Below are positions 1-46,446 of a stretch of 46,446 nt of DNA, piece by piece; within the stretch, counting starts at the first letter, position 1, and each line of letters opens with the position of its first letter. Under the pieces are notes generated by a model. The model ran no database searches. It saw only the letters and a list, made by a program, of their open reading frames with translations, and was not told the origin of the DNA. A program made the translations under genes and the position numbers. The stretch is from positions 1 through 46,446 of the IMG/VR virus record IMGVR_UViG_3300043436_001506. The stretch is one strand, 5' to 3'. This DNA comes from a virus.

Positions 1-2
1 GT

Positions 3-77
3 TGTAACCACTTCAAACAAATTAACACACACCTGATGGGAGCCAATGGCTACAACATCGAATGGATTAAAACCTAA
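3..77 (+). CDS. C-terminal end of an upstream gene (partial)
   Basis: An open frame enters from the left edge and ends at a TAA at 75-77. It gives about 24 residues ending in NGYNIEWIKT. The stop overlaps the ATG of the next gene by one base (TAATG), a coupling junction also used at 5031-5035 and, on the minus strand, at 16748-16752. That shared style and the lack of any other explanation for the first 76 bases suggest this is the tail of a gene in the same early operon. Its function cannot be told from so short a piece. Confidence 0.5.
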   Translation, partial: CNHFKQINTHLMGANGYNIEWIKT

Positions 78-307
78 TGACAACAGAAAACAAAACTATG
101 GCAGAGACTTTAGACGAACTGATACAGACCGTAGAAAGTAGAACTGTGGCACAAACAACAAGCTACTTGGCTAATTATGTCAGCGACAGACTAGATGAGT
201 TAAAGGCAACTAGAGACGCTGGTACAAGTGAGTTTGACTATTGTGAGCAGTTAGGAAGAATTAAAGAACTAGAATTACTTTTAAAAACAATTAAAGAACT
301 AAAATGA
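77..307 (+). CDS. Small helical protein of unknown function (76 aa)
   Basis: The product is a 76-residue, charged, mostly helical protein with no cysteine cluster, signal peptide or membrane segment. The second half (ELKATRDAG to the final LLLKTIKELK) looks like an amphipathic or coiled-coil helix. The ATG overlaps the stop of the upstream partial gene, and its own stop overlaps the start of the DUF932 gene (ATGA at 304-307), so it is translationally coupled on both sides. I do not recognise the family. Its place next to DUF932 and replication genes suggests a small accessory factor, which is only inference. Confidence 0.75.
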   Translation: MTTENKTMAETLDELIQTVESRTVAQTTSYLANYVSDRLDELKATRDAGTSEFDYCEQLGRIKELELLLKTIKELK

Positions 308-1152
308 ACAAAGAAGAATTATTATCCGCATCAAAAACTGATTGGACAGTTGAAAAGAGAGCATTGTTTGGCCCTAACGGTGAACCAACAAATGGCTACG
401 GAATTTTTAGAGCAGACAATGACCGTTGTTTAGGTCTAGTTGGAAGCAAGTACACCATTACACAGAACCACGAAGTTGTGGAAATGTTGATGGATGCGGC
501 AGGGGCAGTAAATATCCCTGCTGTTCGTGGTGGTGCTTTAGGAATGGGTGAGCGTATCTATTATCAGTTTCAGTTACCTGAAGTAACTATCGGTGGATCT
601 AAGAATCTCCGTTACTTGACAGGTTTGACTGCACATGACGGCTTGACTAAGATTGGCTTTGGTGCAACTAACGTAGTTGTGATTTGCCAGAACACTTTCT
701 TCCAGGCATTCAAAGATTGTGAAGCAGTTAAACACACGCCTAACCACAAGGAAAGACTTGCAGGAATCATCAACTCACTACGTGCATCTATGTTTGCAGA
801 AGAGCAAAACATCCAGCGTATGATTCAGATGAGCAATACAGTAGTACCTAGTAAGATTGATGATGATTTCTTGTTTGAGATTATCGGAGGTCACTTAGAG
901 TCTACTCGTAGCACCAACCGTCTGAATGATTTGAAGGCAGCAATGTCTACAGAGTATGCAGCACATGGTGAGTCAGCTTACGGATTGTTTAATGCAGTTA
1001 CACGTTTCACCAACCACATGACTCCTTACAAAGACATTGATACTAAACGTAAGGCATTGATGTTCGGTTCAGGTGCTCGTATTAACCAACGTGCATTTGA
1101 TGTAATCGAGAACAAGTTTGTGAGAAGTAAACCAGTAGAAATTTACATCTAA
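304..1152 (+). CDS. DUF932 family phage/plasmid-like protein
   Basis: This 282-residue protein matches the DUF932 pattern: an N-terminal part ending in a GLVGSKYTITQNHEV-type segment, a central GLTAHDGLTKIGFGATNVVVICQNTF region in which a conserved asparagine and cysteine precede the long helical C-terminal half. Members occur in many phages and plasmids near replication and recombination genes, but their biochemical role is not established. The length is normal for the family. The start is fixed by the ATGA overlap with the 76-aa gene. A hairpin terminator follows the stop at 1168-1209, so this gene may end a transcription unit. Confidence 0.85.
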   Translation: MNKEELLSASKTDWTVEKRALFGPNGEPTNGYGIFRADNDRCLGLVGSKYTITQNHEVVEMLMDAAGAVNIPAVRGGALGMGERIYYQFQLPEVTIGGSKNLRYLTGLTAHDGLTKIGFGATNVVVICQNTFFQAFKDCEAVKHTPNHKERLAGIINSLRASMFAEEQNIQRMIQMSNTVVPSKIDDDFLFEIIGGHLESTRSTNRLNDLKAAMSTEYAAHGESAYGLFNAVTRFTNHMTPYKDIDTKRKALMFGSGARINQRAFDVIENKFVRSKPVEIYI

Positions 1153-1167
1153 AATTAACCAACAAAT

Positions 1168-1209
1168 GGAAATAGAATAGCCTAAGATTAACTTAGGTTA
1201 TTCTTTTCC
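1168..1209 (+). terminator. Rho-independent-type terminator after the DUF932 gene
   Basis: A 13-base-pair stem (AGAATAGCCTAAG at 1174-1186 against CTTAGGTTATTCT at 1192-1204, one G-T pair) closes a 5-base loop. It can extend through GGAAA / TTTCC (1168-1172 and 1205-1209) past a one-base bulge. A T-rich tract (TTTTCCTTT) follows directly. It sits in the only clear gap of the early operon, so it may partly end the upstream transcript before the NinG-like gene. Confidence 0.75.
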
Positions 1210-1220
1210 TTTGTATATTG
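1206..1220 (+). promoter_or_regulatory. Weak promoter candidate before the NinG-like gene
   Basis: After the terminator, the sequence TTCCTTTGTATATTG precedes the ATG at 1225 by only four bases. It is one change away from the Bacteroidota -7 element TAnnTTTG and shares the string TTTGTATATT with the region upstream of the gene at 10040. No TTG is seen 19 bases further up, so this is a weak candidate; a phage-polymerase promoter is also possible. Confidence 0.25.
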
Positions 1221-1224
1221 TATT

Positions 1225-1842
1225 ATGCTAAGAAGAAAAGCCACACAGGAAAAGAAAACTCCAGTTAAGGGAGAACCTGTCAAAATAGAAAAGCCTGTTA
1301 TTGACACGATCTGTGCAGAATGTGGCAAAAAACGTCCCTATAGTAACAAATCCAAGAAGTTATGTGCAGTTTGTGTGAAGAAATCACAAATCGCCAAAGC
1401 AAAGGAGAAGAAAGCTAAAGTACGTCAAAAGAAAGCTGAGTCCATTGGAGTGCTGACTAAGAAACTAGACAGAATCTTTAGTGTGTATGTTAGATTATCA
1501 GGTGTTAAGAAAGAGCATAGTGCACAATGTTTTACATGTGACAGAGTTTTACACTGGCGAGAGATACAATGTGGACATTTTCAGTCAAGAAGATTCTACT
1601 CAACTCGATTTCATGTACTAAATTGCAAGCCCCAATGTTATGCTTGTAACATCGGATTGAGTGGTAATCAATACATTTTTGGAGTAAACCTAGATAAACT
1701 ACATGGTGAAGGTACGGCTGAGTCTATGGTACGTGCATCACGTGAGGTTAAGAAGTTTACTAGTGCAGAGATGATGGAGTTGATTACTGTCTATGAGGAT
1801 TTAGTAGGCGAATTGAGGAAGAAACTAAACATTTGGGAGTAA
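1225..1842 (+). CDS. ninG: NinG-like recombination endonuclease with zinc-binding cysteines
   Basis: The 205-residue product resembles lambda NinG (Rap). An N-terminal treble of cysteines (C30, C33, C47, C50) forms a likely zinc ribbon, followed by a lysine-rich helix. The core has LDRIFSVYVRL, C102-x2-C105, the QCGHF motif (C116, H118), an FSTRF-like segment, N133 and QCYACN (C138, C141, N142), as in the HNH-like fold of NinG. NinG/Rap proteins are structure-specific nucleases that cut branched DNA during recombination. Here the gene lies directly before the DNA polymerase (3-base gap), which fits a role in recombination-linked replication. The length is usual for the family. Confidence 0.85.
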   Translation: MLRRKATQEKKTPVKGEPVKIEKPVIDTICAECGKKRPYSNKSKKLCAVCVKKSQIAKAKEKKAKVRQKKAESIGVLTKKLDRIFSVYVRLSGVKKEHSAQCFTCDRVLHWREIQCGHFQSRRFYSTRFHVLNCKPQCYACNIGLSGNQYIFGVNLDKLHGEGTAESMVRASREVKKFTSAEMMELITVYEDLVGELRKKLNIWE

Positions 1843-1845
1843 GTA

Positions 1846-3849
1846 ATGGGATTGTATTTTGTATCATCAGACACACAGCTTCAGAGAGAGATGCAGGAAT
1901 CCTCTCGTGAAGAGATTAAAGCATGCACTAAAGAAACTTGTCTTAAGTATCTAACTACTCAAGACGTTCTTGGATTTGACATAGAGACTCTAGGGTTTGA
2001 TCCCTACAGAGACCGTATCGTATGTATTCAGCTAGGTAATGCTCAAAATCAGTTTGTCATTGATACAAATACGATAGACATTCAAGCATTCAAATCGATT
2101 CTAGAAAACAAAGTACTTATTGGTCATAACTTAAAGTTTGACATTAGGTTCTTAATGCACAATAGAATCATTCCTACAAAGATATTCGATACGTTCATTG
2201 CAGAGAAGACACTTTACCTTGGTGTAACTCTACACAAATGCTCTTTGGCAGATTGCGTTGATAGGTATTGCGGTACTTATATGGACAAGACCCAACGACT
2301 TAACATTACAGGTAGATTTAGTCCTGAATTCATTAAGTACAGTGGTAAGGACGTAGAGTTTTTGCATGCTATCAAAGAGAAACAAGAAGAGTTAATTCGA
2401 GAAAAGAACTGTGAATTATCTATTGAACTAGACAATCGTTTTGTGATTGTGCTATCGTACATTGAGTACTGCGGTATGAAGCTAGACATAACCAAATGGC
2501 TAAACCGATTAGGAAAGATAAAGAACGAAGCAGAAGAATTAAAAACAAAATTAGATTCCTACTTAATAGAAAACAACTATGACAAGTTCATAGACAGACA
2601 AGGTGATTTGTTTAGTCCTGGACTACACACATCTATCAACTGGAACAGCGCAATCCAAGTCATTCAACTATTTGAAATGATGGGTGTAGATGTTGAGATA
2701 GTAGATAAGGGTGTAACCAAGAAAACAACAGAAGCAGGACACCTTGTAAAACAAGTAGACAAGTTTCCAATTCTAGAAACCTACATCCGATTTAAAGAAT
2801 GCCAAAAGAATATCGGTACGTATGGTGACAACTGGTTAAGATTAATTAATCCTATAAGCGGTAGAGTACACACTAGTTATACGCAGTTGATGAGCACAGG
2901 ACGCTTATCTAGTGGTGGACGAAACAAAGCTACGGGAGAGGCTTATCCTAACTTTCAGAATATTCCTAGTGACGAAGAAACTAGAGGATGTTTTGTAGCA
3001 GAAGAAGGAAATACACTTATAGGTTGCGATTACACAGGTCAAGAGCAAATTGTTCTAGTTAACAAATGTCTTGACGCTAACCTATTGGAGTTCTACAGGA
3101 AGGATCTTGGAGATATGCACTCATTTGTTGCATCCAAGATGTATCCAGAGTTAGACGGTATGCCGCTTGATGACATCAAGAAAAAGCATAAAGACAAACG
3201 TCAAACAGCTAAGATAGCAGGATTTGCTATTAACTATGGAGGCAGTGGAAAAGGTATTGCAGACCAACTAGGAATAAGTTTAGTCCAAGGTCAGCACATC
3301 TATGATTCCTACTTTAATGCCTTCCCTGGATTGAAATCATATTTCGATAAAGCCAAACAGTTTGGACTAAAGAATGGCTACGTGTTGATTTCAGAAGTAA
3401 CAGGTAAAAAGTCCTACGTAGATAACTACGATTGGTACATGGAGAAGAAGAGTAAAATGACTAACGAGTTCTGGGAAAGTTACAAGAGACACAAAGAAAA
3501 CAACACTCCCACTTTTAGAGAACTTAAGAAAGAAGTACAATCATTCTCTATAAAGAAAGGAGATATTGAACGTATGTCATTGAACTACCCAATCCAAGGT
3601 GAATCTTCAGAGATTACGAAGTTATCTTGTGTCTTGTTTTGGAATGAGTATCTAGTACCAAACAACTTATTGTTTACTGTGAAATTTGTAAACACAATCC
3701 ACGACGAGAATTTAATCGAATGTCCGCTAGCATTAGCAGACGAATGTGCAAAAGCACTACAAGATGCAATGGAGAAAGCAGGCAGTAAGTTTTGTAAAAC
3801 TATACCGCTAAAAGCTGACCCTTGTATCGCACCTTATTGGAAGAAATAA
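1846..3849 (+). CDS. polA: Family A DNA polymerase with 3'-5' exonuclease
   Basis: This 667-residue replicative-type polymerase has both domains in order. Exonuclease: Exo I FDIET (D45, E47), Exo II GHNLKFD (H94, D99), Exo III YSGKD (Y165, D169). Polymerase: TGRLSS (351-356), motif A CDYTGQE (D395, E400), motif B from R452 through K456 to Y464-G, and motif C HDE (H619, D620, E621). There is no 5'-3' exonuclease domain, as is normal for phage enzymes. Motif A reads DYTGQE where most family members have DYSQIE; the metal-binding aspartate and the glutamate are kept. It contains about 17 cysteines, a useful contrast with the giant virion proteins. It copies the phage genome in the host cytoplasm. 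Confidence 0.95.
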   Translation: MGLYFVSSDTQLQREMQESSREEIKACTKETCLKYLTTQDVLGFDIETLGFDPYRDRIVCIQLGNAQNQFVIDTNTIDIQAFKSILENKVLIGHNLKFDIRFLMHNRIIPTKIFDTFIAEKTLYLGVTLHKCSLADCVDRYCGTYMDKTQRLNITGRFSPEFIKYSGKDVEFLHAIKEKQEELIREKNCELSIELDNRFVIVLSYIEYCGMKLDITKWLNRLGKIKNEAEELKTKLDSYLIENNYDKFIDRQGDLFSPGLHTSINWNSAIQVIQLFEMMGVDVEIVDKGVTKKTTEAGHLVKQVDKFPILETYIRFKECQKNIGTYGDNWLRLINPISGRVHTSYTQLMSTGRLSSGGRNKATGEAYPNFQNIPSDEETRGCFVAEEGNTLIGCDYTGQEQIVLVNKCLDANLLEFYRKDLGDMHSFVASKMYPELDGMPLDDIKKKHKDKRQTAKIAGFAINYGGSGKGIADQLGISLVQGQHIYDSYFNAFPGLKSYFDKAKQFGLKNGYVLISEVTGKKSYVDNYDWYMEKKSKMTNEFWESYKRHKENNTPTFRELKKEVQSFSIKKGDIERMSLNYPIQGESSEITKLSCVLFWNEYLVPNNLLFTVKFVNTIHDENLIECPLALADECAKALQDAMEKAGSKFCKTIPLKADPCIAPYWKK

Positions 3850-3864
3850 CTAAACAAAAAAATT

Positions 3865-4422
3865 ATGGGAGCACAATTAATTGAATTAAGATCAAGAGGA
3901 GCCTCGATGAGAGAGGCATACAAAAATGCAGTAGAAGAAGCAGTTTACGAATACGGTAATGATTCATACAACGGAACCATTAGCACAACTCAAGGTTTTA
4001 TTGATATGACTAAAGAGTACTTATCCTCAGGCAAAAGTCTTGGGGATTTTGCGGAATGGCTGTATGACAATAACAAGATTAGTAAATGGGGCAATGCTGT
4101 AGGTATCTGTACAACAAAGCCATTAGTTAACAACAACAAGATTAAGACTCAGGTTGCAACTACACCGCAACGAGGCAATCGTGTTTGGAAGACAATCTAT
4201 GAAGTACAGTTGTTTGATGGTGATGTAATCGGCAGTAGTGAGTTTCAGATAGATGCTATTAACATCGGTCGTAAGTATACAGAAGAGCACAAGACTAAGA
4301 CCTATGTACACATTACTAAGAAGCTTACTAACAGTAGCACATTAGTGTCTGAAATTAGTTACAAGAAGTCAGACAAAGAAACTCCAGGTTCCTACTACTT
4401 TATTGCAATAGCAGCTAACTAA
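3865..4422 (+). CDS. Unknown early protein (185 aa)
   Basis: I do not recognise this family. The N-terminal 80 residues look helical (RSRGASMREAYKNAVEEAV, then DMTKEYLSSGKSLGDFAEWLYDNNKI); the C-terminal half, from about residue 100, looks like a beta-rich domain (VWKTIYEVQLFDG, then TKTYVHITKKL and YYFIAIAAN). No signal peptide or membrane segment is seen. It follows the polymerase gene by 15 bases and precedes the next gene by one base (stop 4420-4422, start 4424), so it belongs to the same operon. Confidence 0.8.
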   Translation: MGAQLIELRSRGASMREAYKNAVEEAVYEYGNDSYNGTISTTQGFIDMTKEYLSSGKSLGDFAEWLYDNNKISKWGNAVGICTTKPLVNNNKIKTQVATTPQRGNRVWKTIYEVQLFDGDVIGSSEFQIDAINIGRKYTEEHKTKTYVHITKKLTNSSTLVSEISYKKSDKETPGSYYFIAIAAN

Positions 4423-4423
4423 T

Positions 4424-4783
4424 ATGGAAACATTTAAGATTGAATTCGACGCCAAACATACTGTTTGGTATCGTACTACGGCAAACATTCAAGCAGAGAA
4501 TTTAGATGATGCAAAAAGAATTGCTAAAGAACTCTACGAGAATAACGAGATTGATGAAGTAGAGGATGCTTATACAGAAATTATCTATGATACTGCTGAA
4601 CTTATGTCTGCAGCAGACAACGGGGAAGAACCTACTGAAGAGTTGTTTGTAGATGGAGAGTTAGTTCTAACTAATCTATCTGAAGAAGATACAATCGACT
4701 ACGACGATGACCCAGCATTTGACCATCTGCGAGACGAAGAAGCAAATTTTATTAACGAACAGAGAGAACAAGAAAATGAATAG
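4424..4783 (+). CDS. Acidic protein of unknown function (119 aa)
   Basis: The 119-residue product is strongly acidic. The first 50 residues (FDAKHTVWYRTTANIQAENLDDAKRIA) have the beta-strand and helix order of small domains often found in phage proteins, in which a strand is followed by an 'A-E-x-x-x-D-A' helix. The rest is rich in Asp and Glu and likely disordered. Its end overlaps the start of the next gene. A DNA-mimic or regulatory role would fit the charge but is not supported by anything else. Confidence 0.75.
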   Translation: METFKIEFDAKHTVWYRTTANIQAENLDDAKRIAKELYENNEIDEVEDAYTEIIYDTAELMSAADNGEEPTEELFVDGELVLTNLSEEDTIDYDDDPAFDHLRDEEANFINEQREQENE

Positions 4784-5033
4784 ACTAGAGTATGAAGTAG
4801 AGAGGCTAGAATTAGCTAACCTACTGTTAAAGGATAAGAAGATTGTAGAAATCCGCTACTCAACCGAAGAGGAGATAAAAGAGATGGGTTGGCGTGAAGC
4901 TTTCATTATATTTAGGACAGAAGATGGTGTAAGTTTTTACCCTAGCAGAGATCCTGAAGGTAATGAGGCAGGTGTTATCTTCTTACAAGAGCCAGTTTCT
5001 CTTAAAGGACCACTACTATTCCATGAATTCTAA
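4776..5033 (+). CDS. Unknown small protein (85 aa)
   Basis: The open frame runs from 4707, but its first 23 codons lie inside the acidic gene. The ATG at 4776 starts a protein (MNRLEYEVERLELANLL) that overlaps that gene by only eight bases, so I chose it. The product has a helical start followed by a compact beta-rich part (EAFIIFRTEDGVSFYPSRD). It ends with TAATG, overlapping the start of the next gene by one base. The family is not recognised. Confidence 0.7.
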   Translation: MNRLEYEVERLELANLLLKDKKIVEIRYSTEEEIKEMGWREAFIIFRTEDGVSFYPSRDPEGNEAGVIFLQEPVSLKGPLLFHEF

Positions 5034-5695
5034 TGGCAAATCATTGTTACAATTACGGCTACTTTGTAGGTAGCCGTAAACAGATTCAGAGATTACTTGC
5101 ACAAGCTCAAAAACTAGAAGAAACTAAGGAGATGAGATATCGTGATTCATCTCCTACTACTGCTGAAGTTGGCTTTTATGCAGGCAACTACTCTAAAGTT
5201 CTGATGAATAGACCTGACATGCAAGAAGATGGTACATATAAACCTGGCTTTGATGTCTACGAGAAGTATGGCTCTAAGTGGTTTGATGCTTACTTTGAGA
5301 TACAAGAATATCACAATGAAGATGAAATAGGATTAACAATCTCAGGTGATAGTGCTTGGAGTCCAGCGCTTCCTTTGTTTGTAAAACTTTGTAAGAAGTA
5401 CAAATTAACTTGTGAAGGTAACTACGATGAGCCAGGGATGGATTTTGCAGGTGAGTTCTCAATAGATACAGAAGGTAATTTAGACGAGATTCAATTGAGT
5501 TATCGTGAGTTTCAGCAAAAGAACAATCCAGAATGCTTTTGGGATGACCTCACAAATCAAATTGATGATGGTTATTTCCAAGACATTGAGAGTGTTTATG
5601 CTGAGTTTAACCCTGAGTATTGGAAGCTTACGCCAGAAGAGAAAGAAGAGTTAAAGAAGTGTTTTGATACGTGGCAGAGTGAGCAATCTAAGTGA
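5033..5695 (+). CDS. YubB/Api92-like ferredoxin-fold protein
   Basis: The 220-residue protein starts MANHCYNYGYFVGS and contains GSKWFDAYFEIQ and TISGDSAWSPALPLF. These correspond to the conserved positions of DUF1281/YubB and the Api92-like ferredoxin-fold family (an N-terminal 'N-W-C-x-N' strand, a 'W-G-T-K-W-D' turn, and an 'S-x-W-S-P' segment). Such proteins are common on plasmids and phages, and their role is unknown. The C-terminal 70 residues are acidic and helical. It is coupled to the previous gene through TAATG and overlapped by the next. Confidence 0.65.
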   Translation: MANHCYNYGYFVGSRKQIQRLLAQAQKLEETKEMRYRDSSPTTAEVGFYAGNYSKVLMNRPDMQEDGTYKPGFDVYEKYGSKWFDAYFEIQEYHNEDEIGLTISGDSAWSPALPLFVKLCKKYKLTCEGNYDEPGMDFAGEFSIDTEGNLDEIQLSYREFQQKNNPECFWDDLTNQIDDGYFQDIESVYAEFNPEYWKLTPEEKEELKKCFDTWQSEQSK

Positions 5696-5954
5696 AGAAC
5701 AAAAACTAAAGGATATAAGAAGGGCCTATGTGTTAGCACGGGCCCTTAATATCCAGTATCAGTGGGTTAGAGAGTTTCTTAATCCAGAACTTAAGAGAGC
5801 AGCTAACAATGCAAAAGCTGCTAATGCATTTTTTATCAAGCAGATAGACGAAGCATTTAAGAAACGTTTAAGAGACGGCAATCTAATAGATACTGAGGAA
5901 GAGTTAGCGTTTAAACTTTTAGAAGAATTAGAAAAACTACAAGATGATAAATAA
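5679..5954 (+). CDS. Unknown helical protein (91 aa; non-ATG start)
   Basis: No ATG is available near the 5' end. Either a TTG at 5664 or a GTG at 5679 must start this gene; the GTG gives the shorter overlap with the upstream gene (17 bases) and begins SNLSEEQKLKDIRRAY. The product is almost entirely helical and charged, with no recognised domain. It overlaps the following gene by 11 bases. It lies between two early genes and is probably translated by coupling. Confidence 0.65.
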   Translation: MSNLSEEQKLKDIRRAYVLARALNIQYQWVREFLNPELKRAANNAKAANAFFIKQIDEAFKKRLRDGNLIDTEEELAFKLLEELEKLQDDK

Positions 5955-6384
5955 AATCTATATACCAGGTAAACTAGCCGTCAAAGTAGATGGCAATAGA
6001 TACTTCAAACCAGATGATCCTGCTATATTACAACAGTACTTAACTGAAGTAATGAATGGAGACCCTGACGTAGAAGTAGAGTTAAATATAGTGCGTGTTG
6101 AAGGCAAGAAAAGCATACAACAACTGCGCTACTTCTATGGAGTAATACTTCCTGTTATCAAGAACTCATTGGAAGAACTCCAAGGAGAAGAGTTAACTAA
6201 GGAAGAAGTAATCATGTTTCTCAAGAGCAAATACTTTTATGAAGAAGTTGCTATGGGAGGCGAGTTTGTAAAACTACCTATGTCATTCTCCAAAGCAACT
6301 AAAGAAGAAGTAACCAAATTCATTACTAAGGTACTTCAGTTTGCTAATGATGTACTAGGTGCACATATACCAGAGCCAAACTAG
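5944..6384 (+). CDS. Possible NinB-like recombination protein
   Basis: The 146-residue product has KSIQQLRYFYGVILPVIKNS followed by EELTKEEVIMFLKSKYF and a C-terminal TKEEVTKFITKVLQFAND helix. This order (QxxR-aromatic helix, then a helix bearing 'E-E-x-x-x-x-L-K') resembles NinB/YbcN proteins, which bind single-stranded DNA and act with NinG-type nucleases. The match is by pattern only and could be a separate phage family. The presence of a NinG-like gene 4 kb upstream in the same operon gives it some support. Confidence 0.45.
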   Translation: MINKIYIPGKLAVKVDGNRYFKPDDPAILQQYLTEVMNGDPDVEVELNIVRVEGKKSIQQLRYFYGVILPVIKNSLEELQGEELTKEEVIMFLKSKYFYEEVAMGGEFVKLPMSFSKATKEEVTKFITKVLQFANDVLGAHIPEPN

Positions 6385-6386
6385 AT

Positions 6387-6782
6387 ATGGAAAACAAGAC
6401 AATTATAAAAGAAGTTAATGAAGAAGCCGATGAGTTTATGAAAGCTTTGTCTGACAGAGACAAACAAGAACAAGCACTTCGCTACAACCAAGGTAAACTT
6501 CAGTGGTCATTAGTGGACTTTGACTCACTAGAAGGACTAGTTAGAGTTCTTGAGTACGGTGCCCAGAAATACAGTAAAGATAACTGGAAGAAAGGCATGC
6601 CTGTAACTCAAGTTACTGAGTCTTTGATGCGCCACTTGTTTGCATTTTTGCGAGGTGAAGACGTAGACCCTGAATCAGGATGTCGTCACATCAGCCATGT
6701 AATGTGTAACACAATGTTCTTAGAATACATTTTAAGAGAAAAGCCACACTATGACAATCGGACAACTACAACTGAGCTTTAA
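6387..6782 (+). CDS. dATP/dGTP diphosphohydrolase-like protein (DUF5664)
   Basis: The 131-residue protein carries the whole signature of the phage dATP/dGTP diphosphohydrolase N-terminal family: GKLQW (36-40), a helix with EYGAQKYSKDNWKKG (KY 61-62, NW 66-67), RHLFAFLRGED (R82, H83, E91, D92), DPESGCRH and H104. These all-alpha enzymes hydrolyse purine dNTPs to the monophosphate and pyrophosphate; the MazZ branch serves phages that replace adenine with 2-aminoadenine. No PurZ partner is visible in the window, so a general role in the dNTP pool is the safer reading. It follows the NinB-like gene by two bases. Confidence 0.8.
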   Translation: MENKTIIKEVNEEADEFMKALSDRDKQEQALRYNQGKLQWSLVDFDSLEGLVRVLEYGAQKYSKDNWKKGMPVTQVTESLMRHLFAFLRGEDVDPESGCRHISHVMCNTMFLEYILREKPHYDNRTTTTEL

Positions 6783-6966
6783 TAGCTTCTGGAAACGAAC
6801 AGAGGGACATCGAGATACACCCTTTGTTTTTTTCTATCTCCTTCCAATGTTCACTATTTCCAAAACAGTTAGTCAAGAATACTTCAGTGTATACTTGGGT
6901 TGGTTCTTTTGGAATTTAAAAATTACTTACCTACGATATGATACTAAACGAAGAATACCTAAGTAG
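6751..6966 (+). CDS. Small aromatic-rich protein (71 aa)
   Basis: The product has an unusual run of aromatic residues (FVFFYLLPMFTISK and VYLGWFFWNLKITYLRY). It could be a small beta-rich protein or a membrane-associated one; neither half is a convincing transmembrane helix. It starts 32 bases inside the previous gene and ends 29 bases inside the nuclease gene, and it fills what would otherwise be a 155-base gap in a tightly packed operon, which is the main reason to accept it. Confidence 0.6.
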   Translation: MTIGQLQLSFNSFWKRTEGHRDTPFVFFYLLPMFTISKTVSQEYFSVYLGWFFWNLKITYLRYDTKRRIPK

Positions 6967-7909
6967 TACCGCCCTTAGCCAGAGCAAGTTGAAGAAGTTG
7001 TTAGTTCATCCGCAACTCTTCATTAACTACAACAACGAGGATGACACAGACGAACCTAAAGAAACTACAGTTATCGGAGATGCTGTAGATTTAATTCTAA
7101 CTCAAAGTAGTGAAGCTTTCTACGATTCATTCTATACTACGGACGTAGAGAAGCCAGGTGCTATGATGGGTGTGTTTGTATGGACACTGTTTATTAACAG
7201 AGAAAGCAGTGATGCAGAGCAGATTGCTTACGAAAGGTCAGGGTTTAAGATTAAACTAGAGAAAGTACGTGAGCGCTACGAGAAAGAAGGCAAGTATTAC
7301 TATGAGGCTCTACTTGAGTCCAACGGCAAGAGTGTAATTACAAGTAGCCAAAAGGCCAAAATAGATGCTATTGTAGAAAGCCTTAAGTACAATGACTTTA
7401 CCCAAGAATGGATTAACGGGTCAGAAAGATACGAAGTCCATAAACAAGTAGTAGTAGAGTTCAATTACGGGAAACACAAATGTAAAGGCCTACTTGACTT
7501 AGTAGTCTTGGATAAGGAAACAGGAGTAGTATACCCAATAGACTTAAAGACAACCTCTAGTCCTACACACTTTTGGATGAGTATGTTTTGGAAGTTTAGA
7601 TATGATATTCAAGCTGCTTTCTATACCTATGGGGTTATTGCTTCAGGTCTAGTAGAGAAGCTAGGTGGCAAATCTTTACATCCGTTTAGATTTATAGTAG
7701 AGAATCAGGACTATCCTGGTAGTCCATTAATCTATGAGATGTCCGAAGAAATTCTAAAGATTGGTCAATTTGGTGGAGAACACAATGGTCGTCAGTATGA
7801 AGGATTTGACCAAGCTGTTGCACGCTACGAGTGGCACGTGGAGAATGATTTGTGGAACTACCCTATGCACGATTATCAGAACAAGGGTATACGTATTATT
7901 GGTCAATAG
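6938..7909 (+). CDS. PD-(D/E)XK nuclease, RecE/DUF3799-like
   Basis: The 323-residue protein starts with an LSQSKLKKLLVHPQLF helix, typical of exonuclease VIII-like and Cas4-like PD-(D/E)XK proteins, followed by VIGDAVDLILT (the 'G-x-x-x-H/D' helix). The active site is CKGLLDLVVLD with D187 and YPIDLKTT with D202 and K204, and the following helix has the usual QAAFY. Such enzymes resect DNA ends for single-strand annealing or process replication intermediates. Encoded at the end of the early operon, it is a candidate partner of the NinG/NinB-like proteins. The start overlaps the previous gene by 29 bases. Confidence 0.8.
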   Translation: MILNEEYLSSTALSQSKLKKLLVHPQLFINYNNEDDTDEPKETTVIGDAVDLILTQSSEAFYDSFYTTDVEKPGAMMGVFVWTLFINRESSDAEQIAYERSGFKIKLEKVRERYEKEGKYYYEALLESNGKSVITSSQKAKIDAIVESLKYNDFTQEWINGSERYEVHKQVVVEFNYGKHKCKGLLDLVVLDKETGVVYPIDLKTTSSPTHFWMSMFWKFRYDIQAAFYTYGVIASGLVEKLGGKSLHPFRFIVENQDYPGSPLIYEMSEEILKIGQFGGEHNGRQYEGFDQAVARYEWHVENDLWNYPMHDYQNKGIRIIGQ

Positions 7910-7920
7910 TTATTTAGTAT

Positions 7921-8397
7921 ATGACTTCCGTTAATTTTGTGTTAGTGAATACGCCTACTAACACAGCAAGATTTCTTACACCTATGATTTTCAATAAGGA
8001 TGCACTGGCTGTTCTACGTACCTGTGGACTAGTCAATGTATACTTAGATGATTATGGCTACCGAAAAAAGTACAAAGGCTGTTTGTTCTTTTTATTTAAC
8101 CTAAGAGATAACAAGGAGTTTGCAGAGTTTCAAAATAAAATCATCGACTTTACAAGTTTCTATGATTACTATGATGTGCCTAACAATGAAAACATGATGA
8201 GGATGTTTGTGTTTAAGGTGCATGATGTCTACTTAAGAGATTTGTTTAGCTTCCAGCATGAGCGTTTTGATGAGTTCTCCTCTAGTTACTTAGACATACT
8301 AGACCATCTATCAGACTTTACTCAAGTTAAGATTGACTTAAGTAAAGAAATCTACAGGTTTTATCCTACTCTAGAAACAATAAAGGAGGACTTATAG
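7921..8397 (+). CDS. Unknown protein (158 aa), last gene of the early operon
   Basis: I do not recognise this family. The protein is rich in Phe, Tyr and Asp, with alternating strands and helices (TSVNFVLVNTPTNTARFLTP, then LFFLFNLRDNKEFAEF), and no membrane segment or signal peptide. It follows the nuclease by 11 bases. Its stop codon (TAG, 8395-8397) lies inside the hairpin terminator at 8384-8404, so it ends the transcription unit. Confidence 0.75.
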   Translation: MTSVNFVLVNTPTNTARFLTPMIFNKDALAVLRTCGLVNVYLDDYGYRKKYKGCLFFLFNLRDNKEFAEFQNKIIDFTSFYDYYDVPNNENMMRMFVFKVHDVYLRDLFSFQHERFDEFSSSYLDILDHLSDFTQVKIDLSKEIYRFYPTLETIKEDL

Positions 8398-8404
8398 TCC
8401 TCCT
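8384..8404. terminator. Hairpin terminator between converging genes
   Basis: A perfect 8-base-pair stem, AGGAGGAC (8384-8391) against GTCCTCCT (8397-8404), closes the loop TTATA. T-rich sequence follows in both directions (weakly on the plus strand; on the minus strand it reads TTTATTGTTT). It lies between the plus-strand early operon and the end of the minus-strand 111-aa gene, so it probably acts for both. Confidence 0.65.
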
Positions 8405-8447
8405 CTATTGCAATGTAACAATGGAAAATCGGGAAATCTAGACAAAC

Positions 8448-8783
8448 TTACAGAATTTCTTCTGAAGTTGATGGATTCATTGGAATAATTTTAGGCTCTA
8501 AATCAGTAAGACTAAGATCTTCTTGAGGAATAACAGTTTCCATAGGACTAGAACTCAATTTTCCTTCTTCTGACAAACGAGCCATGATGTCATTCTTGGC
8601 TGCATTAGCAGTAGAAAACAATTCCATAAGTGTAGTTAAAGGTACTTGAGTGATTGCAACTGTTTGTAAATCTACAAGATGCAACAATGCAGCAAGTTCA
8701 GTTCCTTTGATTGTGATTTGTTCATCAGGTTTCCAATAAACTGTACTTTCCTGTGCTTCTGGTTGGTTTGTTTCGGTAGTCAT
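8448..8783 (-). CDS. Isolated minus-strand protein (111 aa), unknown
   Basis: This single minus-strand gene sits within an otherwise plus-strand region. The 111-residue product has acidic, likely disordered ends (TTETNQPEAQESTVYW at the start; DLEPKIIPMNPSTSEEIL at the end) around a central helical part (TELAALLHLVDLQTVAIT, then TLMELFSTANAAKNDIMARL). I do not recognise it. It has its own good promoter (8803-8834) that faces away from the dCMP deaminase gene, and a terminator beyond its stop. The separate expression and position suggest a regulator or host-takeover protein, which is inference. Confidence 0.75.
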   Translation of the reverse strand: MTTETNQPEAQESTVYWKPDEQITIKGTELAALLHLVDLQTVAITQVPLTTLMELFSTANAAKNDIMARLSEEGKLSSSPMETVIPQEDLSLTDLEPKIIPMNPSTSEEIL

Positions 8784-8808
8784 AAAATTAATTTTCTATA
8801 TTCAAAAA

Positions 8809-8822
8809 TAGGATATTTCCTA
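8809..8822. promoter_or_regulatory. Palindrome between divergent -7 elements (operator candidate)
   Basis: TAGGA (8809-8813) and its reverse complement TCCTA (8818-8822) are separated by TATT. The palindrome lies between, and partly overlaps, the two face-to-face -7 elements (CAAAAATA 8803-8810 and TAACTTTG 8823-8830). A repressor or activator bound here would affect both promoters. No protein that would bind it is known. Confidence 0.4.
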
Positions 8823-8830
8823 TAACTTTG
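8823..8830 (+). promoter_or_regulatory. -7 element for the dCMP deaminase cluster
   Basis: TAACTTTG matches the Bacteroidota -7 consensus TAnnTTTG and lies 22 bases before the ATG at 8853. The -33 position has TTC (8801-8803) in place of TTG, so the promoter is weaker than the minus-strand one that it overlaps. Confidence 0.5.
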
Positions 8831-8852
8831 CAAATTAACAAACCGACCTGTA

Positions 8853-9290
8853 ATGACTCGCCCACTTCACCATTCGGAGAAAAAACACAACCTTTACTTA
8901 GATTTAGCACGCAGAATTGCAGAAGAATCTTACTGTAAGAGACTGCAGGTAGGAGCCTTAATCGTTAAAGATGGGAACATAATCTCTTTCGGTTATAACG
9001 GTACTCCTAGTGGTCTTCCTAACGTATGTGAAGAAAATGACGTTACTCTGCCTTATGTATTGCACGCAGAGTCTAATGCTATTAGTAAGGCTTGTAAGTC
9101 TCCTATCAGTACAGAAGGAGCTACAATGTATATGACACACTCTTGTTGTACTGAGTGTGCTAAACTAATTGTTCAAAGTGGTATCAAGAAAGTATACTAC
9201 ATACATGAATACCGTGATTTAACAGGCATTAACCTATTGAGAACCTGTGACGTAGAAGTAAGTAAAACAAACAACCTAAAACCAATATGA
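8853..9290 (+). CDS. dCMP deaminase (deoxycytidylate deaminase)
   Basis: The 145-residue protein is a zinc-dependent cytidine/deoxycytidylate deaminase. The catalytic HAE is at 71-73 and the second zinc motif C99-T-E-C102 follows, here SCCTEC where many members have PCxxC. The YNGTPSG segment (48-54) is the usual nucleotide-binding loop. The enzyme converts dCMP to dUMP, the precursor of dTMP, for phage DNA synthesis. The gene opens a three-gene cluster behind its own promoter and is coupled to the GroES-like gene (ATGA overlap at 9287-9290). Confidence 0.92.
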   Translation: MTRPLHHSEKKHNLYLDLARRIAEESYCKRLQVGALIVKDGNIISFGYNGTPSGLPNVCEENDVTLPYVLHAESNAISKACKSPISTEGATMYMTHSCCTECAKLIVQSGIKKVYYIHEYRDLTGINLLRTCDVEVSKTNNLKPI

Positions 9291-9568
9291 GTATTAAACT
9301 GAGAGGATCAAGGCTATTGCTTAATTGCCCTCCTCGTAAAGACCTAGGACTTCACTTGAGTGAAGAAGCCCAAAAAGAACTTTTAATTAAACAACTAGAA
9401 GAAATGACATCTTTGGATGTATATGCTGTTGGTGAAGCTGTCAAAGACATTGAAGTAGGAGATAAGGTTTATATCTCTCCCAATACAATTATGCATGCTG
9501 ATCTTATTGACATTGATGGCGATCAGAAGTTTTTAATCCGTGAGATGGATGTTGTATTAATCTGGTAA
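9287..9568 (+). CDS. GroES-like co-chaperonin
   Basis: The 93-residue product has the co-chaperonin pattern: an N-terminal strand (GSRLLLNCPP), a mobile-loop region (about residues 18-38), VYAVGEAVKDIEVGDKVYIS (the V-x-x-V-G...GDKV core) and a C-terminal FLIREMDVVLIW strand, equivalent to the 'I-x-E-x-D-I-L-A' end of GroES. T4 gp31 and related phage proteins replace host GroES to fold capsid proteins that are too large for the host lid. The length (93) is usual. It would cap the host GroEL in the cytoplasm. Alternative: a GroES-fold protein with another role. Confidence 0.75.
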   Translation: MSIKLRGSRLLLNCPPRKDLGLHLSEEAQKELLIKQLEEMTSLDVYAVGEAVKDIEVGDKVYISPNTIMHADLIDIDGDQKFLIREMDVVLIW

Positions 9569-9581
9569 GTTAATAACTTTA
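9552..9581 (+). promoter_or_regulatory. Promoter candidate giving a near-leaderless transcript
   Basis: TTG (9552-9554), a 19-base spacer, and TAACTTTA (9574-9581; one base from TAnnTTTG) lie at the end of the GroES-like gene. The ATG at 9585 follows after three bases, so the transcript would start at or next to the start codon. Confidence 0.45.
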
Positions 9582-9584
9582 GAA

Positions 9585-9926
9585 ATGAAACTATTTTATT
9601 ATACCGACATTGAAATTAAGTCAAATGAAGACGGAAGAAACATCATTCGTAAGAACGGATATTCATTCGACTTAGAATCAGTAGTAATGACGTACCCAGA
9701 AAAAGACGGATTAGCAGTTATCTTGAATAGAAATGCGGATAAGTTAAATCCAATCGACTATCAGTATAAAATTAATCCTACTACTAAACAAAAAGAGCCA
9801 GTAAAAATCACTAAATTTGAGACAACAAGCGAGCCAATCGTAGTAGTACTCAAAGACCCAAGAGAGATTGAGGCTTTCTTGCACCTAACAGGAGGACCAG
9901 AGGGTCTGTCTGTTATCTCCGAATAA
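9585..9926 (+). CDS. Unknown protein (113 aa)
   Basis: The product looks like a small beta-rich domain (MKLFYYTDIEIKS, then LESVVMTYPEKDGLAVIL, then PIVVVLKDPREIEAFLHL). No membrane segment, signal peptide or known motif is seen. It is the last gene before a strong terminator at 9966-9996 and may have its own promoter. I do not recognise the family. Confidence 0.75.
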   Translation: MKLFYYTDIEIKSNEDGRNIIRKNGYSFDLESVVMTYPEKDGLAVILNRNADKLNPIDYQYKINPTTKQKEPVKITKFETTSEPIVVVLKDPREIEAFLHLTGGPEGLSVISE

Positions 9927-9965
9927 GGGAAATCTGTAAACATTTCCATAGTTTTAGTTAAGTAG

Positions 9966-9996
9966 AGGGGGATTAATATCCCCCTTTATTTTTTTC
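9966..9996 (+). terminator. Strong rho-independent-type terminator
   Basis: AGGGGGAT (9966-9973) pairs with ATCCCCCT (9978-9985) around the loop TAAT, followed by TTATTTTTTTC. It separates the nucleotide-metabolism cluster from the tail-fibre genes. Confidence 0.85.
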
Positions 9997-10006
9997 TGTA
10001 TTACCT

Positions 10007-10014
10007 TATATTTG
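10007..10014 (+). promoter_or_regulatory. -7 element for the tail-fibre operon
   Basis: TATATTTG matches the Bacteroidota -7 consensus. The start codon at 10040 lies 26 bases beyond. The -33 position for a 19-base spacer is TTT, at the terminator's edge, so the upstream element is imperfect. Confidence 0.5.
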
Positions 10015-10039
10015 TATATTACTATATAGTAGACATGTT

Positions 10040-11689
10040 ATGCCTAATAATCCTCTGACTCCTCAGGAGCTGTTAACATTTATACAAGCATCTGCACAAC
10101 AAGGTCAGAGTACTCCGCAGTTTCCAGCTAAGTATGTGTTTGCTACAGATCCTGTAAATCCAGGAAGTCTTGGTTTAAGATTATTTGATGCGGCTTACAT
10201 CTCTACTGGTATCATTGACCCCAATAGATTAGGAACAGGAGCTACAGGAGCAGGTAATTTATATTTAGCTGATGACGGAACCTGGAAGGTAATCAGTGCA
10301 GGCGGTGGAGGAGACATGCTTAAGGCCACTTACGATGTAGACAATGACGGAGTAGTGGATAGTGCAGAAAGAACTGAGATTATAGTAAGAAACTCTACTG
10401 GTTCTACTCTAACTAAAGGTACAATTGTTTACTTAAGTGGAGCAACAGGAAACAGACCCAATGCTGTAAGAGCCCAAGCACATACTGAGGCTACTTCTTC
10501 AAGGACCATAGGCATAGTTGAAGCAAATATTGCGAATAACTCTGACGGATACGTAGCAACAAACGGAACTCTTCACGACTTAGATACTTCGGCTTTTACG
10601 GCTGGGGATGCTGTTTGGTTGTCTGCTACCACAGCAGGAGCATTTACAAGCACAGTTCCTGCCGAACCCAATCATACAGTTTTCATCGGATACATTGCTA
10701 GGGCTCACCCTACGCAAGGTAGAATAGTTCTTCACATTCAAAACGGGTATGAGTTGAATGAGTTACACGGAGTTCTTGTAACTTCTGAGGCTAACAATGA
10801 CTTATTGGTTTATGAAACTTCAAGTACTCTTTGGAAGAACAAAAGCATATCTACCATCTTTGGAGGTACTCCTTTGGTCACAGTTCCTACCCTAGCACAA
10901 GTAACTACAGCAGGAAACACCACCACCAATGCGATTACTGTAGGTTCATTCAATTTGGGAAGTAGTGTTGGAATTAGTACACTTAGTGCGTTTGGGTTAA
11001 ATTATTTTATTGCCACTGCATTAACAGCAGGACAAGGTATAAGTGCAAGTTTTAGCCCATCTGGAACTCCTACAAGTTATGCTTATAATTTTCAATTTAG
11101 TAAGTCTTCAACTGCAAATAATAACTCATTATTATTTATTGGTGGAGGAGCTTCTGCTGGGCCAGCAGCAAATAAACACCTAATAACTACAAGTACAGAC
11201 GGGACTGCTACAGCACAACCACTTGCATTTGCCGTTGCAACAGGAAATTGGGCTTCCGCAACTGCTTTGATGACATTAACACCAACTCAAAACGTACTTA
11301 TAGGCACTACTACCGATGCAGGATATAAGTTAGATGTTAATGGGACTGCACGAGTACAAGGAGCATTTACCGCAACCCTAGCCAACGTATCTACTGCCAA
11401 CGTAGTCTATTACAACTCTTCTACAGGATTGATGACCTATGCGACTGCTCCTATAGGTGCTCAGTTTGTAATAGATTACGATTACAATATAGTAGGATTG
11501 AAGAATGGGTCTAACGTCCTTTTTACAACTAGTGCAACCTTTATCGTAAATACAACCAGAGTTTTCTTAAATGGTCAGAGACTAACTCGTGGTGCAGGAT
11601 ACGACTATATTGAAACAGGAACAAACCAAATAACTTTCACAAACCCACCAGTATCAACTGACCTTATTATAATCGAATACCAAATCTAA
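10040..11689 (+). CDS. Tail-fibre or adhesin-like structural protein (549 aa)
   Basis: The protein is rich in Thr, Ser, Gly, Ala and Asn with strand-turn repeats, as in phage fibres. An N-terminal segment (about 1-60; PLTPQELLTFIQASAQQ) may attach to the virion. Residues about 95-235 (YDVDNDGVVDSAER to GRIVLHIQNGYEL) resemble a domain common in fibres of environmental phages. The last 80 residues (RVFLNGQRLTRGAGYDYI, then STDLIIIEYQI) form a small beta domain also present at the end of the next gene, which points to shared assembly or duplication. It would lie at the tail tip and contact the host surface. It has no own chaperone domain that I can see. Confidence 0.75.
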   Translation: MPNNPLTPQELLTFIQASAQQGQSTPQFPAKYVFATDPVNPGSLGLRLFDAAYISTGIIDPNRLGTGATGAGNLYLADDGTWKVISAGGGGDMLKATYDVDNDGVVDSAERTEIIVRNSTGSTLTKGTIVYLSGATGNRPNAVRAQAHTEATSSRTIGIVEANIANNSDGYVATNGTLHDLDTSAFTAGDAVWLSATTAGAFTSTVPAEPNHTVFIGYIARAHPTQGRIVLHIQNGYELNELHGVLVTSEANNDLLVYETSSTLWKNKSISTIFGGTPLVTVPTLAQVTTAGNTTTNAITVGSFNLGSSVGISTLSAFGLNYFIATALTAGQGISASFSPSGTPTSYAYNFQFSKSSTANNNSLLFIGGGASAGPAANKHLITTSTDGTATAQPLAFAVATGNWASATALMTLTPTQNVLIGTTTDAGYKLDVNGTARVQGAFTATLANVSTANVVYYNSSTGLMTYATAPIGAQFVIDYDYNIVGLKNGSNVLFTTSATFIVNTTRVFLNGQRLTRGAGYDYIETGTNQITFTNPPVSTDLIIIEYQI

Positions 11690-11694
11690 ACATC

Positions 11695-13389
11695 ATGCCA
11701 ATAACTAAAATTAAAAAATCCCAACTCGATGCCCTCACGATTGTGAATGCGGACATCGATGCCGCTGCTGCTATCGCCAGTTCGAAGTTGGCTGATGGTG
11801 CAAACTTCACTAAAAAAGATGGAACTGTAGCCTTTACAGCAGATCAATCCTTTGGAGGATTTAAAGCAACAGGTTTAGGTACTCCGACTAACACAACAGA
11901 TGCTGCAACTAAAGCATACGTAGATTCAGTTGCTCAAGGTTTGAGCGTTAAGACTGCAGTACGTGCAGCAACAACTGCTAACATTACTTTGAGTGGTACA
12001 CAAACCATTGATGGTATTGCTTTGATTGCTGGGGATCGTGTACTTGTAAAGAACCAAACTACAACCACACAGAATGGTGTATACGATGTTTCGGCAGGTG
12101 CGTGGACACGTTCAGCAGATTCTGACGCAGGTTCTGAGTTAATAAACGCTTTCTACTTTGTAACTGCAGGAACTACCTTACAGGCTACGGGCTGGACTCA
12201 AAGTACTCCTGGTCCTATAACAATCGGTTCAACAGCAATTGTATTTAACCAATTTGCAGGAGCTGCTGACTTCCAAGCAGGTAACGGTCTTACTAAGACG
12301 GGTCTTACTTTTGACGTAGGAACTGCATCTTCTTCTCGTATTGTTGTTAACGCTGATAACATTGACTTAGCAACTTCAGGTGTTACTGCAGGAACATACA
12401 ACAGAGTTACTGTAGATGCTTATGGTAGGGTTACTTCTGCTGTTGCTGGAACTACTGATAACTTAGTAGAGGGTACTACTAACCTATTCTTTACGAACGC
12501 TCGTGCTCAATCCGCTATCACAGGTGGTGCTTCTACAATAGTTACTTCTAACTTGACCGCATCTCGTGCTTTGGTATCAGATGGTTCTGGTAAAGTTGCC
12601 GTATCTACTGTGACTTCTGCTGAACTTAGTTATGTATCAGGCGTAACTTCTGCTATCCAAACTCAGTTGAACAATAAGCAAGGATTAGATGCCACTTTGA
12701 CCGCTCTTGCTGGTTTGACCACAGCCGCTAATCAGTTGATTTATGCTACAGGTGTAGATACTTTTGCGATGTCTGCGTTGACTGCATTTGGTCGTTCTTT
12801 GATTGACGATGCCGATGCTGCCGCTGGTCGTACTACTTTGGGAGTTGTTATCGGAACCAACGTACAAGCTTGGGATGCTGACTTAGACGCAATCGCTGCC
12901 TTGGCTGGTACTTCAGGATTCTTGAAAAAGACTGCTGCGAATACTTGGTCTTTGGATACTTCTACCTACTTGACTGCCAACCAAACAATTACTTTGAGTG
13001 GTGATGCAAGTGGTAGTGGAACAACCGCTATTACTGTGACTCTTGCTTCTGTAGGAACTGCTGGTACTTACACCAAAGTAACAACTGACGCTAAGGGTCG
13101 TGTGACTTCTGGTACTACTTTGTCTACAGGTGACTTGCCTGCAGGAACTATGAATAGTAGTAACTTTGTAGTAAGAGAAACTCCAAGTCCTGCTCCTAAC
13201 GGAGTAGCTACGACATTCACTTGTACAGGTAACGCTATCGCAGGTTCTGAAAGAGTATACTTGAACGGTGTATTGATGGAGCCAGGCGCAGGTAATGATT
13301 ACACTGTAGGTAACTTAAGTCCTTTGACAATTACCTTCTTGTTCGTGCCTACACCTACAGATAAAATTAGAATTAATTACTTGAAATAA
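11695..13389 (+). CDS. Tail-fibre-like structural protein (564 aa)
   Basis: The N-terminus (ITKIKKSQLDALTIVNADID, then AAAIASSKL) and the following TDAATKAYVDSVAQGL, TIDGIALIAGDRVLVKNQTT and QNGVYDVSAGAW segments are a module seen in many phage tail fibres. Residues about 225-250 and 425-475 carry the GTYxxVTxDAxGRVT strand repeat, also found in the next gene. The C-terminus (ERVYLNGVLMEPGAGNDYTV to DKIRINYLK) is a paralogue of the end of the previous gene. It starts five bases after that gene and is followed by the next after two bases, so the three are made together. Confidence 0.8.
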   Translation: MPITKIKKSQLDALTIVNADIDAAAAIASSKLADGANFTKKDGTVAFTADQSFGGFKATGLGTPTNTTDAATKAYVDSVAQGLSVKTAVRAATTANITLSGTQTIDGIALIAGDRVLVKNQTTTTQNGVYDVSAGAWTRSADSDAGSELINAFYFVTAGTTLQATGWTQSTPGPITIGSTAIVFNQFAGAADFQAGNGLTKTGLTFDVGTASSSRIVVNADNIDLATSGVTAGTYNRVTVDAYGRVTSAVAGTTDNLVEGTTNLFFTNARAQSAITGGASTIVTSNLTASRALVSDGSGKVAVSTVTSAELSYVSGVTSAIQTQLNNKQGLDATLTALAGLTTAANQLIYATGVDTFAMSALTAFGRSLIDDADAAAGRTTLGVVIGTNVQAWDADLDAIAALAGTSGFLKKTAANTWSLDTSTYLTANQTITLSGDASGSGTTAITVTLASVGTAGTYTKVTTDAKGRVTSGTTLSTGDLPAGTMNSSNFVVRETPSPAPNGVATTFTCTGNAIAGSERVYLNGVLMEPGAGNDYTVGNLSPLTITFLFVPTPTDKIRINYLK

Positions 13390-14115
13390 TCATGCCTAGA
13401 ACTCAAATTGGAACTACATTAATAGAAGACGGCTCTGTACGTAGAGTAGACATCAACACTGTTACTACAACTCAAGCGTTAATTACTAAAGTACTAGTCA
13501 ATTCCCCTCTTACTATCAGTAGTACGGGGGTTGACTCAGGAACAGGTGATGTGACTTTAGGACTTAATACAGCCAATTTGGTAACTAGTTTTAACACTAG
13601 AGTCGGAGCAGTAACCTTAAGTGGTAGTGATGTAACTACTGCTCTAGGCTTTACTCCCGTTAGTGGTAATCAAACTATTACTCTTTCTGGCGATGTAACG
13701 GGGTCTGGTGCTACAGGAATAACAACTACTCTTGCTAATAGTGGAGTCACAGCAGGAACCTATCGTTCTGTTACGGTAGACGCTAAAGGACGAACTACTG
13801 CAGGAACAAATCCTACTACAATTTCAGGATATGGTATTACGGATTTTTACGCTCAGGTTGTTACTGGTTTTGTAACAGGAGCAAACAGTACTGTACTAAA
13901 TACTGATTCTTTGGAAGTTGCACTTGAAAAATTACAAGGACAAGTTAACGCAAGACTTACTGCTAACCAAAGTATTACTTTGTCAGGGGATGCTACTGGG
14001 TCAGGTACTACCTCAATTGCAGTTACTTTAGCAAATACTTCTGTTACTCCTGGAGCATACACAAATGCAGACATAACTATTGATAGTAAGGGAAGAATTA
14101 CTGCTGCTGCAAATG
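12973..14115 (+). repeat. Three copies of a ~50-codon fibre module across two genes
   Basis: The module NQ(T/S)ITLSGD...GSG...I...TLA...GxY...DxKGRxT occurs near 12973-13120 in the 564-aa gene and twice in the 276-aa gene, near 13660-13810 and 13960-14115. The copies are clearly related as protein but differ at many bases, so they are old repeats, not recent duplicates. Confidence 0.7.
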
Positions 14116-14222
14116 GTTCGTCAGGTGGAGGAGGTTTTACAGGAATGTTTACAGTCCCTACAAACCCTCCAGGAATGCAGACTTTGGATATACAAAATGG
14201 ACTTATTGTGAATGTTTTGTAA
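13392..14222 (+). CDS. Short tail-fibre-like protein with repeat modules (276 aa)
   Basis: The N-terminal 60 residues (PRTQIGTTLIEDGSVRRVDI) resemble the attachment segment of the 564-aa protein. Two copies of the NQxITLSGD...DxKGRxT module follow, separated by a helical stretch (TVLNTDSLEVALEKLQGQV) of the kind found before fibre trimer shafts. It ends in a glycine-rich stretch (SSGGGG) and a short hydrophobic strand region. It lacks the C-terminal 'YLNG...DY' domain shared by the two upstream genes, so it may be a truncated paralogue or a connector. Confidence 0.7.
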   Translation: MPRTQIGTTLIEDGSVRRVDINTVTTTQALITKVLVNSPLTISSTGVDSGTGDVTLGLNTANLVTSFNTRVGAVTLSGSDVTTALGFTPVSGNQTITLSGDVTGSGATGITTTLANSGVTAGTYRSVTVDAKGRTTAGTNPTTISGYGITDFYAQVVTGFVTGANSTVLNTDSLEVALEKLQGQVNARLTANQSITLSGDATGSGTTSIAVTLANTSVTPGAYTNADITIDSKGRITAAANGSSGGGGFTGMFTVPTNPPGMQTLDIQNGLIVNVL

Positions 14223-14223
14223 G

Positions 14224-14253
14224 TTGACTTTTTCACTTTAAACATTATATTTG
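14224..14253 (+). promoter_or_regulatory. Bacteroidota-type promoter giving a near-leaderless transcript
   Basis: TTG (14224-14226), a spacer of exactly 19 bases, and TATATTTG (14246-14253) fit the Bacteroidota consensus. The ATG at 14258 follows after four bases, so transcription probably begins at or beside the start codon. It lies right after the fibre gene's stop. Confidence 0.7.
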
Positions 14254-14257
14254 TACT

Positions 14258-14569
14258 ATGATAAAAATTGAAGATGTAATTGTTCCAAGTAAAGGCACAG
14301 GCAAATACTTTGCAATTAAATGCTTAAATTTAGATATTAAAAAATCTAGTGAGGCTAGCCCTACTTTCTATTGGGAAGTTAAGAAAGGTGCTCCTTACGC
14401 AATTGATGAAGTTCAGACTGAAATTCCAGGAGAAAGTATTCTTGATGGAAACTTATTTATGACTTCAGAAGAGTATGCAGCTTGGGGAAATGATGACTCC
14501 TATGTACTTAATTGGGCACTAGCTAAACTTGGCTTTGTTGAGTTGAACGAAGAAGAGTCAGCAGAATAA
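14258..14569 (+). CDS. Unknown small protein (103 aa)
   Basis: The product has a beta-rich first half (IKIEDVIVPSKGTGKYFAIK) and a helical C-terminal half with acidic end (WALAKLGFVELNEEESAE). No membrane segment or signal peptide is seen. It follows the fibre genes but has its own promoter, with no leader. I do not recognise the family; genes in this position often encode fibre-assembly or accessory proteins. Confidence 0.7.
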   Translation: MIKIEDVIVPSKGTGKYFAIKCLNLDIKKSSEASPTFYWEVKKGAPYAIDEVQTEIPGESILDGNLFMTSEEYAAWGNDDSYVLNWALAKLGFVELNEEESAE

Positions 14570-14590
14570 CTAAAATAAAAACCAACCTAT

Positions 14591-14857
14591 ATGAAAAAAA
14601 TTGATTTAAACAAAGCCGTTACAGATTTAGACGGTAAAGAAATTGAAGGTTCTAACCTTGGTAAAATTGTAGCTCAAATGCTTGTTTCTTCAAGTAAGGG
14701 AGATGCTTTGAAGTACATGGCATGGGCATTGAAATTACATGCATGTGAACCATTGGAATTGGATCCTTCTGATGTAGAAACTTTGAAAAACTTCATCAAA
14801 GACCACGATCAGTTGACTATTCTCTCCAAAGCACAAATGCTAGATTGCTTTGCCTAA
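14591..14857 (+). CDS. Small phage protein, conserved type (88 aa)
   Basis: The sequence (MKKIDLNKAVTDLDGKEIEG, then GKIVAQMLVSS, KYMAWALKL and a C-terminal FIKDHDQLTILSKAQML helix) has the shape of small proteins found near tail and holin genes in many phages, in which a 'D-L-x-G-x-x-I' strand is followed by helices. The role of such proteins is not known to me. It lies 21 bases after the previous gene and ends shortly before the terminator at 14891-14916. Confidence 0.7.
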   Translation: MKKIDLNKAVTDLDGKEIEGSNLGKIVAQMLVSSSKGDALKYMAWALKLHACEPLELDPSDVETLKNFIKDHDQLTILSKAQMLDCFA

Positions 14858-14890
14858 AACATTGCGCTAATTTTTTAGGTTCAACTGATC

Positions 14891-14916
14891 AACCCCTCTT
14901 CACGAGGGGTTTTTTA
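14891..14916. terminator. Bidirectional terminator between converging operons
   Basis: AACCCCTC (14891-14898) pairs with GAGGGGTT (14904-14911) around TTCAC, followed by TTTTTATTT on the plus strand. It ends the plus-strand fibre operon. The minus-strand 96-aa gene has its stop (14900-14902) inside the hairpin, so the same structure likely ends the late minus-strand transcript. Confidence 0.85.
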
Positions 14917-15190
14917 TTTCCGTCATTCGGATAACTTTAGGTTCGTCTACGTAATCTGCAATGATTACTTTGAGACCTTCTATAGACATTATCTTGATTT
15001 CCATAAGTATTGAATCAGATATATCATCTTGGAGCTTAAACATATCCTTTAAGGTTTGTTTATATTGCTCTTTGGTAATAAGTAGAGCATTTGGGTACTC
15101 TCCTCTTGACCTTGTATTATTATTCTTGAGTCCGTCTTTTTCCGACTCTAAATAATACTCGTGGATTTTTTCTTGGATTGTCTTGATCAT
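14900..15190 (-). CDS. Unknown protein at the end of the lysis cassette (96 aa)
   Basis: The 96-residue product is helical at first (MIKTIQEKIHEYYLES, then TKEQYKQTLKDMFKL) and ends in strands (EGLKVIIADYVDEPKVIRM). No signal peptide or membrane segment is seen. It begins 11 bases after the nuclease gene and its stop lies in the terminator. I do not recognise it. Confidence 0.7.
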   Translation of the reverse strand: MIKTIQEKIHEYYLESEKDGLKNNNTRSRGEYPNALLITKEQYKQTLKDMFKLQDDISDSILMEIKIMSIEGLKVIIADYVDEPKVIRMTEIKNPS

Positions 15191-15201
15191 AACAATGCTT
15201 T

Positions 15202-15780
15202 TTACTGCACCTTATACTTGGTAAAGTCCGTAGTAACTGGTGATTCATTTGCAAAGTAATAGACTTCTTTCTTATTTCCAAACTTAATTGTCTTGTAGAA
15301 CGCAGTTGGAATAGTTGCACCTGTGGGCAACTTGGCAGCCTTCGGTCCATAAATTACTCTTATCTCTACTTCTACTTTACTTGTCTTGGCTAACTCTCTT
15401 TCATATGCTTCTAGTAATCTCCATGCACCTCTATTAAGTTTCTCATGCTGAAGAATACAATTTAAGTAAGAGAATGTCTGCCATAGGGTTTCTCTAGTAC
15501 AGTTAAAGTCAGCTGCTGGTGCGCAGTGTCCTTTGTCCCACACGTTGTTCTCATAGTCTTTTCCGTCTGATGTCTTTACACTATCGTTAGTGTAGAAGTC
15601 CATTCCTTTGCGAGGATAACTTCCTGTAGGACATTGTACGGTATACCATACACGTTTAGGCTGTTGGAGAACTTCTGAGTATACACAAGAGTATATAGGA
15701 GTCTTGATTAGTACACTGTCTCTTTGTGCACTTACTTCTAAGTTAAGTAGAAGCAATAGTGCGAATAGTAATTTTTTCAT
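15202..15780 (-). CDS. Secreted DNA/RNA non-specific endonuclease
   Basis: An N-terminal signal peptide (MKKLLFALLLLLNLEVSAQ) is followed by a beta-beta-alpha-metal nuclease of the DNA/RNA non-specific (NUC1/NucA) family: DKGHCAPAADF (D82, H85; family DRGHxxPAAD), SYLNCILQ (N107), LNRGAWRLLEAYER (N116, R117, E127) and IPTAFYKTI. The length (192) is at the short end of the family. It would act in the periplasm or outside the cell and cut DNA and RNA without sequence preference. It is coupled to the upstream spanin-like gene (ATGA overlap), so it is made with the lysis proteins. Possible roles: clearing host nucleic acid at lysis, or harvesting or attacking outside DNA. Confidence 0.85.
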   Translation of the reverse strand: MKKLLFALLLLLNLEVSAQRDSVLIKTPIYSCVYSEVLQQPKRVWYTVQCPTGSYPRKGMDFYTNDSVKTSDGKDYENNVWDKGHCAPAADFNCTRETLWQTFSYLNCILQHEKLNRGAWRLLEAYERELAKTSKVEVEIRVIYGPKAAKLPTGATIPTAFYKTIKFGNKKEVYYFANESPVTTDFTKYKVQ

Positions 15781-16148
15781 AAGATAAAACCAAGGATTGC
15801 TAGAATAGACATACCTACAAAACCATACTTGTAAAGCTTCATCTCTGCGTTCTTACGGTCAATGGTTCTGTTAAGGTCATAGACTTCTTTTTTAGACACC
15901 TCTATCATCTGTTGATAACTAGGAACGATTGAGTCCTTGTAAAGAACCAATTGCTGGCTATCCAGGTGAATAATAGTCTTAAGAACAACTACACGTTCCC
16001 GTGCTTTGATGCCCTTAAGAAACTCGTTATTCAACTCCTTTAGCGGTAAGCTGTCTAGAGATTGTGAGTAAGAACTTTGTGCCGTCAATATCAGGCATAG
16101 TGTCAAGAGCAATCTGAATAGTGTCATACTTGAGGTTGATTTTTTCAT
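15777..16148 (-). CDS. Spanin-like protein with signal peptide and C-terminal anchor
   Basis: The 123-residue product has an N-terminal hydrophobic signal sequence (TLFRLLLTLCLILTAQSS, cleavage expected near YSQS), a helical, charged middle of about 70 residues and a C-terminal transmembrane helix (YGFVGMSILAILGFIL). Its start lies 122 bases inside the upstream 106-aa gene in another frame, the arrangement known for Rz/Rz1 pairs. Unlike Rz1 it has no lipobox cysteine at a signal peptidase II site. An alternative start at Met8 keeps the signal peptide. It overlaps the nuclease start. Confidence 0.6.
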   Translation of the reverse strand: MKKSTSSMTLFRLLLTLCLILTAQSSYSQSLDSLPLKELNNEFLKGIKARERVVVLKTIIHLDSQQLVLYKDSIVPSYQQMIEVSKKEVYDLNRTIDRKNAEMKLYKYGFVGMSILAILGFIL

Positions 16149-16347
16149 AGTAACTGAATTGTTCGTGTTTAAGTGTGTTTAATGAGTCTACTTTACTAAA
16201 CATGACTTCATTGCGTTTCTGCATAGAATCCATGTATGCCATAAACTTTTCTTCGTTTCCGCTATCTAAGGATTTTCTCTCCCATAACAAAAAGGCTACT
16301 GCGATTAACAGTAGCCCTATTATAATAGCTTCAATTTTGTTTTTCAT
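16027..16347 (-). CDS. Inner-membrane spanin (Rz-like) candidate
   Basis: One N-terminal transmembrane helix (IEAIIIGLLLIAVAFLLW) is followed by about 80 charged, helical residues that would lie in the periplasm, the plan of a type II Rz-like inner spanin. The length (106) is short but within range. It begins 17 bases inside the holin gene and overlaps the next gene by 122 bases. Together with that gene it would fuse or disrupt the outer membrane at lysis. Family membership is inferred from layout, since spanins share little sequence. Confidence 0.55.
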   Translation of the reverse strand: MKNKIEAIIIGLLLIAVAFLLWERKSLDSGNEEKFMAYMDSMQKRNEVMFSKVDSLNTLKHEQFSYYEKINLKYDTIQIALDTMPDIDGTKFLLTISRQLTAKGVE

Positions 16348-16750
16348 TTATTTTATGTTGGTCGATTTTTTCTAAGATTATCTGTAGTAACTCGTTCTTT
16401 ATTAGTCCAGCTCTGGCAGCATTCTTCAATGCACTTATAAGTTGGAATAAAATAAAAGGAGCACAGATGGTTTCGCTTAACCAGAATGTTCCTTGAAAAC
16501 CTCTTTCAATCATCAATATACCTGTAAGCATAAATACCCAAACCATTAAGGTTTTAATTACACTTACTGCTTTCTTGGTCTTGAATCCTTCTAGTTTAGT
16601 TCCTGCCCACACACCAAAAAAACCATCGATGAATACTACAGCTACAATAGCCAAGTACTGTTCGGCATTGTCGGCAGTCAACTTCAAGAAGTAACTGCCA
16701 ACGAATGCACAAACTGTAGTAAAAGTTATAGCTAACAAAGAGCTTTTCAT
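16331..16750 (-). CDS. Holin (phage holin family 4-like)
   Basis: The 139-residue membrane protein has three to four hydrophobic segments: LLAITFTTVCAFVGSYFL, YLAIVAVVFIDGFFGVWAG, VIKTLMVWVFMLTGILMI and the weaker FWLSETICAPFILFQLISAL. The 'D-x-x-x-G-x-x-A-G' motif (IDGFFGVWAG) and the lysine-rich loop (GFKTKK) fit the family 4 holins of Bacteroidota and Firmicutes phages. It makes holes in the inner membrane at lysis. Its ATG overlaps the stop of the 969-aa virion gene (TAATG), and a spanin-like gene follows. No endolysin is recognised in the window. Confidence 0.75.
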   Translation of the reverse strand: MKSSLLAITFTTVCAFVGSYFLKLTADNAEQYLAIVAVVFIDGFFGVWAGTKLEGFKTKKAVSVIKTLMVWVFMLTGILMIERGFQGTFWLSETICAPFILFQLISALKNAARAGLIKNELLQIILEKIDQHKINEKQN

Positions 16751-19659
16751 TATGCTTGAGCTTCAGTCCAAGATAAACGTCCGAATACACTAGAAGTACC
16801 TGTAGTCAAAGCCTGTACTACAACGGTCAAGATATCTGGACCATCAGGATAGAACTGAGTATTTACAGTAGTTGTTCCTCCACCCAAGATTGAGTTGGAA
16901 AGATCTCGAATCTGTCTCAAGTCATAGGTAGAAGTACCAAAAGTAGCACCACCAGAGTTTACATAGAAACCACCCACAACTTCACCACCTACCATAGTAC
17001 GTGCTGCACCGTGGAAACAAACTTGAGCTAGGGAAGAACCTCCCACGTTAGTCCAAGTGTCAGCAGCACTTACAGTTCCGTTAAGAACAAGTGATACCAA
17101 GTAGTTACCTTGAGCATAGATACCAATACTGAACAAAGACAACTGCATGCGGTTAATAATCTCACGAATACCGAAGGCACCTGTCAAACCTGAACTTACT
17201 GAAGGAGCAAGACGGATAGACATCAAAGCAAATCTGTTTCCTAATGTAGGAACTGACAAAGAAGTTGTAGTACCTGTAGTAAAGATGAACTGTTTATCTT
17301 CATCAAAACGACCATCCATGATTACTGAAGATCCCCAGTGAGAGATAATCGGTGCGGCAGTAGGTCCTCCAAACTCAACTCCGATAGGAGCATTTACGTT
17401 GAAAGTAAAAGCTTGTCCTGTAGTTGCAGACATAGGAGAAAAAATAACTCCTGTTGGGTTAGCAGCTGTTGCAGCGTAAGCAAAAGTAATTGTAGTTCCA
17501 GATACACCTACAACATATGTTCCATCAGGGAATCCTGCAGAAACAACACGCTGACCAACTTGCAAGTTAGCAGAAGATGCTACAGTACCTACTACAGAAC
17601 CAATAGCAATTGTAACAGCAATACCCGCAGGTTCTCCTGCTCTTGCTCTAGTTACTCCTGTAAATGTGTTAGCAGTCTTACCTGTGTAGTTCATATGCTC
17701 AATGGTCGAGCCGTTGTTCACTACAATAATTCCACTGTTAGGGAAAGCACTTGCATCTGCTACGTTGATTGTAGTATCTCCAGCACCTATACTTGCTGAA
17801 ATTCTAGTTGCAACAGGAACGGTACTTGTTTCATAACGAGCAGGTAAGTTACCTGTTCTCATGTATGCCTCAAGATTTACGTTGTTGTTGGCTAATTTGT
17901 GGCAATAAGTTACCGCACCGTTAACACCACGGAATCCCCAACGAATCGGTCCCGCACCGTACCAAGAATAGTCGATGTAAAACATCTGCATCTTAGACAA
18001 GTCTAAGTTAAAACTAGATGGGTTAGTTACTCCACCTGCTCCGTTCATTCTATCAATGTTCCAAGCAGATTGAGGAATTCTAGTATCAATAGTTTTGGTC
18101 ACAAAAGCAAAAGAAGGAGCTACAATTGAAGGTCCTCTATATGCAGGGTTAATTGTAAATTGAGTATCGCTAATTACACGACCAACTTTATAAGATTGAC
18201 CTTTAATTACGACCATATCATTAGGGCTCAACTGAGTTGAATACTCAGAACCAGTACCCGTAACAGTTGTACCACCGTTTGCTACTACTGCGGAACCAGA
18301 GATTTGATAGGTAGATGCTCTACGTACAGCGTAAAGAGTAGTTCCGTCAAATTCAAAGAACAAACCATTCTGATCGTCATACATACCAATACGAACACTA
18401 GAGCCAACCCAAGAGTTTACGTTTACTTGGTATTGTCCTGAAGCAGAAGCAGCAGATGGTGTAGAAAGAGCAGTATAAGTAAATCTAGTAGGAGTAATAA
18501 CTCCTGTTACTGTAAATGTACCATTGTAAGCAGTTTCAATACAACCAGCAACAGTAATACTAGCACCAAACTGTAAGTTGTGAGCTTCTTTAGTATTGAC
18601 TGTAACTGTAGTTCCAACAGAAGTAATCAAATCAGGGTTGAATGATGGCTTCATAATAGAACCTGTAGACATCATAACACCTTTACCAGATTGATAACGG
18701 AAGTATTTACGAGTCTGACGAACCAACATTTCATTGGCAGAAGAAGCGTTAGACGAGAATTTAACACCACCATCAAATGCTCTGTGCAATACAGATCCTA
18801 CAGGACGAACAAATATAGAACCACCCGTAGGGTTAGCAGCAGGAGCAATACTTGAGTAGTATATAAATTGTGTTTCAGAAACAATACGAGCAACAATCCA
18901 AGCACCGTTTGCGTTTGCTTGAGAAGAACCAGTTACTACAATTTCGTTTCCTAGTGCAAGTCCGTGAGGAATAGTAGTAGTTACAGGTATTGCTAAACCA
19001 GAAGTCCAAGCAAAGGTAGGGGCACCGCCAATAGCAGCACCTGTGTAAATTTGCCCTTGATAAACTGCAGTTACGTTTGAGTTCAAGATTGAACCTGTAG
19101 TTGGTGCAGGGAATGCTGCAGTATAAGTAAAGGTTGTGCCTGTTGTGTTTGCAGTGAACAAACCATTCGCACCTTCAAAAGTAGCATCTTGAATAAACAC
19201 TGGAGAACCAGCACTTATAGAAGTACCAGTAGTTACACTAATTACACGTGAACCTGCTGTACTAGAGATTGCAGTAACAGCCAAAGGAGTTTGTACGTTG
19301 TAAGTAGCATAAGGTCTGTAGTTGGTCATATTGATTGTTTCCCACTTTGTTGGCTGTGTACCATATTCAAAGTCAGTATCAATCATTGACTGAGGCTGAG
19401 ATACTCTAAAACGATCCACGGGATCGGTTAAGTTTTCAGAGGCTCTAATTGGAAGACCAAACTGCAAATCACCACCAAGCGTTTGACGCATAGTAGCAGT
19501 AGCAAGAGTGGTAGTAGTGGGTACAGTAGCATTACTTGCTTCTATCGACACTCGTAATCTGTTCTGCCCAGATGTCTGATACGCTGTAGCAGACTCAAGG
19601 GTGTTGGCTAATTGTCTAAGTTTCTTAGCCTGTTCGTTTAGTAATTGTGAATTGTCCAT
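16750..19659 (-). CDS. Large virion (tail/adhesin) protein with FCCH-like repeats
   Basis: The 969-residue protein opens with a short helix (LLNEQAKKLRQLANTLESA), then a conserved phage structural segment, RFRVSQPQSMIDTDFEYG followed by TQPTKWE (about 84-107), that I recall from tail proteins of marine and freshwater phages. Repeated ~45-residue beta modules follow with the pattern 'hGL-x-x-G-x-x-I-x-V-x-G...NG-x-F-x-V...FxYT' (for example IPHGLALGNEIVVTGSS and AHNLQFGASITVAG), common in phage surface proteins. The C-terminal 250 residues look like a separate beta domain. It has its own promoter (19707-19736) and precedes the holin. It is most likely a tail or baseplate protein. Confidence 0.7.
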   Translation of the reverse strand: MDNSQLLNEQAKKLRQLANTLESATAYQTSGQNRLRVSIEASNATVPTTTTLATATMRQTLGGDLQFGLPIRASENLTDPVDRFRVSQPQSMIDTDFEYGTQPTKWETINMTNYRPYATYNVQTPLAVTAISSTAGSRVISVTTGTSISAGSPVFIQDATFEGANGLFTANTTGTTFTYTAAFPAPTTGSILNSNVTAVYQGQIYTGAAIGGAPTFAWTSGLAIPVTTTIPHGLALGNEIVVTGSSQANANGAWIVARIVSETQFIYYSSIAPAANPTGGSIFVRPVGSVLHRAFDGGVKFSSNASSANEMLVRQTRKYFRYQSGKGVMMSTGSIMKPSFNPDLITSVGTTVTVNTKEAHNLQFGASITVAGCIETAYNGTFTVTGVITPTRFTYTALSTPSAASASGQYQVNVNSWVGSSVRIGMYDDQNGLFFEFDGTTLYAVRRASTYQISGSAVVANGGTTVTGTGSEYSTQLSPNDMVVIKGQSYKVGRVISDTQFTINPAYRGPSIVAPSFAFVTKTIDTRIPQSAWNIDRMNGAGGVTNPSSFNLDLSKMQMFYIDYSWYGAGPIRWGFRGVNGAVTYCHKLANNNVNLEAYMRTGNLPARYETSTVPVATRISASIGAGDTTINVADASAFPNSGIIVVNNGSTIEHMNYTGKTANTFTGVTRARAGEPAGIAVTIAIGSVVGTVASSANLQVGQRVVSAGFPDGTYVVGVSGTTITFAYAATAANPTGVIFSPMSATTGQAFTFNVNAPIGVEFGGPTAAPIISHWGSSVIMDGRFDEDKQFIFTTGTTTSLSVPTLGNRFALMSIRLAPSVSSGLTGAFGIREIINRMQLSLFSIGIYAQGNYLVSLVLNGTVSAADTWTNVGGSSLAQVCFHGAARTMVGGEVVGGFYVNSGGATFGTSTYDLRQIRDLSNSILGGGTTTVNTQFYPDGPDILTVVVQALTTGTSSVFGRLSWTEAQA

Positions 19660-19686
19660 TTTGTTTATCTTTTACAGTGTTGCCAC

Positions 19687-19701
19687 TCGGCTTTCGCCCG
19701 A
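19687..19701 (-). other. GC-rich GNRA hairpin in the 5' leader of the 969-aa gene
   Basis: On the minus strand TCGGGCGAAAGCCGA folds as GGC-GAAA-GCC, extended by TC/GA past a one-base bulge. It has a GNRA-type tetraloop and stands out as GC-rich in AT-rich surroundings. It lies about 30 bases before the ATG, inside the leader that starts at the promoter 19707-19736. No T-run follows, so it is unlikely to be a terminator. Confidence 0.4.
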
Positions 19702-19706
19702 CAATA

Positions 19707-19736
19707 CAAAGTTAGTTTTAATTGCTGTTTTGTCAA
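19707..19736 (-). promoter_or_regulatory. Bacteroidota-type promoter for the 969-aa gene and lysis cassette
   Basis: On the minus strand TTG (19736-19734), exactly 19 bases, then TAACTTTG (19714-19707). It begins eight bases after the stop of the 2149-aa gene and leaves a leader of about 43 bases with a hairpin. Confidence 0.75.
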
Positions 19737-19743
19737 TATGTTT

Positions 19744-22700
19744 TTAATCGGGTGATTGGTTTTCAATTTCTTTAGACTCTGCATTAATTAATCTATTCCT
19801 TTGACTTTGATATGCTTTCTCTATTTGTTTCTGCATTTCGTAAGACTGATCTTTAGGAGCCTTAGGCAATGTAACATCATAGAAGTTCTTAAGCATCTTC
19901 TCAATAGACTTTTTATCTTGCTGTCCTTCGTATGCACTAACCTTTCTTTCTACGTTATACATGTTGATAGTGGGGTTTGTCTGCTCCATGTACATTTTGT
20001 CTAGTTGTAAAGTAGCCCATTGAGCCGCTTGCTCTTTAAGTTTTTCTACGTCTGGCTTAGACATTTCATCCCAACGACCCTCTGTGAATTTAACCAAGTC
20101 ATCTATATCACGAGTCAACATATCTTGTTGAAGTTGGTCTATCTTCTTCTCTACTTGAACGTAATCTCCTAACGGATCTTGCATTCCTATCATAGGATTA
20201 ATCTTAAGTAAGTCTTGTACTCTCTTCTTAGGTTCGTAGATTGGTTTTAGTCCCATCTCAACACCGTATACTTTCATACCCATAGCAACTATCCTAGGGA
20301 GTCCTAAAGTAGGAGCAGGAGTATTAACTATACTTATTCCTCTGTAGTCTTTTCTTTGTTCGTAATAAGGCTCAAGCGGATCAGTAAGGTTTCTCCAATC
20401 AAACAAAGCATCATAAATTTGGTCAAAACTTCTCATCTGAGGACCCATCAAAGAATACAAACCATGTTTAACTCCACTTGTGATTGTACCTTGTTCTTCT
20501 CCTGGCTTTGCTAAAGGTTTACGGAAGAATGTTTTGTAAGTCCAGTTAACAGGAGCAAGTACAGGGTGTAGTGAAATGTATTCATCGTAGGTTCCTAAAG
20601 CTATAATAGATAGGATAGATAAAAACTGATCGTCATCTCCACCTCCACCTAGGCTTAGAACAAGAGAAATCAACCCATAGCTTAAAGCATGCAAGCCAAT
20701 AACATTTAAGTTATCTCTCCAAATACGTTGATACTTTTCTTGTTCAAATTCTGTACTTCCTAAATTCATTCTCTCTCCACTCTTCAGATATCTCATCTTC
20801 CTCACTAAAGAACGACCTCCTGTTCGATAGAATCCTTCTTCAATATTCCCAGTATACAAAGACATTCTTTTGCTACCGAAACTACTTTGTAACTGAGGAT
20901 AGAACCAACGTCTCATCGACATCAATATACTAGCAAACATACTTTGTTCGTAGTAAGAACGAGAGCGACTAAAGTAGTTACCTTGAGTACTAGTGTACAT
21001 TTCGTGAATCTGATCTCTAAGATATTGTTCAACAGCTTTTAGCTTTTGCATCTTAGCTTGATTCATCTTATCAGTAGAAGCAATCATCACATCCAAAGAT
21101 TTCTTTGGACTATTGATAAGTGCTTTAAGTTCTTTCTCCTGTTTAGTAGTTAAGTTCTTTATGTCAGAGATTCCATTTTGACCTAGGTACGTTTGGATAA
21201 TCTGATTACGCTCTTCTACCAAAGCCCTAACTTTATTTAACTCTAAACCAAATACACCATCCTTGGGAACTAAAGCACCATTGACTACTTCATAAGCATC
21301 GTCTAATTTTATTCTAGTTTCTTGTCCATTGATTATAATGGGAACACTAGTACGACCCATAAGTGCCTCATAGATAGGTATAGTAGAAGCCATCTCTGTG
21401 TAGCCAAATACTTGAGCACTAAAGTTATCAGCATTTAAGTACTTATACATACTTTGTTGGTGAACCAATCCTGTCATTTTAGTAGGATTAGCCGCAGGTA
21501 CAGCTCTAAAGTGAATCAGCTTTAAAGCATATTCACTATACTGTTTAGAACCTATCTCTAAAGATAGTAATGACCGCCTTTTAGTAAGACCTTTCCACCA
21601 ACCAGCAAGTAGTTCTCTTCGGGTTAACCCATACCTATTCTTACTTAAAACTATTTTAGCAAAGTTGTTAAAGACGTTCTTGAATAGACGAAGGAAGTTA
21701 AATAACAATACACGTGCTTGGCTAAACCTAAACAACCTTCGAGTTGCTCTAACTACTGCAGTTACTGTTGGATTGTCTCCAAACAACTGTAGTTTGTTAG
21801 AAGTTTCTGCCCCATAGAAGAAACGAGATATCTCGTTATCCATCATTGCTAAATCATTTGCAGGTACGTTAGTTTCTCCAGCAGCCTCTCTAGCAGCAAA
21901 TACAGCAGGCATTGCTTTACGTAGACCATTAAATTCAGCAGCATATGCTCCAAACTCAGCCAATGAGTTAGTCAGTACGTGAGAAACCTGATTTACGTTC
22001 AAGGGTTCTTTGTACCTAGTTTTAATAAGTTGTACTTTTCTACCTGAAGATTTAAGTCGTGCGTTCTTGTCAAGGTCAATTAAACTAGAAATTTCGTCTT
22101 CGTACATATCCTCCCCAGCGAATCCTGCCTTAAACATTAACTTAAATCCATCAAAGATACTTGCGAATCTATGCTTAGGTCTTGTGAAAATGTCTGTAAC
22201 TTTCTCTCCTGCGTACTTAGTTCTATTAGGAACTGTGTAACCTTCTAGTCTTTGAGACACGGGCAACATACGTTGAATGTCTTCATACAAAGTAACCATC
22301 TCATCTGCTAATGCTTTATCCTGTGGATTCATATTAGCATAAGCCTCGTTGGTATATCTGTTGTCTGAAGTTACTCTTGGGCGAGCTGATCCTAGGAATT
22401 TGTAATCCTGGTTCTTGTAACGTTCTCTAACTCTAGGGACAGACCAATCAAAGTTTGGATTTTCCTGTTTGATGTAGTTCTTGTTTACTGGTATAGTACG
22501 GTTCCAAATATAAATAGGACGCTCGTAGACTTTAACTATTTTAGCTCCTGTTTTTTTATCAGTGTACTTTTTAGTAATCTTAATATGGTTTGCTTTGTAC
22601 CAATCAGTTTCTTTTATCTTTCTCTGCACCATTGCTTCAAAAAGACGATTACGGAAAGCAGCAACTAAGTCAATACGGTGTTGAGCATTTCCAAAATCTG

Positions 22701-25700
22701 AAGGGTGATTAAGAACAGGTAAGTCGTCATCTAAAGTCAAGGCATCTTCCTCTAGGGAAAACAATCCTTCACTCTCAATGTACTCGTCAGCCATTTTTTC
22801 AGACTGCTCATCAAGTGCTTTAACTGTTTCAGGGTCTGAAACAATATCTGTTCTTACTGAGTTTGCAACTTGATTATAGACTTTGTAATAATATTCACTT
22901 TGCCTTTTGATTTGCATATCGCTAAGCTGTTTGAATAAATTTTTCAAAGTCTCTTTATCTTCGTCTGATAACTCTCTATTCTCTTCTGCGTCTTCTTTAA
23001 GTTTTTCTATCCTCTCTTCTATTGATTTTATAGTAGAGACTAATCCTTTTTGGACTTGTGAACCTACTATGACTCCATCCTGGTCTCTGTATCCTTTGAT
23101 TGAATTAAACAACTCATCGTAAGCCTCTGACAACAATGGGTCTTCACCGTACTTTAAGAATACTTCTTTGATTTTTTCTGCAATAGAACGTTGCATTTCA
23201 AAGAACTCAGGGTCAATTTCAGTACGTGTGTTTGCTTCTAGCCACTGCTTCAAGTCTTCTTTAGCTTTATCTAAAGACTGTCTAACTATAGTTAACTCAA
23301 CTTCTTTTTTAGATATATCTTCACCCAAGGCTTCGGCATCAGCTATCTGTGTAACCAACAAGGTTTCTTTCTTTTCAAGATTAGTTACTGCTTCTTTCCT
23401 TGAGTTTTTTTCTATGTTGAAACGTTGAAGTACTTTTTCAGGAATAGTAAACTCTACTGCTTCTAAGTCTCTACGTTTGTTTTTGTAAGCTATAATAGAA
23501 TCAGCAATGTCTCTTTCTTTAGTGCCTTTTGGTTTTTCAGAACCATCTTCGTTAAAAATAGAACCGAGGCGTTCGTACTCCTTACGTAAGTCTGCTCTAT
23601 GTTTTCTTTCTTCTTCAGTAGATTCAGAATCTCCAAACACAGCTTGGTGCTCTTCAATGTCTTTAAGAATTCTTTCTCTTTCAGATCTAGCTTCTGGAGT
23701 AAGTAATTCTTCTGCCTCATAGTATTCATCAGTGTATGGACGAACTGCGTAGTTATCCAAGAACTTTTGAAGTTTATCTTCTGCATCTAAAATCTCTGCT
23801 TCTACTCCATTCTTTTTGGCATTCTGTAAGTTTCTTTCTAACTCTTGTAAATCATTTCTAAACTCTGCTTCTTTAAATTTGGTATTGTAAGCAAGTTGTT
23901 TCATAACTTTTCTTACTCCATTCGCATCGTAGTACACCATCTCTACTTCACGAGTAAGGTTCTTATAGAAATTACCTAGGTTAGATGTCCACTTAATACC
24001 TTGTGCTTTATTACGCTCTTCAATCTTTTTCTCTAACTCAATAGTTCTATTGGTTATTTCCAAACTAGCATTCTCTGCTTCAATAAGATGTACATCGATG
24101 TATTGTTTTACTACCTGTACTAAAGGACTTCCAGTCATGTTGGCTACTCCAAGATATACAGTAAACATATTTGCTCCTGCATAGTCTTTGTTCATACCTG
24201 TCTGAAGTAAGGTAAGTATGTTTTGTTTAGTAGGAACCCAAGACAAAAATGTTTCTAACTCCTTAATGTCTTTAGCCAAGTCTTTTGCTTTGTTGATCTC
24301 ACCGTTAGCAACTGCTTGGTTGTACAACACTCTTTTAGCATTTAGTTCTTGATTAAGTTGGCTGTCTGGGGCTTTAATCTTATCTGCAACTAATTTAAAA
24401 GGTTCTGCTAATTGCGAGGCTACAGGAGATAGAATTGCATTCCTAGCACTATCATTGAGTTCTGCAGACTTCTGCCTAATAATTCTTAACTTGTTTATGA
24501 GTTGCTTGCTGACAATATCAAAGTTCTCTACTTGTCTTCTTCTTTCCTCAAGAAACTGTCCTTTCTTGGTTGGGTCTGCATCAAGATCCGTGCTAGTCTC
24601 ATAGATAGTTAACTGAGGCAATAAGAACTGCTTGTATGCTGCTACTTGGTCTTTCACAAAGTCAGCAATATTCATAGCATGGTTAAACACCCTTACAGCG
24701 TCTTCTGAACTATACTGTGATAAGTTCTCTTCGTGCAAAATAACATCATCAGAAATACGACCAAGTAAATCTTCTATAGATTGTAGATAGTCAATAGAAC
24801 CATTAATTATAGTACCAAGTGAACTGCTTGAGATATTACCAAACTTCTCCCTAATTCTTTCAATAGAAGCAAAACGAGGATCAATCTCAGATAAACTTTG
24901 ACTTAACTGTTTCCAACTAGAACTGTTTACAGTGGCATCTACGTATTGTTGGAACTTGGTAATCTCTATACTATGTGGAGTAGCTTGAGCACTATTGTAA
25001 GGTTGGTTAAACCTTAACTCATGTTCACCTGCTAACTCTGGCATATCTTCCAGATTTTCCAGATACTCAAAGTAGGCATTAATAGTTTTTCCTACTTCTT
25101 CAAATCTATTTGTACCTAATCCTAATACGCTATTTAAGAACTGTTTTATTCCTAGAATAAATCTGTCTATAAAACCTTTGTCTTTTGCTGTGCTTTGTTG
25201 TTCCTGTAGGTCTTCTCTGAAGTATGGATTTGATAAGTACTCTGATACAAACTCTTCAATGTTCTTAAATCCGTAGTGGTGTCTTAGTTTTGGAAACTTA
25301 CTTTTATACTCACTTAAGTACCTTTCCATCTCTTGCCTAAAAGCAATTTCCTGGGCATTGGTTGGATTAGTTAAAGCTGAAATAGTATAAGCGTGTACCA
25401 CTTCGTGAATCAACTCACGAGCAAAGTTTTGGTTGTTGAAGTTAGAACTAACTGTCTTTCCAATATAAACTGTGTTTGACTTTGGGTCGTAGAATGATCT
25501 TTGGTACTCATCCTCTACAGTAGCATCGTCAAATACAGTAACCTTTAAACTAGGATTAATCTTAAGTAGACCACGAAGTCTTCCCAGAATCTCTTGTTGG
25601 AACGCAGGAAGTTCTTTGTTAGCAATCAAGTTATCCAACAACTCTATCAAGGTAGCATTTGAAAAATCCGCTACATTGTTCAGAATCATATCTGGGAATT

Positions 25701-26193
25701 TAATCTTTGCTAGATACTCTTTACTTACGGGTCTAACAACCTTACCTTCTGTCTTTGGTTTTACAGATAAGTAGTATTTATTATCAATACTAAGTAACTC
25801 ACTGTCTACTAAGTTGTACTTAGGGTTTAAGTTAATCTCATTGATAATGTTGTCAAAGGCATTTGGATTTGTATATCCCTTACCCAAGTAACCTAAACTT
25901 GCAACTTCTTCTATCTGCTCAGCTGCTCTAATCTCCGTAGGACTCATGTTGAGTTTCAGGTGAGCATTAATCTGCTGTATGGTGGGTTCTCCTAAAAAGT
26001 TTAACTTAGGATTATATCCCTGTTGTTTTTTAGTCCAATCAAAACCTAACTCAGTTTTAAAAGAATTAGTAGTGATAGCTTCGTAAATACTTTTTCCTTG
26101 GCTTGCAGGAAAAAAAGAAGTTAATTGATAGTATGCGGGACTCGTTACAGTCTTACCTGTAAGTGGAGATTTTATTTTAGCAAAGCAAGACAT
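19744..26193 (-). CDS. Giant virion cargo protein with HExxH zincin-like domain (2149 aa)
   Basis: The last of three giant genes. Near the N-terminus, HEVVH (H263, E264, H267) followed by NIEEFVSEYLSNP (about 311-323, with candidate third ligands E314 or E318) forms a zincin-like metallopeptidase, as in phage polyvalent proteins. Residues about 370-1250 are largely helical coiled coil. About 1828-1865 holds two hydrophobic segments (VIGLHALSYGLISLVLSL and FLSILSIIALG) that could enter a membrane. The only cysteine I can find is C3 (MSCFAKIKSP); it faces the tail of the upstream gene. The protein probably travels in the virion and enters the cell. The protease target is unknown; processing of the co-packaged giants is one possibility. 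Confidence 0.75.
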   Translation of the reverse strand: MSCFAKIKSPLTGKTVTSPAYYQLTSFFPASQGKSIYEAITTNSFKTELGFDWTKKQQGYNPKLNFLGEPTIQQINAHLKLNMSPTEIRAAEQIEEVASLGYLGKGYTNPNAFDNIINEINLNPKYNLVDSELLSIDNKYYLSVKPKTEGKVVRPVSKEYLAKIKFPDMILNNVADFSNATLIELLDNLIANKELPAFQQEILGRLRGLLKINPSLKVTVFDDATVEDEYQRSFYDPKSNTVYIGKTVSSNFNNQNFARELIHEVVHAYTISALTNPTNAQEIAFRQEMERYLSEYKSKFPKLRHHYGFKNIEEFVSEYLSNPYFREDLQEQQSTAKDKGFIDRFILGIKQFLNSVLGLGTNRFEEVGKTINAYFEYLENLEDMPELAGEHELRFNQPYNSAQATPHSIEITKFQQYVDATVNSSSWKQLSQSLSEIDPRFASIERIREKFGNISSSSLGTIINGSIDYLQSIEDLLGRISDDVILHEENLSQYSSEDAVRVFNHAMNIADFVKDQVAAYKQFLLPQLTIYETSTDLDADPTKKGQFLEERRRQVENFDIVSKQLINKLRIIRQKSAELNDSARNAILSPVASQLAEPFKLVADKIKAPDSQLNQELNAKRVLYNQAVANGEINKAKDLAKDIKELETFLSWVPTKQNILTLLQTGMNKDYAGANMFTVYLGVANMTGSPLVQVVKQYIDVHLIEAENASLEITNRTIELEKKIEERNKAQGIKWTSNLGNFYKNLTREVEMVYYDANGVRKVMKQLAYNTKFKEAEFRNDLQELERNLQNAKKNGVEAEILDAEDKLQKFLDNYAVRPYTDEYYEAEELLTPEARSERERILKDIEEHQAVFGDSESTEEERKHRADLRKEYERLGSIFNEDGSEKPKGTKERDIADSIIAYKNKRRDLEAVEFTIPEKVLQRFNIEKNSRKEAVTNLEKKETLLVTQIADAEALGEDISKKEVELTIVRQSLDKAKEDLKQWLEANTRTEIDPEFFEMQRSIAEKIKEVFLKYGEDPLLSEAYDELFNSIKGYRDQDGVIVGSQVQKGLVSTIKSIEERIEKLKEDAEENRELSDEDKETLKNLFKQLSDMQIKRQSEYYYKVYNQVANSVRTDIVSDPETVKALDEQSEKMADEYIESEGLFSLEEDALTLDDDLPVLNHPSDFGNAQHRIDLVAAFRNRLFEAMVQRKIKETDWYKANHIKITKKYTDKKTGAKIVKVYERPIYIWNRTIPVNKNYIKQENPNFDWSVPRVRERYKNQDYKFLGSARPRVTSDNRYTNEAYANMNPQDKALADEMVTLYEDIQRMLPVSQRLEGYTVPNRTKYAGEKVTDIFTRPKHRFASIFDGFKLMFKAGFAGEDMYEDEISSLIDLDKNARLKSSGRKVQLIKTRYKEPLNVNQVSHVLTNSLAEFGAYAAEFNGLRKAMPAVFAAREAAGETNVPANDLAMMDNEISRFFYGAETSNKLQLFGDNPTVTAVVRATRRLFRFSQARVLLFNFLRLFKNVFNNFAKIVLSKNRYGLTRRELLAGWWKGLTKRRSLLSLEIGSKQYSEYALKLIHFRAVPAANPTKMTGLVHQQSMYKYLNADNFSAQVFGYTEMASTIPIYEALMGRTSVPIIINGQETRIKLDDAYEVVNGALVPKDGVFGLELNKVRALVEERNQIIQTYLGQNGISDIKNLTTKQEKELKALINSPKKSLDVMIASTDKMNQAKMQKLKAVEQYLRDQIHEMYTSTQGNYFSRSRSYYEQSMFASILMSMRRWFYPQLQSSFGSKRMSLYTGNIEEGFYRTGGRSLVRKMRYLKSGERMNLGSTEFEQEKYQRIWRDNLNVIGLHALSYGLISLVLSLGGGGDDDQFLSILSIIALGTYDEYISLHPVLAPVNWTYKTFFRKPLAKPGEEQGTITSGVKHGLYSLMGPQMRSFDQIYDALFDWRNLTDPLEPYYEQRKDYRGISIVNTPAPTLGLPRIVAMGMKVYGVEMGLKPIYEPKKRVQDLLKINPMIGMQDPLGDYVQVEKKIDQLQQDMLTRDIDDLVKFTEGRWDEMSKPDVEKLKEQAAQWATLQLDKMYMEQTNPTINMYNVERKVSAYEGQQDKKSIEKMLKNFYDVTLPKAPKDQSYEMQKQIEKAYQSQRNRLINAESKEIENQSPD

Positions 26194-26208
26194 GAGTTTC
26201 TAGTTATA

Positions 26209-26238
26209 CAAATTTAATGTAATTACAAACTAATACAA
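26209..26238 (-). promoter_or_regulatory. Internal Bacteroidota-type promoter before the 2149-aa gene
   Basis: On the minus strand TTG (26238-26236), exactly 19 bases, then TAAATTTG (26216-26209). It fills the only sizeable gap (47 bases) in the giant-gene series and would start a transcript about 11 bases before the ATG. Confidence 0.7.
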
Positions 26239-26240
26239 GG

Positions 26241-26837
26241 TTAGAACTCACACATATCTTCTTGGAAGTCTATGCTGTCTAAGTCACCTTTATCATTTTC
26301 TTGTGTAGGATCTAACTTTAAATTCAACGGGGGTGCTTGTTTAGTAGGAGTATAAGCCGTTTTGACATCTGATGTAATAGCGTCTTGAAGAAATAATCCT
26401 TCTTCAAAATCTCTAAGTTCCTGTTCTGCCAATGCTACATCTCCCTTAAAAAATCCAGAAGGTCTATAAATCTCTTGTTCAATTTGTGGGAATACTTCTT
26501 CAATTGTTATCTCCTCGTTCTTTACTTGATAAGAACTAAATAAACTAGGAGTAACTACTACTTGTATGGAGGCTCCATCGGTATAAGTTGTACCTCCTAA
26601 GACATTACCAAACTTACTGAGTCCAAGTTCTTGATTGGCTTTTTTCACCGCCCTGTCTACTATACTTCGAACTTTATAGTTTGCATTTTTATACGAAACC
26701 TTACTATCTATAGGAAGAAAGATTTCTCCAATAGCATTAACTCTAAAGTTAGAATCTACTGTCTTAGCAACATTAAGTGCTTTGCCAGTAATTGTAGTTT
26801 TAATACTACGTGGTGTTATGTTACATGCTTTTGCCAT
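26241..26837 (-). CDS. Small protein between giant genes with a cysteine at each end (198 aa)
   Basis: I chose the ATG at 26837 (MAKACNITPRSIKTT); the open frame could extend to a TTG at 26858, but that would overlap the RNA polymerase gene. The first 115 residues look like a folded alpha/beta domain; the last 60 (TKQAPPLNLKLDPTQENDKG to DFQEDMCEF) are Pro-, Asp- and Glu-rich and probably disordered. It has just two cysteines, C5 and C196 (third from the end), so both ends match the pattern of the neighbouring giants. It may act as a linker or adaptor between the polymerase and the zincin protein. No known family is recognised. Confidence 0.75.
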   Translation of the reverse strand: MAKACNITPRSIKTTITGKALNVAKTVDSNFRVNAIGEIFLPIDSKVSYKNANYKVRSIVDRAVKKANQELGLSKFGNVLGGTTYTDGASIQVVVTPSLFSSYQVKNEEITIEEVFPQIEQEIYRPSGFFKGDVALAEQELRDFEEGLFLQDAITSDVKTAYTPTKQAPPLNLKLDPTQENDKGDLDSIDFQEDMCEF

Positions 26838-26841
26838 ATTT

Positions 26842-29800
26842 TTATTCGCAAGGGTCAACTTCAGGAAGATTGTCTATGTCTGATTGTGTAGGAGTATTAG
26901 CAGCTTTGTTAGCCTGTGTGCCGCCTTTGGAATAAGCAAGTACTTGGTTTTCTATACTTGTAAGTAACTTAACAACGCCTGGACCAACTCCTACAAAGGT
27001 TTTTAAAGTCTCGGAGTAATTATTTTCTAAAAACGAAGCTAATAACTTTAACGGACCTGATCCTTCTAACGTCATTTTAGTAGCAAACCTAACTAAGGTT
27101 AAGTAGTTATTTAACTCGTCGAAATCCATAGAAGAGATTTGCTTAACAGCATCGTTGGTGTACTGAACATAAGCTTCGTGAGGAATAATATTAGCTACAC
27201 TGTCTTTACTAAACTGACCTCCTTGTTGCATATAACTACCCAAAGCCAAGTCTGTAAAGAATTGTTTAATCTCAGGATTACTATGATTAAGTCCGTCTAA
27301 GAATGCTTTTCTATACTCTTCGTTAAATTCTCTTGTTTCAGTATTCTTAAGTTTAAATTGTATCTCTGTACTCAAGTCTTCTGTATCAATGAAAAGATTG
27401 TTAATCAAGAAGTTATTTCTCAAGTCAGGATTCTGCAACAAGTTTATAAATCTCTGCTCCATGTTGTTAGCAGTACTTCTTCTAAAGATTCCACTAGTAC
27501 CTCTGTAATAATCTAACAGATTACCATTTTCATTAGAAGCTGTAATCATTATGTACGGCAACAAAAGATTGTTCTTGAATGTTTTTACCTCTCTAATTCT
27601 ATCATCTTCTTTAAACGTACCTCTTCTATCCATGAAGTTAGTTATCTCCTGTAAGACTGTTGGAGATTCTGACAATGGAAACACCTTTTCCATAAGTTCA
27701 GATACTACACTAGATACATTAAACTGTGCCAAGGCAGAGTTATTGAACATGTAATTGATTCCCTCTATGTTAAAATCCTTAGTTAAACTTACTTCACCTC
27801 TAGAAATATCAACCGACTGGAATGAAGTTCTATAGTTTGTGGTGTTAAAATCTGCAAGTGAAGTTAACTTTCTCAAACTTTCTTGCTGCTTAAGAACTAC
27901 ATAAAACTGCAATAGGTACGCTAGGTCTCTTACTTTAGCCTGATCTCCTTCAAGAGATTTGCTTGGATCAAACTCTTTGATGTGTACATTTACTGAATTC
28001 AGTTTCAGCATATCAACATACATACGAGCAATTTGAGAATCATTTAATCTTTTGTTTTCATTAAGGGCTGTAGCAATAGTCCTTTCAATGTTCTCAAAGT
28101 TTTCTTTAATCTCTGGATTGTTTATCTGCTTTACTAGGGCTTTAGCAAGAGCGAGCGTAGCTGCTTTCTTATTTGTTTTAGTTTCAGTCAACTTAGAATA
28201 AATCTCAGGTCTGTTTGAAACCTTAAGAATGTTCTTGATTGTTGGAGAGTTAATGAAGTCCAACACATTCTTGACAGGAGTACCTGCAAGAATCATTGCG
28301 TGTGCCAATGGACTTGTTTCTTGGTCTAACCCTAATAAGATAATCCAGTCTTCCTTGGCAATGTCTACGTGGCCGTTGATGAACTCACTAAGTACTTTAG
28401 ATATACGATTCTCATTCAATGCATCTTTCTTACCCCCTAATGAAATTTGACCCTTGTCAGTTCTGTTTGCAGGAAAGTAATAAGTGTTAAGTAGAGAATT
28501 CGTGTAGCGCATACCCGCAATTTGGAACTCCTTCTGCATTGTATTGATTTTGGCATCAATACCTAATGCATCTTTAGAAAGGATGTTTTCCTTGTAGATA
28601 CGCCAAGAAGTTAATGGGTTAAAGATATCTGTAGATGTAATTAACTTACTTGGATACTTATACTGAGTTAATACGCTGTTTGTGTTTGGTGTAATAAGTC
28701 CATCATAAAACTCAGGCATCTGCATAACAGACTTAAGTGTGCTAGTTAGATTATTTGTTAAAGAACTTTTATAATCTCTAATCTGATCCATCTGTGCCTT
28801 AATACTTTGGAATCCCTCTCTAAGTTTAGATATAGTTGTAAGAATTCTTACATCATTATCAGCATCAAACTTTTGTAAGTCAGCGTAGAGTCTTTGCAAA
28901 TCTTCATCATAAGCAGCAGCTCGACTCATTACATCTTTGTCTTCTGCAGTAATAATACCATTGTCTAAGAAATCTTGTACCAAAGTCTCTGACGCTTCTT
29001 TAATCTCTTCCTTTAAAGCACTAATGTCTGACTTAATTACCTCTCGCTCTAAGAATATACTGTTAGTAGCCAACTCTTGTTCAGCAAACTTAGATAATGC
29101 TTTTAGTTCTTCTCTTAAAACCTTCAAGTCTTTTTGGTTAGCTATTTTTTCAGAGTAGTCTTGAACGTTAAATGGTTTGTTTATTGTATTTCCTTGGTAA
29201 TCATAACTAGTTTCAAAGAATGTTAATTTGTCAATATCATAGTCACCACCTGTTTTAGTTACAATCTGTGCAGGAAGAATCATAATAGCTCCTGCAGATT
29301 CTGGAAGAAACTCTTTTACAGTTGCATACTCCATAGACTGTGCTCCTTGAACAGGAATACGCACACCCACCATAGTAAGCTTATCCATATGCTTCTTTCT
29401 CCAAGCAACATCTGCTGCTGCTTTAGACTTAAGAATCATATTTAACTGTCTTAGAGTTCCTACTTTACCTTCTTTGTAAGGTAGTGCTAATAAGCCAGCA
29501 TGTTTCTTCGTGTTGAATCCTATCTTAACTTCCATAGGAAGTGTCTCCCCTGTTGCAGGATCAGGTCTATAGAATTGTAAATCGTTAATACCATACTCAG
29601 ATAGTTGTTCTTTGGTTGGTTTTGTGAAACGTATTGTTTCAAAACCAGTACCTGAAACTTGAATGTAACTCTCTCCTGATACTTTTTGAGAAATCAGTTT
29701 ATTGTTTATTACGTTGAGTATGATTGTTTCAATTTGACTTCTGTCGGCTATAGCATCTAAAGAATACTTAAGGTTGTTGTTCTCGTCTATCTGAAGGAAC

Positions 29801-32800
29801 TTACGCAAATCCTGTGGAACTTCTTTGTCTTCAAACTGTTTAGCCAAGAAACGAGCTAACTGTAATTGATCTATGTTAGTAATTACTCCATTAGTTCTAG
29901 TTATACCTAACTTTCTTTCTAACTTAATCTGTTCAATAGTAACAAGGTCATCTATGTTTTTCTTGAACTGCTCGTATAGTCTACTGATTTTTTCTTTTGC
30001 ACTATCGCTATACTCTTCAGATATTACACCATCTTCAAAGAAATCCCCAAAGACCAGTTTCATCATCTGAGAAGACAATGTGCTTGAAGATTTAAACTTA
30101 GGTGCTTGGTATTGCTGCTCTCTTAAGTTGGTTAAGTGTAAGGTGGTAATATTGTCTTCTCCTAGATTTTGGTTGGGTACTAAAGTAGAAGTGCCATCCT
30201 GAGCAATTTCTTCATTGTAGAAGTTTGCAGACTTACCATAGTTACTCATCTTAGAGCCAGACTTGAATGTATAGTAGTTTATCTTATTCCTATACATTAT
30301 ATCCAACTGTTTCTCCAACTGCTTTCCTTCTATGCTAGTAGGAATCAAAGGAACTAGTGAGAACTTGTGCAATGCAACTAACTTTGGATCCTCTACGATA
30401 GGTCCATAGTGTCCTAACTTAAGAGGAGGGAATAATCCCAAACCAACTTTTTGAATTATTTCGTTCTTCTCTTCTATAAGTTGTTCAGCATTTGCTGGGT
30501 TAGTTTTTAACTCTTGGTTAATTTGAGCAAACCTAACTTGTTTATTATATGCCTCTTCTTGAGCATCACTCCATCTATTACCGCCTAGAGACAGTAGATA
30601 GTTACGGTAGAAATCTAAAGTAATAACACCTTGTCCGTCTGCTTCTTTAGCACCGTCAGTGTATGCACTAAACTCTGACTTTTCTTCTTCACTTAATGTG
30701 TCCCAATTACCACTATCATACACTTGTTTATATATGTCATATTGGTCTGGGCTTAAGCTAAGTACATCATTGTAGATAGTAGTGCGAACTACAGGACTAA
30801 ACTTATTCTCTACTCCACTATACGCTCTACTTAATGCATCTTGGTTAGTATCCGTTTCAAAAAATTCTTCTACTACACTATCCCAGAACGCTACGTTACC
30901 TGGAGAACTTGCAAAAGGCATACGTTTAAATATCTCTCTAAAGTCTCCTTTGAATTGGAAGTTTGAAATGTCTCCAATAAAAAACTTTAAAAACTCTACG
31001 TTATGTATAAACCCATTCTTAAGATAAATCTGTGCCAAATAAGGAAGATTCTCAGGAGTAATGGCTGGAATGTTCTGTCTCAATTCTGCTGGTAACAACT
31101 GACTGTTGATAATATTCAACTTGCTTAATTGTCCTGTAGTTAACTTTAACCTCTGCGCTCTGGTTAACTCAACTCCTGTTGTAATATTTACAGGTATACT
31201 AAAGATATCTATCAACTCGTCTACTAGTCTTTCTCCTTGAATAGCAAAGTAATTCTGCACAACAGTAGACATCATGCTAGCTGCTTCAGTATAAGCTGAT
31301 ACTAACTCTTCTTTGGTTGTAGCATTTATAAACTTACTTACTATTTCTTGTGGCAAGATATCTGAGAAGATAAACAAGTTCTTACCCATCTTACCATAGT
31401 TGTTATCTGCATTTGGATTATCAATCAACAGAGCAAGTCTGTTAACTTCTGAACCTAGATAACCTAAGAATATGTTAGTAACTTCCTTCTCTGCTTCTGT
31501 TTGTTCTACTGGATTTGTCAACTGACTTCCACTAATAGGAACATAAATCTTGTCTGCTAGTACAGGACTAGAGACAGTAGAAGCAAATGCACTAGACTTA
31601 TCTCCAAAACGAATGTTTTCTACTATTGCTGCTTGGAAGAAAGAACCAAAGTCTTGGAATATTTTGTCTCCAGGATGTTGGTCAGTTGTTACTTTACCTG
31701 ACTTACTTCCTAGGTTTTTAATTTCAGTTCCACCAAAGTCTAAAATATTGATTTCCATAGGATTACCTAAGGAATCATTCTTACGAGTATAAGATGATAA
31801 TGGATTGGATTCAATAGCTTTTCTGTTTGCAGGTAAACCAAACATTTTGCTAAGCCAAACAGAACCTAAAATATCTGGGTTTCTTCTATAGTCAAACTTC
31901 TCAAGCCCTGGAGTATTAATCAAAGCTTCGTAGTCTGTTGCTTTGTTAATCTCATTAGTCATTTGGGTTAAGAAGAACCAAGGACCTCTTACAAACTTCT
32001 TCTTCTCTGCTGCGTTTAAGTAGGAACTAGGTCTAAACTCTGTGTCATACTGGCTAAAAAAAGTAATAAAAGGTTGTAATTCACTTTTCTTAATCCCAAG
32101 ATACTCCGCAACTTTTTTCTCTTTGCCTTTGTATGTAACCTTCTTTTCTTCTACGCCTTTGTTAATGGCTGCTATAATCTCAGGTTTTAGATTCTTACCT
32201 TCTGCTAACGTACTCTGAATAGTGTCTCGGATAAAAGCCAATGGGGTACTAGTAGTAATCTTTTGTCCTTCAGGTAGGTATGAATTAATTATAGATACGT
32301 TCTTTAACTTCTCGTAGATTGTCTTTAAGTTACTTAAGTTTTCTAAGATAAAGTTTTGAGTAGCCTTTCTATTTGTTGTCTTTAAGTACTCTTGACTGGT
32401 TAAACCTAAACCAAGTGATTGCATGAAATACACAAACTCCCATGTTCTACCTGGAGTTAAAAAGTTAGCCATAGGAATTTTCATTACCATAGCAGCTCCT
32501 AGATTCCTAAACAAAGCAGCATAGTCATCTACAATAGCATCAATGTTTAGTTCGTTCCCTTCTACTCCAGTCATCTTATACTTCTGATTGTAACTGAAAT
32601 ACTGAGCATCGTATAGTCCTACAGCATTCTTAATAGGTTGGAATCCTTTAGTTTGTTGTGTAGTAGCAATAGCACCGTTCTGCTTTTTAGTTATGTCAAG
32701 AACTACTGAAAATACTTCTGGATTACTAAATACTCTTTTGAACTCACTAGTAATTAAAAACTGTTTTATGTTACCGACAGATCCTTGTATAGTTGGATTT

Positions 32801-33813
32801 GGAATCTTAGCAAGTAAAAACTTAAACTGAGGATATCTTTCTGACAACACTTGAATAGCCTTATACATATCTGTATAAGAAGTTAATCCTGATAAGTTTT
32901 GTCCAAGTAGACTCCAGTTCTTTTGGAAATCTCCTGCTTTTGGTAAACCTAGTACTGTGCCTTTGTTTTGAACAGGAGTAACCTCTTGGTATTCTTCTCC
33001 TGTCTCAAAGTCAACTTCTCCTGGTACAGCAGATCTATACTCAGGCAAAGACATAACCATACCAACTAACATCGAAGAGGCTCTTTCTTTTTGAGATTTC
33101 TCTCTGTCATTCCAACTTTCAGAGTCTCCCATTTTGGCCTCTAAATTTTCTTCTCCTACTAAACCATACTTAGAATCATACCAAGTCTTAATAGCATCGT
33201 AGTTGTTGATAATTTGAGTTAAATGTACAATCTGTAATATATCTCCTTCAAAGGATTTCTTCTGTTGTACTCTTGCAAGAACAGTATCTCTTTGGTTTAC
33301 AAGTTCTGTGTATACAGCAGTCCAACTTTTTCCAATACCTAACAAATACTGTAGCGTATTATAAATCTCTTGACCTTGTTCGTCAGAGAAGTAGAACACT
33401 TTTCTTTGTCCGTCAGTCTCACCTAGTTCAAGTGTAATTGACATGTTGGTAGGCAAGTTAACAGCCGCTTTAATTTGCTCTCGCTGTTCTTGTGCTTTTC
33501 TCTGTCTCTTCTCAACATAGTCAACGACTTGTTCTAACGTGTAATCTCCTTCTTCATTTGGAGTATACTCATTAGTAAATATGGGAAGAAAACTTTGTGC
33601 AACTAACTTTAGCGCAGTCTGTCTATTCCCTTTAGTAACAGGATGTTCTAGCAATGCTTGATATAGTGGGTTGTCTATAACTTTATCCCCAACTTTCTTT
33701 TTATCTAAAGGTTGTTCGTTATTAGCATTCCACACAAACACCATCACAGGTGCAGACAAAAACTTTTTGTACTCTACTTCGTAAGAAGTTCCTTTTATAC
33801 TACAAGCGTTCAT
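26842..33813 (-). CDS. Giant virion RNA polymerase, crAss-like (2323 aa)
   Basis: The catalytic signature GGDYDIDKL has D1524, D1526 and D1528 (bases 29230-29244), the DxDxD metal site of double-psi beta-barrel RNA polymerases. Just before it lie VGVRIPVQGAQSMEY (R1485) and PESAGAIMILPAQ, spaced like the 'R-x-P...G-x-x-x-x-x-P' region of the beta' barrel. Upstream, EVKIGFNTKKHAGLLALPYKE may belong to the second barrel. This fits the single-chain polymerase family of crAss-like phages (phi14:2 gp66), which is carried in the virion and transcribes early genes. The remaining ~1500 N-terminal residues have no recognised domain. Only two cysteines are seen: C4 and C2322, one at each end. Confidence 0.82.
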   Translation of the reverse strand: MNACSIKGTSYEVEYKKFLSAPVMVFVWNANNEQPLDKKKVGDKVIDNPLYQALLEHPVTKGNRQTALKLVAQSFLPIFTNEYTPNEEGDYTLEQVVDYVEKRQRKAQEQREQIKAAVNLPTNMSITLELGETDGQRKVFYFSDEQGQEIYNTLQYLLGIGKSWTAVYTELVNQRDTVLARVQQKKSFEGDILQIVHLTQIINNYDAIKTWYDSKYGLVGEENLEAKMGDSESWNDREKSQKERASSMLVGMVMSLPEYRSAVPGEVDFETGEEYQEVTPVQNKGTVLGLPKAGDFQKNWSLLGQNLSGLTSYTDMYKAIQVLSERYPQFKFLLAKIPNPTIQGSVGNIKQFLITSEFKRVFSNPEVFSVVLDITKKQNGAIATTQQTKGFQPIKNAVGLYDAQYFSYNQKYKMTGVEGNELNIDAIVDDYAALFRNLGAAMVMKIPMANFLTPGRTWEFVYFMQSLGLGLTSQEYLKTTNRKATQNFILENLSNLKTIYEKLKNVSIINSYLPEGQKITTSTPLAFIRDTIQSTLAEGKNLKPEIIAAINKGVEEKKVTYKGKEKKVAEYLGIKKSELQPFITFFSQYDTEFRPSSYLNAAEKKKFVRGPWFFLTQMTNEINKATDYEALINTPGLEKFDYRRNPDILGSVWLSKMFGLPANRKAIESNPLSSYTRKNDSLGNPMEINILDFGGTEIKNLGSKSGKVTTDQHPGDKIFQDFGSFFQAAIVENIRFGDKSSAFASTVSSPVLADKIYVPISGSQLTNPVEQTEAEKEVTNIFLGYLGSEVNRLALLIDNPNADNNYGKMGKNLFIFSDILPQEIVSKFINATTKEELVSAYTEAASMMSTVVQNYFAIQGERLVDELIDIFSIPVNITTGVELTRAQRLKLTTGQLSKLNIINSQLLPAELRQNIPAITPENLPYLAQIYLKNGFIHNVEFLKFFIGDISNFQFKGDFREIFKRMPFASSPGNVAFWDSVVEEFFETDTNQDALSRAYSGVENKFSPVVRTTIYNDVLSLSPDQYDIYKQVYDSGNWDTLSEEEKSEFSAYTDGAKEADGQGVITLDFYRNYLLSLGGNRWSDAQEEAYNKQVRFAQINQELKTNPANAEQLIEEKNEIIQKVGLGLFPPLKLGHYGPIVEDPKLVALHKFSLVPLIPTSIEGKQLEKQLDIMYRNKINYYTFKSGSKMSNYGKSANFYNEEIAQDGTSTLVPNQNLGEDNITTLHLTNLREQQYQAPKFKSSSTLSSQMMKLVFGDFFEDGVISEEYSDSAKEKISRLYEQFKKNIDDLVTIEQIKLERKLGITRTNGVITNIDQLQLARFLAKQFEDKEVPQDLRKFLQIDENNNLKYSLDAIADRSQIETIILNVINNKLISQKVSGESYIQVSGTGFETIRFTKPTKEQLSEYGINDLQFYRPDPATGETLPMEVKIGFNTKKHAGLLALPYKEGKVGTLRQLNMILKSKAAADVAWRKKHMDKLTMVGVRIPVQGAQSMEYATVKEFLPESAGAIMILPAQIVTKTGGDYDIDKLTFFETSYDYQGNTINKPFNVQDYSEKIANQKDLKVLREELKALSKFAEQELATNSIFLEREVIKSDISALKEEIKEASETLVQDFLDNGIITAEDKDVMSRAAAYDEDLQRLYADLQKFDADNDVRILTTISKLREGFQSIKAQMDQIRDYKSSLTNNLTSTLKSVMQMPEFYDGLITPNTNSVLTQYKYPSKLITSTDIFNPLTSWRIYKENILSKDALGIDAKINTMQKEFQIAGMRYTNSLLNTYYFPANRTDKGQISLGGKKDALNENRISKVLSEFINGHVDIAKEDWIILLGLDQETSPLAHAMILAGTPVKNVLDFINSPTIKNILKVSNRPEIYSKLTETKTNKKAATLALAKALVKQINNPEIKENFENIERTIATALNENKRLNDSQIARMYVDMLKLNSVNVHIKEFDPSKSLEGDQAKVRDLAYLLQFYVVLKQQESLRKLTSLADFNTTNYRTSFQSVDISRGEVSLTKDFNIEGINYMFNNSALAQFNVSSVVSELMEKVFPLSESPTVLQEITNFMDRRGTFKEDDRIREVKTFKNNLLLPYIMITASNENGNLLDYYRGTSGIFRRSTANNMEQRFINLLQNPDLRNNFLINNLFIDTEDLSTEIQFKLKNTETREFNEEYRKAFLDGLNHSNPEIKQFFTDLALGSYMQQGGQFSKDSVANIIPHEAYVQYTNDAVKQISSMDFDELNNYLTLVRFATKMTLEGSGPLKLLASFLENNYSETLKTFVGVGPGVVKLLTSIENQVLAYSKGGTQANKAANTPTQSDIDNLPEVDPCE

Positions 33814-33819
33814 TTTAGG

Positions 33820-36800
33820 TTAACAAGGTTTTTCATTAATAGCATCAGAAGGCATTGTACCTTCTTGGGGTAGAATAACTGCGTAGTCATCCAAATTAAT
33901 ACCAGACGAAGATAATACATCTGCAGTAGTTTGTGCATTTTCGGTCACAACTTCTGGTATATTCTCTGTCACTGTTTGTGCGCTAATAGGAGCTGCAGGC
34001 TTAGGAGCACTTGGCTTTGCGGTACGTGTATTAATTTGCTTAATAATCTTTGCGTCGTAACTTAATTTAATTAAATCTTTAGATGCTGCACTTTTATGTT
34101 TTGCAATTACTTCGGTTTTTCTAGTACCTAAACTTAAATCATCAATTGTAATTGCTCCATCTTCTTCTGAGTATTGAGAAGCAAATGCAAGGATACTAAT
34201 TGAATCTACAGGTAAGCCAAAGTCTTCTCCTAGGATAGCATAAGTAGTTTGTTGCGTAGACCATTTGCTTACGTTAGAAGGATAACCTTGTTTAGAACTA
34301 TACAGAGTAGTTACGAATCTATCTTCGTCTTTGAACTTCTTATTTTTAAAGTCAATGATGTGTACTCTACCTTCAGGATCTACAGCAAGAATATCCATAG
34401 CACCTGCCACACCTTCTAATCCTGTTTCTTGTTTTTCCTTTTCAGTAAACTCACGGTGGATAATAAGACCTTCGGTAAACAACTTCCATCCTTGACCAGT
34501 TAACTCGTCACGCACAGCTTCTAGTTCTGCTACCAAGTCGTCAAACTGTGCTTGTGTAAATAAAAGTTCATATCCTTTTCCTTTACGCAATCTCTTACCC
34601 ATGCCTTGTGCTTCTTTGATGTACTCACCTAAAGTTTTTACTTTATTTCCACCTAGAATATCACGACCTAGAATGTCCAAGAAGTTACCTACTGCTGCTC
34701 CCATTTCCATGTTAACTTCAGAGTTTTCAGTCTCTACGTTATTGTCACCAAGTACACGTTTAACAAAAGCAGATTGTCTTTCATATTTCTTGCCTTTAAT
34801 AATATACCCCACCTTATCAGGATCTGGTATATTTTTAGAATCAGCAATCATCTTTTCGACAGCTTTTATTGTACTTTCTTGTGTTACTCTTAATGGGTTT
34901 GCTATGGTAGTCGTTACTTGTTTAGCACTAGCAACAACTTCTTCAGAAGGCATCTCTTGCAGATTTACAACATTACCTACACTAAACTCAAAAGCATAAT
35001 CACTACGAACTACACGCTCTGAGCCATCTTCGTTTTTTAAGGTAATTAGTGGCTTCACACTTTCTGATGTCTTGTCGACAGGAGCAGATAGTCTTACTCT
35101 CTTCCCTTCTACTATACCTCTCCTCAATTCATCAAAACTCTTTTCAACTTCACTAGGGTCTTCTTTTGATTTTGTAGTAGGCAAATACATCAATAGAGAA
35201 TGCTCTCCGTTAGTGTCTTTGTTTCCTTCTTTAGAATACTTTTGTACCTTACCGTTAGAATCCAAGATAGTAAACGTAAGTACATTTAAGTCAGTAAACA
35301 TAGTAGGACGGGCACCAAGTTGAGGATACAAAAGACCAGTTACTTTATCTTTACTTCTATTAACTTTCAACCATAAGTCAGAACCATCTGCTTTGCCTCC
35401 TTTGATTAAGTAAAGCATTGTATTGTCTTTAGCTCTCACAATTACATTCTTATGTTCTATTCCACTAGCAAGTTTTACTGTAACTGTTCTGTTCTTATTC
35501 AATTCTAAAAGTTCAGCCTCGGTAGCATTTAAGTTCGGTCCTCCTTCTGGAGTAATTTTACTTAACATTTGTTTGTCAAACATATAAGTAAGAGCCGACT
35601 GTTTTACAAATCCGCTAGGCATTAAACCCATGAACTGAGTTCTTAACTCACGAATTCTTTCTTTAGTTGTATTTGGATTCTGTACTTCATTGAAAATAGC
35701 TTCCAAGGTATTCAAAGTATCTACGCCTAATACATCTTCTATAAGAGTAAAGAAATCTACTATTGCAGTTTGAGGATTTTTCTTAGAAGATACTTCTTGA
35801 TTTAAAGACTGAACAATCTTTTCTTGTATGTCAAAGAAAGGAACATTAGGAAGTTGAGCCTCACCAGTAGGCCTGAACAAAGGAGTAGTTATTAAAACTT
35901 TACTCTGCTCTACCAAATTGGCTTGTTGTTGTTCAGTGCCTTTAGTGGTAGCTTTAGTCTTACGAGTCTTTTTCTTTGTGTTCTCTTTAGTTTGCTCTAC
36001 GTTGTCTACTATAGGCTCAGCAACAGGTTGCTCTAAAGCAGCTAGTTCGGCATTATACTTAGCATCATCTTTTTTAATACCTACATCCATTTTACCAAAC
36101 TCAGCAGACATAATACTTACAACACTATCAAATCTTGAACTAGTAGGAGTTCTTTTTACTTTTCTTACTGTAATTTTTGCATCATCATCCAGACCTTCAA
36201 ACACTTCTTGATAATCTTCATCTAAGGGAAACTCTTCTTTAAATTCTTTAACAGTCATTGTTTTCCCCCCTAGTGTTACAGTAGTGTCTCCAACTTTTGC
36301 TTCATATTCTGTTACACTTACTGTTGTTCCTTCTACATCTTGAATAGAATTAGTTTGAGTTACTGTTCTTGTTTGACCTTTTCTGTTTCCTTTTTCTACA
36401 ATTTCAGAAGATATTGTTTTTGTAGTTTTTTTCTCTGTAATGGTTCTAGTATCTGTAGGTTGACTAGGCTGCCCCAAAGCAGCTAGTTCTGCTTCAAATC
36501 CCTCTTTAAATTCTTTAGCAAAATACTTACCTACAGACCAAGCTACCCCTATATTATTACCCTCTAAATCTGAAAACAATTTTCCGTTTTGTTGGATTAA
36601 TCCTTTATTAGCTAATTCTGTTGCTATCCTTTCTGCTATCTTTTCTCCAATTGCATTAGATTGTCTTTTTCTATTAGGTTTACCGTTATACTTAGAAGTT
36701 AAAATATAGTCTAATGCGTTTTTTATGTCTTCTTTTTTATCTTCGATATTATCTAATTCATCTAGTTCTTTGTTTAGAAGTACATCTACTCTTTCTTTAG

Positions 36801-39800
36801 CATTATAGACTAGTCCTTTTAGAGCATCCAAGGCTCTAGTATCACCTGCTAATCCAGTTCTTTCAATATTTTCTTTTCTTTTCTTCTCCCATGCTTCTAT
36901 TTTTTCTGAATATTCTGCATCAATTTTAGCATATTCTTCTTGCCTTCTTCTTTCTATATCAGCTTTAGCATCTTTTACTTCTTCAACAGCAACTCCAGGA
37001 AACTCTATTCCTAGTTGTACTGCGGCATTAGCTACAGCTTGTGAAGTAGGAGCAGCGAGTTGTGTCATACGAGCCAACTGATAAAGACCAAACGTATGTG
37101 TGTAGTCTGATTCTTCTACAGGTTCATTGTTGGCTACCATGTCCATTTGCTTCAATGTTTTTTGGATTTGAGCATTGTCTTTACCCAATGCTTGCATTAA
37201 AGCAGCCATTTTAGCTTTGGCAGAATTAAGGTCAGTTGTCTTAACTATATCAGCTATAGCATTATTTACATACTCTGTTCTTTCTTTAGGTATGCTAGTA
37301 ATAACTTCAGACTCGCCAGTAACTTCATTAACAACAACTTCATTTTCTTCTGTAGGCAACTCTTCCAATACCTCTACGGCATCTTGGAATTCTTCTGTCA
37401 TGTCTTCAGGAATAAGTTCAGGAACAACAACAGGTGTTTCTCCTACTTCTTCCAAAGAAACTTCAGCACGTTCTATTTCATCCTGCTGATCGCTTTGTTT
37501 TTCTAACTCTTCAAACTTTGCAAGTTCTTTATTTATAGCGTCTTTGTTTGTTGCTAGGTACTCAGCAAATGTCAAAGTATCTATTAACTCACCTCCAGTA
37601 TTACTTGCTTTGCTGAATCCAACTTTTTTTACAGAGGCAAACTTCTTGATAATATTCTTGGCAAAATTTTCTTGTTGAGCCAAGGACATCTTACCTGTAT
37701 TTACTCCTGCGATTAGAATATCTGTCAACAAGGCATCGTACTTCTTAACCTTGTTTTCCATCTCACCAATCTCTTCGTCCATCTTTTCTGCAAGACTTTG
37801 AAACAACTCTACCTGCTCATCACTTAAGTCATTGATTGTTTGGTATTTAGTTCTTTCTTTTTTCTGATCTGCAGTAGTTGGTTCTGTTTCCTTAGGATTA
37901 GTTTCGTCAGGCAATCCTTCGGTTTCTTCAAGATGATCTAAGAATACTTCAGTTAAATCTTCTCTGTCCTTCTTAAGTTTATCTAACTCGTTTTGATTCT
38001 GGCCAGTAATGTGGAAGTACAAGTCAGAACCATTATCAGGATCAATCATAGCTTGTACAACCATGTCTTCTGCATCTTGCACCTCTTTGATTCCTGAAGT
38101 ATCAATAGGAGGTACCTCTCCTTCAGTAGCAATAGCACTTGCTAGTGGGTTATAAGTTCCTCTAGCAATAGCCTCTTGCTTTGCTTGTTCCCTTTGTTCT
38201 TGTACTCTAACTAATTGTGAATGGTATTCCCTTAACCCTTCAATATGTCTGCTAGGTTGTTTCTCCTTAATAGCACGTCCTAACTGAGTTTCAGCATTTA
38301 CTATAGATTCTGCTAGAACTTGGCTAGTGGTAGTATACCTTGCATCTTCTACTTTAGCTCTAATGGTATTCTGAACAATCTGATTCTTTTGGTCATCAGA
38401 CATATTCTCAAATACTGCTACTTGTCTTTTGTATTTATCTATACGCTGTGTAGCTTCTTCTGCTTCAGCAATCAATTCTTTTCTACGGTCTTCAGTTAAA
38501 GTAGGATCATCACTAGCAAGTTTTGTTTCTATGCCTCTAACCTTAAGTATCTGTTTAAAGTAGTCAAATTGTTTCTCCTGGTCATTAACTAGGTCAGAGG
38601 TAAATGTAGCGGCATCTGCACGATTCTTTAGATTCTGCACACCGTACTCATCTGAAACTGCTACTAGATCTTGTAGTCTAGCTAACATATTACTGGCTTG
38701 AGTTTCGTCTAACTCACCTGCTTTGAATGCGCTATTAATCTTGTTTTTGTAGTAGTCAGCATTAACCATCATATCATACATAGCAGAGTATTTTTTATTC
38801 TCTGTGTATGCTTTGATTTGTCTACCACCACCTGCGGAAGGTACAAAGAATCCTCCAGCAAACGCATTTACAATCCCTTCAAAATCTAATGACTGTGCAG
38901 GCTCTCTTCTGTAATTAGCGTAGTCTGTAAATGCATCTATACTTGCATTAGTAATTTCAGAAAAAATTTCTTCTAAACCCTCTTCAGTACCACGAGCAAT
39001 ATAGAATCTACCTGCAGAACTTAACTTGCCAAATACATCAGCTGAGTTTCTAGCTAAAAATCCTAAAGCATTTTCTGATAACTTTCCTCCAAGTAAACCT
39101 GAGTAAAGATTTCTATACTGATTAAAATCTCCAGTCCACTTCTTACCAAACTTACCAGCTAGGTTACTTAATCCTATGCCCTTTTCAGCAAAGTCGTCTA
39201 GGTACTTTAAGTTAGGGAATATGTTTTCTGCAACTAATTCAACTGCCGTGGACAGAGTTGCAATGTTACGTGCAATCTCTTGTGCATTTTTTACACCCTG
39301 TGCTTCTAGTCTTTCTACTGTCCTATTGTACTGTTCAGGATACATTACTGCTGTCATACCAATTGCAGAAGGCAATCGGTCAGCAAGTACATTCTTTAAA
39401 AGAAAGTTGTTACTGCCTCTAAATGTAGTACCCCAAGCAGTTGCAGTGCTTTTACTTGCTTGTAATGTCTTTGCAAAACGTGCTGCATTTACTTCTCCTA
39501 GTAGTGAAGTAGTAACACCGCTTCTAATTCCTGTCTGCAAAAAAGCACCTCCTAAAGATTGTACTGTTCTACCTGCACCAGCAAAAGCTAGTACTTGTGG
39601 GATTGTTTCTGCAGCTGTGTTTAAAGTTCCATTAAAACTAAGATTCCAACCTCTAGGATCATACCAACTACTACCTGCATCTTGCCAAAACATAGTAGTA
39701 CTAGTTATAGGTTTACCTGCTAATATACTTGCACGTTCATCTATAACTGTCGGTACTTCCAAACGTTGACGCATGTAGTTATAAAAAGCATTTCTACTTC

Positions 39801-41697
39801 TATAATCGCTACTACGAGGAACCCCTAAGTTTTCATTAAGAACTGTTTGGTCTACAAACTTAAAACCTTCAGCTCCCATACCAATTGCTTTTTGGTAAAG
39901 TCTACTAGCAGTTTCATTTAGTTTTGCCCCAGTTTGGGTTTTTCCAAAGTTTCCTCCGTAGTAACTTACTGCCCAATCTTCATACCAAGCAGTTTGTTTA
40001 GGAGCATTTCTTAAACTATTCCACTGATTTTCTTTTTCTAAGAAAAGTCTTCGATCTTCTGCAAAGTTCTTAACTAACGGATTGTTCTTTAGTTCTTCGT
40101 AGTTATATGTTTTAGCAATTGACTTATCAAATGCATCTGAATAATCTACTGTTTGGTTTAATTCTCCTAAACGAGTTTCGTATTTCTTTTTATCTGGCTC
40201 AGTAAGTATACCTTTAGCTTGTTTCTTTTGGTAATCCAAATTAAGCTGTTCTCTTTCTCTGATAGTGTTAATACTTTTTTGGTATAACTCTTCAGATATT
40301 CTTTGAGCAAACTGAATTCCTGAAAAAAGAATATCATCTTTAGCATCAGCAAATCTATAATCTCCTGAAGCTCTGTTCCTAGTTTGATCAAATTCTGTTC
40401 CATTGAAAGCTTTTTCATAAACCTTACTTGCACTTAAAGCGTACGCATTAACATCTTTTTGATCTTTTATATTTGGATCAATGCCCTGAAAATCTACATC
40501 TTTAGTACTAATCTTATTTGAGTACTTTTCAGGGTTTGTGAATTTAATGAACTCTTGGTAGTCTCCAAAGACTCCTTCCTCTACTAATACTTGTCCTAAA
40601 CCAAATGGAGATTGTTTTAAACTGTATTTTTTAGACTGCTCTTCAAAGAACTTTTCTTTAGATAAAGTAGGATTAATCTTCAGAGCATTATTGTACCTGG
40701 TATCTAGAATCTCTAAAGTCTTATTTGCAAGCATTGCTTGCGATCTGTTCTTGTATACATCTGCAAGTTCATTCAACAGCAAACTAGAGCTCTTCTTTGC
40801 GTTATCAAATTGCCTAGCTGCGTCTCCTAAGACAAATGCTTTTGATGCCATTGTTGCTCTACCTCTACTATACGCACTTTCCCACTGTCTTAAAGATGCT
40901 GTAGATGTTGTATCAATGTGCTCAAGTTCTTTCTTTAAAGATTGATATCCTTCAGTAAGAGAGTCTATATCTTTACTGCCTAAAAAGTTATTAACCAGTT
41001 TTTGATAACTACTTAACTTCTCCTTATGTTCTTCCGCAAATGTGGTTCCCATCGTAGGATAGTTCATACCAGCAGTTGCACTGTAGTCGTTATATACTTT
41101 ATCTAACTTAGTTAAAAGCTCATTGTTGTAGTTTTTACCTTGGTAACTCTGCGGTACGTAGTTTAACTTAGATATATTGTTAGGCAAAGAATCAATCTTA
41201 CTTTGAATCAAAGTAGATTGAAGATTTATTTGTAACTCCCCTAGTTGCTTTGGATTTAACTTAGCCAATCCTTGCTTTGTAACTTCGTCACTTACTATTG
41301 CATTTGGATCTCCTAGTTGTATAGATTTTTTTGTAGCAGGAGATTGGACATTTTGAGCAATCTTGTTAATAGCGTTTATTTCATCTGTTGTCAAGTTCTT
41401 TGGTTTCACTTGAGATGAAGTAGAAACAGCAGATGTAATATTGCCTAAGGAAAAACCTGTAACTCCACTTGCTACTTTAGTAGAACTAGGAGCATTAGGA
41501 GATGGCGCTATAGTGCTTGGTGCAGAAACGTCTGCAGTAGAAGTTCCTTGACTAACGTTAGTTGACGCACTAGCTCTAAGAAATTCTTTTCTACTAGCCG
41601 CTAATGCATCAATTCTATTAGCCTCAGCAAGTGCCGTTTGGGGGGATACTCCTTTACCAATTAAAGAAGCTGCTTTGATAGTACCTGGAGAAATCAT
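33820..41697 (-). CDS. Giant virion cargo protein with C-terminal PD-(D/E)XK domain (2625 aa)
   Basis: The N-terminal 120 residues are Ser/Thr/Ala-rich; long helical and coiled-coil regions follow. Around 690-850 hydrophobic Gly/Ala-rich stretches (TIPQVLAFAGAGRTVQSLGG and GGAFLQTGIRSGV) recall membrane-active ejection proteins. A duplicated AELAALxQP linker flanks an inserted segment of about 147 residues. Near the C-terminus GAMDILAVDPEGRVHIIDFKN gives D2435, D2449 and K2451 of a PD-(D/E)XK nuclease fold, followed by the expected QQTTYAIL. A flexible Pro/Ala/Thr tail ends in INEKPC. That final residue is the only cysteine I can find in the whole chain. It probably is packaged and enters the cell with the RNA polymerase. 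Confidence 0.75.
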   Translation of the reverse strand: MISPGTIKAASLIGKGVSPQTALAEANRIDALAASRKEFLRASASTNVSQGTSTADVSAPSTIAPSPNAPSSTKVASGVTGFSLGNITSAVSTSSQVKPKNLTTDEINAINKIAQNVQSPATKKSIQLGDPNAIVSDEVTKQGLAKLNPKQLGELQINLQSTLIQSKIDSLPNNISKLNYVPQSYQGKNYNNELLTKLDKVYNDYSATAGMNYPTMGTTFAEEHKEKLSSYQKLVNNFLGSKDIDSLTEGYQSLKKELEHIDTTSTASLRQWESAYSRGRATMASKAFVLGDAARQFDNAKKSSSLLLNELADVYKNRSQAMLANKTLEILDTRYNNALKINPTLSKEKFFEEQSKKYSLKQSPFGLGQVLVEEGVFGDYQEFIKFTNPEKYSNKISTKDVDFQGIDPNIKDQKDVNAYALSASKVYEKAFNGTEFDQTRNRASGDYRFADAKDDILFSGIQFAQRISEELYQKSINTIREREQLNLDYQKKQAKGILTEPDKKKYETRLGELNQTVDYSDAFDKSIAKTYNYEELKNNPLVKNFAEDRRLFLEKENQWNSLRNAPKQTAWYEDWAVSYYGGNFGKTQTGAKLNETASRLYQKAIGMGAEGFKFVDQTVLNENLGVPRSSDYRSRNAFYNYMRQRLEVPTVIDERASILAGKPITSTTMFWQDAGSSWYDPRGWNLSFNGTLNTAAETIPQVLAFAGAGRTVQSLGGAFLQTGIRSGVTTSLLGEVNAARFAKTLQASKSTATAWGTTFRGSNNFLLKNVLADRLPSAIGMTAVMYPEQYNRTVERLEAQGVKNAQEIARNIATLSTAVELVAENIFPNLKYLDDFAEKGIGLSNLAGKFGKKWTGDFNQYRNLYSGLLGGKLSENALGFLARNSADVFGKLSSAGRFYIARGTEEGLEEIFSEITNASIDAFTDYANYRREPAQSLDFEGIVNAFAGGFFVPSAGGGRQIKAYTENKKYSAMYDMMVNADYYKNKINSAFKAGELDETQASNMLARLQDLVAVSDEYGVQNLKNRADAATFTSDLVNDQEKQFDYFKQILKVRGIETKLASDDPTLTEDRRKELIAEAEEATQRIDKYKRQVAVFENMSDDQKNQIVQNTIRAKVEDARYTTTSQVLAESIVNAETQLGRAIKEKQPSRHIEGLREYHSQLVRVQEQREQAKQEAIARGTYNPLASAIATEGEVPPIDTSGIKEVQDAEDMVVQAMIDPDNGSDLYFHITGQNQNELDKLKKDREDLTEVFLDHLEETEGLPDETNPKETEPTTADQKKERTKYQTINDLSDEQVELFQSLAEKMDEEIGEMENKVKKYDALLTDILIAGVNTGKMSLAQQENFAKNIIKKFASVKKVGFSKASNTGGELIDTLTFAEYLATNKDAINKELAKFEELEKQSDQQDEIERAEVSLEEVGETPVVVPELIPEDMTEEFQDAVEVLEELPTEENEVVVNEVTGESEVITSIPKERTEYVNNAIADIVKTTDLNSAKAKMAALMQALGKDNAQIQKTLKQMDMVANNEPVEESDYTHTFGLYQLARMTQLAAPTSQAVANAAVQLGIEFPGVAVEEVKDAKADIERRRQEEYAKIDAEYSEKIEAWEKKRKENIERTGLAGDTRALDALKGLVYNAKERVDVLLNKELDELDNIEDKKEDIKNALDYILTSKYNGKPNRKRQSNAIGEKIAERIATELANKGLIQQNGKLFSDLEGNNIGVAWSVGKYFAKEFKEGFEAELAALGQPSQPTDTRTITEKKTTKTISSEIVEKGNRKGQTRTVTQTNSIQDVEGTTVSVTEYEAKVGDTTVTLGGKTMTVKEFKEEFPLDEDYQEVFEGLDDDAKITVRKVKRTPTSSRFDSVVSIMSAEFGKMDVGIKKDDAKYNAELAALEQPVAEPIVDNVEQTKENTKKKTRKTKATTKGTEQQQANLVEQSKVLITTPLFRPTGEAQLPNVPFFDIQEKIVQSLNQEVSSKKNPQTAIVDFFTLIEDVLGVDTLNTLEAIFNEVQNPNTTKERIRELRTQFMGLMPSGFVKQSALTYMFDKQMLSKITPEGGPNLNATEAELLELNKNRTVTVKLASGIEHKNVIVRAKDNTMLYLIKGGKADGSDLWLKVNRSKDKVTGLLYPQLGARPTMFTDLNVLTFTILDSNGKVQKYSKEGNKDTNGEHSLLMYLPTTKSKEDPSEVEKSFDELRRGIVEGKRVRLSAPVDKTSESVKPLITLKNEDGSERVVRSDYAFEFSVGNVVNLQEMPSEEVVASAKQVTTTIANPLRVTQESTIKAVEKMIADSKNIPDPDKVGYIIKGKKYERQSAFVKRVLGDNNVETENSEVNMEMGAAVGNFLDILGRDILGGNKVKTLGEYIKEAQGMGKRLRKGKGYELLFTQAQFDDLVAELEAVRDELTGQGWKLFTEGLIIHREFTEKEKQETGLEGVAGAMDILAVDPEGRVHIIDFKNKKFKDEDRFVTTLYSSKQGYPSNVSKWSTQQTTYAILGEDFGLPVDSISILAFASQYSEEDGAITIDDLSLGTRKTEVIAKHKSAASKDLIKLSYDAKIIKQINTRTAKPSAPKPAAPISAQTVTENIPEVVTENAQTTADVLSSSGINLDDYAVILPQEGTMPSDAINEKPC
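36035..36489 (-). repeat. Direct repeat flanking an inserted segment of the 2625-aa gene
   Basis: The 14 bases AAAGCAGCTAGTTC occur at 36035-36048 and 36476-36489, 441 bases (147 codons) apart. Both encode AELAAL. The segment between them is rich in Thr, Val and Lys and looks unlike the flanking helices. It may be a domain gained or duplicated by recombination at the linker. Confidence 0.5.
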
Positions 41698-41704
41698 CTG
41701 TTAG

Positions 41705-43414
41705 TTATTTTGGACCCTTGTTCAACATGTCTTGCATAGCTTTTATCTGCTCAGGAGTTGCACCAGCATCTGCACCCGCACCTCCACTAGATGATTTACC
41801 ATATAACAGTTTTGCTAAATCTGGATTATCTTTAAACAACTGTGCTTTAGCATCTAAATCTCCTTGAGTCTTTGCTCTTTCTTCTTCTCTAATTTGGTCA
41901 GGTGTTTTGCTTTCTTTTCCGCTACCACTTGTTTTAGAACGAACTTCAATTTGAGCAATCTGTCCGCTAGACATCAAAGTTAAAGGATTAGCTTCAAGGA
42001 AGTCAGAGAGACTTGTATTGTATCCCTTACCCATACTTCTGTTAATAGAAACTATCAAGTTTCCTTTATCTTTATTTGCTTCTGCGTATTTGTAAGTATT
42101 AAGTAAAGTATTCAACTGTTCTAGATAACCATCCTTAACTGATTGTTTCAAATCAGGATTGTTTGTAATTTGAGTAATCATGTCAGAGATTGCAGCAGAA
42201 CCTTTTGTAGTAGGAACTGTCTTAAGTACTTTAGTAATACCACTCAAACGATTAGCAGATGCTCCACTTTGAGTGGTGTAATCTAACTGCTGTTCAAACT
42301 CTTTGGTCTTTCTACTTTCAGCACCTTGTGCTGCAATTTGAGAAAGTTTAAACTGATTGTCAAGATTAGCCATGTAGACTTTGTTCTCTTTCAATTCTGT
42401 CTTAGTATTGTTGAAAGAAAGTTGTTTAGAAATACCGTCAACAAAACGTTTGGTAAAGAATGGAACATACTCACCCATATCAAAGTCATCTGGATTCATT
42501 TTAATATTCTCGTTTGCAGCAGTTATTACTTGCTCATTGTAAGAGATAACTTGTTGCAAAGAATTCATTTGACTTATCTGTTCAGCTGTTGGTTTCTTTA
42601 CGCTAGTAAGTCTACCTAACTCCTGCATGGCTTTTTTGCGAGTCTCATCGGCTAGTAACTTTTCTTCTTTGTTACTTCCTACCCAACTCTGGTATAGAAC
42701 ATCACTACCTAAACGATACATGTTTGCTTGAGAGTGAATCTGCAATTGTGCTTGCTCCTCTGGAGTTAAACTAGACATAAGTCTATTGTACACATCTTCA
42801 CGGGTTTTGCGTTTGTGTTCTACTTGTTGAATGTAACCAGCAGGACCTTGCTCGAATGTAGTGAAAGTTTCAGCTTCAATCTCTTTCTCTGCTGCTTTCA
42901 TCTTAGCACTGATATCTACATACTGTTGGTAGCTTTTATTCTTTGCTAACTTAGTATCTAGTCCTCCACTTTCTATGTAACTATTTACATCGTACATGTA
43001 CACTAAGTCATTATCACTACTTCTTTTGTCTTTAGCCATGCCATTCATCTCAGTTACTCTACGTTGATACTCTTGTCCATTCTCTAAAGCAGTTTTGATA
43101 TACTGGTCATTTTCAAAAGGTTTACCTAGGTTAATAACTGCTTCTACGTTACCAATGTTTGCAAAGTCAAGACCTGCATTACCCTGAACGTTTTTAACCA
43201 ACTTATTAAACTCTTGGTCAAAATAATTCTTAGCGTTTTCATTGATTATAGTACCACGCAATTTTCCGTAGTTATCGTAAACTTGTTTGATTTGTTTACG
43301 ACCTTCATCATACATCTCTTGTTTCTTTAATGCAACTTTAATCAAATCCTCAGCTGGGATTGGACTTATGTAGTCATTAGTTACAAACTGTGTATGTTGT
43401 GCTGCAATTGCCAT
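41705..43414 (-). CDS. Cysteine-free virion protein of unknown function (569 aa)
   Basis: The 569-residue product is almost entirely helical, with heptad-like stretches (for example KYGxx-type region AKMKAAEKEIEAETF, and ETRKKAMQELGRL) and a Gly/Ala-rich linker before a short C-terminal helix (PEQIKAMQDMLNKGPK). No cysteine is found. It lies between the 973-aa and 2625-aa genes with six- and seven-base gaps, so the three are co-transcribed. In crAss-like phages proteins encoded here are virion components; whether this one is cargo, a tail-hub protein or a scaffold cannot be told. The family is not recognised. Confidence 0.75.
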   Translation of the reverse strand: MAIAAQHTQFVTNDYISPIPAEDLIKVALKKQEMYDEGRKQIKQVYDNYGKLRGTIINENAKNYFDQEFNKLVKNVQGNAGLDFANIGNVEAVINLGKPFENDQYIKTALENGQEYQRRVTEMNGMAKDKRSSDNDLVYMYDVNSYIESGGLDTKLAKNKSYQQYVDISAKMKAAEKEIEAETFTTFEQGPAGYIQQVEHKRKTREDVYNRLMSSLTPEEQAQLQIHSQANMYRLGSDVLYQSWVGSNKEEKLLADETRKKAMQELGRLTSVKKPTAEQISQMNSLQQVISYNEQVITAANENIKMNPDDFDMGEYVPFFTKRFVDGISKQLSFNNTKTELKENKVYMANLDNQFKLSQIAAQGAESRKTKEFEQQLDYTTQSGASANRLSGITKVLKTVPTTKGSAAISDMITQITNNPDLKQSVKDGYLEQLNTLLNTYKYAEANKDKGNLIVSINRSMGKGYNTSLSDFLEANPLTLMSSGQIAQIEVRSKTSGSGKESKTPDQIREEERAKTQGDLDAKAQLFKDNPDLAKLLYGKSSSGGAGADAGATPEQIKAMQDMLNKGPK

Positions 43415-43420
43415 ATTTGT

Positions 43421-46342
43421 TTATTTAGTAGTAGTTGTAGTTTGTGAATTGTTTTGAGCATATGCTAACTCTGCCAACGATGCAATATTCAAAGGATCGT
43501 ACCCCATGGAATTAGCAACTGTAATAGCTCCTGTCTTCCCATCTACTTTATAATTCCTTACAAAGTTTTCAATGTACAATTTCTTTTTGCTTTCTTCCAT
43601 ATTGTACACTGCACGTTTCTTACTTGCAGAAGCAATCAATGCTTGACGTTGTGCAGTAACTGCATCATCCGCACCTGCAATCAAAGTATTGTATACTCTA
43701 TCCAAAGATTGCATATCGTAAACATCTTCTTGCCAACGAGCATGTGCATTGGCTTGGTCTGTTGCTGCTCTTTGTTGACCGTCAAAGTTTTGTTTCTCCG
43801 AATACAACTTTTGTTTTGCACCTAAAGTAGCAATCAAAGCTGCATTGGGATCTGCTCCTGCATTCATTGCTGCCATGTATGAATTGTCAACATCTTGGAG
43901 TTGAGGTTGAATATTCAAAGTCTGAGGCATCAAGTAGGGAGCATTGTAATCCATTGGAGCATATGGGAACATTTGACTATTAGCCATTCCATAAATATCA
44001 GGAGCTAATTGAGGATAGTCAAAAGGTGCCTTTGTGTATTGTCCTGTAGGTGCAGCTGTAACTTTCTTATCGTAGTCGTTACCTTTGTCTGTAGTTTTTC
44101 CTGGTGTTACTGGAGGTTTATTTGGCTTTATGGGTTCTTCATCCTCAAATGCACTTAACTGTCCAATTGTAGTATTTCCTCCCCAAGCATCTACAGGAGA
44201 TATAGGAAGATTCATCCACATATGGTCAGCAAGTCCTTCGGGTGCAATTCTAAATCCACGAAGCATATCTACAGACTTTCCTTTTTGTACTTTCTTAACT
44301 GCACCAAATGCTTTGTAAGCAGCTTGGTACTGTTTAGTGTAGTCTAGATTCATCTCATCAGAATCTAAAGTGTATCCTGTAATTTCGCCTTTAGCATTTT
44401 TAACAGGTTTAGGTTGACTCTTTAACCAAGGAATACTAGTAGAAGCTTTCCCATCAGCTACATCTTTAAGATACTGAGCAGACTCAACATAGTCTTTAAA
44501 CAACTTAACAGTTTTTTTCTGCTTCTCGTTATCGTCCATAGATCTATCTAACTCAGGGTTAAATAGAGCGTCTTCCATGTTGATGCCTTTATAGAAATTT
44601 CTCATTGCAACCAATGAGTTATTTCCACCTTCCATAATGTCAACCAACTGGTTAGCATCACTAACCATTAGTTTATTATCTCCAATTTGAAGTTTGTAGG
44701 CTGACAATAATGTAGGATTCAATTCATTTCCATACTCATTTAATCTGTTTCTAACTAACTTAAAAACATTTCCTCCGTATTGGTCTCTTAAGAGTTTTCC
44801 TTTATTGTCTCCTTGTCCTTCTACAAATATTTTTCGCCCATCAGGCAATGTTTTGTAACTTAATGAATTCTCATCTAAAGCGTTAGTGTTTCCTACAGTT
44901 CCTGCTGAACTAGCATCTGCTTCAGTGACACCTGCTATTTCTGAAGCGGTATTTGGAGTAGAAGCATTGTTTCCAGATAACAGACTTCCTGGATTAGGAT
45001 TTGCTTGTGCTGCTGCTTTATTACTTTCTGCAGCTTTGACTCTTTCCTGTATCTGTTTAGTTAATTCGTCACCTGCGTCTGCCTGTGCACTTATATCCAT
45101 AGCACCCTGCATGTACTCAGGTGCAGTATTTAAAGCAGCACTTTCATTAGAGTATCCAGGGTTATTAAACATACCTTGGTTTAGGTAGTATTGTTTTTGT
45201 TGTTCAGGAGTCAAAACCATAGAAGCATTAGGTCCAAAGGTTTGAGGTTGATTTACATTAAACAACCCTTTTTGTCCTTTCCTAATACTTTCAGGTTCCA
45301 TCTCTCCATTAGAGTTACCATTGAGTACTTGTTGAATCTGAAACAACTCTTGGAGTTTTTTCATATTCCTATCCATCATAACTTCCGCAGTAGTTCTATC
45401 TACAGACTTACTATGAGGATTCTCAAGAATATCCTTGTATTTAGTTATGTTAAACTTTTTTGCTTCTTGTGCAAAAGTGTTTTTTAATCCTGGAACTTTC
45501 AAGTGGTCAGAGAATACAATAGTACCTTCAGGCAAAACAAAGTCTTCTCCACCTTGTGAGTGCTTCTTTCCTCCTACTACATAACTATCCATGTTTGGCA
45601 ACATGAACATCTCACCTCTTTCTAACTCAGCTTCTTCAGCACCAGACGACGTTCCCGTGCGAATCTGTGCACCTTGTTTAGCATAAATTACACTTTGACT
45701 TCCTGGTCTTCCCATATACTCATATTCATTAGGCATGTACCTTGGTTTGTCATTAAGGTCTTGGATACGTTTATTAACATCCTGTCTACCTTGTACATCA
45801 TCGTAAATTCCTTTTACTGCAGAAGTAAGACCTACACCTGTACGTACATAGTTTCTCCAATCTACATCTTCATTAGTTTTTTTAGATTCTGTAGTAGACT
45901 TTAATTTTTCTACAGTTTCAGGATTCTGGAATGGTTGTATTACTTTAGGAGTAGATGTAAGAACTTCTGTTTCTTGAAGAATTTGATCTTGATTACGAAT
46001 ATCATTAACATCTTGTCCTGCTGTTAAATCAGGAATTCCTGTAATTCCGTAACTATTAGCTATTTGAAAATCTTCTGAAGACATTGGAAATGCTTCACGC
46101 ATTGCCTTAATTTCTTCTGGAGTATATTTCTTTTGAGGAGTTACCTTTAAAGGATACTTACTAAAGTATGCTTGTTGACTTGCTAACTTTTCCTCAAACT
46201 CTTTAGTTCTGTCAGTAACCATATCTGACAAAGTCCTGCCCTCTAGTTGGTCTGTTGGATTAGTTACTACAGGTTGAGTCTGGTACTTCTTCTTAAAAAG
46301 TTCCGTCTTTAGACCCTTAACTCTATTTTTTCCAGTATTCAT
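43421..46342 (-). CDS. Cysteine-free virion protein with conserved HSQGG segment (973 aa)
   Basis: About residues 232-282 hold AELERGEMFMLPN, GGKKHSQGGEDFVLPEGT and VFSDHLKVPG. I recall this 'E-x-G-E...H-S-x-G-G...LP-x-G-T-x-V-F-S' segment from many crAss-like and other Bacteroidota phage proteins, where its function is unknown. Around it are helical regions, a low-complexity Asn/Ala/Ser part (about 400-490), a Pro-rich part (770-860) and a helical C-terminal domain ending in a Thr tail. No cysteine is found. It is the first gene of the giant operon behind the promoter at 46404-46433 and is likely a virion protein. Confidence 0.75.
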   Translation of the reverse strand: MNTGKNRVKGLKTELFKKKYQTQPVVTNPTDQLEGRTLSDMVTDRTKEFEEKLASQQAYFSKYPLKVTPQKKYTPEEIKAMREAFPMSSEDFQIANSYGITGIPDLTAGQDVNDIRNQDQILQETEVLTSTPKVIQPFQNPETVEKLKSTTESKKTNEDVDWRNYVRTGVGLTSAVKGIYDDVQGRQDVNKRIQDLNDKPRYMPNEYEYMGRPGSQSVIYAKQGAQIRTGTSSGAEEAELERGEMFMLPNMDSYVVGGKKHSQGGEDFVLPEGTIVFSDHLKVPGLKNTFAQEAKKFNITKYKDILENPHSKSVDRTTAEVMMDRNMKKLQELFQIQQVLNGNSNGEMEPESIRKGQKGLFNVNQPQTFGPNASMVLTPEQQKQYYLNQGMFNNPGYSNESAALNTAPEYMQGAMDISAQADAGDELTKQIQERVKAAESNKAAAQANPNPGSLLSGNNASTPNTASEIAGVTEADASSAGTVGNTNALDENSLSYKTLPDGRKIFVEGQGDNKGKLLRDQYGGNVFKLVRNRLNEYGNELNPTLLSAYKLQIGDNKLMVSDANQLVDIMEGGNNSLVAMRNFYKGINMEDALFNPELDRSMDDNEKQKKTVKLFKDYVESAQYLKDVADGKASTSIPWLKSQPKPVKNAKGEITGYTLDSDEMNLDYTKQYQAAYKAFGAVKKVQKGKSVDMLRGFRIAPEGLADHMWMNLPISPVDAWGGNTTIGQLSAFEDEEPIKPNKPPVTPGKTTDKGNDYDKKVTAAPTGQYTKAPFDYPQLAPDIYGMANSQMFPYAPMDYNAPYLMPQTLNIQPQLQDVDNSYMAAMNAGADPNAALIATLGAKQKLYSEKQNFDGQQRAATDQANAHARWQEDVYDMQSLDRVYNTLIAGADDAVTAQRQALIASASKKRAVYNMEESKKKLYIENFVRNYKVDGKTGAITVANSMGYDPLNIASLAELAYAQNNSQTTTTTK

Positions 46343-46403
46343 TAACTTAAAATATTAATTAACTTTAGAAGTTAAGTATACTTGCACTTAAAAAGTTTAA
46401 ATA

Positions 46404-46433
46404 CAAATATACTCTATTGTCAAGAAAAATCAA
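46404..46433 (-). promoter_or_regulatory. Bacteroidota-type promoter of the giant virion-gene operon
   Basis: On the minus strand TTG (46433-46431), exactly 19 bases, then TATATTTG (46411-46404). It leaves an AT-rich leader of about 57 bases before the ATG of the 973-aa gene. Nothing else is seen between this gene and the right edge. Confidence 0.75.
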
Positions 46434-46446
46434 GCCTTACTTAGCC

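What the first reader, a model, noticed from the sequence alone, without database searches (positions are those of the whole stretch)
26185..33825. Six cysteines in 7295 residues, all at facing ends of four consecutive virion proteins
Reading the four proteins in full, I find one cysteine in the 2625-aa protein (its last residue, codon 33823-33825), two in the 2323-aa RNA polymerase (C4 at 33802-33804 and C2322 at 26848-26850), two in the 198-aa protein (C5 at 26823-26825 and C196 at 26250-26252) and one in the 2149-aa protein (C3 at 26185-26187). Every cysteine is within five residues of an end, and only ends that face a neighbouring gene have one; the outer two ends of the series have none. 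The phage is not poor in cysteine in general: the 667-aa DNA polymerase has about 17. I infer selection for exactly one thiol per facing end, which would allow a head-to-tail chain 2625-2323-198-2149 through disulfides, shared metal or another thiol linkage. Such a chain could pull the cargo in order through the tail, or release it when it meets the reducing cytoplasm. I know of no description of this.
Basis: partly seen in the sequence, partly recalled or inferred. Interest (0 to 1): 0.93.

Follow-up and report, generated by a model that had tools for sequence, protein, structure and literature searches.

The report
Cysteine couplings between giant phage-injected proteins
Giant virus-carried enzymes of crAss-like phages carry one cysteine exactly at each end that meets the next protein in line, across essentially the whole phage order, and lose it when the two genes are fused, which suggests they travel into the bacterium as one chain held together by breakable sulfur links.

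Summary
It is not local. In 189 non-redundant loci with a crAss-like virion RNA polymerase (R), with upstream partner U and downstream partner D, R's last 12 residues hold a Cys in 143/144 split R|D junctions and D's first 12 in 140/144 (143 after start correction). For split U|R junctions, U's end has it in 68/70 and R's start in 74/79 (77 corrected). Outer ends lack it: D C-termini 0/121, fused U+R N-termini 0/50. Where genes are fused the pair is gone; one 5642-aa U+R+D fusion has no cysteine at all. Extra members inserted in the chain (113-1167 aa) have a Cys at each end; ordinary genes in the same slot have none. The pattern holds in phi14:2 and in crAss001, whose gp47 lies on the opposite strand, so codon-level and translation-coupling explanations fail. 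Best reading: single terminal thiols join separate polypeptides head to tail in place of a peptide bond, most likely as disulfides reduced in the host cytoplasm. No oxidation data were available. I found no prior description in the open library; Drobysheva 2021 could not be read.

The parts
33820..41697 (-). U: 2625-aa chain member (phi14:2 gp67 / crAss001 gp47 position); only Cys is its last residue (codon 33823-33825). Its C-terminal region contains a PD-(D/E)XK-like sequence.
26842..33813 (-). R: 2323-aa virion RNA polymerase (TGGDYDID catalytic motif); only Cys are C4 (33802-33804) and C2322 (26848-26850)
26241..26837 (-). 198-aa 'bead' between R and D; only Cys are C5 (26823-26825) and C196 (26250-26252)
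19744..26193 (-). D: 2149-aa RNAP-associated protein (phi14:2 gp65 / crAss001 gp49 family by position and profile); only Cys is C3 (26185-26187); HExxH motif at residues 263-267
33802..33825 (-). junction 1: ...KPC stop / M N A C
26823..26850 (-). junction 2: ...DPCE stop / M A K A C
26185..26252 (-). junction 3: ...DMCEF stop, 47-nt gap, M S C

Best explanation
The U, R, (198-aa) and D proteins are virion cargo that enters the host. One cysteine sits on a short, charged tail at every end that meets the next member of the series. Adjacent tails and heads dock, and their single thiols join, most likely as a disulfide, so that the separate gene products form one linear chain U-R-198-D. The chain is functionally equivalent to the single fused polypeptide that other lineages encode. 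It would be packaged and pulled through the narrow tail in order. In the reducing host cytoplasm the links would open and release each enzyme. Shown here: one Cys per facing end, conserved across the order; absence at outer ends and at fused junctions; independence from gene adjacency and strand. Inferred: physical joining, the disulfide chemistry, ordered threading, and release by reduction.
For: Exact pattern in the window and in an ~80% identical relative whose RNAP carries a ~350-aa Cys-free insertion just before the conserved ...IDNLPEVDPC end. 189-locus survey: R C-end 143/144, D N-end 140/144 (+3 alternative start), U C-end 68/70, R N-end 74/79 (+3), nearly always exactly one Cys per end; D outer C-end 0/121, R+D fusion C-end 0/21, U+R fusion N-end 0/50, gene before a U+R fusion 0/42. 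Cys at the end of the preceding gene and at the start of the R ORF go together: 73 both, 45 neither, 4 discordant, p 1e-28. A complete 5642-aa U+R+D fusion has zero Cys. In five U+R fusions whose junction could be mapped there is no Cys within 40 residues. Split state and Cys change together in about 8 of 8 and 6 of 6 phylogenetically independent pairs. Inserted chain members have both ends marked, ordinary inserted genes neither. The pattern holds in phi14:2 gp67/66/65 and in crAss001 gp47/50/49 with gp47 on the other strand. Three loci that looked fused only because TAG had been read as Gln have the TAG exactly between the Cys pair. crAss001 virions do contain disulfides in the tail, and their cargo must pass constrictions under 50 A (PMC10172136).
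Against: No data on the oxidation state of these cysteines. Hosts of gut members are anaerobes and assembly takes place in a reducing cytoplasm, so an oxidising step is needed and none was identified. Each end has a chemically equivalent thiol, so correct pairing requires docking specificity that is only suggested (conserved tail in the window clade). Fused lineages work without the link. In several gut lineages the chain proteins also carry up to about 25 internal Cys.
Confidence: 0.75

Rival explanations
1. The paired terminal cysteines hold a metal ion (for example zinc) shared between facing ends, giving a non-covalent but thiol-based coupling.
For: Same positional logic as a disulfide; the survey does not distinguish the two.
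Against: Only two thiols per junction and no His enrichment in the last 15 residues of R (0.9%); zinc sites usually need four ligands.
Confidence: 0.12
2. Redox-independent thiol chemistry: the facing ends are ligated or modified by an enzyme, or by a native-chemical-ligation-like reaction, into a peptide or thioester bond.
For: Natural fusions show that a peptide bond between the members is tolerated.
Against: The Cys is almost never the N-terminal residue (usually position 3 or 4), and one Cys is needed on both sides; no ligase was found.
Confidence: 0.04
3. The TGY codons are a nucleotide-level signal for translation coupling or RNA processing at gene borders.
For: Many junctions are short or overlapping.
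Against: TGT and TGC are both used, the position varies, the pattern survives intervening genes and gaps of 350-6169 nt and opposite strands in crAss001, and the neighbouring upstream gene/U borders lack it.
Confidence: 0.01
4. The end cysteines anchor each protein separately to another virion part (portal, C1 cargo, DNA), not to each other.
For: C1 (gp45) binds the portal in crAss001 (PMC10172136).
Against: Does not explain why only facing ends carry a Cys, why fused junctions need none, or why inserted beads carry one at each end.
Confidence: 0.05
5. General avoidance of cysteine in ejected proteins plus chance retention at disordered ends.
For: Chain proteins have 0.13% Cys against 0.72% in other ORFs.
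Against: Outer ends of the same proteins have none (0/121, 0/50), while facing ends nearly always do.
Confidence: 0.01

Closest known systems
Crassvirales virion RNA polymerase and cargo (phi14:2 gp65-67; crAss001 gp47/49/50)
   Same: Same gene block, RNAP motif, giant proteins in the virion; the same terminal cysteines are present in their sequences.
   Different: Earlier papers that could be read describe storage, partial unfolding and variable gene boundaries, not the cysteines or a link.
Coliphage N4 (Schitoviridae) vRNAP
   Same: Giant RNA polymerase threaded through a narrow tail (PMC12633501).
   Different: One ~3500-residue polypeptide; the paper has no mention of disulfide or cysteine.
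Thermus phage P23-45 tape-measure-fused vRNAP
   Same: RNAP covalently joined to another giant tail protein (PMC10770324).
   Different: Joined by a peptide bond in one ORF, like the fused crAss lineages here.
Structural disulfides of the crAss001 tail barrel, hubs and gp57
   Same: Disulfides between virion proteins of the same order (PMC10172136).
   Different: They stabilise static assemblies; they are not described as end-to-end and not in cargo.

Membership tests
Crassvirales transcription block | Giant protein with the RNAP DxDxD-type motif next to giant partner proteins | tested here: met
   TGGDYDID in the 2323-aa protein; phi14:2 gp66 and crAss002 RNAP found by tblastn at 21-25% identity
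Crassvirales transcription block | D homologous to phi14:2 gp65 | tested here: met
   tblastn 3e-10 and profile hit 2e-80
Crassvirales transcription block | Capsid and terminase genes of the order in the same genome | not tested
   The window is a 46-kb fragment and these genes were not searched for
Paired terminal-cysteine chain (defined here) | One Cys at each facing end, none at outer ends | tested here: met
Paired terminal-cysteine chain (defined here) | Cys pair absent when the neighbours are fused | tested here: met
   only five U+R fusions could be mapped residue by residue
Disulfide-linked ejected protein train | Actual disulfide between facing ends in virions | not testable with these tools
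   needs non-reducing mass spectrometry
Split-intein or trans-splicing system | Intein domains flanking the junction | tested here: not met
   The Cys lie 1-7 residues from the stop or start in almost all loci, leaving no room for an intein outside them

The most novel reading that the evidence does not exclude
An order-wide, redox-cleavable covalent train: separately translated giant enzymes are strung end to end through single terminal disulfides as an interchangeable substitute for gene fusion, threaded through the phage tail in a fixed order, and uncoupled by the reducing host cytoplasm; new 'cars' can be inserted by giving them a cysteine at each end.
Probability: 0.65. Interest if true: 0.96.

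Novelty: categorically new. Interest (0 to 1): 0.93.

Why it matters
How phages push multi-megadalton enzymes through a narrow tail in the right order is an open question, stated as such in the crAss001 structure paper. Here is a sequence-level rule, kept over RNAP cores of 20-30% identity, that predicts which cargo ends touch, in what order, and when a covalent link is required. The order contains the most abundant viruses of the human gut. If the links are disulfides, this is a new way to build a polyprotein after translation and to release its parts by a change of redox state. It also gives a sequence signature for recognising chain members.

Tried and rejected
Translation-coupling or codon signal: rejected. 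General Cys avoidance plus chance: rejected. Reading TAG as Gln produced false 'fusions' in L278, L146 and L306; corrected by requiring four or more TAGs. A profile of the gene before U was too divergent to classify U|R state, so motif position was used instead. PHROGs and Pfam gave nothing significant for the chain proteins. The AlphaFold model of the 198-aa protein was useless (pLDDT 33). The model of the D N-terminal region (pLDDT 63) matched mini-metallopeptidases only weakly (best E 0.11). The 969-aa fibre is horizontally mobile and a poor guide to relatives. Drobysheva 2021 could not be read.

Full report
OBSERVATION. The four proteins hold exactly six cysteines in 7295 residues: 2625 aa, C2625; 2323 aa, C4 and C2322; 198 aa, C5 and C196; 2149 aa, C3. 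Coordinates are as stated. The adjoining 569- and 973-aa virion proteins have none; the DNA polymerase has 17. Random placement of the six in these end windows has a probability of about 5e-14.

IDENTITY. The window is a 46-kb virus contig. The 2323-aa protein carries TGGDYDID and is a distant relative of the crAss-like virion RNA polymerases of phi14:2, crAss002 and others; phi14:2 gp66 is PDB 6vr4. The 2149-aa protein is related to phi14:2 gp65. I call the series U (2625), R (2323), the 198-aa bead, and D (2149).

CLOSE RELATIVES. L001 (about 80% identical) has the same four proteins and the same six terminal cysteines. Its U is 215 residues shorter, and its RNAP has a ~350-residue Cys-free insertion immediately before the conserved IDNLPEVDPC end. 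In a 61%-identical relative (G003, L105) there is no separate bead: the RNAP ORF ends in the bead's tail (KGNLDDLGFEEDTCEIV against KGDLDSIDFQEDMCEF). Both cysteines of the missing junction are gone and four remain: U C-1; R C4 and C-4; D C3. L334 has no bead; L362 has a 169-aa bead (true start MASC) with a Cys at each end.

ORDER-WIDE SURVEY. Scans with an alignment of RNAP cores plus named phages gave 268 loci, 189 after removal of cores over 95% identical. D was recognised with a profile. Split or fused U|R was decided from the distance between ORF start and catalytic motif (under 2100 split, 2850 or more fused). Neither criterion uses cysteine. Results (window of 12 residues): R|D split, n=144: R C-end 143, D N-end 140, and 143 when three late in-frame ATGs are accepted. 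U|R split, n=79: R N-end 74 (77), U C-end 68 of the 70 with an adjacent ORF; U of L112 and of L158 have their last Cys at -32 and -18. Nearly all ends hold exactly one. Distances are 1-7 from the C-end and 2-8 from the start, apart from single cases at 11 and 12. Controls: D outer C-end 0/121; R+D fusions, outer C-end 0/21; U+R fusions, outer N-end 0/50; the gene before them 0/42; U outer N-end 1/46, the exception (L184) being a further split of U that again has a Cys on both sides. Other ORFs of at least 300 aa: 14-16% at either end. The expected number of R C-ends by uniform placement is 1.9. Remaining exceptions: L160 (RNAP gene interrupted), L166 (ORF broken inside R), L194, L325.

FUSIONS. 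The minimum number of state changes on a FastTree RNAP tree is 11 for U|R and 6 for R|D. In independent pairs the Cys at the ORF end goes with the split state in about 8/8 and 6/6. This test is partly definitional, because a fused junction has no ORF end, so the absence of Cys inside fusions was examined separately. Five mapped U+R fusions have none within 40 residues. A complete 5642-aa U+R+D ORF (L277) has none at all, and a 3525-aa R+D ORF (L143) only its N-terminal C7. Two mapped 'fusions' that did show a Cys pair, and a third locus, turned out to be split by a TAG lying exactly between the two cysteines.

INDEPENDENCE FROM GENE LAYOUT. crAss001 gp47 (U position, + strand) has only C-3; gp50 (R, - strand) has C5 and C-9 plus one internal; gp49 (D) has only C5. 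The pattern therefore follows protein order, not gene adjacency. In 16 loci the gap between R and D exceeds 100 nt. The intervening genes are either beads with a Cys at both ends (window 198, L001 198, L362 169, L364 195, L336 1167, and L357 113 beyond a 6-kb insertion) or ordinary genes with none at the ends (L129, L259, L135, L240, L342, L258, L269); L130 has no listed ORF, L160 is intron-like, and L162 has an ORF with a Cys at its C-end only. Cys codons are both TGT and TGC.

MECHANISM. Shown: selection for one thiol at each facing end, only there, and only when the neighbours are separate polypeptides. Inferred: the thiols join neighbouring chains. A disulfide is the simplest two-thiol bond. 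crAss001 virions already contain disulfides in tail parts, and the cargo must pass constrictions under 50 A in partly unfolded form, with the order of extrusion unexplained (PMC10172136). A linked chain would explain the order, and the reducing cytoplasm could release the parts. The conserved tail that precedes D in the window clade, whichever protein carries it, suggests docking that selects the right partner. Shared metal is the main rival.

POSSIBLE SECOND ROUTE. In fused U+R ORFs an HExxH motif (typically GTxYHEAFHRVS) lies 1300-1800 residues before the catalytic motif, near the expected junction. It is seen in 65 of 74 fused loci against 2 of 79 split ones, and in about 7 of 9 independent pairs. 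This might be a protease that cuts fused chains, but loci with a longer R also have it while split, so this is only a lead.

PRIOR WORK. Searches of the open library found no mention of these cysteines. The phi14:2 RNAP paper was not held, so earlier notice there cannot be excluded.

Noticed in passing
L098, L238, L336 and most U+R fusions (1300-1800 aa before the RNAP motif): A conserved HExxH zincin-like motif (GTxYHEAFHRVS) near the expected U/R junction of fused ORFs, rare in split ones; possibly a built-in protease releasing fused partners.
   Followed up: partly
window 25393-25407 (residues 263-267 of the 2149-aa protein): HExxH motif conserved in D, including phi14:2 gp65; the weak AlphaFold model's best PDB matches are mini-metallopeptidases (selecase, jannalysin) at E 0.1.
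   Followed up: partly
window 16750-19659: 969-aa fibre-like virion protein 42-47% identical to T4-like cyanophage proteins and found on many unrelated contigs: horizontally mobile.
   Followed up: partly
L100:14089-14190: The annotated start of crAss002 gp33 seems 32 codons too early; an in-frame MSC start fits the pattern.
   Followed up: yes
L278, L146, L306: A single TAG lies in frame between neighbouring chain genes, exactly between the Cys pair, so readthrough would give a fusion.
   Followed up: no
L162:13213-13974: A 253-aa ORF between R and D (start like GIY-YIG endonucleases) ends RIKNCN, echoing the RNAP end RIKECN; perhaps it captured the RNAP tail.
   Followed up: no
window 15202-15780 and 8853-9290: DNA/RNA non-specific endonuclease with a signal-like N-terminus, and a dCMP/cytidine deaminase.
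   Followed up: no
L184:2-5729: U is split once more (..C-2 | C3..C-1 | C4) and the extra junction again has a Cys on both sides.
   Followed up: yes
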